Below are positions 1-44,323 of a DNA stretch of 44,323 nucleotides, piece by piece (within the stretch, counting starts at the first letter, position 1; every line of letters begins with the position of its first letter). This stretch comes from Paludibacter sp. (lineage in GTDB: Bacteria; Bacteroidota; Bacteroidia; Bacteroidales; Paludibacteraceae). The stretch covers positions 1 to 44,323 of the forward strand of contig JAQVNN010000012.1 in assembly GCA_028703105.1 (NCBI GenBank). The letters are read 5' to 3'. A model generated the notes under the pieces. It made no database searches. It worked only from the letters and a program-made list of their open reading frames with translations, and was not told where the DNA came from. The translations under genes were made by a program, and so were the position numbers.

Positions 1-85
<85 letters not shown>

Positions 86-92
86 TTTTTAA

Positions 93-127
93 ATCCCGGT
101 CACAAATAATTGTGGCCGGGATTTTTT
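93..127 (+). terminator. Intrinsic terminator of the rRNA operon
   Basis: A 12-bp stem (93-104 with 111-122, one G-T wobble) closes a six-base loop and is followed by six T residues (122-127). It lies about 8 bp after the 5S 3' end, as expected for rRNA operon termination. Confidence 0.88.
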
Positions 128-149
128 ATATTGATACTACGGCAGCTTA

Positions 150-220
150 TGTTTATCGTGCCGTTCACGTAGCTGCGTGTTGCTACTCATCCCGGGATTG
201 CTTACTCCCACACGATAAAC
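150..220. repeat. Long-range inverted repeat between rRNA terminator and ligA
   Basis: GTTTATCGTG at 150-159 is matched perfectly by CACGATAAAC at 211-220, enclosing 51 bases. The enclosed part contains CCCGGG and shows no convincing gene. The stretch 128-258 otherwise holds nothing I recognise. Function is unknown; it may be an RNA hairpin or a remnant of a small mobile palindrome. Confidence 0.4.
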
Positions 221-258
221 AATTTAAACTTGCTTATCTGGTTCTCCGACAAAAATAC

Positions 259-266
259 TATCTTTG
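259..266 (+). promoter_or_regulatory. -7 box (TATCTTTG) of the ligA promoter
   Basis: TATCTTTG matches the Bacteroidota -7 consensus TAnnTTTG exactly and ends 17 bp before the ligA ATG, predicting a very short leader. No clear -33 TTG is present at the usual spacing of about 19-21 bp. Confidence 0.55.
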
Positions 267-277
267 CAAAAACATGA

Positions 278-2317
<2,040 letters not shown>

Positions 2318-2326
2318 TTAAAAAAT

Positions 2327-2893
2327 ATGGGTGGAAAATTAGTAGATTATATTTTTAGAAAACGAGTTCAGAAACACCTGAAAAATACCGCAAGAAATAA
2401 GCAATTCGTAAATTACGAAAAAGCTAAAAACATCTTGTTGTTGTTTGAAAGTAATTATTCTGAAAAAAATCCTGAAACAAAAAGAATCATACAGTCTTTA
2501 ACTGCTGATGGAAAAAAAGTGACTGCCTGGGGGTATGTTGATAAAAAAAATATTATTTCACCAGCATATCCCGAATACAGAATTTTGCATCCGAAAGATC
2601 TGGGCTTGTTTAAAAAACCCTGTAGTCAATTGTTACAGGAATTACTCCGGACAGAATATGATTTACTGATTGATATTTCAACGAAAAGATTTATTCCTCT
2701 TGATTATGTCGTGCTTCATGCCAATGCAAAATGTAAAGCAGGGATGAAAAAGAATAACTTAAATTTATATGACTTTGCAGTTGACATTGATGCCCATTTA
2801 GCAGAAAAAGAAATACAGGTTGAAGATTTAGAATATTCTTTTTTGTTTAATCAAGTATTATTTTATCTGAAAAACATACAAACTAACGATTAA
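2327..2893 (+). CDS. DUF6913-like conserved Bacteroidota protein
   Basis: This is a 188-residue protein of unknown function. It is basic at the N-terminus (FRKRVQKHLKN) with no signal peptide or membrane segment, so it is probably cytoplasmic. From memory it resembles the DUF6913 family, which often sits between ligA and dapA in Bacteroidota; I cannot run the search. The sequence shows a central DLLIDIS segment and a C-terminal acidic stretch (DIDAHLAEKEIQVEDLEY). It starts 9 bp after the ligA stop, so it is probably cotranscribed with ligA. No catalytic motif is apparent and no function is proposed. Confidence 0.8.
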   Translation: MGGKLVDYIFRKRVQKHLKNTARNKQFVNYEKAKNILLLFESNYSEKNPETKRIIQSLTADGKKVTAWGYVDKKNIISPAYPEYRILHPKDLGLFKKPCSQLLQELLRTEYDLLIDISTKRFIPLDYVVLHANAKCKAGMKKNNLNLYDFAVDIDAHLAEKEIQVEDLEYSFLFNQVLFYLKNIQTND

Positions 2894-2898
2894 AAACG

Positions 2899-2906
2899 TA
2901 TTTTTG
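2899..2906 (+). promoter_or_regulatory. -7 box (TATTTTTG) of a dapA promoter
   Basis: TATTTTTG fits TAnnTTTG exactly and lies 23 bp before the dapA ATG, directly after the stop of the DUF6913 gene. No good -33 TTG is seen, so dapA may be read both from here and from the ligA promoter. Confidence 0.45.
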
Positions 2907-2929
2907 TACCCGAATAGAACGATTTACCA

Positions 2930-3811
2930 ATGATAAATAGCAAATTGAAAGGTATGGGTGTTGCCCTGGTAACACCATTTAAGGAAGATGAGACGATTGA
3001 TTTTGATTCCCTGGCACGGATAGTTGAACATCTGATTAAAAATGGAACTGACTATCTCGTGGTGTGTGGCACGACTGCTGAAACGCCTACACTGACTGAA
3101 GCTGAAAAGGAAGAAATCAAGCAATTTGTCGTGGAGATTAATAACGGTCGCTTGCCTATTGTGTATGGTATCGGTGGAAATAACACGAAGCAAATCGTTG
3201 AAAAAGTGCAACATACAGACCTGACAGGCATTGATGCGATCCTTTCTGTTACTCCTTACTACAACAAACCTTCCCAGGAAGGATTGTATCAACATTACGC
3301 AGCGATAGCTGCCGTGTCGCCTCTACCACTTATTTTGTATAATGTTCCGGGACGAACAGGAGTTAATATGACGGCAGAAACTACTTTGCGTCTGGCAAAT
3401 GAATTCTCCATTATTTGCGCTGTAAAAGAAGCTTCGGGTAATTTTAACCAAATTGATGATATCATTAAAAATAAACCGGCTGACTTCATGGTTATATCGG
3501 GTGATGATGGTATAACATTTCCACTGATTACGCTGGGAGCCGTAGGGGTAATTTCTGTTATCGGCAATGCTTTTCCAAAAGAATTCAGTCGTATGGTAAG
3601 GTTGGCATTACAGGGGGATTATGACAATGCAAGAAGTATTCATCATCATTTTACAGAACTAATCGAGTTGTTGTTTGTAGAAGGTAATCCGGCCGGAGTG
3701 AAAAGTATGCTCGCTGTTATGGGATTTATCCGTAATATATTACGTTTGCCACTGGTGCCAAACACCATTAAAACATACGAAAAAATCAGACAGGTACTGA
3801 ACAGGTTGTAA
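2930..3811 (+). CDS. dapA: 4-hydroxy-tetrahydrodipicolinate synthase
   Basis: The enzyme condenses pyruvate with aspartate semialdehyde, the first committed step of the diaminopimelate/lysine pathway. The 293 residues match the family length and form one TIM barrel. K166 (in AVKEASG) is the Schiff-base lysine, and Y137 (in LYNVPGRTG) is the catalytic tyrosine. The GTTAETPTL motif at 47-55 corresponds to the usual GTTGE segment with the second glycine replaced by alanine. Y110/Y111 in TPYYNKP also fit the active site. The related N-acetylneuraminate lyase is unlikely given GTTxE and the lysine context. The gene is followed after 1 bp by the next gene, so the two are probably translationally coupled. 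Confidence 0.96.
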   Translation: MINSKLKGMGVALVTPFKEDETIDFDSLARIVEHLIKNGTDYLVVCGTTAETPTLTEAEKEEIKQFVVEINNGRLPIVYGIGGNNTKQIVEKVQHTDLTGIDAILSVTPYYNKPSQEGLYQHYAAIAAVSPLPLILYNVPGRTGVNMTAETTLRLANEFSIICAVKEASGNFNQIDDIIKNKPADFMVISGDDGITFPLITLGAVGVISVIGNAFPKEFSRMVRLALQGDYDNARSIHHHFTELIELLFVEGNPAGVKSMLAVMGFIRNILRLPLVPNTIKTYEKIRQVLNRL

Positions 3812-3812
3812 T

Positions 3813-4769
3813 ATGGGGGTATTATCGAAAGCTAAGATTAAAATTGCCTTTGTTGGTTTAGGGGGTGTTGGCGGTTATTATGGCGGACTGGTATCGCATT
3901 ATGCTGAAAATGATCCCGATATCGCCATTTGTTTTGTTGCACGGGGAGAACATCTGAAAGCAATCAGGGAACATGGTTTGAAAGTTAGTGACGAGAAACA
4001 AAGTTTTATAACGCGTCCTACCATTGCAACGGATAAGGTGGAAGATATCGGCAAGGTGGATTATATTGTACTGGCAACCAAGAGCTATGATTTAGATGCC
4101 ACGATGCAGCAAATAAAACCGATGGTTTCACCTGATACCATCTTATTGCCACTGTTGAACGGCATTGATAATACATCCAGATTAAGGACTTTTTTCCCGG
4201 AAAACGAGGTTTGGTACGGTTGTGTGTATATCATCACCCGACTGATTAGGCCAGGAGTGATCCTAGATTCAGGTAATGTGCATTTTATGCATTTCGGTCA
4301 CGAGAAGAAAGTTTCAAAACAACTGCTTTATATCGAAGATTTATTCCTTAAATCCGGTATAGAAGTAACAAGAAAGGAAGAACCAGTTAAAGCAATCTGG
4401 CGCAAATTTTTTTATATCTCGACTACGGCAGCGCTCACTACTTACCTGAATACTGATTTCAGAAGCCTGGTATGGGATGAAGATAAAAAACCGCTTTATC
4501 TGGATATCATGCGTGAATTGTATGCCCTCTCTGAAGCTGAAGGAGTGGGATTGTACGAAGGTATTATCGATGATATGCTGAAGTATGGCGGAAGTCTTCC
4601 TGCTGGTAGTACATCTTCGATGAACAGTGATTATCTGGCAGGCAGACGGACTGAAATTGAAACGCTCATCGGAGTAGTAGTCAGACTTGGTCAAAAGCAT
4701 AGCATTCCCACACCGGTTTATTCAGCGATTTATCACCAACTGATGCAAGGGGTTGGTAAAAACGAGTAA
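3813..4769 (+). CDS. Ketopantoate reductase family (ApbA/PanE) oxidoreductase
   Basis: The family reduces 2-dehydropantoate to pantoate with NADPH, in coenzyme A biosynthesis. The 318-residue protein opens with a Rossmann motif GLGGVGGYYGG (17-27). It then has LATKSYD, matching the conserved lysine segment after the cofactor domain, an internal PLLNGIDN segment, and KAIWRKF with the catalytic-type lysine. SSMNSDYLAGRRTEIETLIG near the C-terminus holds the serine and glutamate expected for substrate binding. One difference is FFYIST after WRK, where PanE usually has an asparagine-containing segment, so a different 2-oxo acid substrate is possible. It starts 1 bp after dapA and converges with the CCA enzyme gene, leaving only 5 bp between stops. 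Confidence 0.82.
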   Translation: MGVLSKAKIKIAFVGLGGVGGYYGGLVSHYAENDPDIAICFVARGEHLKAIREHGLKVSDEKQSFITRPTIATDKVEDIGKVDYIVLATKSYDLDATMQQIKPMVSPDTILLPLLNGIDNTSRLRTFFPENEVWYGCVYIITRLIRPGVILDSGNVHFMHFGHEKKVSKQLLYIEDLFLKSGIEVTRKEEPVKAIWRKFFYISTTAALTTYLNTDFRSLVWDEDKKPLYLDIMRELYALSEAEGVGLYEGIIDDMLKYGGSLPAGSTSSMNSDYLAGRRTEIETLIGVVVRLGQKHSIPTPVYSAIYHQLMQGVGKNE

Positions 4770-4774
4770 ATCCT

Positions 4775-6187
4775 TTAGTTTCTTTTGTTTGATTTCAATA
4801 GCTCATCTGCAATCTTAAACATGTATTTTTTTGCAGCTTCATATTCGTTGGGAATAACTCCATCGAGAATGGCGTCTTTAATTTTCATTTTGATATCACC
4901 TACCAGTGCACAGGCAGGAAGATTAAAAATTTCCATGATTTCTTTTCCGTCAATAGGAGGTTGAAAGTTACGTATCCGGTCTTTTTCTTCAATTTCCTTT
5001 AATTTTTTCCTGACTAATTGAAAATTAGCTTTGTAACGTTTTACCTTTTCTGGATTTTTGGATGTTATATCAGCCTCACAAAGCATCATTAGATCATCAA
5101 TATCATCACCGGCATCAAAAAGTAAACGTCTTACGGCAGAATCTGTCACTTCATCTTCACTGAGAACGATGGGACGCATATGCAGTGAAACCATTTTTTT
5201 GACATATTTCATTTTTTCGTTTTGTGGCAGCTTCATCTTGCGGAATATCTCCGGGATCATTTTTTCTCCGATATAATTGTGGTTGTGAAAAGTCCATCCC
5301 AGCTTGTTATCGAAACGTTTGGTGCGGGGTTTACCAATGTCGTGGAGCAAGGCCGACCAACGTAGCCAGAGATTGTCGGTACGTTCACTTAATCCATCGA
5401 GCACTGCCAGTGTGTGATAAAAATTATCTTTATGTCCGATTCCGTCTTTAGTCTCCGCTCCTTTCAATGCCAGTAGTTCCGGAAATATCAGTTCTAGTAA
5501 TCCGGTTTTTTCTAACAGGATAAATCCGACAGAAGGTTTACGTGAAAGCATGATTTTATTCAGTTCATCTGCAATTCTTTCTTTGGAAATAATAGCAATG
5601 CGTTCTTTGTTCCTCACTATTGCATCAAAAGTATTGGTTTCCAGATAAAATCCCAGTTGGGCAGAAAAGCGTATGCCACGCATCATGCGTAAGGGGTCAT
5701 CAGAAAAAGTGATGTCCGGATTCAATGGTGTCCGGATTACAAAATTTTTAAGATCTTCCAGACCGTTGAATGGATCAAGTAATTCGCCAAAAGTAGCTTT
5801 GTTAAGGCTTAAGGCCAGGGCATTGATGGTGAAATCACGCCGTTTCTGATCATCTTCCAGCGTTCCGTTTTCTACAATTGGTTTGCGTGAATCGCTCCGG
5901 TATGATTCTTTTCTGGCTCCTACAAATTCAATTTCAAGGTCTTTGTATTTGATTTGAGCTGTACCGAAATTTTTGAAAATAGTCAGGCTGGCTCTTTTCC
6001 CAAGCTTTGCAGTTACTTTTTCCGCCAGTTCAATTCCACTGCCAACTACTACTATATCAATGTCTTTGGAAGGTCTTTTTAAAAAGATATCGCGAACATA
6101 TCCGCCTATAACATAACATGCTTTGTTGTTTTCATCGGCTATCTCCGAGATGAGGTGAAATATCTTGTTATTTAAATGTTGTGTCAT
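4775..6187 (-). CDS. cca: CCA-adding enzyme / poly(A) polymerase family with HD domain
   Basis: Members add or repair the 3' CCA of tRNA, or act as polyadenylating enzymes. The 470-residue protein starts with the class II nucleotidyltransferase head: GGYVRD at 28-33 and the metal-binding pair D42/D44 in [15 protein letters not shown] and [17 protein letters not shown] follow, both diagnostic of the family. The middle carries an HD-type phosphohydrolase motif, [11 protein letters not shown]. Some CCA enzymes carry such a domain, but strict CCA and poly(A) activities cannot be told apart from sequence. The gene stands alone on the minus strand with its own -7 box, and its leader contains a palindrome (6227-6251). 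Confidence 0.92.
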
Positions 6188-6226
6188 TTTTTTGAAAACA
6201 TCTGGTTATAAAGAGGTAAAGATATA

Positions 6227-6251
6227 TAGAGACGCAATTATTGCGTCTCTA
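6227..6251. repeat. REP-like palindrome, TAGAGACGCAA/TTGCGTCTCTA
   Basis: An 11-bp perfect stem (6227-6237 with 6241-6251) closes a TTA loop. It lies between the -7 box at 6273 and the start codon at 6187, so it would form a hairpin in the cca leader. The outer arms match the palindrome at 42619-42646 (TAGAGACRCA), which suggests one dispersed repeat family. Confidence 0.75.
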
Positions 6252-6272
6252 CATATTTATCCGTAATCCCTG

Positions 6273-6280
6273 CAAAGATA
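6273..6280 (-). promoter_or_regulatory. -7 box (TATCTTTG) for the CCA enzyme gene
   Basis: On the minus strand this reads TATCTTTG, an exact TAnnTTTG match, about 85 bp before the cca start. No -33 TTG is evident. The predicted transcript would include the palindrome at 6227-6251. Confidence 0.5.
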
Positions 6281-6291
6281 AATCTTTTTCC

Positions 6292-7584
6292 TTATTTATC
6301 AGAAGTTTTTATTTTTCTGGCTTTCAGTTTTTTTACTTCTCCTTCGAGTGTTGCAATTTCTTTCTCCTGATGGGTAATGGTTTTCAATAACTCATTAAGC
6401 TCCTCATTCTCAATGCTGGAAGGGTATTGTGCATGAACACGATCAAGAAAATCAGCCAATACATTCATGTAATTTACAAAAGCTTCATAAGGAGATTCAT
6501 AATGACTGCCATATGCTTCTTTGTGACTCATATAACGGAAATGATCGCTGGTTTGGAGCATAAGCCAGTCACGAAGAAGGGGTTTGTCATTACACATACG
6601 GACACGAACGCTGATGTTATAAAGCTTTTCAAGTGCCTCATATTGCAGATCGTTACCATTCCACGGACTGAGATCTTTTTCATGTCCCCACCAACTGGTA
6701 GGAAAAGTTACAAGTAAACTTCCTGTTGCTTCATTTTTCTTTGCAATTTCACCCGGAAGTGCAAACCCTATCTGGTGTTCCATGGCATGATAGGGGATAG
6801 CTTTCATGAAATCAAAAATGCCGGATTCAGGTCGTTGTACTACCCCCAGTGATTCATATCCCATCCAGATATTGAATATTTTCTCTTCTGAAGGGGCTGA
6901 TGCAATCCATCCGATGAACTTTTCTGCAGTCAACGGATAATCTTCCCAGGATGGACTGGAAAAGCGCATGAAGATGTCTTCCGATAATTTGTTGTTTCTA
7001 ACCAACAACTTTAACTTATTCAGATAAGCATGTGAATATACAAAGTTGGGGCTTTTCCATCCCATCACATGTTTAGCTTCTTCTATCAGAACTGTTTTAA
7101 ATCCCATTTTGGCAATGGTTTCACCAATCTCATCCGAATAGATTAATTCTGTGTTTCTGAGCGTAGTCGGGCGTTTTCCAAAAAGATTTTCTATTTTATC
7201 AGCATGCATGTTTACCTGCATTTCAAACTCGTCAGCATCAAAAACAGAGGCTAATGAATGACCGTATGGTTCAGTCAAAAACTCTATACTACCTGTTTTC
7301 ATTAACTCCCGGAAACTGTCGATAACGTCAGGTGCATATTGCTCAAGTTGTTCTAGTGCTACGCCCGAGATGGAAAAAGCGCATTTAAACTTTCCGTTTG
7401 AACTGCGAATCATGTCGGCAATAATTCTGTTTGCTGGCAGATAAGATTGTTCTGCCAGTACACGTATCTTTTCTTCTGTATGAAAATCATCGTAATAATA
7501 ATGATCCTGACCAATCTGGAAGAAACGATATTTCTTTAACCTAAGTGGTTGATGTATCTGAAAATAGAAACAAATGTTTTTCAT
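6292..7584 (-). CDS. GH57 family alpha-glucan hydrolase (alpha-amylase type)
   Basis: GH57 enzymes act on alpha-1,4 (or transfer to alpha-1,6) glucan bonds with a retaining mechanism. The 430-residue protein begins with the family's HQP motif (11-13). GSIEFLTEPYGHS (98-110) matches the second conserved region. LRNTELIYSDEIG (142-154) contains E146, the likely nucleophile. RFSSPSWEDYPL (207-218) probably supplies the acid/base aspartate. The last 35 residues (about 395-425) are charged and look like a coiled coil, suggesting oligomerisation. There is no signal peptide, so the enzyme is cytoplasmic. It is the third gene of a glycogen operon, 69 bp after the glycosyltransferase. Amylase and branching activities cannot be separated here. 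Confidence 0.9.
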   Translation of the reverse strand: MKNICFYFQIHQPLRLKKYRFFQIGQDHYYYDDFHTEEKIRVLAEQSYLPANRIIADMIRSSNGKFKCAFSISGVALEQLEQYAPDVIDSFRELMKTGSIEFLTEPYGHSLASVFDADEFEMQVNMHADKIENLFGKRPTTLRNTELIYSDEIGETIAKMGFKTVLIEEAKHVMGWKSPNFVYSHAYLNKLKLLVRNNKLSEDIFMRFSSPSWEDYPLTAEKFIGWIASAPSEEKIFNIWMGYESLGVVQRPESGIFDFMKAIPYHAMEHQIGFALPGEIAKKNEATGSLLVTFPTSWWGHEKDLSPWNGNDLQYEALEKLYNISVRVRMCNDKPLLRDWLMLQTSDHFRYMSHKEAYGSHYESPYEAFVNYMNVLADFLDRVHAQYPSSIENEELNELLKTITHQEKEIATLEGEVKKLKARKIKTSDK

Positions 7585-7653
7585 AACCGAATAATTTAAT
7601 TTTTTATTATATCAGTTTCAATTTTATGTGTTGACTCTTTTATCCTTAAAATT

Positions 7654-8910
7654 TCAATGGCCTAAAACTCCATCATATATAGCTCTGACTTTCAGACCGG
7701 CATCGTACCATTTGATGTTGTTAACTTCTTCTTTTCCAAGATTTCTAAGGCTGTTGTACATGGCTGGATATTTAACAATACCATAGATTGCATCTGACAT
7801 GGCATCGATGTCCCAATAATCTGTTTTGATAGCATGGGTCAGAATCTCAGCACAACCTGATTGCTTTGAGATGATTGTAGGCGTACCTACTTGCATCGCT
7901 TCAAGGGGTGAGATGCCAAATGGTTCGGAGACCGAAGGCATGATGTAAACATCACTTTCAGCCAGCATTTCATGAACCTGCCGACCTTTCAGAAATCCTG
8001 TAAAATGGAACCGATCAGCAATGCCTCTTTTGGCAACCAACTCGATCATATCATTCATCATATCACCGCTTCCTGCCATCACAAAGCGGACTCCATCTGT
8101 TTTTTGCAATACCCTGTGGGCTGCTTCCACGAAATATTCCGGTCCTTTCTGCATGGTAATTCGTCCAAGGAAGGTGACTACTTTATCTTTTCTGTTTGAT
8201 TTGGTGAAAGCATCAGCATCGGGAAGTGGTTCGACTGCATTGTGTACAGTAGTAACCTTCCGTGAATCCTGATGGTATTTTTCGATCACCGTACGACGAG
8301 TCAGGTCACTTACGGTGATGATATGGTCTGCTACATCCATGCCTCTTTTTTCTATGGAATAGACAGTTGGATTTACTTTTCCCCTACTTCGGTCGAAGTC
8401 GGTGGCATGTACGTGTATAACAAGTGGTTTTCCGCTGATATGTTTGGCGAATACACCGGCAGGATAAGTCAACCAGTCATGCGAATGAATGATGTCGAAC
8501 TGCACCTGATGCGCTAATACGCTTGCCACAGCTTCGTAGTTCGATATTTCTTCAATCAGATTGTCAGGATATCTGCCTGAAAAGTTGATGCAACCCAGTT
8601 CATCTGTGTAGATACGGGTGTAATCATATTTAATTCCATTTCTTAACCAGAAATATTCATCCGGATGCATAAACTGACCGATCCGGTGATTTACATGTTC
8701 CCAGCTGTTTTCTTTCCAGACAACAGGGATGTGACATGCACCCATGATTTTTAAAAAACTTTGGTCTTCATCACCATGTGGTTTGGGAATAACAAAAGTA
8801 AGTTCAAGATCTTCTTGTTCAGCCATACCACGGGTTAAACCATAACTTGCTGTACCTAAACCGCCTAATATATGAGGAGGAAATTCCCATCCGAACATTA
8901 ACACTTTCAT
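7654..8910 (-). CDS. GT4 glycosyltransferase, glycogen synthase-like
   Basis: The protein probably elongates alpha-1,4-glucan from a nucleotide sugar. The 418 residues form a GT-B fold. The N-terminal domain opens with FGWEFPPHILGGLGTAS, a starch-synthase-like glycine loop, and has IIHSHDWLTYPAG. The C-terminal domain has FLGRITMQKGPEYFVEAA and PSVSEPFGISPLEAMQVG, the E-x7-E region that binds the nucleotide sugar. At 418 residues it is shorter than classical GT5 GlgA (about 470-480), so GT4 is preferred. It starts 3 bp after the debranching enzyme stop, so the two genes are translationally coupled, and the neighbours support a role in glycogen metabolism. Confidence 0.88.
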   Translation of the reverse strand: MKVLMFGWEFPPHILGGLGTASYGLTRGMAEQEDLELTFVIPKPHGDEDQSFLKIMGACHIPVVWKENSWEHVNHRIGQFMHPDEYFWLRNGIKYDYTRIYTDELGCINFSGRYPDNLIEEISNYEAVASVLAHQVQFDIIHSHDWLTYPAGVFAKHISGKPLVIHVHATDFDRSRGKVNPTVYSIEKRGMDVADHIITVSDLTRRTVIEKYHQDSRKVTTVHNAVEPLPDADAFTKSNRKDKVVTFLGRITMQKGPEYFVEAAHRVLQKTDGVRFVMAGSGDMMNDMIELVAKRGIADRFHFTGFLKGRQVHEMLAESDVYIMPSVSEPFGISPLEAMQVGTPTIISKQSGCAEILTHAIKTDYWDIDAMSDAIYGIVKYPAMYNSLRNLGKEEVNNIKWYDAGLKVRAIYDGVLGH

Positions 8911-8913
8911 AGT

Positions 8914-10854
8914 TTACGCATTTTCAAGTTTCTTCATCATATCCAACACCCTAAGAATTTCCGAAACGCTCATGGCGAAAGACATTCCCCCATGACCTTT
9001 GTATGGAGGATTACCATCGAAAAGTTCCGGGATGGTGCCTACACACAATTCACTTAATTCAGCTTCATAACCAATCAACATTCTTTCGATAAAAGATTTT
9101 CCGCTTTGTTTATATATTCGCAGGTAAGCCGTTGCAAAAACACCAAAAAATAAAGGCCAAACCGGGCCATTATGGTAATTTCTGTTTCGCTCCAGCATGC
9201 CGCCTACGTAATTAGGACGGTAGAACCCACTTTTGGGACTAAGGCTTCTGAGGCCTTTTGGTGTTAGCAGTTCTCGTGTGCAAATGTCTAAAATTGATTT
9301 TTGCTGAACTTTATCAAGTGGAGAGAATGGTAATCCAACGGCAAACAACATGTTGGGTCTGACTTCCAAATCTTTATAATTCTCTGTTACAAAATCATGC
9401 AGATACGTTCCGTTCCAGAAAGTGCTGATGAAAGCTTCCCGGGATATTTCAGCCTGATAGTCTGTTAAATCGGCAAGGTTTTCGTTTCCTGTTGTTCGTT
9501 TTAATGTGGCGACAAATTTCAATGCATTATACCACAGGGCGTTAATCTCAACCACATAGCCTGTGCGCGGCGTGATGGGGAAACCGTCTTCTACCGCATT
9601 CATCCAGGTGAGCGCTCTTTCAGTACCGTTGATGTATAACAAGCCGTTGTTATGCAGCAAGAGATTCGGGTGGTTTTGTTTGCGGATAAAAGCAATGATG
9701 TCAGAGCAGATTTCTTCGAAACATTTTGCAGCTTCCTCTATGGATGTGTAGGCAGCATATTGCTGTATGGCTGCAATAAACCATAACAAGGCATCAGGTT
9801 GTTCGATTTCTTCCAGCTGTATGTTCGCAGTGTTCCCATTCAAAAGATTTTTGATTTCTTCTATGGATGTTTTGATGATGGCATCGAAATAATCCATGCG
9901 ATTAATAGTCAGGGTACATCCGGGCAGTGAAAAGAATTGATCGCGTGCCCGTGCTCCAAACCAGGGATATCCCGCTAACAAATAAGTTTTATCGCCTATG
10001 CGTTTATAAAACTGTTGGGCCGAGTTTTTTAGGGTAGAGAACATGTCAGTTCGCTCATGCCGTCTTGCAAGTTCGTCATCCCACAACTTTTTTAGTTTTG
10101 CAGGTGAAACTTCTGTTATGCCAGCTGAGAAGATAATCGATTCTCCCTTTTTTACGGGCATTTCAAAAAAACCTGGAACCAGCAGGTCTTCTTTATAATC
10201 ATAGCCTCTTTCTTGTTCTTTGTAGTACTCAATGTTTTTATACCAAATAGGCTGATGGTTGTAAGTATTCTTTTTTGAGAATTGCATGTGCAGATAGGGA
10301 TAACCCTCATATAACCTCATACTGATGCCGTTGTTAACTTCAGTAAAAGAAGTGTCAGCCTGATGATTTTCATGCGTCAGTTCGTTTACGTTCCGGAATG
10401 CCAGAAATGGTTTGAAACGCACGGTGGTAGGGGAATGAGCCTCAAGTAAAGTGTATTTGACAAGCAAACGGGGCTCAAAAGAAACCAGCATCCTTTCTTT
10501 TGATAGAACTACACCTCCTACCCGGTAAACCGTACGGGAAATGATATTGCAGTCGAATTGCCGGATGTATTTATGACCGTTCGGACTAAAACTATTTCCC
10601 TCGTATTTGTGAATGCCGAGGTTAAACTCTGCCCCGTGCTGGATTACGGTTTCATCTAATGATGACAACAAAACGTGATTAGATTGATCAATCTCCGGTA
10701 ACGGAATCACGAGTTGACCGTGATACTTCCTTGTGTTGCAGTCAATCAGGGTGGTGCTGTTATATGCACCTGCCCTGTTGGTGCGTATCATCTCTTTGGT
10801 GAGTGATTTCTCAAGGTTGATTAATAAGGTTTTATCAAAGTTCAGATAGCTCAT
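8914..10854 (-). CDS. Glycogen debranching enzyme (amylo-alpha-1,6-glucosidase type)
   Basis: This enzyme removes alpha-1,6 branches of glycogen in the cytoplasm. I start it at the ATG at 10854 (MSYLNFDKTL, 646 residues); the frame extends 18 codons further only by using a GTG. The N-terminal GDE_N-like part has TNRAGAYNSTTLIDCNTRKYHG, where the family begins. The C-terminal (alpha/alpha)6 barrel carries GYPWFGARARDQF, the family segment usually ending GRD, and near the end IPELFDGNPPYKGHGG. It is the first gene of the operon with GT4 and GH57. No convincing -7 box was found in the 190 bp upstream. Confidence 0.88.
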   Translation of the reverse strand: MSYLNFDKTLLINLEKSLTKEMIRTNRAGAYNSTTLIDCNTRKYHGQLVIPLPEIDQSNHVLLSSLDETVIQHGAEFNLGIHKYEGNSFSPNGHKYIRQFDCNIISRTVYRVGGVVLSKERMLVSFEPRLLVKYTLLEAHSPTTVRFKPFLAFRNVNELTHENHQADTSFTEVNNGISMRLYEGYPYLHMQFSKKNTYNHQPIWYKNIEYYKEQERGYDYKEDLLVPGFFEMPVKKGESIIFSAGITEVSPAKLKKLWDDELARRHERTDMFSTLKNSAQQFYKRIGDKTYLLAGYPWFGARARDQFFSLPGCTLTINRMDYFDAIIKTSIEEIKNLLNGNTANIQLEEIEQPDALLWFIAAIQQYAAYTSIEEAAKCFEEICSDIIAFIRKQNHPNLLLHNNGLLYINGTERALTWMNAVEDGFPITPRTGYVVEINALWYNALKFVATLKRTTGNENLADLTDYQAEISREAFISTFWNGTYLHDFVTENYKDLEVRPNMLFAVGLPFSPLDKVQQKSILDICTRELLTPKGLRSLSPKSGFYRPNYVGGMLERNRNYHNGPVWPLFFGVFATAYLRIYKQSGKSFIERMLIGYEAELSELCVGTIPELFDGNPPYKGHGGMSFAMSVSEILRVLDMMKKLENA

Positions 10855-11045
10855 ACGTTGCGTTTTTTCAAGTTTTCTAAAAACGTTTGCAATATAATTA
10901 TAAATCACCTATTCTGCAACTTAATTTCAGGTGATTTTTGTAAATTAGTAAAAATGATAATCGTTGATAACATTGTTTTGCTCGTAATCTAAATTAAAAT
11001 GAAGCATTCATTTTGAAACTTTAGCTGTTTATTTTTTCCTTTAAT

Positions 11046-11084
11046 AAAAAAAATGCAGGAAATAATCAATTTCCTGCATTTTTT
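11046..11084 (-). terminator. Strong bidirectional terminator, probable end of the acn-gltA-icd transcript
   Basis: ATGCAGGAAAT at 11053-11063 pairs with 11069-11079 around a five-base loop. It is flanked by A-residues on one side and T-residues on the other, so it can work in both directions. No plus-strand gene ends here. Reading leftward from icd, it is the first terminator, but it lies beyond tRNA-Thr. The remaining gap 10855-11130 holds the glycogen operon leader and the tRNA promoter. Confidence 0.8.
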
Positions 11085-11085
11085 A

Positions 11086-11116
11086 TTGTGTAAGTTTATT
11101 TTTGTTTTTACATTTG
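11086..11116 (+). promoter_or_regulatory. Promoter of tRNA-Thr (TTG - 20 bp - TACATTTG)
   Basis: TTG at 11086-11088 and TACATTTG at 11109-11116 are separated by 20 bp, matching the Bacteroidota -33/-7 consensus. The -7 box ends 14 bp before the mature tRNA 5' end. Confidence 0.72.
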
Positions 11117-11130
11117 CGGCGCAAATACAA

Positions 11131-11203
11131 GCCTCTTTAGCTCAGTTGGTAGAGCAAATCATTCGTAATGATTAGGTCGTGGGTTCGAGTCCCATGAGAG
11201 GCT
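11131..11203 (+). tRNA. tRNA-Thr (anticodon CGT)
   Basis: A 73-nt cloverleaf is visible. The acceptor is GCCTCTT with GAGAGGC (one T-G pair), the D arm is GCTCAGTTGGTAGAGC, and the anticodon stem AATCA/TGATT holds loop TTCGTAA. The anticodon CGT is at 11164-11166, and the T arm contains GGTTCGAGTCCC. The discriminator is T at 11203 and no CCA is encoded. It reads ACG codons. The 3' end directly touches the stop codon of the convergent icd gene. Confidence 0.96.
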
Positions 11204-12427
11204 CTAGTTGAGCTCTTTGTCCAGATTCGCTTTGATGGCAGCTAAAAAATCCTGTGTGTTCAGGTAATTTTCTCTTTTTACACCCTCACCATAAGCCAAC
11301 AGAGCGAGGTCTTTTGTCATCTGACCTTCTTCAACGGTTTTTATACAAACTTCTTCGAGTTTTTTACAAAATTGAATTAGTTCTCCGTTTCCGTCTAATT
11401 TACCTCGGTGAGCCAGACCTCTTGTCCAGGCAAATATGGATGCAATCGGATTGGTTGAGGTTTCTTTCCCTTGCTGATGCTGGCGATAGTGACGGGTCAC
11501 GGTTCCATGAGCTGCTTCTGCTTCTACGGTTTTACCGTCGGGAGTTACCAGTACCGACGACATTAGTCCAAGTGAGCCAAATCCCTGGGCTACTGTATCC
11601 GATTGAACATCTCCGTCGTAGTTTTTGCATGCCCAGACAAAGCCTCCGTTCCATTTTAATGCCGAGGCAACCATGTCGTCGATCAGCCTGTGTTCATAAG
11701 TAATTCCTGCTTCGGTAAACATCACTTTAAATTCTGTTTCATACACTTCCTGAAAGATATCTTTAAAACGTCCGTCATAGGCTTTCAGAATGGTGTTTTT
11801 GGTGGACATGTACAGCGGCCATTTCTTTTCCAACGCGACCTGAAACGAAGAACGGGCAAAGCCATAAATCGATTCGTCGGTATTGTACATTGATAGTGCA
11901 ACGCCATCTCCTTTGAAATCAAAGACTTCCCATTCCTGCTTTTCCCCCTTTTCATTGGTGAAAGTCATCTTAAGTTTTCCTTTCCCCTTGATAACTACAT
12001 CAGTTGCTTTGTATTGATCTCCAAAGGCATGACGACCAATTACGATGGGCTTTTCCCAACCCGGAACCAGACGTGGAACATTTTTGCAGATGATGGGCTC
12101 GCGGAAAACAGTACCACCAACAATGTTCCTCAGTGTACCGTTTGGCGATTTCCACATTTTTTTCAATCCGAATTCTTTAACCCGTGCTTCATCCGGCGTG
12201 ATGGTGGCGCATTTAATTCCTACGTTGTACGTCAGGATGGCATTGGCAGCATCGATTGTAACCTGGTCGTTAGTTGCATCTCTGTTTTCAATCCCCAGAT
12301 CGAAATATTTGATGTCCAGATCCAGGTAAGGTAAAATAAGTTGTTCTTTGATAAATGACCAGATAATCCTGGTCATTTCATCCCCGTCCAGTTCAACAAC
12401 GGGGTTCTGTACTTTTATTTTTTGCAT
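11204..12427 (-). CDS. icd: NADP-dependent isocitrate dehydrogenase, eukaryotic-type subfamily
   Basis: The enzyme oxidatively decarboxylates isocitrate to 2-oxoglutarate. The 407 residues have the pattern of the subfamily that includes mitochondrial and cytosolic NADP-IDH. The N-terminus has [13 protein letters not shown], followed by [32 protein letters not shown], and the catalytic-cofactor segment [19 protein letters not shown]. The later part has [17 protein letters not shown], with the NADP-contacting residues expected in this group. It is the third gene of acn-gltA-icd, 51 bp after gltA. That gap carries heptamer repeats. Its stop codon TAG abuts the tRNA-Thr 3' end, so there is no room for a terminator before the tRNA. 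Confidence 0.96.
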
Positions 12428-12440
12428 AATACATTTAATT

Positions 12441-12474
12441 GTCAGTTGTCAGTTAATTAACCACTATCCACTAA
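12441..12474. repeat. Heptamer tandem repeats in the gltA-icd gap
   Basis: GTCAGTT occurs twice in tandem (12441-12454), followed after AATTAA by CCACTAT and CCACTAA (12461-12474). The same CCACTAA/CCACTAT units occur before uvrB at 36291-36312. Both sites are inside transcripts, close to a start codon. Confidence 0.7.
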
Positions 12475-12478
12475 ATAA

Positions 12479-13840
12479 TCATCTTTTATTCAATGGTATA
12501 AACTCTACTTTATCTCCAACGTTTTTATAAGCCGGACGAATGATTCGTTTGCTGGCAAAATTCAGTTCTTCTATCCGGTGGGCTGTCCATCCTGTAACCC
12601 GCGACATGGCAAACAATGGGGTGTAAACTTCCATTGGCAAGCCCATTACGTCATATACAAATCCTGAATAAAAATCAACATTGGAACAAACCTGTTTGTT
12701 GATATCCGAACCTTTGAATGTCATAAATGCATTGATAGCCCTCTCTTCCAACAGTTCAAGAAAGGCAAATTCTTTTTGTCTCCCTTTTTCTTCAGCAAGT
12801 TTACGGGCCAGATCCTTTAACAAAACGGCACGAGGGTCGGAAATAGTATATACAGCATGTCCGATACCATAAATAAGTCCGGTCCGGTTGTATGCTTCTT
12901 TATTGAGCATTTTGTTCAGATAAGTATCTATTTCTTTTACGTTTGCCCAGTCTTTAATTGTTTCCTTCAGGTGATCAAACATCTCTTTTACTTCGATATT
13001 GGCACCTCCATGCAATGAGCCTTTGAGGGAACCTATTCCGGCTGCAATTGATGAGTAAGTGTCAGTTTGTGTGGAACTGGTAACTCGAACAGTGAATGTC
13101 GAATTATTACCTCCTCCATGTTCGGCATGAAGAATCAGACAAAGATCGAGCAATTTGATATCCAGATCGGTATAGTTGTTTGGACCTTTGATCATGTACA
13201 AGAAATTTTCAGCTAAAGAAGCTCCTTCGAGCGGATGTCGGATGTGTAAAGAACGCCCTTGCTGACTGTGACGCAAAATATTGTAGGCATAAGCAATAAT
13301 GGTGGGGAATTTTGCAATCAGGTCAATCGACTGGCGTACCAGGTTGTCCCTGGAGATGTCTTCTGCCAGGGAATCATAAGTGTACATTTCCAGCACGCTA
13401 CGGGCGAGAATGTTCATGATGTTTTGACCCTCCAGTTCCAGAATATTCATTTTCATCTTGGTGTCGAGTACCATTGACTCGTTGATAATACACGAGAATG
13501 TTTTTAATTCTTCTTTGTCAGGAAGATATCCCGATAATAGCAGAAAAGCTGTTTCTTCAAAACCCAATCGGTTTTCAGCATCAATGCCATGTACCAAATT
13601 TTCGAGATCTACACCACGATAAAAAAGTTTTCCCGGTATGGGTTTTAATCCTCCTTCCGGAAGTCTTTCGTATCCTACCACATCACCAACTTTGGTAAGG
13701 CCAACTAATACTCCCGTATTGTCTTCATTTCTTAAACCACGTTTAACATTGAATTTTGTAAATAATTCTTTGTCAATACGACTGGTTGTTTTTACGGTTT
13801 CTGATAATTTGTATATCAGATAATCTTTTTTATTCCCCAT
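12479..13840 (-). CDS. gltA: Citrate synthase
   Basis: The enzyme makes citrate from acetyl-CoA and oxaloacetate. The 453-residue protein has the catalytic triad of the family in order: H277 in SLHGGAN, H328 in YGIGHAVYTISDPR and D389 in NVDFYSGF. The LILHAEHGGGNNSTF segment (235-249) supplies the oxaloacetate-binding histidine. An N-terminal extension of about 40 residues precedes the core. It lies 14 bp after aconitase and 51 bp before icd, so the three genes should be cotranscribed. The order matches the citrate-branch operon known from Bacteroides. The related 2-methylcitrate synthase is less likely given these neighbours. Confidence 0.95.
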   Translation of the reverse strand: MGNKKDYLIYKLSETVKTTSRIDKELFTKFNVKRGLRNEDNTGVLVGLTKVGDVVGYERLPEGGLKPIPGKLFYRGVDLENLVHGIDAENRLGFEETAFLLLSGYLPDKEELKTFSCIINESMVLDTKMKMNILELEGQNIMNILARSVLEMYTYDSLAEDISRDNLVRQSIDLIAKFPTIIAYAYNILRHSQQGRSLHIRHPLEGASLAENFLYMIKGPNNYTDLDIKLLDLCLILHAEHGGGNNSTFTVRVTSSTQTDTYSSIAAGIGSLKGSLHGGANIEVKEMFDHLKETIKDWANVKEIDTYLNKMLNKEAYNRTGLIYGIGHAVYTISDPRAVLLKDLARKLAEEKGRQKEFAFLELLEERAINAFMTFKGSDINKQVCSNVDFYSGFVYDVMGLPMEVYTPLFAMSRVTGWTAHRIEELNFASKRIIRPAYKNVGDKVEFIPLNKR

Positions 13841-13854
13841 GTTGTTACCTAAAT

Positions 13855-16119
13855 TTATTTTTTGTTTTTATTCATCGCATTTAATGCACTACCGGCTTTG
13901 TACCAGCCAATTTGCTGTTCATTGTAGGTGTGAACTGCTTCAAATTCTTCAGTTGTGTTATCTGCATGGTTCAGCATTATTTTCAGGCTTTTCCCTGGTG
14001 CAAAGCACTCCAGTCCGATGATACTGATTTTATCATCTTCTCTTACTTTGTCGTAATCATCTTTGTCGGAAAAAGTAAGTGCCAGCATTCCCTGTTTTTT
14101 CAGGTTGGTTTCGTGGATGCGCGCGAAAGATTTTACCAGGATAGCTTTTACGTTCAGAAAACGGGGTTCCATGGCTGCGTGCTCGCGTGAGGAACCTTCT
14201 CCGTAGTTTTCTTCTGCTACCACAACCGAGCCAATGCCCTTAGCTTTGTACTTCCTGGCAAGCGCAGGTACGGTTGTGTAGATCCCATTTTCCTGGTCGA
14301 AAACGGCATTGGTCTGATCGTTAAAATAATTTACTGCACCGATCAACATGTTGTCGGAGATGTTGTCGAGATGTCCCCTGAACCGTAACCACGGGCCGGC
14401 CATTGAAATATGGTCGGTGGTACATTTTCCTTTTGCTTTGATTAAAAGGGGTAATTCAATTAAATCTTTGCCATCCCAGGGCTTGAATGCTTCTAATTTT
14501 TGCAGGCGGTTGGATGCCGGGTCGATATTAATTTCAATGTTGCTGCCGTCGGCGACAGGGGTTATGTATCCGGCCTCTTTTACTTCAAAACCCTTAATTG
14601 GTAGTTCGTATCCTTTGGGTTCCTGTAACTTAACTTTTTTTCCTTTCTCATTTACCAGCATATCTTTCATTGGATTGAAACATAAATCACCAGCAATGGT
14701 TAATGCTGCCACAATTTCGGGCGAACTAATAAAAGTGTGGGTGTTTGGATTACCATCGTTGCGTTTGGCAAAATTGCGATTAAAAGAGGTGATGATGGAA
14801 TTTGGACGGTTCGGGTCGTCCATTTCACGTTTCCACTGACCGATACAGGGTCCGCAGGCGTTTGCCATGATAACAGCTCCGGCCGATTCAAATTCGGCTA
14901 GTACACCATCTCTTTCAGCCGTATAACGAACCTGTTCTGAACCTGGGTTAATGATAAATTGTGCCTGAACCGTTAATCCGTCTTCTTTCGCTTTTTTAAC
15001 GATAGAAGCTGCACGTGTCAGATCTTCATACGATGAGTTGGTGCAGGAACCAATCAAACCGACTTCCATCTTACGGGGATAAGCTTTCTCTTTTACAGCC
15101 CTTGAAAACTCGGAAAGTGGGTATGCCACGTCCGGGGTAAAAGGACCGTTGATGTAGGGTTCCAGTTTATTGAGATTGATTTCTATCACACGGTCGTAGT
15201 ATTTCTCAGGATGAGCTGTTACCGCTGTATCCGGTTGCAAAAAGTCCAGGTGTTGCATAGCCAGCTCTGCGATTTCTTCTCGTCCGGTTGCTCTCAGGTA
15301 AGCCGCTGATTTTTCATCAAACGGAAATATTGAGGTTGTAGCACCTACTTCAGCACCCATATTACAAATGGTTCCTTTGCCTGTGGCAGAAATTGACCGT
15401 GTTCCTTCTCCGAAATATTCAATCACGGCGTTGGTTCCTCCTTTAACGGTAAGAATACCTGCCAGTTTTAATATCACATCTTTGGGAGAGGTCCAACCCG
15501 ACATCTTGCCGGTGAGTTTTACCCCGATAATTTTTGGCATTTTCAGTTCCCAGGGCATACCGGCCATGACATCGACTGCATCGGCTCCACCTACACCGAT
15601 GGCAATCATGCTTAAACCGCCTGCATTAGGCGTATGAGAATCTGTTCCAATCATCATTCCCCCTGGAAATGCGTAATTTTCCAGGACTACCTGATGAATG
15701 ATGCCGGCTCCGGGTTTCCAAAAACCAATCCCAAATTTATTGGAAACGTTGCTTAAAAAATCAAACACTTCACGGTTGTTTTTATTGGCCGTCTGCAAAT
15801 CAGGACTGGCAGCAATATGCGCTTGGATAAGGTGATCGCAGTGAACGGTAGAAGGTACCGCAACACGTTCACGTCCGGAATTCATCAGTTGCAATAAAGC
15901 CATTTGTGCTGTTGCATCCTGCATAGCTACCCGGTCGGGAGAGAAATTTACATAATCAACACCTCTTTCAAATGAGTTGAGAGCTTCATTTGCATCTAAA
16001 TGGGCATACAAAATCTTTTCCGTTAATGTCATCGGACGATTCAGCTTATTTCTCGCGTTGCTTATTTTTTTAGGGAATGATTGATACACATTCCTGATCA
16101 TTTCTACATCAAAAACCAT
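13855..16119 (-). CDS. acn: Aconitate hydratase, mitochondrial type
   Basis: Aconitase interconverts citrate and isocitrate through a [4Fe-4S] cluster. The 754-residue length fits the mitochondrial-type enzymes rather than the roughly 890-residue AcnA or AcnB. Cluster ligands are visible as C359 (in [10 protein letters not shown]) and C422/C425 (in [10 protein letters not shown]). The substrate segment [12 protein letters not shown] lies at 157-168, and the C-terminal swivel domain has [18 protein letters not shown]. It is the first gene of the leftward acn-gltA-icd operon, with a perfect -7 box about 80 bp upstream. A mitochondrial-like aconitase feeding 2-oxoglutarate synthesis has been described in Bacteroides fragilis. 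Confidence 0.96.
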
Positions 16120-16198
16120 ATTTTATGTATTATTTTTAATTTTAAAAAGATTGAACAAAAAAAATGTATATTTAAACGTTATTTCTAAAGAAATTATC

Positions 16199-16206
16199 CA
16201 AAGATA
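16199..16206 (-). promoter_or_regulatory. -7 box (TATCTTTG) of the acn-gltA-icd operon
   Basis: The minus strand reads TATCTTTG, an exact TAnnTTTG match, giving an expected leader of about 70 nt. A -33 TTG at normal spacing is not obvious. The rest of the gap 16120-16467 is AT-rich and holds only this and the divergent boxes for the kinase operon. Confidence 0.55.
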
Positions 16207-16403
16207 ATAAAAAAGATACATTTCATTATTGCTTGATTCTTTTGATGTCAAAATTTTAACAATGAATTATGAAAAAAGTTCAAATGAACTTTGCGTGTAT
16301 GAATAGTGAATTTTTATTGAAGAAAGGATTGGTTTTCCCTATTTTTATGTTTTATAACAGAAAAAATAAGAAAACGAATAGGGTGGATTTCTTTGAAATT
16401 ATA

Positions 16404-16446
16404 TACTTTTGTAGTGTTTTTTTCATTTCAGACAAAATTATCTTTG
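16404..16446 (+). promoter_or_regulatory. Two -7 boxes upstream of the PAS kinase operon
   Basis: TACTTTTG (16404-16411) and TATCTTTG (16439-16446) both match TAnnTTTG on the plus strand. The second ends 21 bp before the ATG at 16468. This supports that start over the in-frame ATG at 16393, which would lie upstream of both boxes. Neither has a clear -33 element. Confidence 0.5.
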
Positions 16447-16467
16447 GTAAAGATCAATAAAAAAGGT

Positions 16468-18033
16468 ATGAAACAAAATTTGACCAGGGATTTTTCAATT
16501 AAAAACTTAGGTGAAACGGATCAGCAATTGTCACGTTTGATAGCTAATCTCCCTGGTTTTGTGTATAGATGCGCCAACGATAAGGATTGGACTATGTATT
16601 ATATCAGTGATGTCTGTGAAAAAATCACCGGATATAAGGCCGAAGACTTTCTGAATAAAAAAATTACGTTTAAAGATATCATCCTTCCCGAATTTCGGGA
16701 GACTTTGTATGACGGATGGGAAGTTGTGCTTCAGGATAATCAGTCATTTGAACATGAATTTAAAATTATAACTGCTTCCGGTGAAATACGCTGGGTATGG
16801 GAACAGGGAGTCGGAGTGTTTGATGATGATGGAAACCTGTTGTTTCTCGAAGGTTTTATTCGGGACATAACTGAACGGAAAAATGCGCAGGAAGCATTGG
16901 CTGTAAGTGAGAATAAGTTCAGGACCTTATTCAAAGAGATGAGTGAACTGGTGCTCTTCTGTTCCTATGAGAAAGATGGTGAAGGGAATATTGCCGAAGT
17001 TAAAGTGCTTGACTTTAATGATGCTTTTTCGAGGGTGTTTCGTGTAATCAATTATGAAGAAGCTATCGGTAGAGCGCCTCTTGAGGTTATGAGGGTGGAC
17101 AGGATTCCCCAGTGTGACGAAGTAATACAGTCGCTTAAAGAAGGTCGTAATTGTAGTTTCGTCGCTGATTTTGAATCTATTGAAAAGAAACTCAAGGTCA
17201 CATTAGTGCTTTTGCAGGGAGGCGTTTTCGCCATTATCGCAACTGACATCACTGAATTGATGCATTATAATCATGTGCTGGTTGAAAAAAACAAGGAGCT
17301 TGAGAATTATGTGTATGTCACTTCTCACGATTTGCGTTCGCCTTTGGTTAATATTCAGGGTTTTAGCACCCGGCTTAAACGACATACTGATCAGATAGCA
17401 GAATTAACGGCCGGTTGTGAGATGGATCAGGTTATCAATGAAAGCTTGACGGAAATAATCAACCGGAAAATTCCTCATACGCTTGATTATATTTTCAACA
17501 GTGTGGGGAAAATGGAAAAGATGCTGAATAGCTTGTTGCAAATATCCCGTACGGGTCGTGTGGTAATGAATATTCAGGAAGTTAATATGCATGTTCTGAT
17601 CTCAAAGGTGATCCATACGGTTGAATATCAGTTACAGGAAATCGGAGCAATTGTTGAAGTGGAGAATTTGCCGGATTGCTATGGGGATGAATCGATGTTG
17701 AACCAGCTTTTTTCCAATATCGTTACCAATGCGATTAAGTATAGAGATGAGCAGCGCCCGTTAAAAATAAGCATTTCCGGGATAAACAGGTATAAAAAGG
17801 TGCTTTACCGGATCATGGACAATGGCATCGGTATTCCTAAAGAGCACCTGGAAAAGATTTGGTATGTGTTTTATCGGGTTGATAATAAATCCGTCCAGGG
17901 AGATGGTATCGGATTGAGCCTTGTGAAACGTATTGTTGAAAAACATCAGGGTAAAATATGGGTGGAGTCAACGGAAAGGTATGGAACGACTTTCTTTATT
18001 GAACTCCCAGCAGATTCTTTTACGGAAAATTAA
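16468..18033 (+). CDS. PAS-domain sensor histidine kinase
   Basis: The protein is a soluble 521-residue sensor kinase. A first PAS/PAC unit (about 20-138) ends in the typical FIRDITERKNAQEAL linker. A second, more divergent PAS-like unit (about 148-262) follows, ending in ATDITELM. The dimerisation/phosphotransfer domain has YVYVTSHDLRSPL with H287 as the phosphorylated histidine. The ATPase domain shows LFSNIVTNAIKY (N box), DNGIGIPKEHLEKIW (G1) and GDGIGLSLVKRIVEKHQG (G2). No membrane segment is present, so the signal is probably cytoplasmic. SHDLRSPL kinases of this type often pair with Rcp1-like receivers, and one follows 22 bp downstream. The start at 16468 replaces a longer in-frame start that would overlap the promoter. 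Confidence 0.92.
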   Translation: MKQNLTRDFSIKNLGETDQQLSRLIANLPGFVYRCANDKDWTMYYISDVCEKITGYKAEDFLNKKITFKDIILPEFRETLYDGWEVVLQDNQSFEHEFKIITASGEIRWVWEQGVGVFDDDGNLLFLEGFIRDITERKNAQEALAVSENKFRTLFKEMSELVLFCSYEKDGEGNIAEVKVLDFNDAFSRVFRVINYEEAIGRAPLEVMRVDRIPQCDEVIQSLKEGRNCSFVADFESIEKKLKVTLVLLQGGVFAIIATDITELMHYNHVLVEKNKELENYVYVTSHDLRSPLVNIQGFSTRLKRHTDQIAELTAGCEMDQVINESLTEIINRKIPHTLDYIFNSVGKMEKMLNSLLQISRTGRVVMNIQEVNMHVLISKVIHTVEYQLQEIGAIVEVENLPDCYGDESMLNQLFSNIVTNAIKYRDEQRPLKISISGINRYKKVLYRIMDNGIGIPKEHLEKIWYVFYRVDNKSVQGDGIGLSLVKRIVEKHQGKIWVESTERYGTTFFIELPADSFTEN

Positions 18034-18055
18034 TGACTTTTTAAAAGATAATGTT

Positions 18056-18487
18056 ATGGACGATAACAACGAAATTGTAATTTTGATTGCCGAAGATGAT
18101 GACGGACATGCAGAACTGATAGTGGAAGGACTTCGGGATACCGGACTGAAAAACAAAATTATCAGATTTGATAATGGTCAGGATATATGGGATTATCTCG
18201 TTGAAGCATGTAAAGAGGGTATCCCTGTCAACAACAAAGAGTTTATTGTCATGCTTGACATCAATATGCCACGTGTTGATGGAACTGAAGTTTTGAGAAG
18301 GATTAAAAATCAGAAATGCATGAAGAATATCCCTGTTATCATGTTAACAACAACGGACGATCCCCGTGAAATTGAAAAATGTTATCAGTTTGGTTGTAAT
18401 GTTTATATTACAAAACCGGTAGAATTTATTAAATTTGCAGAGACATTACAAAAACTGGGATTTTTCTTACAAATAATTAAGGTGTAA
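18056..18487 (+). CDS. Rcp1-like single-domain response regulator
   Basis: This is a 143-residue stand-alone receiver. Acidic residues E13, D14 and D15 (AEDDDGH), phosphoacceptor D68 (VMLDINMP), the threonines at 98-100 (LTTTDD) and K120 (ITKPVEF) are all present. The longer loop after strand 2 and the LTTTDDPREIEKCYQ segment are typical of Rcp1-type regulators that serve PAS kinases. The ATG at 18056 is chosen because the frame upstream reads through the end of the kinase gene. It has no output domain, so it must act by protein contact or as part of a relay with the next gene, which starts 1 bp after its stop. Confidence 0.9.
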   Translation: MDDNNEIVILIAEDDDGHAELIVEGLRDTGLKNKIIRFDNGQDIWDYLVEACKEGIPVNNKEFIVMLDINMPRVDGTEVLRRIKNQKCMKNIPVIMLTTTDDPREIEKCYQFGCNVYITKPVEFIKFAETLQKLGFFLQIIKV

Positions 18488-18488
18488 C

Positions 18489-20735
18489 ATGAGAATTCTG
18501 ATCATTGAGGATGATGCGGGAATAGCGGAACTTATCCGGTTTGAATTGGAAGATTCCGGTTATGAAACCGTGTGGGTAAGTTCTTTCGCCGAGGCCGATA
18601 GCGTGCTGGAGGTGAATGATGTTAAGTTGATGTTGGTTGATTATAAGCTGTCGGGTGATGAAAACGCCCGTGAGTGGCTGCAGGAAAGAAAATCAAAGCA
18701 TCTTCCTGTACCTCCTTTTATTATGTCAACCGGTCAGGGGGATGAACGTGTGGCTGTTGAGATGATGAAGCTTGGTGCACGTGATTATCTTGTGAAAGAT
18801 ACGATGTTAATTACACGGCTTCCTGATGTGATCAGAAGGGTTTGGAAGGACATAGAAAATGAAAACAAATTAAAAGAGGCTGATGAATTGATTCAGAAAC
18901 AATTGCAGTTCACGCAGCTTCTTATGAACATCTCGACTTCATTCATCAATTTGCCTTTATCTGAAGTGGAAGATGCAGTTCATAATTCTCTCGCTGAAAT
19001 TTCAACATTTGTAAATGCCGATCAGAGTTATATTATCTACTATGATTTTAAGAACCAGATAGCGAATATTGATTATGAATGGTGCAATAAAGGTTTTTCT
19101 CCCCGGAAAAAAATCTATCAAACCATCCCGATGGAAAAAATGGATAACTGGGTTCCGACACATTTAAAAGGAGAAGTTGTCTATGTTTACGATATCAATA
19201 ATTATGATCAGAAAAATGTTTTTGAGGCTGTCTCTGTCTATGGTATAAAAAGTATTATTGCCATTCCGATGATGGATAATGGTAAATGCCTCGGTTATGT
19301 GAGTTTCGACTCCATTCGTGAAAACCATATTTATACTGAAAGTGAACAAAATCTTTTTAAAGTATTTGCTCAATTGCTTGTTAACATATACAAACGTCGT
19401 CAGTATGTAGAAGAATTGCGCCTGAGCGGAGAAAAATACCGGTTGCTTTTTGAGTATAATCCCGAACCTATGTGGATATTTGAGCTCGATACCTTGAAAT
19501 TTCTTGAAGTAAATGATGCCGCAGTGGAACATTATGGTTATTCGAGAGAAGAGTTTCTCTCAATGACACTCAAGGATATCCGGCCGGAAGAGGATATGAA
19601 TCTGCTGATAAGCAACCTTAGCCTGATGCTGAAGAAAAATCGCTCAAGGGTTTATGCGCGCCACTTGAAGAAAAGCGGGGAATTTATTTTTGTTGAACTC
19701 ACAACTGTCCAGATAACCTGGAATGGAAAGAAAGCTATTCACATTCTCGTTAATGATGTTACGGAAAAGAAAATCACCCAGGAAAAACTACAGGAAAAAA
19801 GAGATATACTGAAAAAAGTACTGGATGAAAGCACCGGTTTTATTCAATCGCAATTAAGTGATGTTGACTTTACGAAAATAACTGACATGATGCTGGAAAT
19901 TTCCGGTGCCAGTGTCGTTGCATTTAATCAATACGAAAGCAATGGAACTGATTACATGACTAAAAGTATCAGTGGCATTGGTGATTTTGTTCGTAATTCA
20001 ATGAATATATTAGGTTTTAACCTGTTGGAAAAGAAATGGAAAGCTGATCCGTTTATTAATACGAACTCGGATAGGAAATTAATACATAAATTTTCAGGTA
20101 TATCTGAAATTGTTGACAAAGTTTTCCCGAAATCAGTGGTGAAAATTATTGAAAATACTTTTAATACGGGTCAGGTAGTTGTTGTTTCAACTTGTAATGA
20201 TAACCAAATCCTGGGTGATTTTGTCTTAATTTTCACCAAAGGAAAAGAACTTAAAAATCATGAGATTGCTGAATTGTTCTCAAGTCAGGTTGGACAGTTT
20301 TTAATTCGTATAGAATCAGAAAAAGCGGTGCGGACAAGCGAGGAAAAATACCGGTATTTATTTGAAAATAATCCTCAGCCAATGTGGATATATGATGTTG
20401 ATTCTCTTGCTTTCCTTGAAGTAAACAATGCCGCGATAACTCACTACGGGTTTTCAAGAAAAGATTTTTTATCCATGACCCTTTTTGATATTTGCCCTCC
20501 CGATGATATCCCTGAATTTGTTAAGTCAATTGCTACAATCAAGGATAAAACAGATCATCTTTCCCGTCGCAGGCACCTTACTAAGAATGAAGAGGTTATT
20601 TATGTTGAGTTGACCTCTACTCCTATTAAGTTTGAGAACCGGAATGCCCGTCATGTGTTAGTAAATGATGTTACTAAACGCAAAAAAATGGAAGATGAAC
20701 TCAACCGCAAGATGAATGAATTGTTGAAAAATTAA
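18489..20735 (+). CDS. REC-GAF-PAS-GAF-PAS signalling protein without a kinase domain
   Basis: A 748-residue protein starts with a receiver (1-125): phosphoacceptor D51 (LMLVDYKLSG) and K103 (YLVKDTM). A GAF-like domain (about 145-310), a PAS domain (about 318-430), a second GAF-like domain (about 450-640) and a second PAS domain (about 645-735) follow. The two PAS units are close copies: EKYRLLFEYNPEPMWIFELD versus EKYRYLFENNPQPMWIYDVD. The protein stops in a short coil right after the second PAS, where relatives usually continue into a kinase. No kinase remnant is seen in the 108 bp downstream. It may be an adaptor sensor for the preceding kinase and receiver, but the role is unknown. Confidence 0.85.
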   Translation: MRILIIEDDAGIAELIRFELEDSGYETVWVSSFAEADSVLEVNDVKLMLVDYKLSGDENAREWLQERKSKHLPVPPFIMSTGQGDERVAVEMMKLGARDYLVKDTMLITRLPDVIRRVWKDIENENKLKEADELIQKQLQFTQLLMNISTSFINLPLSEVEDAVHNSLAEISTFVNADQSYIIYYDFKNQIANIDYEWCNKGFSPRKKIYQTIPMEKMDNWVPTHLKGEVVYVYDINNYDQKNVFEAVSVYGIKSIIAIPMMDNGKCLGYVSFDSIRENHIYTESEQNLFKVFAQLLVNIYKRRQYVEELRLSGEKYRLLFEYNPEPMWIFELDTLKFLEVNDAAVEHYGYSREEFLSMTLKDIRPEEDMNLLISNLSLMLKKNRSRVYARHLKKSGEFIFVELTTVQITWNGKKAIHILVNDVTEKKITQEKLQEKRDILKKVLDESTGFIQSQLSDVDFTKITDMMLEISGASVVAFNQYESNGTDYMTKSISGIGDFVRNSMNILGFNLLEKKWKADPFINTNSDRKLIHKFSGISEIVDKVFPKSVVKIIENTFNTGQVVVVSTCNDNQILGDFVLIFTKGKELKNHEIAELFSSQVGQFLIRIESEKAVRTSEEKYRYLFENNPQPMWIYDVDSLAFLEVNNAAITHYGFSRKDFLSMTLFDICPPDDIPEFVKSIATIKDKTDHLSRRRHLTKNEEVIYVELTSTPIKFENRNARHVLVNDVTKRKKMEDELNRKMNELLKN

Positions 20736-20778
20736 GATGGTTGCTTGACAATTAACTAGCTATTTACTTGAATGGAAG

Positions 20779-20813
20779 AAAAACCCCTGTTTACAGGTTA
20801 AGGTAAACAGGGG
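20779..20813 (-). terminator. Intrinsic terminator of the receptor/DUF4249 operon
   Basis: CCCCTGTTTAC at 20784-20794 pairs perfectly with 20803-20813 around an eight-base loop. On the minus strand the hairpin is followed by TTTTTC, so it terminates the leftward operon ending at 20844. It also separates that operon from the convergent signalling gene. Confidence 0.85.
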
Positions 20814-20843
20814 CAAGAGCAGAATATACAACACTTTCTTAAC

Positions 20844-21668
20844 CTATTCAATTACAACACTTCTGCGGTGAACTGTATGGGCGCTGAAATAACCAAGTTT
20901 TGCTCCTGAAATATTGCTTACGGGATTTGTATTTGTTGTTCCTTGAATAATATTATTCATGGTGCTGAATCCATAAAAATAATCGTAAACAGCTTTTGAA
21001 ATTGATTGCATCTCGACAGTCAGGGTGTCACCTTTAGTAAGCTTTCTGTCAACACAAGTCAAAAAACTTTTATTGTCTTTTCCGTTGTTAAATTTGTCGT
21101 TTTCTACATAGGATGCAATTACTTTTCCATTGACATACTCAACAAAACGGTAGTAGTTGGTTTCATTTCCCGGATCGGTATATTCAACGATGACTTCCCA
21201 TTCGGGCATTTGAATTTGTTCAATTTCCGGTAAAATTGATTTTCTAACCCTTAACCTGTTTATGAAAACCGGTTTGGGCATTTTGTCTTCCGATTTAATT
21301 TCACTGATATTTTCGTCTGTTGCAACAGAAAGGGTGTAGTTTGAGCCGGGAACTCCTTTGATTTTGGATGAACGGTAACGACCGGGTGCTACTTCGTATA
21401 ATGTTTCAGAGGTTCCGAATCCGTCTTCTAAAACGACAGAAGCATTGGTAACTACGTTGTGGGTGTTTTGGTTGTTTATATTGACGGTTTTTGACAAAAT
21501 CACTTCCGCATATTGTGATTCAGGAACAAATGCTTCAACAACAAGTTCCGGGTCAACTGTATCAAATTCAAACTCTACGGTTTCTGTGCATGATGTTAAG
21601 ATAGATGCTAACATCAAAAATGGAATTAATAATCCATTTACTCTGTTGATGATGTGTGATGTTTTCAT
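20844..21668 (-). CDS. DUF4249 family lipoprotein
   Basis: The 274-residue protein starts with a lipoprotein signal (LLIPFLMLASILTSC), with lipid-carrying cysteine C27. It is therefore attached to a membrane, probably the outer one. The mature part starts with FDTVDPELVVEAFVPESQYA and continues through repeated beta-rich segments such as TNASVVLEDGFG and YEVAPGRYRS, the pattern of DUF4249 proteins. These are commonly encoded next to TonB-dependent receptors in Bacteroidota. Here it starts 12 bp after such a receptor, so it is probably its surface or periplasmic partner. The biochemical role is not known. A SusD-like protein is ruled out by size and lack of TPR helices. Confidence 0.85.
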   Translation of the reverse strand: MKTSHIINRVNGLLIPFLMLASILTSCTETVEFEFDTVDPELVVEAFVPESQYAEVILSKTVNINNQNTHNVVTNASVVLEDGFGTSETLYEVAPGRYRSSKIKGVPGSNYTLSVATDENISEIKSEDKMPKPVFINRLRVRKSILPEIEQIQMPEWEVIVEYTDPGNETNYYRFVEYVNGKVIASYVENDKFNNGKDNKSFLTCVDRKLTKGDTLTVEMQSISKAVYDYFYGFSTMNNIIQGTTNTNPVSNISGAKLGYFSAHTVHRRSVVIE

Positions 21669-21680
21669 AACTTTTTATTT

Positions 21681-24002
21681 TTAAAAGTTAAAATTATACG
21701 TGATTGACGGTATAGCAGTGAATAAATAAGTCATAACTGCATATGTCTTCTCTGGATCTGAAGGGTCTTCTTCGAAATTTATCGAAAACGCATTTTTACG
21801 TGCATACGCGTTATATACTGAAAAATTCAGGCTGCTCTTATACTTTCTTTTGCTTTTAAAGTTCCAGGTTACCCCCAAATCCAATCTGTGATAATCAGGC
21901 ATCCGGTTGCCGTTTCTGATATTATAGTAGTATTTAACTTCATCATTAATTTTGTATTTTCCACTCGGGAAGGTAACTGCATTCCCGGTTTGATAAACCC
22001 AGGTCGCCGACATTGTCAGGTACTTTGTCAGTTCGTAAATTCCTACAACTGAAACATCGTTTGTGATATCCTGACGGGCAGGGTACCAGTTTCCATCATT
22101 AATACCCGGAATACTGAGTTCGGTTCTGGACAATGTGTAACCTATCCAACCATTAAGCTTCCCATATTTTTTCTTTAGCATCAGTTCAAGTCCGTACGAT
22201 CTTCCATTTCCAGTAACTAATTCTCCTTCAATATGTTGATTAGCCATGACGTCGGGACTATTTCTGAAGTCAGTCTGATCGTGCATCCATTTGAAATATG
22301 TTTCAGCAGAAAACTGATACATGTCATTCTTTATATTGTGAAAATAACCGGCAGAAATCTGGTCGCTGTTTTGGGGCTTTACATTTTTGCTGGACATAAT
22401 CCATATATCAACCGGTAAAGAAACATCTTCAGTGGTAGTAACCATGTGAATATGTTGCGAGTTGGTTGAATAAGCCATCTTCAATGATTGACGGGGATTG
22501 ATGATGTGGGTAATGCTCAGTCTTCTTTCGGGTGTGAAATAAGATTTTACGACTTCGTTTCTTTTGTAAGTTGTTGAATCAGTCAACACCCCATCTTTAT
22601 ACTGATAAAAGATACCCGGTCCAAACGACCTGAAGGTATTTAACCTGATGCCGAAGTTGATGATCCACTTTGGTGAAGGCTTAAATTCGTTGCTGAAATA
22701 GATGGCGTTTTCTCTTCCATTTCTCTCCTGAATTTTCATCGGGTGAAATGTGGCATTTTCATCGGCTAGCAACTGACCGGGAGTAATGTTGTATAAAATA
22801 TAATCGTACCCCAATGTAAATCGGCTGTTCTCGTTTAAGAAATAATGAAATTCATGCTTGAAATTATAATTTTTTATACCTGAAAGAAGGCTGATTACAG
22901 AAGGCTCAAAAGCGAGATCAACTTTGTAGTCGAACTCGCTGTAGATGATAGAGGTGTTACTGAATAGTTTGTCGTACCAGATATGATTCCATCTGAATGT
23001 TGCAGCACGGTTTCCCCAACCCAGTCCAAAATGGTCCGGAATCCCAAAGGCATCCCGGCCCGTATAGGCCGAGAGGAAAATCCGGTTTTTTTCATTGATT
23101 TTGTAGTTGATCTTGGCATTCAAATCGTAAAAATTCAAGGTGTTGTTCTTCAGGTCCGGATCACTGGTCAGTTTCAGCAGCATATCAACATAGGTTCTTC
23201 TGCCCGCAAGGAAGAACGAACCACGATCTTTTACAATTGGACCTTCAATGGCGAGTCTGGATGAGATCAGCCCGAGTCCGCCACTTACTTCTAACGACTG
23301 ATTGTTGCCATCTTTCATCCTGATATCCATTACAGATGAAATTCTGCCTCCGTAAGATGCCGGTGCAGTTGCTTTGTAAAGTGTCATTTCTTTGATGGCG
23401 TCACTATTAAAAGTCGAAAAGAATCCAAGCAGGTGATTGGGATGATAAATAGTTGCTTCGTCCACTAATACTAAGTTGTGTGAGTTATTGCCTCCTCTTA
23501 CATTTAATCCGCCGTTTCCGTCCCTGACAGATGTTACGCCCGGGGTAAGAGAAACGGTTTTCATGATATCCTGTTCTCCAAAAAATACAGGGATATCTTT
23601 AATTTCACTGATGAGTATCTTTTCTATTCCGATGTTGTTTTGAACAATGTTTTCATTTCGTTTGAAAGGAAAAACATTTACTTCCCGGAGATCGGTTACC
23701 TGAACTTCCATTTTGAAGTCATGACGGATGTTGTTGTTGTTGTTCACCTGATAAGTCAGCGTTTTATATCCAATGTAATTGATTTTTAAAGTGAAAACTC
23801 CTTCGGGAAGGGTAAGTACATAATATCCGTAAGCATTGCTTGAAATCCCGGTTCCCGGTAGTTCTTCGATGGTGATTGTGGCTCCTCCCAGTGTTTCGCC
23901 GTTTTCTATGTCGGTAACTGAACCGCTGATTGTATGTCTTGTCTGTGCCCCGAGAAGAGAGACAAAATGTATAAGGAACAATATGTAAATAAAACTCTTC
24001 AT
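21681..24002 (-). CDS. TonB-dependent outer-membrane receptor with carboxypeptidase-like N-terminal domain
   Basis: The protein is a 773-residue outer-membrane receptor. I start it at the ATG at 24002 (MKSFIYILFLIHFVSLLGAQ), which gives a proper signal peptide; a seven-codon extension would need a TTG start. Residues about 22-105 are a carboxypeptidase regulatory-like beta domain (ISGSVTDIENGETLGGATI). The plug follows (NIGIEKILISEIKDIPVFFG, then VRDGNGGLNVRGGN), and the remainder is a 22-strand-type barrel ending in TAIPSITYNFNF. There is no STN domain, so anti-sigma signalling is not expected, and no SusD partner is present. The transported substrate is unknown. It lies between a small winged-helix-like gene and DUF4249. 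Confidence 0.92.
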   Translation of the reverse strand: MKSFIYILFLIHFVSLLGAQTRHTISGSVTDIENGETLGGATITIEELPGTGISSNAYGYYVLTLPEGVFTLKINYIGYKTLTYQVNNNNNIRHDFKMEVQVTDLREVNVFPFKRNENIVQNNIGIEKILISEIKDIPVFFGEQDIMKTVSLTPGVTSVRDGNGGLNVRGGNNSHNLVLVDEATIYHPNHLLGFFSTFNSDAIKEMTLYKATAPASYGGRISSVMDIRMKDGNNQSLEVSGGLGLISSRLAIEGPIVKDRGSFFLAGRRTYVDMLLKLTSDPDLKNNTLNFYDLNAKINYKINEKNRIFLSAYTGRDAFGIPDHFGLGWGNRAATFRWNHIWYDKLFSNTSIIYSEFDYKVDLAFEPSVISLLSGIKNYNFKHEFHYFLNENSRFTLGYDYILYNITPGQLLADENATFHPMKIQERNGRENAIYFSNEFKPSPKWIINFGIRLNTFRSFGPGIFYQYKDGVLTDSTTYKRNEVVKSYFTPERRLSITHIINPRQSLKMAYSTNSQHIHMVTTTEDVSLPVDIWIMSSKNVKPQNSDQISAGYFHNIKNDMYQFSAETYFKWMHDQTDFRNSPDVMANQHIEGELVTGNGRSYGLELMLKKKYGKLNGWIGYTLSRTELSIPGINDGNWYPARQDITNDVSVVGIYELTKYLTMSATWVYQTGNAVTFPSGKYKINDEVKYYYNIRNGNRMPDYHRLDLGVTWNFKSKRKYKSSLNFSVYNAYARKNAFSINFEEDPSDPEKTYAVMTYLFTAIPSITYNFNF

Positions 24003-24026
24003 ATAATATCTAATCTGTTGCAAAAA

Positions 24027-24248
24027 TCAGAAGTCTTGATTACGGAAAAATTTTAAGTTGTTGTATTTTGAATCATAAACCGGAAAATAGCAATCGTCAA
24101 CTTTTTGAATTTTCCCTTCATCGAGCAAGTTTTTCGTAACATAGCCCAACTTCATCCTTCTTTCACCCAGCGGTTTTTCCATGTCCGAAATCTTCACCCC
24201 ATCTGAGTGTTCGTTGATGAATTCCAGTACCTTTGTTTTAAGATTCAT
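24027..24248 (-). CDS. Small winged-helix-like protein, possible regulator
   Basis: This is a 73-residue protein with no signal or membrane segment. The pattern KTKVLEFINEHSDGVKISDMEKPL followed by RRMKLGYVTKNLLDEGKIQKV and YFPVY looks like a helix-turn-helix with a C-terminal beta wing. This is the layout of small winged-helix DNA-binding domains, but the assignment rests on pattern only. It starts about 58 nt after a predicted sigma-54 transcription start and ends 24 bp before the TonB-dependent receptor. It would be the first gene of that operon. It may be a local feedback regulator, but this is unproven. Confidence 0.6.
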   Translation of the reverse strand: MNLKTKVLEFINEHSDGVKISDMEKPLGERRMKLGYVTKNLLDEGKIQKVDDCYFPVYDSKYNNLKFFRNQDF

Positions 24249-24316
24249 GACTGCAATGTTTAATGTTAAATAATATGCTTTCGCCGTATCGTCACTTCCC
24301 TTTGTGCTTATACATT

Positions 24317-24332
24317 TGCATAAGGCGTGCCG
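24317..24332 (-). promoter_or_regulatory. Candidate sigma-54 promoter (-24/-12)
   Basis: The minus strand reads CGGCACGCCTTATGCA. The GG (24331-24330) and GC (24319-24318) are exactly 10 bp apart, GGCACG matches the -24 element, and TGCA matches the -12 element. Mismatches to the consensus TGGCACG-N4-TTGCA are C for the first T and A for the first T of TTGC. The predicted start is near 24306, giving a 58-nt leader before the ATG at 24248. Confidence 0.68.
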
Positions 24333-24337
24333 AAATA

Positions 24338-24353
24338 CACTACTATTGTAGTG
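24338..24353. promoter_or_regulatory. Perfect 16-bp inverted repeat beside the sigma-54 promoter
   Basis: CACTACTATTGTAGTG has 6-bp perfect arms around TATT and ends 6 bp upstream of the -24 element. It could be an operator, for example for the small winged-helix-like protein, but no binding protein is known. Confidence 0.4.
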
Positions 24354-24400
24354 ATTTCTCTGATTTTTTGTTTAATAGGTTGATAATCAAGAAAATAACA

Positions 24401-24426
24401 AGGGTGCTCTATGCGTAGAACACCCT
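24401..24426 (-). terminator. Possible terminator of the seven-gene signalling operon
   Basis: A 10-bp stem with one mismatch (24401-24410 with 24417-24426) closes a six-base loop. On the minus strand it is followed by TGTTATTTTC, a weak T-rich tail. It lies between the activator gene and the sigma-54 promoter, where a terminator would be expected. Confidence 0.45.
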
Positions 24427-24475
24427 TTATGTTAGGTCAGACAGAAGAGAGATTAAGGAAAGTGCATTAAATTAT

Positions 24476-24499
24476 CGCACACTTGTGCGAAAGCGCACA
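24476..24499. promoter_or_regulatory. Candidate upstream activator sites (TGTGCG/CGCACA)
   Basis: Three alternating half-sites are present: CGCACA at 24476-24481, TGTGCG at 24484-24489 and CGCACA at 24494-24499. The last two form a perfect 16-bp inverted repeat with a 4-bp centre, the size typical for NtrC-family dimers. The centre lies about 185 bp upstream of the predicted sigma-54 start, in the usual enhancer range. No T-run follows on either strand, so a terminator is less likely. Confidence 0.55.
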
Positions 24500-24501
24500 C
24501 T

Positions 24502-25896
24502 TTATTTAAGATTTTTTCCCTTAAAAACAGAGATATTGTATTTTTTCATTTTTCTGATCAGTGAATCACGCGAAATACCAAGTAGATCAGATGCAGCAGT
24601 TTGGTTGTAGTTACAGGAGTGCAGCGCCTCAAGAATCATTTTTATTTCGTTTGATTTTAAATTTACTTTGTCTGCTGTGTGAACAAGTTGTTTCTTTTTT
24701 GTCGATTTGAAAGGAAAGTCATTGATATTCAGCTGATTATTTTTACATAGGATGACGGCTCTTTCTGCCATATTTTTTAATTCTCTTACATTTCCTGGAA
24801 AATCGTAATGCATAAGTGCATCAAAAATCTCTTCAGCAATTTTAACTCCGGGCTTATTAAATTTTGTGGCATATAACCCTACATAATATTCAAGTAAAGG
24901 TCGGATGTCGGAGGTACGTTCGCGAAGCGGCGGAATGTGAATATGCAGGGTGTTAAGTCTGTGCAGTAAATCGAGCCTGAATTTTTTTTCTTCCACTTGT
25001 TTCTCAATGTCGTGGTTAGTCGCGGAAATGATGCGAAAATCAGTTTTGATAGGAACGGTGTCGCCGACGCGGGTAATTACCTTTTCTTCTGTTGCACGTA
25101 GAATTTTGGCCTGCAGATTGAATGGCATGTCTGCAATCTCGTCGAGAAAGAGCGTTCCGTTATTACAGGCCTCAAAAAATCCCATTTTGTCGTTGATAGC
25201 ACCGGTAAAAGATCCTTTTTTGTGCCCGAAAAATTCGCTCTCAAGGAGTGTTTCAGCAATGGCACTGCTGTTAACCGCACAAAAAACATTGTCTTTACGT
25301 GGACTTGAGAAATGGATGATTCGGGCGATGTTTTCTTTTCCTGTTCCGCTTTCTCCGGTAATTAGTACATTAGCATCCGGGTATTGTGCCGCTGTTTTAG
25401 CCTGTTCATAAACTTTCAGTGTCTGGGGACTTACCCCTATAAACTGCCGTTGAATCTTTTCTTCTAAGGTTTTGGAAATAAGGGAGTTCTTTTCCTCCAT
25501 TTGTTTCAGCTTGCGCTGCATCTGAAGATATTTCTGAGTACGTTCAATCGCAATTTGTATGTCAATAAATCTGAACGGTTTACGCAGGTAATCAAAAGCG
25601 CCGAGGCGCATGGCTTTGATAACAGTATCCATGTCACCATGAGCTGAAATCACAATTACTTCAATAGAAGGTTGTTGCTCTTTAACTTCTTTCAGGATAT
25701 CAAGTCCGCTTATTCCGGGCAGCCTTACATCTAATATCAGCAGGTCAATATTTTTTTCTTTTAATATTCTTCTGCCATCGCCTACATTGTTTGCCTCATA
25801 AGCTTCATAATCATCTTCAAAGAAGCTACTCAGTTCTTCCGTAAATTGTTTTTCGTCATCCAGAATCAGGATTTTTATTTTATCTTTTTCTTCCAT
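24502..25896 (-). CDS. Sigma-54-dependent response regulator, NtrC family
   Basis: The protein activates sigma-54 RNA polymerase when phosphorylated. With the ATG at 25896 it has 464 residues. A receiver (1-125) has phosphoacceptor D56 (LLILDVRLPG) and K106. The AAA+ domain (about 150-390) has Walker A GESGTGKE (181-188), Walker B GTLFLDE (247-253) and the sigma-54 contact loop as GSFTGA (228-233). This loop has serine where GAFTGA is usual. A Fis-type HTH (about 431-454, NQTAASDLLGISRDSLIRKM) ends the protein. It overlaps the upstream kinase gene by 17 bp, so the two are coupled. It is the last gene of the signalling operon, and a predicted sigma-54 promoter lies downstream. Confidence 0.95.
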   Translation of the reverse strand: MEEKDKIKILILDDEKQFTEELSSFFEDDYEAYEANNVGDGRRILKEKNIDLLILDVRLPGISGLDILKEVKEQQPSIEVIVISAHGDMDTVIKAMRLGAFDYLRKPFRFIDIQIAIERTQKYLQMQRKLKQMEEKNSLISKTLEEKIQRQFIGVSPQTLKVYEQAKTAAQYPDANVLITGESGTGKENIARIIHFSSPRKDNVFCAVNSSAIAETLLESEFFGHKKGSFTGAINDKMGFFEACNNGTLFLDEIADMPFNLQAKILRATEEKVITRVGDTVPIKTDFRIISATNHDIEKQVEEKKFRLDLLHRLNTLHIHIPPLRERTSDIRPLLEYYVGLYATKFNKPGVKIAEEIFDALMHYDFPGNVRELKNMAERAVILCKNNQLNINDFPFKSTKKKQLVHTADKVNLKSNEIKMILEALHSCNYNQTAASDLLGISRDSLIRKMKKYNISVFKGKNLK

Positions 25897-27478
25897 GTTG
25901 TGTGTTGTTAATATTGAAAACAAGCCTGATTTTAGTCATCGTCATTTTGGAACTTACTACCTCAATGATACCTCCCATATCTTTGATGATCTGATAGGAT
26001 ATTGAAAGTCCGAGTCCTGTGCCTTTTCCTTCTTCTTTTGTTGAGAAGAAAGGAAGCATGATATTGTTGATGATTTCATCGTTGATACCGGTTCCGTTGT
26101 CGGTGATTTCAGCGATCAACATATTCAAATTCACAAAGGTGTTGATGCTGATATGGGGTATGTATGATTCGTCACCAAGCATTTTTTTCTCCATCACGGC
26201 ATCTTTGGCATTGGTAAGCAGGTTGATGATAACTTGTTCGAACTGGTAGGTGTTTCCAACTACATCAGGAATATCGTCTGAAAGATAAGTGTCTAAACTG
26301 ATACCCAGGTGTTTGAATTGTTCCATGATCATAGAAACAGCGTTTTCAATACTTTTATTGATGTTAAAAGCAATGGGTATATATTCAAACTGGTTTCTCG
26401 AGAACACCCTGATGTGGTCGATGATGTTTCTGATACGCGTAAGATTTTCGAATATTTTACTTGATTTGTTTTTCATGTAGGGCACATCGATAAAATCCAT
26501 TTTTTCCGCATCAAATAAAATCTTATCCATCACCATCGAAATGATATTTAGAGGCTGATTAATTTCGTGCGCCATGCCGGCTGCCATCTGACCCAGGTTG
26601 GCCATACGGTCGGCATGAATTTGTATAGCCTGCATTTTTTTTCGTTGAGAAATATCACGGACTACCGTATTATATGATAATGGAGAACCATCTGAATTTT
26701 GTATCAGTGTAGTACTGATTTCAGCCAGAAAATGCGTTCCATTTAGTTTAACAAGGTTGAGTTCAACATCTTGTGTGAGTCCTTCTGAAATTGTATTCTG
26801 GGCAATGTCTTTAATTGTTTTTAGCGAGCCCGGGGAAATAAAACGCAATATATGCATGCCAAGTAGTTCTTCTTTTGAATTCGCACCCAAAAGTTCTGTC
26901 CCGATATCGGATATTTCCCTGATTCTTCCTTTTAGGTCAATGAATATAACGCCATCGGGAGAGGCGTTTACCATGCTTCTGAATTTCTGTTCGCTCTTCT
27001 GAAGGGCAAGGTTGGCCTCTTTTAACTGTTCAGTTGTATTTCTTAATAAAATGGCATCTGTTAGTATGGTCTGTTTTTGATGGTATAAATCAAGGAAAAT
27101 ACTGACCTTACTTTTTAAGATCTGGCTGGAAAAAGGTTTGTAAATATAATCGACGGCTCCGGCATCATACCCTTTAAGTTCTTCAATTTCACTGAAAATA
27201 TTGGCTGTGATGAAAATAATAGGAACCTTGTTCTCTCTGCGTTCATCGTTAATTTTAACTGCCAATTCATATCCGTTCATGCCGGGCATCCAAACATCGA
27301 TAATGGCCATTGCCAGGGTCATCCCGCAGGTTTTTTCCAGGGCTTCGTAACCTGATAAGGCACTGATAATATTGATGTTGAAATTTTTGATAACACTTTC
27401 GATGTAAATCAGGTTCTCTTCAATATCATCTACGATCAATACGTTGGCCGGGATATGTTGATGTGTAAGTTTGTCCAT
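25880..27478 (-). CDS. REC-PAS sensor histidine kinase, probable partner of the sigma-54 activator
   Basis: The 532-residue soluble protein has an N-terminal receiver (1-130) with D61 (AIIDVWMPGMNG), T91 and K114. A PAS domain (about 164-280, ending VVRDISQRKKM) is followed by an NtrB-like kinase core. GMAHEINQPLN gives phosphohistidine H304. The ATPase part has VIINLLTNAKDAV, TDNGTGINDEI and GKGTGLGLSISYQII. Its reading frame runs 17 bp into the following activator gene, so the two are translated together and are probably cognate. The N-terminal receiver means its activity can be set by another kinase, most likely one of the three upstream. Confidence 0.93.
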   Translation of the reverse strand: MDKLTHQHIPANVLIVDDIEENLIYIESVIKNFNINIISALSGYEALEKTCGMTLAMAIIDVWMPGMNGYELAVKINDERRENKVPIIFITANIFSEIEELKGYDAGAVDYIYKPFSSQILKSKVSIFLDLYHQKQTILTDAILLRNTTEQLKEANLALQKSEQKFRSMVNASPDGVIFIDLKGRIREISDIGTELLGANSKEELLGMHILRFISPGSLKTIKDIAQNTISEGLTQDVELNLVKLNGTHFLAEISTTLIQNSDGSPLSYNTVVRDISQRKKMQAIQIHADRMANLGQMAAGMAHEINQPLNIISMVMDKILFDAEKMDFIDVPYMKNKSSKIFENLTRIRNIIDHIRVFSRNQFEYIPIAFNINKSIENAVSMIMEQFKHLGISLDTYLSDDIPDVVGNTYQFEQVIINLLTNAKDAVMEKKMLGDESYIPHISINTFVNLNMLIAEITDNGTGINDEIINNIMLPFFSTKEEGKGTGLGLSISYQIIKDMGGIIEVVSSKMTMTKIRLVFNINNTQHGRKR

Positions 27479-27513
27479 GGATGTTCAGCGGTGTTTTTTG
27501 CGTGTAAATTTAA

Positions 27514-29223
27514 CTATTTTTTTTCATTTTCTGTCCTTAAATCAACGGGTGGAGCTGATTTTGCCGGGCAAAAAGGCAGTGTGAAATAAAAACAGGAGCC
27601 TATACCTTCTTCGCTTTCTACCCAAATACTGCCACCCAGCATTTCTATGTATGATTTTGAAATAGACAAACCCAATCCAGCTCCTTCATAATGACGATTC
27701 TTTCCCTCACTGACTTGTCTGAATCTTTCAAAAATAATTCCTATTTTATCTTTGTGAATCCCGATTCCGGTATCTTTAACAAAAAATACCAGTGATTCAG
27801 GTTTTTGAATCAAATCAACAGGTAAATACCCAAATTCTATGGTTCCCTGGTTTGAGTATTTGATGGCATTCTTTACCAGGTTGGTAAAAATCGCGAAGAG
27901 TTTTTCCCGGTCAGTTCTGATGATGGCTTTTTCGTCGGGAAGTGGTTTTTTACAGGAAAGCTGCATTTTTTTTTCTTCTACTTCCGGCTTAAAGAAGCTG
28001 TAAATAAAGTCGATTTGTTCATTGATGTCCGAGTCTGATATATTGATTTCTATTAAACCGGCTTCAATTTTAGAAATATCAACAATGTTGTTGATAATGT
28101 TGAGCATACGTGCTCCGCTTTTCTCAATAATATGGATGTACTTTTGTTGAATTTCGCTGGTCAGGTCAGGCTCTTTCAACAATTCGGCAAAGCCAAGTAT
28201 TCCATTCATCGGAGTGCGAATCTCGTGGCTCATGTTTGCCAGAAACGCGGTTTTAAGTTTATCGCTTTCTTCCGCTTTTTCTTTAGCGGCAATCAGATCT
28301 TCCAGTAATTGTTTTTTTTGTGTAATATCTTCTGTTACAATCACGAAATTGGTCGTTTCTCCCGATGAACTAATGATGGGGGAGATGACGGCATTCACCC
28401 AGTAGATTTCGCCGTTTTTTTTCTGGTTCTTAATTTCACCCATCCAGTCTTTCCCTGATAAAATTCTTTTCCAAAGGTTGTTATAAAATGTGTCGGGTTG
28501 AAGTGTCGCTTTCAGGAGAGAAGATGCGCTTCCAATTACTTCGTCTTTCTCATAACCTGAAATTTTCAAGAAAAAAGGATTCGTGTAAATAATATTACCC
28601 TCTAAGTCAGTAATGATGATAGACACAGAGCTTGAGTCAACTGCCCGTTTAAAAAGTCGGGTCTGTTCTTCACTCTCTTTCAGTGCAGCTTCACTTTTTT
28701 TTCTTTTCTCATTTTCTGCCTGGAAAAATTTAAGCAGGTTAAGTGTTTCTGAGTGTGTTTTTTGTAATTCACTGGTACGTTCTTCAATCAGTTTTTCAAG
28801 CCGTTCTTTTTCATTTTTTTTCATGATGGTGGCTTCCCTGATTTTCATCATAGCCCTGATTTGAGCAGTCAGCTCACTTGTATCTACTGGTTTTGACAAG
28901 AAGCCTTCAGCTCCGGCTTCGAGTGCCTTGATGCGATTTCGTTTGTCATCTTTGATGGCCGTTATGAAAACAACCGGGATGTCAGCGGTTTTGGAATGAG
29001 CTTTTAACTTTTTACAGACTTCATACCCATCCATTCCGGGCATGATGATGTCAAGTAATATAATATCAGGTGCTTTTTCAAAAGCAATTTCAAGTCCCTT
29101 TACCCCGTTTAGCGCGGTCATAGTTATCGCGTTTGGGAATACCTCGCTGATCAACGCTCTTATAATAATCAGGTTGTCGCTGTTATCGTCAATAGCCAGG
29201 ATTTTTATTTTCTCGTGCTGCAT
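27514..29223 (-). CDS. REC-PAS hybrid sensor histidine kinase
   Basis: A 569-residue soluble protein. The receiver (1-125) has D58 (IILLDIIMPGMDG), T88 (VFITAI) and K111 (LSKPVD). A charged coiled coil (about 130-190) links it to a PAS domain (about 190-305, ending VTEDITQKKQ). A HisKA domain with NMSHEIRTPMNG (H333) and an ATPase domain with LVKNAIKYSNQG, DTGIGIHKDKI and GAGLGLSISKSYI complete it. It has no C-terminal receiver. It lies 11 bp after the HK-REC gene and 35 bp before the next REC-PAS kinase. It may take phosphate from the HK-REC protein or phosphorylate its own receiver. Confidence 0.93.
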   Translation of the reverse strand: MQHEKIKILAIDDNSDNLIIIRALISEVFPNAITMTALNGVKGLEIAFEKAPDIILLDIIMPGMDGYEVCKKLKAHSKTADIPVVFITAIKDDKRNRIKALEAGAEGFLSKPVDTSELTAQIRAMMKIREATIMKKNEKERLEKLIEERTSELQKTHSETLNLLKFFQAENEKRKKSEAALKESEEQTRLFKRAVDSSSVSIIITDLEGNIIYTNPFFLKISGYEKDEVIGSASSLLKATLQPDTFYNNLWKRILSGKDWMGEIKNQKKNGEIYWVNAVISPIISSSGETTNFVIVTEDITQKKQLLEDLIAAKEKAEESDKLKTAFLANMSHEIRTPMNGILGFAELLKEPDLTSEIQQKYIHIIEKSGARMLNIINNIVDISKIEAGLIEINISDSDINEQIDFIYSFFKPEVEEKKMQLSCKKPLPDEKAIIRTDREKLFAIFTNLVKNAIKYSNQGTIEFGYLPVDLIQKPESLVFFVKDTGIGIHKDKIGIIFERFRQVSEGKNRHYEGAGLGLSISKSYIEMLGGSIWVESEEGIGSCFYFTLPFCPAKSAPPVDLRTENEKK

Positions 29224-29234
29224 ACAGAAGTCTT

Positions 29235-31841
29235 TTATTGTGCTGAAGAACTATTTTCCGGCTCTTTTGATTCATTGTTCGATAAGTGATTATTTGTTTT
29301 TGAAACCATCCCTGATACCGTTTTTAGCAAGTCATCACGTCTGACATCGCCTTTTTGAATTAACTGGTAAATATGGTTTTGCCGGAGGAATTTCAGCTCT
29401 TCTTTGGTAATGTGTTTGGCTGATAGAATAAGTACCGGTATGTGCATGCTACGTTCATTATTCCGGATAATTTCCAGTACACCAAAACCATCTATACCTG
29501 GCATCATCAAGTCAAGTATAATGGCATCAGGAATGATGTGGTTCATGGTTTCAATGCCTTCGTTGCCATTTCGTGCAACAACAACCATGTATCCACTTTC
29601 TTCCAGAAAGTCTTTGATTTGAATTACAGCAGATTCATTGTCTTCAATTAAGAGGATAGTCGTTGATTCATTAACCGGAAGCTGTGTATGCAAATCATCT
29701 AATGTGATGTTTTCTTCAAATGTTTTGTTGTCTTCCAATTCATCCGTGTTGTATAACGGGAGGGTAAGTGTAAAAGAAGAACCTTTGCCAGGCTTACTTT
29801 CTACTGAAATAGAGCCGCCTAGCAAGTTAGCGTATTTTTTGGCAATCGATAATCCAAGTCCTGTTCCACCAAACCTGCGGGAGGTGCTTTCGTCTGCTTG
29901 TCTGAATTCTTCAAAAATATGTGATAGCTGTTCTTCTTCTATTCCAATTCCTGTATCTGTGACTGTTACGGACACTTCATCAATTGATTTTTTTAACTGA
30001 ACAGAGATTTCTCCTGTTTCAGTAAATTTCACCGCGTTTCCGATCAGGTTTTGTAAAATATGTCTGATTTTCGTTTCATCACTGGTTATGCGGGTTTCAC
30101 AATCACCTCTTACCTCGTTGATTCGGATGTTTTTTTCCACTGTTTGCGGGAGGATTAAGGAAATTGTTTCGTTCACACAGTCGCACAAGTTAAATTCAGT
30201 AAGCTCAATTTCTTCTCTCCCTGATTCAATCCTGGCGATATCGAGTATGTTGTTAATCAACGCAAGTAAATTTTTTCCATTCCGTTCAATCACTTCCAGG
30301 TAACTGTATTCTTCTTCCGGAATTTGGTTTGCAAGTTTCCGGTTCAGCACGCCCGAAAGTGCAATCACAGAATTAAGTGGCGTTCTGAGTTCGTGACTCA
30401 TGTTTGACAGGAAACTCGTTTTTAGGTTGTTTGCTTGACGAAGCATCTTTTTTTGAATTTCCAGTTCACGGTTTTGTTCGGTAAGTTCAGCAGATTGTAT
30501 GGATAGTTCTCTTTTTTGTTCTTCGAGCTCGTGGTTTTGTGTAGCAAGCGATTCGGAGAATAATTTGATTTTTTCGTATGTGAGGATTTTATCCACTCTT
30601 GCACAATATGTCAGGTGAATCTTTTTGATTAGCTGAATTGCCTGGTCGCTATATGGATGAATGTTGGCTAATGAGATGATGGCAATAATATCGTTTCCGG
30701 ATAAGATGGGAATGGTAATAATCTCTTTTGGAATAACATTTCCTCCGGTTGTTTTAAAGATATAACGGGTATCTTCGGGAATGTTTTTGATGTGCTGAAT
30801 ACGTTTCAGCGCAATGACGTTCCCGAATTCACCTTCCAGGTACGTCGCTGAAAAGGATTTGCGTGCTCTTTCGGCTAAACCAATGGATACGAAATGATTA
30901 AACGCTGTTTTATCTTCATTCAGCAAATATACAGCTGCCATTTCCGACTTAGTATCTTCCATCAGGATTTGCAGTGTAACCCTGAAAAATTCTTTTACAT
31001 CATCTTCTATCAGCATCATGTCTGCAAGTAAAGCAGTTTTGACATTCAAATCAGCCGTGATTTGAATATTCTCGGCGAGGGTGTTGAATGATTTGGCCAA
31101 TTCGCCAATTTCATTCTTCGATTCAAAAGTACACCGTGCAAGCATGTCTCCCTGATCGAAACGCCGGGTGATTTTTGTCAGTTGTACCAACGGTTTCCTG
31201 ATATTTTGCAGTAAGCTAAGATATACAATTAACGTGAAAAGAATGAGTACGAAAAATAAAATGATCAGCTCCTTAAGCATCAAATCTTTGATTTTTTCTG
31301 ATTTAGCATAAATAAAATCGCTGTGTTTTTTTGAAAAATCATCAATAAATTCCACTTTTTTCAGTAATTCTTCTCTGAGTTTTCCAATAGCTCCTGTTGT
31401 AGAAATACTTTCTTTTACAGAATCCAGTCTCTTTTCTGTTGTTAAGCGGATGTTTATTTTACGAGCAGTTTCCCAGGCAATAAATGCTTTTCGTGCTGCT
31501 TCAACATCTGCTTCGGGTCCGGGATACAACTGTCCAATGATGTTAAACTGGTGCAGGATGTCGGCCGCTTTTTCTTCGATGAATTGCAGTGCATCCCTTT
31601 CTTCGAAGGCGTTGGTGGCAAACATCAAGTCATTCGTTCCCAGGCGCATTAGGTGAATGTCGGTGGTTAAAATGCCGATAGCTCTCCGTACTTGTAAAGT
31701 GTGTGTATATATGCTATGGGTTTGTTCCCGTATTTGTCTGTTTTGACTGTAGGTAATCATGCCTATACATGATGCTAGTACTAATATTGTGGCAAAACCG
31801 AGCAAAAGTTGTGTGCCTATTTTTAGATTTTTGATTCTCAT
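29235..31841 (-). CDS. Membrane-bound hybrid histidine kinase (four-helix sensor-HAMP-GAF-HK-REC)
   Basis: An 868-residue protein with a chemoreceptor-like front end. TM1 is about 8-30, an all-helical periplasmic domain (about 31-188) resembles four-helix-bundle sensors, and TM2 is about 189-211. A HAMP domain (about 212-262) and a GAF domain (about 270-415) follow. A coiled coil of repeated E/Q/L-rich units (about 430-470) leads to HisKA NMSHELRTPLN (H483). The ATPase has LIGNAVKFTETG, DTGIGIEEEQL and GGTGLGLSIAKKYA. The C-terminal receiver has the aspartate in IILDLMMPGIDG, but IQKGD in place of the usual KP. It starts 22 bp after cheR. It is the only kinase here with a full periplasmic sensor. 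Confidence 0.93.
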   Translation of the reverse strand: MRIKNLKIGTQLLLGFATILVLASCIGMITYSQNRQIREQTHSIYTHTLQVRRAIGILTTDIHLMRLGTNDLMFATNAFEERDALQFIEEKAADILHQFNIIGQLYPGPEADVEAARKAFIAWETARKINIRLTTEKRLDSVKESISTTGAIGKLREELLKKVEFIDDFSKKHSDFIYAKSEKIKDLMLKELIILFFVLILFTLIVYLSLLQNIRKPLVQLTKITRRFDQGDMLARCTFESKNEIGELAKSFNTLAENIQITADLNVKTALLADMMLIEDDVKEFFRVTLQILMEDTKSEMAAVYLLNEDKTAFNHFVSIGLAERARKSFSATYLEGEFGNVIALKRIQHIKNIPEDTRYIFKTTGGNVIPKEIITIPILSGNDIIAIISLANIHPYSDQAIQLIKKIHLTYCARVDKILTYEKIKLFSESLATQNHELEEQKRELSIQSAELTEQNRELEIQKKMLRQANNLKTSFLSNMSHELRTPLNSVIALSGVLNRKLANQIPEEEYSYLEVIERNGKNLLALINNILDIARIESGREEIELTEFNLCDCVNETISLILPQTVEKNIRINEVRGDCETRITSDETKIRHILQNLIGNAVKFTETGEISVQLKKSIDEVSVTVTDTGIGIEEEQLSHIFEEFRQADESTSRRFGGTGLGLSIAKKYANLLGGSISVESKPGKGSSFTLTLPLYNTDELEDNKTFEENITLDDLHTQLPVNESTTILLIEDNESAVIQIKDFLEESGYMVVVARNGNEGIETMNHIIPDAIILDLMMPGIDGFGVLEIIRNNERSMHIPVLILSAKHITKEELKFLRQNHIYQLIQKGDVRRDDLLKTVSGMVSKTNNHLSNNESKEPENSSSAQ

Positions 31842-31863
31842 GTTTTCTATGTGTGTTTGTCTT

Positions 31864-32688
31864 TTAATATTTTCGAAAAATGGCTGATTGTGGATATATT
31901 TCTTTAAAATGATGTTTCATCAAAATATCTCTTTCTGTCTCACCGGTTATCAGAAAGCCTTTTTCTGTCATGACGGCTTCAATCTTATCCAGTATTATTT
32001 TCCGGAATTTTTCTTTGTAATAAAAAAGCAGGTTTACACAAAAAATTATATCAAAATGCCCGAAAATACTTGCAGGTGGACAGCAATATTGTTTGTTGAA
32101 CAAATCAAAAACCGAAAAGCTGATTTTTTCTTTTAATTCCTGTTTAATGTGATAAGTGTTATTATATTTGACAAACCACTTATCTAGTTGATATAAGCTG
32201 ATATTATCTAAAGCATGTCGTGCATATTGTCCTTTTAGGGCGAGCTTAACTTGTTCTTCATCTTTGTCGGTTCCAAATATCAGACAGTTACATTTGCTGT
32301 CATTACAAACTTTTTGTTCTTCTATCAGCATCGCGATGCTATAAGCCTCTTGCCCGGCAGCACAAGCCGCCGACCAAATTCGTAGGTCTTTAGACTGGTT
32401 ATTTTTTGTCTCCGCAATCAATTCCGGGAGTACAATTTTTTCTAAGGTGTAAAATGTGAGAGGATTACGAAAAAAAGAGCTGTATCCAATTTGCAAACTA
32501 TCATAAAAAGTCATTCTCTCCAGTTCGCTGTCTTCGAGTAATTCAAGATAATCTTCAAAAGAAGAGCATCCGGTTGCAGCACATCTCCTTTTAGCTGAGT
32601 TGATTAAAAAAGTTTCATCATATCGTGAAATATTCATTTCATCGTGATTAATAAAAATGTCGTTGATATGATAGGCGTGATTATTCAT
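31864..32688 (-). CDS. CheR-like protein methyltransferase
   Basis: CheR enzymes methylate glutamates of chemoreceptors using S-adenosylmethionine. The 274-residue protein has the CheR N-terminal helices, then GYSSFFRNPLTF, which contains the FFR segment of the family. The SAM site is WSAACAAGQEAYSIAM (105-120), followed by FGTDKDEEQVKLALKGQY (138-155). The late motif is FDIIFCVNLLFYY (212-224) where canonical CheR has FCRNVLIYF; the arginine is replaced by valine. No CheB and no methyl-accepting receptor is in the window. Placed between a receiver and a chemoreceptor-like kinase, it may modify that kinase or act as an adaptor. Confidence 0.88.
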   Translation of the reverse strand: MNNHAYHINDIFINHDEMNISRYDETFLINSAKRRCAATGCSSFEDYLELLEDSELERMTFYDSLQIGYSSFFRNPLTFYTLEKIVLPELIAETKNNQSKDLRIWSAACAAGQEAYSIAMLIEEQKVCNDSKCNCLIFGTDKDEEQVKLALKGQYARHALDNISLYQLDKWFVKYNNTYHIKQELKEKISFSVFDLFNKQYCCPPASIFGHFDIIFCVNLLFYYKEKFRKIILDKIEAVMTEKGFLITGETERDILMKHHFKEIYPQSAIFRKY

Positions 32689-32732
32689 GTTCAGTTATTC
32701 AAGAATAAAATGATGTGTTTCAATTGAATCAA

Positions 32733-33134
32733 TTAGTTGGCATTTTTCTCATCACATCCATCAGAAAATTCAGCTATGGTATCTTCTATTTCCCTGGATA
32801 TTTCTTGTATGTTGAATGGCTTTCTGAAATACCTTCGGATAATTCCCTGACTAAGTGCCTCCTGAATTTCATCGCATATTTCAAAACCGGTTAAGATAAA
32901 ATAAGCTATTTCAGGGGCAATCAATCTTGCTTTTCGGATGAATTCCATTCCATTCATTACCGGCATTTTCATGTCAGTGACAACTATTTTAATGTATTTG
33001 TCTTCAGCAATATACTGAAGTCCTGTGAATGCATTTTCTGCTGTGAGTACATGGTACTTTTTCTCAAGGTTGGCTTGAAAAAGCATTAAATTAATGGCCT
33101 CATCGTCAACATATAATATTTTTACTTTTCTCAT
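32733..33134 (-). CDS. Single-domain response regulator
   Basis: A 133-residue receiver with D10/D11 (YVDDEAIN), phosphoacceptor D54 (VVTDMKMPVMNG), T82 (FILTGF) and K105 (FRKPFN). Only a short C-terminal tail follows, so it has no output domain. The VVTDMKMP pattern is the type often seen in receivers that work with HEINNP kinases. It starts 1 bp after the stop of such a kinase, so the two are probably cognate and coupled. It could hand phosphate on to the downstream kinases or to the CheR protein. Confidence 0.92.
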   Translation of the reverse strand: MRKVKILYVDDEAINLMLFQANLEKKYHVLTAENAFTGLQYIAEDKYIKIVVTDMKMPVMNGMEFIRKARLIAPEIAYFILTGFEICDEIQEALSQGIIRRYFRKPFNIQEISREIEDTIAEFSDGCDEKNAN

Positions 33135-33135
33135 A

Positions 33136-34230
33136 TTATTTAAATTTAGCCGGTAAAATAATAGTTACTGAAGTCCCCTTTTTTATAGTTGATTGAAATT
33201 TGATTGTGCCTTTGTGTGCCTGAATGATGTTGTAAGTAATTGATAACCCAAGTCCGGTTCCTTTCCCGGGTTCTTTGGTTGTGAAGAATGGATCAGTGAT
33301 TTTTGAAAGTTTATCTTTACTGATACCGCACCCTGTGTCAGTAATAGTTATCACTGCATTGTTGTTTGTTATTCCGGTTGTAATTGTTATTGAACCTTTT
33401 TCTTCAACAGCATGGTATGCGTTGACAATAAGGTTGATAAAAACCTGATGAAGTTTTCCGACATTACCGGGAATTATGATTGGGGTATCGGAAAAATGTT
33501 TTTTTATTTCGATAGAGCCTTTTAATTCGCCTTTGGTGATGAGCAGCGAATTATTGATAATAGCATGTAAATCGCAAGGTTCACGGTAATTCTCACTGGC
33601 GCGGCTCATCTGGTTTAGTCCCGTCATGATGGAAGTTGCCCTCTCAATGCCGGTTTTGATACTATTCAGATACAACTCTACTTTTTCATCCCTGATATTT
33701 TCATCCCTGATATAGTCTTGAAGTCCGGTAAGTCCGCCCAGTATAAAATTAAGTGGATTGTTGATTTCATGGGAAATACCTGCCGTCAGGATACCCAGGG
33801 ATGCCATCTTTTCAATTTGGATAAGCTGAAACTGGGTTTCTTTTAATACTTTTAGCGTTTTTTTTAGCTCTGCATTTTTCTTGTTAATGATTTTATTTTT
33901 TTCATTCAGCTTTGAGTTGGTGTTACTGAGTGCTTCAATGGCCTCGTCCAGATTCTTTGTTTTTTCCTGAATTAATTCTACCAGATTGTTTTTGTGTTTT
34001 TCCAGTTCACTCTCTGTGTTGCGAAGTTTAGTTAGGTGCTTGCTGATGAAAAAATAGAAAAAAATTGCCGTTATGATGACGTAAAAAAACCCCTTCAAAG
34101 TTTGAAGCCTGGTTAAAGAGTTTATATCCCAAAATATGATTCCAAGAACTTTATCTGAAAATAAAATCCAGATTAATCCTAAAATCAAATAGAGGACTGT
34201 GATTCTATGTTCGAATTTAAGGTTTTTCAT
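33136..34230 (-). CDS. Two-transmembrane sensor histidine kinase, NtrB-like core
   Basis: A 364-residue kinase. I start it at the ATG at 34230; a six-codon extension would need GTG. TM1 is about 11-33 (LYLILGLIWILFSDKVLG) and TM2 about 44-62. The very short loop between them leaves little room for a periplasmic sensor. A long coiled coil (about 66-140) leads to GISHEINNPLN with H154. The ATPase has VFINLIVNAYHAVEEKG, DTGCGISKDKL and GKGTGLGLSITYNII. It is the first gene of the seven-gene signalling operon and begins 44 bp after the 3' end of tRNA-Lys on the same strand. Confidence 0.92.
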   Translation of the reverse strand: MKNLKFEHRITVLYLILGLIWILFSDKVLGIIFWDINSLTRLQTLKGFFYVIITAIFFYFFISKHLTKLRNTESELEKHKNNLVELIQEKTKNLDEAIEALSNTNSKLNEKNKIINKKNAELKKTLKVLKETQFQLIQIEKMASLGILTAGISHEINNPLNFILGGLTGLQDYIRDENIRDEKVELYLNSIKTGIERATSIMTGLNQMSRASENYREPCDLHAIINNSLLITKGELKGSIEIKKHFSDTPIIIPGNVGKLHQVFINLIVNAYHAVEEKGSITITTGITNNNAVITITDTGCGISKDKLSKITDPFFTTKEPGKGTGLGLSITYNIIQAHKGTIKFQSTIKKGTSVTIILPAKFK

Positions 34231-34274
34231 ACGCAGGGTAGGATGCACTTATCTAATTATTACCATTACCCTTG

Positions 34275-34347
34275 TGACCCCGGTGGGGTTCGAACCCACG
34301 ACCCACAGATTAAGAGTCTGTTGCTCTACCAGCTGAGCTACGAAGTC
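34275..34347 (-). tRNA. tRNA-Lys (anticodon CTT)
   Basis: On the minus strand a 73-nt cloverleaf is visible. The acceptor is GACTTCG with CGGGGTC (two T-G pairs), the D arm is GCTCAGCTGGTAGAGC, and the anticodon stem ACAGA/TCTGT holds loop CTCTTAA. The anticodon CTT corresponds to 34312-34314, and the T arm has GGTTCGAACCCC. The discriminator is A and no CCA is encoded. It reads AAG codons. It is the nearest upstream transcription unit to the signalling operon. Confidence 0.96.
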
Positions 34348-34387
34348 AGTACATACAATAATTATTGTCGCCGTTAATTTTGCGATG

Positions 34388-34395
34388 CAAAGTTA
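34388..34395 (-). promoter_or_regulatory. -7 box (TAACTTTG) of tRNA-Lys
   Basis: The minus strand reads TAACTTTG, an exact TAnnTTTG match, about 40 bp before the tRNA. It is the only box of this type upstream of the signalling operon before the tRNA. No -33 TTG is clear. Confidence 0.5.
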
Positions 34396-34404
34396 AAAAA
34401 TAAT

Positions 34405-34436
34405 TTGATTTTTTTCCTGATTTATCCTTATTTTTG
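34405..34436 (+). promoter_or_regulatory. pabBC promoter (TTG - 21 bp - TATTTTTG)
   Basis: TTG at 34405-34407 and TATTTTTG at 34429-34436 have the right spacing for a Bacteroidota promoter. The -7 box ends 16 bp before the ATG at 34453. This supports that start over an upstream in-frame TTG, which overlaps the promoter itself. Confidence 0.6.
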
Positions 34437-34452
34437 CATCTTTATTGTTTTT

Positions 34453-35445
34453 ATGCCAGAAAAGTGTTTTCCATATAAAATATTAGCTGCGGACGAAATT
34501 AAAAGCAGCATGAATGAACTGGGTGGCTCTGCTTTGCCTTTTTTGTTTATCATCAATTATGCTGCTGATGCCGGATTTGTTGTTAAAAACGAAGAGCTTG
34601 ATGATAGGTTTGTAAGGTTTTTTTTTCATCATTTCCCTTCAGATAAAAGGGTAATACCTGATTTTTTATGGCAGACTTATCCGGTGAGTAAAGCATCTTA
34701 TGGTGAAAAATTTAACCATGTAAAAAATCAAATTCACTTAGGGAACTCTTTTTTGATTAATTTGACTCAGCCTACCCGAATTTCTACTAATTTGTCGCTG
34801 GAAGAAATTTATAATATAGCTTCAGCTCCTTATAAGTTATGGCTGAAGGACAGGTTTCTGGTACTGTCGCCCGAGACATTCATTCAAATACACAAAGGGG
34901 AAATTAAGACTTTCCCCATGAAAGGAACTATTGATGCCACGCTTCCTGATGCGGAAAGGAAAATCCTGCAGGATGAAAAGGAAATGGCCGAGCATGCGAC
35001 GATTGTGGATTTGTTGCGCAATGACTTGAGCATGGTGGCGGAAAATGTGCGTGTCACACGTTACCGCTACGTAGAAAGAATCAATACGATACAAAAAGAT
35101 TTGTTGCAGGTGAGCTCTGAAATTACGGGACGGTTACCGGAAAATTATCACGATCAACTGGGTGATATCTTATTTAAGTTGTTGCCTGCCGGATCTATTT
35201 GTGGGGCACCTAAAGCCAAAACGCTCGAGATTATCCGTCAGGCAGAAGACTATGACAGGGGTTTCTATACTGGTGTTTGCGGGTATTTCGATGGTGAAAA
35301 TCTCGATTCGGCGGTTATGATACGCTTCATGGAGCAAACGGATAATGGATTGGTTTACAAAAGCGGGGGTGGAATCACTTTTCAGAGTGAGTTGGATAAG
35401 GAGTATGAAGAATTAATACAGAAAGTGTATGTGCCGGTTTCTTGA
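34453..35445 (+). CDS. pabB: Aminodeoxychorismate synthase component I
   Basis: The enzyme aminates chorismate to 4-amino-4-deoxychorismate for folate synthesis. The 330-residue protein covers the chorismate-binding domain only, so it lacks most of the usual N-terminal region. Visible motifs are LSPETFI, FPMKGTID, HATIVDLLRNDLSMVAENV, LPAGSICGAPKAKTLEII and YKSGGGITFQSE. The lysine in MKGT distinguishes PabB from anthranilate synthase TrpE, which has alanine there. The ATG at 34453 is preferred because it follows a good promoter. It overlaps pabC by 17 bp. The glutaminase subunit PabA is not in this window. Confidence 0.92.
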   Translation: MPEKCFPYKILAADEIKSSMNELGGSALPFLFIINYAADAGFVVKNEELDDRFVRFFFHHFPSDKRVIPDFLWQTYPVSKASYGEKFNHVKNQIHLGNSFLINLTQPTRISTNLSLEEIYNIASAPYKLWLKDRFLVLSPETFIQIHKGEIKTFPMKGTIDATLPDAERKILQDEKEMAEHATIVDLLRNDLSMVAENVRVTRYRYVERINTIQKDLLQVSSEITGRLPENYHDQLGDILFKLLPAGSICGAPKAKTLEIIRQAEDYDRGFYTGVCGYFDGENLDSAVMIRFMEQTDNGLVYKSGGGITFQSELDKEYEELIQKVYVPVS

Positions 35446-36028
35446 ATCAATCAAACTGAAAGATGGGGTGTTTTTTCGCCTGAAATATCATCAGGAAAGG
35501 GTGAATCATTGTTTTCAGCTGTTTTTCCCGGGAAGGGGAGTGCCTGACTTATCTTCGTTTTTACAGCAACAGGATGTGCCCAAAGCAGGTTTGTTTAAAT
35601 GCAGAATACTGTATGATGAACAGGGATTTATTCAACCGGAGATTATGCCATATCAAATGCGGACGGTTAAATCGCTGAAATTAGTGGACACAAGTTTAGA
35701 AGCTATGGCGTATAAATCAACCGATCGGTCTGTGTACGAACAGCTTTTTGCACAGCGGGGTGATTGTGACGATGTGATTTTGGTGAGAAATGGGTTGCTG
35801 ACTGATACTTCTTTTGCCAACATCGCTTTATTTGATGGTAAGCAATGGGTGACACCTCGTTTGCCAGTGTTGTACGGGACTAACAGGTCGTATCTGCTAG
35901 AGAAGGGGCTCATTGTAGAGAAAGATATTAAAGCTGAAAATTTGCATTTGTATCAGAAAATCAGGTTGTTTAATGCCCTGATTGAGTTTGGGGAAGTCGA
36001 GGTTATTTTAAACCTGTCAGGTTTTTAA
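35429..36028 (+). CDS. pabC: Aminodeoxychorismate lyase-like class IV aminotransferase
   Basis: The PLP enzyme converts aminodeoxychorismate to 4-aminobenzoate and pyruvate. The 199-residue protein is somewhat shorter than classical PabC (about 270). Class IV features are visible: FFRLKYHQERVN near the N-terminus, the PLP lysine in AYKSTDRSVYEQ, and DDVILVRNGLLTDTSFANIALF. It overlaps pabB by 17 bp, which strongly supports a PabBC pair. The last residues NLSGF and the stop codon lie inside a long palindrome (36009-36043), so the present C-terminus appears to be supplied by a repeat element. A branched-chain aminotransferase is less likely given size and context. Confidence 0.88.
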   Translation: MCRFLESIKLKDGVFFRLKYHQERVNHCFQLFFPGRGVPDLSSFLQQQDVPKAGLFKCRILYDEQGFIQPEIMPYQMRTVKSLKLVDTSLEAMAYKSTDRSVYEQLFAQRGDCDDVILVRNGLLTDTSFANIALFDGKQWVTPRLPVLYGTNRSYLLEKGLIVEKDIKAENLHLYQKIRLFNALIEFGEVEVILNLSGF

Positions 36029-36043
36029 AACCTGACAGGTTTA
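36009..36043. repeat. Long palindrome overlapping the pabC stop codon
   Basis: Bases 36009-36025 and 36027-36043 are perfectly complementary over 17 bp, built on AAACCTGTCAGG and its reverse. There is no T-run on either side, so it is not a standard terminator. It encodes the last residues of PabC (LNLSGF) and the TAA. Similar AACCTGTCAGGTT palindromes are, from memory, common as dispersed elements in Bacteroidota genomes. Confidence 0.8.
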
Positions 36044-36101
36044 AAAAGTAGAAAACTAAGATATTTTTACTTCCTTTGCAAAACTTAAATAATCATATTT
36101 T

Positions 36102-36290
36102 ATGGAAAAAAAACTACGTCGTTCGAATGACCAAATGATTGCCGGTGTGTGTGCCGGAATCGCAGAATACCTGGGGTTGGATGTTACCCTTGTCAGGGTA
36201 GGATATGTACTGCTCTCCATCCTTTCAGCCGGATTTCCCGGAACTTTATTGTATATCATCCTGTGGCTCGTTATGCCCAAAAGCTACTAA
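36102..36290 (+). CDS. PspC-domain membrane protein
   Basis: This 62-residue protein is essentially one PspC domain. RRSNDQMIAGVCAGIAEYLG (6-25) is the family signature, followed by DVTLVRVGYVLLSILSAG and a hydrophobic C-terminal segment (about 48-60, LLYIILWLVMP). It is probably inserted in the inner membrane. PspC proteins take part in envelope stress responses in some bacteria, but single-domain forms like this are not characterised. It lies 73 bp after pabC and 26 bp before uvrB. Its stop codon is part of a heptamer repeat array. Confidence 0.92.
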   Translation: MEKKLRRSNDQMIAGVCAGIAEYLGLDVTLVRVGYVLLSILSAGFPGTLLYIILWLVMPKSY

Positions 36291-36312
36291 CCACTAACCC
36301 ACTAACCACTAT
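36284..36312. repeat. CCACTAA heptamer array between the PspC gene and uvrB
   Basis: CTACTAA (36284-36290), CCACTAA (36291-36297), one extra C, CCACTAA (36299-36305) and CCACTAT (36306-36312) follow one another. The array contains the stop codon of the PspC gene and ends 4 bp before the uvrB GTG. The same units occur before icd (12461-12474). Confidence 0.72.
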
Positions 36313-36316
36313 TCAA

Positions 36317-38317
36317 GTGTCTTTCAACCTCACATCAAACTATCGCCCCACCGGTGACCAGCCGGAGGCAATCCGGCAATTGGTAGAAGGATTGCAGGGT
36401 GGAATCCCGTTTCAGACTTTGCTGGGGGTGACAGGTTCGGGAAAAACTTTTACCATTGCCAACGTGGTGAATGAGGTAAACCGTCCGACCTTGGTGCTTA
36501 GTCACAATAAAACCCTGGCAGCCCAGTTGTACAGCGAGTTCAAGGCTTTCTTCCCGGATAATGCCGTTGAGTATTTTGTGTCCTATTACGACTATTATCA
36601 GCCGGAAGCGTATTTACCGGTAACGGATACCTACATCGAAAAAGATTTATCCATCAACGCGGAGATTGAAAAATTGCGTTTATCGGCGACTTCGGCGTTG
36701 TTGTCGGGCAGGAGGGATGTCATCGTGGTTTCGTCGGTGTCGTGTTTATATGGTATTGGTAATCCCGAAGATTTTACTTCCAACGTGATAGAAATCCGTA
36801 AAGGACAAAAAATTGTGCGCAATGCTTTTCTGCGTAACTTAGTGGATAGTCTGTATTCCCGAAATGATATTGAACTGAATCGTGGCAATTTCCGCGTAAA
36901 AGGAGATACGGTAGATATCTTCCTGGCTTATGCCGACGATATCCTGCGGATTGTATTCTGGGGAGATGAAATTGATGAAATCATGACTATAGATCCGGTT
37001 AACCTGCATGTACAGGAACATTTTGATGCTTACCGGATTTATCCGGCGAGTATTTTCGTTACCACCAAAGAAAGAATCAACCAGGCTTTGCACCTGATTG
37101 AGCGTGACCGTGACATGCAGGCTGAGTATTTCCGTTCTATCGGAAAAGATTATGAAGCCAAACGCATTTATGAACGGGTTAGCTACGACCTGGAAATGAT
37201 CAAAGAGTTAGGCTATTGTTCCGGCATTGAAAACTATTCCCGCTATTTCGATGGACGGGCGCCGGGCAGTCGTCCGTATTGCCTGCTAGATTATTTTCCG
37301 GATGATTACCTGATGGTGATAGATGAAAGTCATGTGACGATACCGCAAATCCGGGCGATGTTCGGCGGTGATGCTTCACGCAAGCAAAACCTGGTGGAAT
37401 ATGGTTTCCGCTTGCCGGCAGCACGGGATAACCGTCCGTTAACTTTCGATGAATTTGAACAGTTGACTCCGCAGACCATATATGTTTCAGCTACTCCGGC
37501 TGATTATGAACTCGAAAATTCACAGGGCATCGTGGTGGATCAGTTAATTCGCCCGACCGGTCTGCTCGATCCGGTGATAGAAGTCCGACCGAGTCTCAAC
37601 CAGATTGATGATCTGCTCGAAGAGATTACCATTTGTACGGAGCGGGATGAACGGGTGCTGATTACCACCCTCACCAAGCGCATGGCCGAAGAGCTGACGG
37701 ATTATCTGGCCAAAATGGGGGTACGTTGTAATTATATTCATTCGGATGTGGATACGCTGGACAGGGTACAAATCATGGAAGATTTGCGTCGCGGATTATA
37801 CGATGTGCTGGTAGGAGTAAACCTGTTACGCGAAGGACTTGATTTGCCGGAAGTATCGCTGGTGGCTATTCTCGATGCCGATAAGGAAGGGTTCCTGCGT
37901 TCGCATCGTTCGCTGACCCAAACAGCAGGACGTGCAGCCCGTAACCTCAACGGGAAAGTAATCATGTATGCCGATAAGATGACAGACAGCATGGAGAAAA
38001 CCATTACCGAAACCAACCGCCGGAGAGAAAAACAGTTGGCGTACAATGCTGAGCACAACATTACGCCAACTGCTATTATTAAAGGAGTCGGCTCAGCCCT
38101 GAGTAAAGCTGAACCTAATGCCTACATCGAACCCGAAGCCGGCATGAGCATTGCAGCCGATCCTGTCGTTCAGTACATGTCGAAGCCCGCGCTCGAAAAA
38201 GCCATCCAAAAAACCAAAAAAGCCATGCAGGAAGCTGCTAAGAATATGGAATTTCTGGAAGCTGCGAGGTTAAGGGATGAAATGTTCCGCCTCGAAGAAC
38301 TACTGAAAAATAAATGA
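36317..38317 (+). CDS. uvrB: Excinuclease ABC subunit B
   Basis: UvrB is the damage-verifying helicase of nucleotide excision repair. I start it at the GTG at 36317 (VSFNLTSNYRPTGDQPEAI), giving 666 residues, the normal size. The frame is open further upstream, but that part overlaps the PspC gene and does not match UvrB. Walker A is GVTGSGKT (37-44), and the beta-hairpin segment contains SYYDYYQPEAYLP. DESHVTIPQ carries the DEAD-like box, with YVSATPADYE and RPTGLLDP in the second helicase lobe. A C-terminal UVR motif (about 632-664) binds UvrC. All domains are intact. Confidence 0.97.
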   Translation: MSFNLTSNYRPTGDQPEAIRQLVEGLQGGIPFQTLLGVTGSGKTFTIANVVNEVNRPTLVLSHNKTLAAQLYSEFKAFFPDNAVEYFVSYYDYYQPEAYLPVTDTYIEKDLSINAEIEKLRLSATSALLSGRRDVIVVSSVSCLYGIGNPEDFTSNVIEIRKGQKIVRNAFLRNLVDSLYSRNDIELNRGNFRVKGDTVDIFLAYADDILRIVFWGDEIDEIMTIDPVNLHVQEHFDAYRIYPASIFVTTKERINQALHLIERDRDMQAEYFRSIGKDYEAKRIYERVSYDLEMIKELGYCSGIENYSRYFDGRAPGSRPYCLLDYFPDDYLMVIDESHVTIPQIRAMFGGDASRKQNLVEYGFRLPAARDNRPLTFDEFEQLTPQTIYVSATPADYELENSQGIVVDQLIRPTGLLDPVIEVRPSLNQIDDLLEEITICTERDERVLITTLTKRMAEELTDYLAKMGVRCNYIHSDVDTLDRVQIMEDLRRGLYDVLVGVNLLREGLDLPEVSLVAILDADKEGFLRSHRSLTQTAGRAARNLNGKVIMYADKMTDSMEKTITETNRRREKQLAYNAEHNITPTAIIKGVGSALSKAEPNAYIEPEAGMSIAADPVVQYMSKPALEKAIQKTKKAMQEAAKNMEFLEAARLRDEMFRLEELLKNK

Positions 38318-38330
38318 TTTACTATTCAAT

Positions 38331-38369
38331 GGAATCAGGAACTGAAAATGTTTTTTTCTTCCTGCTTCC
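38331..38369. repeat. Imperfect inverted repeat between uvrB and metK
   Basis: GGAATCAGGAA (38331-38341) pairs with 38359-38369 with one mismatch. A T-run lies in the loop rather than after the stem, so termination is doubtful. No better terminator was found for either convergent gene in the 114-bp gap. Confidence 0.35.
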
Positions 38370-38431
38370 ATACGAAGCAAGAATACATTCGCTCATGTTT
38401 CAAAAGTTTCTGATAATAACCTTTTTACTTT

Positions 38432-39712
38432 TTACAGTCCAAACGCCCCCTTAATCTCATTTACCATATCGGTTTTTTCCCAGGTAAACAATTCTACTTC
38501 GCAGGTTATTTCTTTTCTGCTATTATATTTGAATGTTTTGATAACAGTTTCAGGTGTTCTTCCCATGTGTCCATAAGCCGCGGTTTCTTTGTAAATCGGG
38601 TTACGCAGCTTCAGCCTGTTTTCAATGGCTTTAGGGCGCATATCGAAAAGCGAGCTGATTTTCTCTGCGATTTGACCATCAGAGAGACTAACTTTAGCTG
38701 TTCTGTAGGTATTCACATACAGATTCATCGGTTTGGCAACCCCGATGGCATAAGCCACCTGTACCAGTACTTCTTCAGCCAATCCTGCTGCTACCATGTT
38801 TTTGGCAATATGCCGGGCTGCATAAGCTGCCGAGCGGTCCACCTTGGAGGGGTCTTTACCTGAAAAAGCTCCACCTCCGTGTGCACCTTTACCACCGTAA
38901 GTGTCAACAATTATTTTTCTACCAGTCAGACCTGTATCGCCATGTGGACCGCCAATTACAAATTTCCCTGTCGGATTCACGTGAAGGATGAAATCTTCCT
39001 GAATCAAGGAGTCAAATTGAGGATCTAAGGCTTTCACCCTTGGAATCAGGATGCTTTTAACATCTTCCCGTATCTTTGACAGCATGGTGATGTCAGCCTG
39101 TTCTTGTGTGATATTGCCATTGGCTTTGATAAAATCGTCATGTTGGGTGGAAACAACTATGGTGTGCACCTTCACCGGTTTGTTGTTGTCGTCGTATTCT
39201 ATGGTTACCTGCGATTTGGAGTCAGGACGAAGGTAAGTCATCTCTTTTCCTTCTTTTCGGATTTTGGCTAATTCCTGAACCAGTGCATGCGATAAATCGA
39301 GTGCAACCGGCATCAGGTTTTTGGTTTCGTTGGTAGCATAGCCAAACATCATTCCCTGATCGCCGGCTCCCTGATCTTCAGGGTTTTCACGTTCCACACC
39401 CCGGTTGATGTCTCCGGATTGTTCGTGAATAGCTGAAAGAATACCGCAGGCATCCCCATCGAATTTATACTCGCTTTTGGTGTAGCCTATTTCATTGATG
39501 ACTTCGCGTACTACTGATTGAAAATCCACATAGGCTTCAGTTTTAACTTCACCTGCAATTACTACCTGGCCTGTCGTAACAAGGGTTTCACATGCTACTT
39601 TGGAATTAATGTCCTGGGCCAGAATGTTGTCTAATATCGCATCGGATATTTGATCTGCTAATTTATCAGGATGACCTTCAGAAACTGATTCTGATGAAAA
39701 TAAATATCCCAT
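38432..39712 (-). CDS. metK: S-adenosylmethionine synthase
   Basis: The enzyme makes S-adenosylmethionine from methionine and ATP. With the ATG at 39712 ([20 protein letters not shown]) it has 426 residues; a three-codon extension would need TTG. The length is normal for the longer Bacteroidota enzymes. Signature segments are SEGHPDK near the N-terminus, [10 protein letters not shown], and [21 protein letters not shown] (the phosphate loop and metal-binding region). The gene stands alone on the minus strand. Its leader of about 187 nt contains a SAM-II-type riboswitch, which would reduce expression when its own product is abundant. Confidence 0.97.
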
Positions 39713-39754
39713 TTTAAACAAGTTTTATGATTTAATAAAATAATATTTTTACAT

Positions 39755-39784
39755 TTGTTGTCTGTTTGTTTAAACAGATAACAA
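39755..39784 (-). promoter_or_regulatory. Leader hairpin downstream of the metK riboswitch
   Basis: A 13-bp stem with one mismatch (39755-39767 with 39772-39784) closes a four-base loop. It lies between the riboswitch and the metK start, about 43 nt before the ATG. It has no T-run after it on the minus strand, so it is not a standard terminator. It may take part in gene control or mRNA stability. Confidence 0.4.
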
Positions 39785-39842
39785 TATAGAAACAAATGAG
39801 TTGGAAATGAACCTGGAAATCAAGAAAAAAGGCAGGAAAATA

Positions 39843-39892
39843 CTTTTTAGCATTTTTTTCTGTGGTTGCAAGCGGCTCAAATCTTTCCACAT
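39843..39892 (-). promoter_or_regulatory. SAM-II-type riboswitch in the metK leader
   Basis: On the minus strand the parts of the SAM-II aptamer occur in order. The P1 arm TGTGG (39865-39861 reverse partner at 39891-39887) is followed by GATTT (39883-39879). TTGCAA (39871-39866) comes next, then the closing P1 arm, an A-rich stretch, and GCTAAAAAG (39851-39843), which forms the pseudoknot. The arrangement matches the alphaproteobacterial metX aptamer as I remember it. A perfect -7 box sits 14 bp upstream. A covariance-model search would settle it. Confidence 0.75.
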
Positions 39893-39905
39893 GTAGTTTC
39901 GGTTA

Positions 39906-39913
39906 CAAAGATA
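39906..39913 (-). promoter_or_regulatory. -7 box (TATCTTTG) of metK
   Basis: The minus strand reads TATCTTTG, an exact TAnnTTTG match. The expected start near 39899 places the first riboswitch bases almost at the mRNA 5' end, consistent with a functional leader. Confidence 0.6.
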
Positions 39914-39992
39914 ATATATTTTATAAACAATTATATCCTTGATATTGTTTAATTTTTAAAATAATTTACCATAATTTTTAAAATCTGTTTTT

Positions 39993-42593
39993 ATGAAAAA
40001 AATGAACTACCTCTTTGTAGTCCTGTTATTGAGTTTGAATTTACCAGTAACAGGACAACCTTCTTCAAACATAAATGCGCTAACAGAGAAGAAGCTGACG
40101 GGAATTGAGTTAAATCAATTCGTACAGCCAGATTATGCCTCAAACAAAAAAGCATTACTCGAAATGAAAAAAGTTCGGGAAATGATTATGCGCAGTGACA
40201 ATCCCGTTTTCAAAATGAAAGCTTTAAAGCAAGTGGATGAACAAATGAATGAAATCTTGTTTGGCAAAAAAACATCCTTAGTTAACGGACCGGTAAAAAT
40301 TAAAACTAAAACAGTAAATGGGAATGTCTGTAAAAATTACTTTCATAAGCAATATTCATTGTTAGATCAGTTGCAATCTCAAAAACCTGCTAACAATGAT
40401 TTACGAAGAAAAGTTCCTGCTGAGGGAGTAATGAAATACCGCCTGGATAGTTTGATATTCTTTGAAAAAAAAGGACAGGAGTGGATTCCCAAAGACAAAC
40501 AGGAATTCACGTATAATTATAATGCAATGGTTACATCCAATGATATGTATTTATATGATACAACCCTGATGATATGGCAGGACGATGAAAAAACTACGAT
40601 ATCCTATAATGAATCCGGAGATGTAACCCTTTATTATTATCAGTGGTGGAATAAAGAATTACAACGATGGATTGATGAAAATATCTACACGGTTGAATAT
40701 AATTCCAATGGTGATGTGTTGAAACAAGAATTATACAGAGAAGAATACGATGAAGATTCATTAAGATTCATTAAACGCGGTGAATTTAAACATGAATATA
40801 CTTTTGATACTAACAACAATGAAATTGGGAGTGTCTATTATATGTGGGATGACCAGAAGTCAGACTGGATACTTGACAGTAAACATGAATATTTTTTTCA
40901 GGATGGTTATGAATTGATGTTTGCTGCCTATTTGTGGGATCAGGAAAATCAAAAATGGGTTGGTCAATGGAAATTTGAAAATGAAATTGTTCCGGAATTT
41001 GATGTCTTGAGTTCAACTCACTATAACTGGGATCTGCTAACTGATACCTGGGTTGTAATGCATAAAATCCTTTATGAAGTATTTCCTGGAGCGGCAGATA
41101 CAACTGTGACTGAAACGCACTGGTCTTTTGATTATGAAGCTGAAGCGCTTGTTTTGGACATCAAAATTGTTTATTCAAATTTACAGGCAAACGCAGATGA
41201 TTTTTATAATAGTTTTGGAAATATTGTTTATTATAACTGGGACGCTCAACAAGCTGAATGGGTATATGACTCAAAAACAACCAATACGTTTGATTCATAC
41301 GGAAATATTACTCATTGTTATGATTCAATATGGGTAAATGCAGGCGGTGAAGGAAATGAATGGATGGTCAAGGTTGCCATTGAAGCGAATGTAAATGTCG
41401 CCGGATTAATTTCGGATTATGTTGTTACGAATTGGAGTTATGACGGAACAACGAATAAAATTTACGGTAAAATCCAATACCTGAATACTTACAGCGAAAA
41501 AAAGGAGTTGATTCAACAAATTAAGCAGGAATGGGATTTTGACGGTCAAACCTGGAAAAATGTAACGAAAGAAGAATATGCCTATGATGAATCCGGTAAC
41601 CTTATCCGGCAGATTTGGTATGACTCTTATAATCCGGAAACTATGGTCTGGAATGCTCAATATAAAACTGAACTGGGCTATAATGCAGATGGTTCGGAGG
41701 CGCTTAGAGCTTATTATGTTTGGAGTATCGCGCTTCAGGACTGGAGGTTGACTAATAAATATGAAAATTATTATGATGAATATGGAAAGCCTGTTTTAGA
41801 AGCAAGTACGCAGTGGAATGACAATTTACAAAGAGAAATTATTAATTATAAAAACGAGAAGGTGTATGATAATCAGCGAAATTTGATTGTGGAAAGCCAT
41901 ATTTATTCTAATGTTGTGTTGGTTGGAAGTCAGTATTACCTTCAAACAGGAGGGGAAAAAGTGGAAAACAATTTCAATTCCTCCGGTCAGCTGTTATCGT
42001 CCATTGAATATTATTACATAAACGAGGTGTTTGTGCCGGATGAAAAGTATGAATACACTTATCATAGTGCTTACCCAACTGCAATCGAAACAGAATATGT
42101 TTATACTTGGAATCAATCGACTTCCACCTGGAAAAATGAAGGTAAAGGCGTGCTGACAAGTAATTTTGAAGTGCCCCGCAAAGACTTGATTGCTCCTTTT
42201 CAGGGAGAGGATGACTCCAGAGAAGTGAAAATGTATTTTAGTTATATGGCGACTGAGTTGCTGCAATATAGTTGGTCAAACATAACTCAAAGTTGGATGG
42301 AAGATAGTAAGGTGTTGGTTTATTACACACAAAGTGAATTTTCTTCTATCGATAAGGTTGATTTAGAACCTGTATCTGTGTATCCGAATCCGGTCACTGA
42401 TTTTTTAACTATCCGTTTGAAAGAGCATTCGATTGCAAACTTCAGACTGTTTGATTTACAAGGCAGAAAGCTATATGAAGCTCCTGTGAATAATCAGTCG
42501 AAAATTGATGTATCAGGTTTTGTTAATGGCATCTATTTCTATCAACTGACCAAGGATAATGAAACCATTAGCGGTAAATTGTTGAAAAAATAA
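39993..42593 (+). CDS. Secreted repeat protein with T9SS type A sorting domain
   Basis: An 866-residue secreted protein. A signal peptide is visible (MKKMNYLFVVLLLSLNLPVT, cleavage about residue 22). After a helical, charged region (about 30-150) comes a long beta-rich part (about 150-780). It is made of irregular repeats of about 30-45 residues on the pattern Y-x-W-(D/N)-x4-6-W-x8-12-Y-(D/N)-x2-G-N. Examples are YYNWDAQQAEWVYDSK and YYVWSIALQDWRLTNKYENY. The last 75 residues (VSVYPNPVTDFLTIRL to SGKLLKK) form a type A sorting domain, so the protein should cross the outer membrane through the type IX system. The repeats resemble RHS/YD-like units in spacing only. Function is unknown; surface attachment or binding is possible. 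Confidence 0.9.
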   Translation: MKKMNYLFVVLLLSLNLPVTGQPSSNINALTEKKLTGIELNQFVQPDYASNKKALLEMKKVREMIMRSDNPVFKMKALKQVDEQMNEILFGKKTSLVNGPVKIKTKTVNGNVCKNYFHKQYSLLDQLQSQKPANNDLRRKVPAEGVMKYRLDSLIFFEKKGQEWIPKDKQEFTYNYNAMVTSNDMYLYDTTLMIWQDDEKTTISYNESGDVTLYYYQWWNKELQRWIDENIYTVEYNSNGDVLKQELYREEYDEDSLRFIKRGEFKHEYTFDTNNNEIGSVYYMWDDQKSDWILDSKHEYFFQDGYELMFAAYLWDQENQKWVGQWKFENEIVPEFDVLSSTHYNWDLLTDTWVVMHKILYEVFPGAADTTVTETHWSFDYEAEALVLDIKIVYSNLQANADDFYNSFGNIVYYNWDAQQAEWVYDSKTTNTFDSYGNITHCYDSIWVNAGGEGNEWMVKVAIEANVNVAGLISDYVVTNWSYDGTTNKIYGKIQYLNTYSEKKELIQQIKQEWDFDGQTWKNVTKEEYAYDESGNLIRQIWYDSYNPETMVWNAQYKTELGYNADGSEALRAYYVWSIALQDWRLTNKYENYYDEYGKPVLEASTQWNDNLQREIINYKNEKVYDNQRNLIVESHIYSNVVLVGSQYYLQTGGEKVENNFNSSGQLLSSIEYYYINEVFVPDEKYEYTYHSAYPTAIETEYVYTWNQSTSTWKNEGKGVLTSNFEVPRKDLIAPFQGEDDSREVKMYFSYMATELLQYSWSNITQSWMEDSKVLVYYTQSEFSSIDKVDLEPVSVYPNPVTDFLTIRLKEHSIANFRLFDLQGRKLYEAPVNNQSKIDVSGFVNGIYFYQLTKDNETISGKLLKK

Positions 42594-42618
42594 CATACAG
42601 ACGTAATATAAAATTGTA

Positions 42619-42646
42619 GTAGAGACACACGGCCGTGTGTCTCTAC
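42619..42646. repeat. Perfect 28-bp palindrome, GTAGAGACACACGG and its complement
   Basis: GTAGAGACACACGG (42619-42632) is followed immediately by its perfect reverse complement (42633-42646). It starts 26 bp after the T9SS gene and could act as a 3' hairpin, but no T-run follows. The outer TAGAGACRCA arms match the palindrome at 6227-6251. Confidence 0.82.
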
Positions 42647-42734
42647 GTTTTATTTATATATTTATATGCCGTGTGTCTCTACGTTTTATTTATATATTTA
42701 TATGCCGTGTGTCTCTACGTTTTATTTATATATA
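42632..42734. repeat. 36-bp tandem repeat, about 2.8 copies
   Basis: A unit beginning GCCGTGTGTCTCTAC followed by an AT-rich stretch starts at 42632, 42668 and 42704, exactly 36 bp apart. The third copy degenerates near 42734. Each unit contains the right half of the adjacent palindrome plus a TTTATATA spacer, so the array seems to have grown from the palindrome. The copies are contiguous, without spacers. The remaining gap to sod holds nothing else. Confidence 0.88.
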
Positions 42735-42766
42735 TTCGTTTTTCAAAACAACAAATACCATATCAA

Positions 42767-43342
42767 TCAATACCTCTCAGACACCACGTTCCAATCAACT
42801 AAATTCCAGAGCGCAGCGACATAATCAGGACGGCGATTCTGGTAGTCGATATAGTAGGCATGTTCCCAGACATCAAAAGTTAATAAGGGAATTAGTCCGC
42901 GTGTCATCGGATTTCCTGCATTACTTTCTTTTACAATCGAAAGTTTACCCGCTGCATCTTTTACTAACCATGCCCATCCTGAACCGAAAAGACTGATGGC
43001 AGCTTTGCCAAATTCAGCCTTAAAATTATCAAACGAGCCAAAAGCTTCATTGATAGCCTTTGTTAGCGCCGCATTTGGTGCAGAACCCTTTTTAGGGGTT
43101 AGTGAAAGGAAATAAAAGTTGTGATTCCAGATCTGAGCAGCGTTGTTGAAGATTGCACCTTCTGATTTTTTCACGATGGTTTCTAAATCGGCATGTTCAA
43201 ATTCAGTTCCTGGAATCAGGTTGTTCAAATTGTTAACATAAGCCTGATGGTGTTTCCCATAATGAAAACTGATGGTTTCCGCACTGATCACAGGTGCAAG
43301 CGCATCGTGCGCATAAGGTAATTCCTGCAATGAAAATTTCAT
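42767..43342 (-). CDS. sodB: Superoxide dismutase, Fe/Mn family
   Basis: The enzyme dismutates superoxide to hydrogen peroxide and oxygen in the cytoplasm. The 191 residues match the family. Metal ligands are H27 (ISFHYGKHH), H74 (IWNHNFYF), D157 and H161 (FDVWEHAYYIDY). GSGWAWLV at 120-127 is also conserved. There is no signal peptide. Fe and Mn forms are hard to separate; Bacteroidota enzymes are often cambialistic, so the symbol sodB is a convention. The gene stands alone with its own promoter and converges with the T9SS gene, with the tandem repeat between them. Confidence 0.96.
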   Translation of the reverse strand: MKFSLQELPYAHDALAPVISAETISFHYGKHHQAYVNNLNNLIPGTEFEHADLETIVKKSEGAIFNNAAQIWNHNFYFLSLTPKKGSAPNAALTKAINEAFGSFDNFKAEFGKAAISLFGSGWAWLVKDAAGKLSIVKESNAGNPMTRGLIPLLTFDVWEHAYYIDYQNRRPDYVAALWNLVDWNVVSERY

Positions 43343-43384
43343 GATAATTTTACTTTAAAATTTATACTACGCTATTATTGTATG

Positions 43385-43392
43385 CAAAAATA
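43385..43392 (-). promoter_or_regulatory. -7 box (TATTTTTG) of sod
   Basis: The minus strand reads TATTTTTG, an exact TAnnTTTG match, about 43 bp before the sod ATG. A TTTTG lies 22 bp upstream and may be the -33 element, at slightly long spacing. Confidence 0.58.
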
Positions 43393-43487
43393 CATTTTCT
43401 GGATTGATTATATTCAAAACAATTCAAGTTTATTTTAATTTTCGTCTCAAATTTACATTTAAAAAACCAAAAAAACAATGGCTGATA

Positions 43488-43518
43488 TTGTCTAAACTTT
43501 TTTTTATTCCCATCTTTG
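43488..43518 (+). promoter_or_regulatory. Candidate promoter of the SPOR-ZIP operon
   Basis: TTG at 43488-43490 and CATCTTTG at 43511-43518 are 20 bp apart. The -7 box has C instead of the first T, so it matches seven of the eight TAnnTTTG positions. The start would fall near 43526, upstream of both candidate start codons of the lipoprotein. Confidence 0.5.
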
Positions 43519-43551
43519 CATAAATTTTAAAATTGATAAATGTATTTTATT

Positions 43552-44010
43552 ATGGACAAAACGTTGCGTTTATTCTTATTTGTGGCTGTTGTCGGCATGA
43601 CGATGATATCTTGTAAATCAAAACAAAAAGTGACCGAAATAAAGAGTGCCACAGTTCCGGCCACTACAGTTGCACCTGTACAGGAGGCGCCAAAATCAGT
43701 AACTCCGTTTTCCACACAACCTGAAGTTACCCGTTCAGAGTCATTTAAGTTGGCTGCCGGAGAAACCAACAGTGCAGCCATGAGCAAAAAATATCATGTG
43801 CAAGTGGGTGCTTTCAGTAACCACGATAATGCCCGTAATTTGCGTGCGAAACTTGAGGCAGAAGGAAATAACGCCCTGGTTGTTGAAAATGAGAATGGCA
43901 TGCTAAGGGTGATTATCGCTTCATTTGATGAATATAGCGATGCTCGTGCAAAAATTGATCAGATAAGGAGTACTTATCCTGATGCCTGGGTGCTGGTTCA
44001 GAAAAAATAA
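43552..44010 (+). CDS. SPOR-domain lipoprotein
   Basis: SPOR domains bind peptidoglycan stripped of stem peptides, often at the division site. With the ATG at 43552 the protein has 152 residues; an in-frame ATG four codons upstream is also possible. It starts with a lipoprotein signal (LFLFVAVVGMTMISC) whose cysteine is residue 21. A low-complexity, Pro/Thr/Val-rich linker (about 30-70) follows. The C-terminal SPOR domain (about 80-152) has KYHVQVGAFSNHDNARNLRAKL and ends in DAWVLVQKK. Its stop codon overlaps the start of the ZIP gene (TAATG), so the two are translationally coupled. Confidence 0.92.
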   Translation: MDKTLRLFLFVAVVGMTMISCKSKQKVTEIKSATVPATTVAPVQEAPKSVTPFSTQPEVTRSESFKLAAGETNSAAMSKKYHVQVGAFSNHDNARNLRAKLEAEGNNALVVENENGMLRVIIASFDEYSDARAKIDQIRSTYPDAWVLVQKK

Positions 44011-44323
44011 TGACGCAACTTTTATATACCATTTTAGCATTGCTGGCAGCCAGTGTTGGCAGTGTAGTATTAAGTGGCAGTTTGCTAATGTTGAATAACA
44101 AATGGCTGGAAAAAATTTCCGGCTATTTGTTGTATCTGGCTGGGGGTACGTTGTTGGGAGCAGCTTTACTCGGATTGATTCCTCAGTCAGCAGGTTTTTT
44201 GCATCTCAAAGATGTGCTGATCTGGGTACTCGCCGGAATACTTTTCTTTTTTTTACTGGAAAAGTTTATCCTTTGGCGTATGTGTCATGATGAAAATTGT
44301 GAACGACAGGTGCACGCAGCCGG
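44010..44323 (+). CDS. ZIP-family metal transporter, N-terminal part (cut by window end)
   Basis: The open frame runs from the ATG at 44010 to the window end without a stop, giving 104 residues. Three hydrophobic segments are visible: TILALLAASVGSVVLSGSLL, then YLLYLAGGTLLGAALLGLIP, and VLIWVLAGILFFFLLEKFI. A CHDENCE segment follows in the loop after the third helix, where ZIP transporters carry a metal-binding stretch. The LLGLIPQSAG motif fits the GufA/ZIP group. These move zinc or other divalent metals into the cytoplasm. The first codon overlaps the stop of the SPOR gene. The substrate cannot be given from this fragment. Confidence 0.85.
   Translation, partial: MTQLLYTILALLAASVGSVVLSGSLLMLNNKWLEKISGYLLYLAGGTLLGAALLGLIPQSAGFLHLKDVLIWVLAGILFFFLLEKFILWRMCHDENCERQVHAA

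Follow-up and report, generated by a model that had tools for sequence, protein, structure and literature searches.

What an NtrC-type activator controls, and how its switch came to stand where it does, is the question raised by a 44,323-nt stretch of Paludibacter sp. DNA (the window, i.e. the whole of the sequence analysed), in which a signalling operon ending in such an activator is followed by genes for a TonB-dependent receptor and a DUF4249 protein. In classical NtrC-family systems a palindromic site lies upstream of a -24/-12 (sigma-54) promoter. Comparison of related loci suggests that the output of a regulatory module of this kind can be swapped: the locus probably holds an inherited two-component sigma-54 switch with an exchanged output, gas vesicles (gvp) in relatives and a TonB receptor here, and the receptor looks like the replaced output of a gvp-linked circuit.

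Gene organisation

An earlier, sequence-only reading had described a leftward operon of seven genes, encoding four histidine kinases, a receiver, a CheR protein and an NtrC-type activator, and ORF and domain reading bears this out (Table 1). The operon begins just past tRNA-Lys (34274-34347), which forms the right end of the region 24027-34347; a control site 5' of HK1 was considered and rejected, there being no -24/-12 element scoring at least 14.3 and no exact operator. The activator, called from a TTG start with an in-frame ATG nine codons downstream, combines a receiver, an AAA (Sigma54_activat) domain and a Fis-type HTH, the NtrC-family architecture, and carries a GAFTGA-type loop (GSFTGA) and a Walker A motif (GESGTGKE). 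AtoC, ZraR and NtrC share this REC-AAA-Fis arrangement, but the window's activator does not reach the cut-off of any of the 25 NCBIfam models listed of 118 matched, and a CGCACA-N2-TGTGCG operator and a spacing of ~150 bp are features of its own family in the loci compared. HK4 is its usual partner, adjoining it in receptor-type and gvp-type loci, and among the loci compared the two constitute a recurrent pair. In L036 and L037 nothing matching the first five signalling genes adjoins this pair, and the one RpoN match (PF04552) in the window's genome (G000) lies elsewhere; to call the circuit self-contained was therefore too strong. Nor do the two operons face each other, as had been stated, since both run the same way with a terminator-like hairpin in between.

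Table 1. Features of the signalling and receptor operons, in the order of the leftward operons
Feature	Positions	Strand	Basis
HK1, membrane histidine kinase (HisKA-HATPase), first gene of signalling operon	33136..34248	-	domain/ORF reading
Single-domain receiver	32733..33134	-	domain/ORF reading
CheR methyltransferase	31864..32688	-	domain/ORF reading
HK2, hybrid kinase 4HB_MCP-HAMP-GAF-HisKA-HATPase-REC	29235..31841	-	domain/ORF reading
HK3, REC-PAS-HisKA-HATPase kinase	27514..29223	-	domain/ORF reading
HK4, REC-PAS-HATPase kinase, HisKA match weak	25880..27478	-	domain/ORF reading
NtrC-type sigma-54 activator, REC-AAA-Fis	24502..25923	-	domains, relatives, trees
Overlapping palindrome TGTGCG-N4-CGCACA	24484..24499	.	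comparison of loci
Operator palindrome TCGCACA-N2-TGTGCGA, conserved core of half-site array	24475..24490	.	comparison of loci
Terminator-like hairpin, end of signalling operon, between operator and promoter	24400..24427	-	pattern scan
-24/-12 (sigma-54) promoter, predicted, CGGCACGCCTTATGCA	24317..24332	-	weighted score, conservation
wH, 74-codon winged-helix gene, first in receptor operon	24027..24248	-	model, homology, dN/dS
TonB-dependent receptor, CarbopepD_reg_2 + Plug	21681..24023	-	domain reading
DUF4249 protein (lipoprotein), partner of receptor	20844..21668	-	domain reading
Terminator-like hairpin closing receptor operon	20783..20814	-	pattern scan

The small winged-helix-like gene noticed at the head of the receptor operon (wH) is upheld by a confident predicted structure of its 74-aa product (pLDDT block means 95-98 for residues 1-50), with three helices followed by two strands, a winged-helix fold. 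Foldseek returned a best E of 8.1e-3 (Zalpha, MotA and MarR-like chains) and nothing at E <= 0.001, and wH matches no Pfam family (E <= 0.1) and no NCBIfam family (E <= 0.01); its homologues are C-terminal domains in gvp-cluster proteins. Among 15 pairs, six of them saturated, dN/dS is 0.05-0.11 in eight of the nine with finite dS and 0.34 in the remaining one, signs of purifying selection. Domain reading likewise agrees with the assignment of the following genes to a TonB receptor (TTG start, in-frame ATG seven codons downstream) and a DUF4249 lipoprotein, neither of which finds a solved structure at E <= 0.001. Their pairing, CarboxypepD_reg and Plug beside DUF4249, resembles by description BT2172-BT2173 of Bacteroides thetaiotaomicron, which belong to a TonB-dependent transporter subfamily almost always found beside a DUF4249 protein (PMC11003636); unlike the window, the part of that account available to us mentions no sigma-54 module (PMC11003636).

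Operator and promoter

The CGCACA/TGTGCG half-sites reported at 24476-24499 are present: CGCACA-N2-TGTGCG (24476-24489) has its right half in common with an overlapping TGTGCG-N4-CGCACA (plus strand), and it is the N4 arrangement that L036 and L037 keep. The N2 and N4 patterns each have one exact match in the 2.3-Mb draft genome and two extra matches with one mismatch, all rejected as further operators: the two N2 copies have a best -24/-12 score of at most 11.8 at 60-260 bp on either side, and both N4 copies lie within long ORFs. A perfect inverted repeat with 7-bp arms arises in 11% of 800 shuffled gaps and is not rare alone, so it is by conservation, not by its symmetry alone, that the operator stands above chance. 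The near-consensus promoter proposed downstream also holds, as CGGCACGCCTTATGCA on the minus strand is one of two sites with an equal or higher score on either strand of the 44 kb. Among 4000 Markov-shuffled gaps, 0.5% score as high under the weighted scheme, which was devised for the present analysis.

The activator family and its link to gas vesicles

Across 41 members of the activator family, an operator within two of 14 mismatches lies downstream of 19 and within three mismatches of 23, and the operator, usually ~150 bp from a -24/-12 element, follows the pair in a little over half of the members read. The 18 others include receptor-type L007 and L008, in which half-sites remain, rearranged. 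Several activators (e.g. L112, L123, L118, L010, L116 and L119) have an unchanged recognition helix and yet no operator alongside. Paralogous activators (36-47% identity) were rejected as the same system, as the operator is found in none of 22 (best five mismatches; L021, which has no downstream sequence, was left out of this control), and in the seven whose surroundings were read (L042-L048, 43-45% identity) a different protein family follows.

In the loci compared the module precedes a gvp cluster in many near relatives, and wH, the TonB receptor and the DUF4249 lipoprotein in the window's lineage. The gvp loci were retrieved with wH, not NtrC, as query, and the HK4-NtrC pair lies directly upstream of gvpA in ten (L059, L060, L062, L067-L070, L073-L075) of the 11 with enough upstream contig; the exception is Chlorobium L072, and five further gvp loci that end too early upstream to judge are outside the 11. 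GvpA of L038 is above an NCBIfam cut-off. In L107 the gvp genes are linked ~4 kb away, but GvpA is not within 1.5 kb of the activator. Rfam, at the gathering threshold, gives no family for the leader of gvp loci. The window has no gvp genes beside its activator, and PF00741 has no match in five wH-bearing draft genomes (G000, G003, G006, G010 and G027, the set without G437 and G438), two of which are only 75% complete.

Gas vesicles are known to be under NtrC/sigma-54 control in Serratia sp. ATCC 39006, where GvrA regulates gvpA1, a gene whose start has been mapped and which carries a sigma-54 consensus (PMC4982088). GvrA is by description likewise an activator of the NtrC family whose gene accompanies a gas-vesicle cluster, but its output is gas vesicles as against the window's TonB receptor operon, and the part of the account available to us is without mention of an operator, its spacing, wH or an exchange of output (PMC4982088). 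The titles and abstract openings of the top-listed papers, gas-vesicle topics included, yielded no description of the module; on the sequences compared, new here are the HK4-NtrC pair upstream of gvp clusters and the presence in a gvp-cluster protein of a C-terminal domain matching wH.

Trees of the activators, some forks of which are weakly supported, place the receptor-type rows in one clade (100/100) within a clade of 18 rows, nine of them gvp-type (100/95), and a 28-row tree rejects a separate clade of gvp-type rows (p-AU 0.0027). The 28 rows exclude L073 (long branch), paralogues L011-L019 (nine rows) and twelve rows with other outputs (L066, L101, L103, L108, L111-L114, L121, L123-L125). 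A 50-row tree was built without duplicates (L053, L056, L058, L061, L069, L039, L102, L105, L110) and paralogues L020-L033. The basal rows of the whole family have type IX-type or unknown outputs, and the first output is not settled. This nesting of receptor-type within gvp-type activators, and the wH common to gvp clusters and receptor operon, make it unlikely that each lineage assembled or acquired the module independently around a common activator, the gvp link then reflecting horizontal traffic and not ancestry of the locus, even though several outputs are known in the family and the module occurs on contigs labelled Spirochaetales (L073) and Neomarinimicrobiota (L067) and therefore moves or was misbinned.

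Besides the inherited switch with exchanged output that we favour, a broader reading seems evenly balanced. The operator and promoter precede gas vesicles, a TonB receptor, type IX-secreted proteins or an ECF sigma gene, and the family may be a portable Bacteroidota sigma-54 switch (pair, operator and -24/-12 element ~150 bp apart) with exchangeable outputs (gas vesicles, TonB receptor, C25/S8 type IX-secreted proteases, PorP/SprF, ECF sigma, a secreted-protein operon), operator and recognition helix co-changing in at least one branch and the wH domain of gas-vesicle clusters retained to regulate the new output on its own.

Conservation and control of the receptor operon

Seven of 48 genus genomes carry wH, and all seven keep the gene order and the -24/-12 element, with promoter scores of 13.8-15.0. 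Half-sites are likewise found in all seven, in five as the N2 palindrome within two mismatches and in the other two rearranged. NtrC at no less than 78% identity occurs in five of 36 genus genomes, the same five of those 36 that have wH. The proposed cis circuit of activator, half-sites, -24/-12 element and receptor operon stands up to this comparison; what the sequence-only reading overlooked is the wider gvp-linked family, the match of wH to a domain of a protein from the gvp cluster, and the likely status of the receptor as a substituted output.

Receptors of this family are ordinarily found in other surroundings. At 19 homologous loci elsewhere, 18 of which have a DUF4249 partner within the available flank, there is no wH and no orthologous activator within flanks of up to 1.5 kb and no operator (best 4-6 of 12 mismatches), and because the -24/-12 score is at most 12.5 in 18 of them (the exception, L165, scores 14.5) the receptor family seemingly has no general need for sigma-54. 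These low scores, and the position of a gene for a predicted winged helix at the head of the operon, speak for an alternative in which wH or an ordinary promoter is the main control of the receptor operon and the adjacent activator is a functionless leftover. We think this quite improbable, as a leftover should decay and both promoter and half-sites are retained in each of the seven genomes, across activator identities down to 78%.

Spacing and terminators

The operator centre lies 151 bp from the GG of the -24 element in the window, and not the 180 bp or so first estimated. This distance is 145-155 bp in 17 of the 22 loci having both operator and promoter (L108, promoter score 11.2, left out), a count in which the rows are kin, five receptor-type rows being close to each other, and in which the promoter is the top score in a 200-bp stretch, the lowest accepted (11.9) falling short of the top score of some control receptor loci (12.5). 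That the palindrome instead terminates transcription of the signalling operon and is no activator site is very unlikely, for although it lies 6-31 bp past the activator stop codon in 14 of 23 loci, is followed by T runs in L069 and L066 and is flagged as terminator-like on the plus strand (24484-24499), its distance from the promoter is nearly fixed whereas that from the stop codon varies from 6 to 380 bp across the 23 loci listed, a better terminator-like hairpin comes later in the window, and its sequence, beyond its symmetry, is conserved between families. Helical phasing cannot be told apart from the clustering around 150 bp, a period of 13 fitting nearly as well as 10.5. Hairpins comparable to that between operator and promoter are seen, judged by eye, in other receptor-type gaps.

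Proposed mechanism and significance

In our model of the inherited switch, the operon's kinases would pass phosphate on to HK4 and to the activator, which once phosphorylated would bind the operator, loop across the terminator and drive RpoN-polymerase at 24317-24332, so that an active relay would lead to production of the receptor pair. As for its history, a type of receptor pair that ordinarily lacks the module would have been placed under a flotation switch already present, upon loss or replacement of the gvp genes, and wH would be left over from the old operon, still selected and perhaps a DNA-binding modulator.

The locus would thus offer a natural case of regulatory rewiring, in which activator, operator and promoter geometry are the same and the output differs while near relatives retain gas vesicles. 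Transplanting of a sigma-54 switch between operons becomes testable, and the family provides a lead to gas-vesicle control in Bacteroidota. It also holds recognition-helix changes that are candidates for pairing with operator changes, from which the specificity of Fis-type HTH domains could be read.

Results and discussion

A proposed receptor circuit and its conservation

The elements named in a sequence-only reading are all present in the window, which is contig G000:C26 of a draft genome of 2.3 Mb. Both operons, signalling and receptor, have the same orientation, with a terminator-like hairpin between them. By eye, the phospho-acceptor histidine motif is found in all four kinases and the aspartate of the receivers at the expected place. 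The pairing of a TonB transporter with DUF4249 is described in the available text of PMC11003636. A second signalling set is convergent with the receptor operon (see table), and its last gene is retained beyond the DUF4249 gene in L054-L057.

Among drafts of the genus, the 74-codon winged-helix gene (wH) that opens the receptor operon was found in 7 of 48 genomes, and the suggested synteny was borne out: the order activator (NtrC), gap, wH, receptor, DUF4249 is kept in all seven. The REC-PAS kinase HK4 precedes NtrC in the receptor-type loci (truncated at the contig edge in L035). All seven signalling genes of the window recur in L034 and L145, where about 1.4 kb of extra DNA lies between receiver and CheR; in L055/L144 they are visible from the receiver on, limited by the stretch fetched, and in L036 and L037 HK4 and NtrC are present, the other five having no match beside them. 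The L145 and L144 contigs belong to G437 and G438, both of the window's genus. Conservation of the predicted -24/-12 promoter held throughout (scores 13.8-15.0, 7/7 loci). That of the half-sites held in part: the putative CGCACA-N2-TGTGCG operator is present at up to two mismatches in five of the seven, and L007 and L008 retain TGTGCG-N4-CGCACA and one more CGCACA instead. The dN/dS of wH is 0.05-0.11 in eight of nine measurable pairs (6 of 15 being saturated) and 0.34 in L007-L008. In L057 the receptor matched as two pieces in different frames and is perhaps broken or misassembled.

At E <= 1e-100, 199 of 247 genomes of the order encode receptors of the window's family. At 19 homologous receptor loci outside the window (45-51% identical) neither wH nor an orthologous activator was found in flanks of at most 1.5 kb (two weak activator matches, 26-28%), nor an operator within 700 bp upstream; the best -24/-12 score within 400 bp upstream is at most 12.5 in 18, and 14.5 in L165.

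A gas-vesicle connection

wH matches were found in 13 of 393 sampled genomes of the order, at 14 places, of which 12 lie inside open frames of 385-441 codons; the remaining two are the wH gene of the window itself and a weak match (E 1.4e-4). These long proteins are coiled-coil-like by look and sit in clusters with GvpA, GvpN, Hsp20-like and GvpF-like genes. GvpA of L038 exceeds an NCBIfam cut-off, and PF00741 matches are confined to G047 and G048 in a sample of 60 relatives. The 24 wH loci in GTDB contigs comprise 16 gas-vesicle (gvp), seven receptor-type and one further locus, L066; HK4-NtrC is immediately upstream of gvpA in 10 of the 11 gvp loci (16 in total) with enough upstream sequence. 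According to the available text of PMC4982088, the Serratia sigma-54 NtrC-like regulator GvrA controls gvpA1, a gene with a sigma-54 consensus. In Flavobacteriia a TonB-protein orthologue group is under predicted, unconfirmed sigma-54 control (PMC12316311), a paper that nowhere uses the term gas vesicle.

Near the gvp cluster of G047 lies a protein with sigma-54 DNA-binding and GIY-YIG domains, whose sole match among 44 loci is L069, a copy of the same contig.

Other outputs and a common geometry

The activator is found at E <= 1e-150 in 24 of 393 genomes of the order. L066 has HK4, NtrC, operator, -24/-12 element and a stand-alone wH; the genes that follow measure 190, 264 and 902 codons, and the longest encodes a carboxypeptidase-regulatory-like domain. 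We read this output as a surface-protein operon. Elsewhere activator, operator and -24/-12 element stand ahead of other genes. In L129 these encode an ECF sigma factor and large proteins. L134 and L137 have C25 proteases bearing type IX tails, L137 also a likewise tailed S8 protease, and L142 has secreted proteins with PorP/SprF. In L141 the operator occurs after the first of two tandem activators and again before a very large protein.

The operator is present in 19 of 41 family loci at up to two mismatches of 14 and in 23 at up to three; none was seen beside the activator in, for example, L039, L133, L135, L136 and L138, nor in any of 22 paralogue loci (best, five mismatches). In 22 loci with an operator at up to three mismatches and a promoter score of at least 11.9, spacing is 145-155 bp in 17 and 128, 138, 140, 141 and 171 bp in the others; the rows are related, so that a binomial estimate exaggerates the strength of this clustering. 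The paralogous activators of L042-L048 (same genus, 43-45% identity) lie behind hybrid-kinase genes and ahead of large proteins of one family, a second regulator-output pairing that lacks this operator.

Coordinates of features, and operator-promoter spacing at loci with other outputs
Feature	Locus	Position	Strand	Spacing (bp)
Second signalling set (PAS kinase, receiver, multi-PAS protein with receiver)	window	16393-20735	plus	
tRNA-Lys(CTT)	window	34274-34347		
SAM-II riboswitch	window	39837-39896	minus	
tRNA with apparent repeat of its 3' end	L036	8089-8110; 9587-9660		
wH and receptor, second contig of UR.bin82 genome (G027)	L057	189-2524		
sigma-54 DNA-binding/GIY-YIG protein	L038	11040-12338	minus	
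Tandem activators and shorter receiver gene, before very large protein	L141	9236-13061	minus	
gvpA leader	L059; also L060, L062, L065, L067-L070, L074-L076, L106, L109, L140	7860-7893 (L059)		
ECF sigma output	L129 (= L111)			149
C25 protease output	L134 (= L117)			171
C25 and S8 protease output	L137 (= L120)			140
PorP/SprF output	L142 (= L114)			128
Very large protein output	L124 of L141			149

Ancestry and specificity of the activator

In a 50-row activator tree the seven receptor-type rows form one clade (100/100), nested in an 18-row clade (100/95) with nine gvp-type rows and two others (L066, and L101, where the contig ends), itself inside larger gvp-rich clades. A separate gvp-type clade is rejected (p-AU 0.0027) in a 28-row tree from which most other-output rows were left out. 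Most probably the gvp output came first, and the receptor output arose later in the window's lineage.

A tRNA lies directly upstream of the window's signalling operon. In L036 its 3' end is, by eye, apparently repeated nearer the operon with a gene between, a hint of insertion at the tRNA; the window has no second copy, and no tRNA was found in L034, L037-L039, L059, L062, L067, L129, L130, L144 or L145.

The recognition helix of the window's activator reads ISRDSLIRK, against IHRDALSRK (five rows) or IHRDALGRK (L070) in one gvp branch, and all six of the latter rows lack the CGCACA operator (5-6 mismatches). Looking for alternatives at the expected place, a search thereby biased toward finding them, we saw palindromes 150-151 bp before the promoter that are clear in L060 and L070 (CACGTA and CGCGTA arms) and imperfect in L104 and L122, one at 157 bp in L059, and none for L107; in L068 (ITRDALTRK) a clear palindrome, its arms CGCGC, lies at 150 bp. 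The relation of helix to operator is not strict, since L112, L123, L118, L010, L116 and L119 have a window-like helix and no operator nearby. We put at about even the chances that this is a portable sigma-54 switch with exchanged outputs, its operator and recognition helix changing together in at least one branch and the gas-vesicle wH carried along.

Minor observations

The window's SAM-II riboswitch is ordinary, and the gene downstream is presumably an S-adenosylmethionine synthetase. A conserved pattern, GAGG..ACCGT..CCTC..ACGGT, is shared by 16 leaders (14 loci) that lie upstream of gvpA and after the -24/-12 element; it has no Rfam match and was not matched in the window, L053, L055, L058 or L066. 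The pattern fits an H-type pseudoknot: both-side changes occur in two of five pairs of stem 2, a number reached by 29 of 500 shuffles, and the covariation score is reached by 3 of 500.
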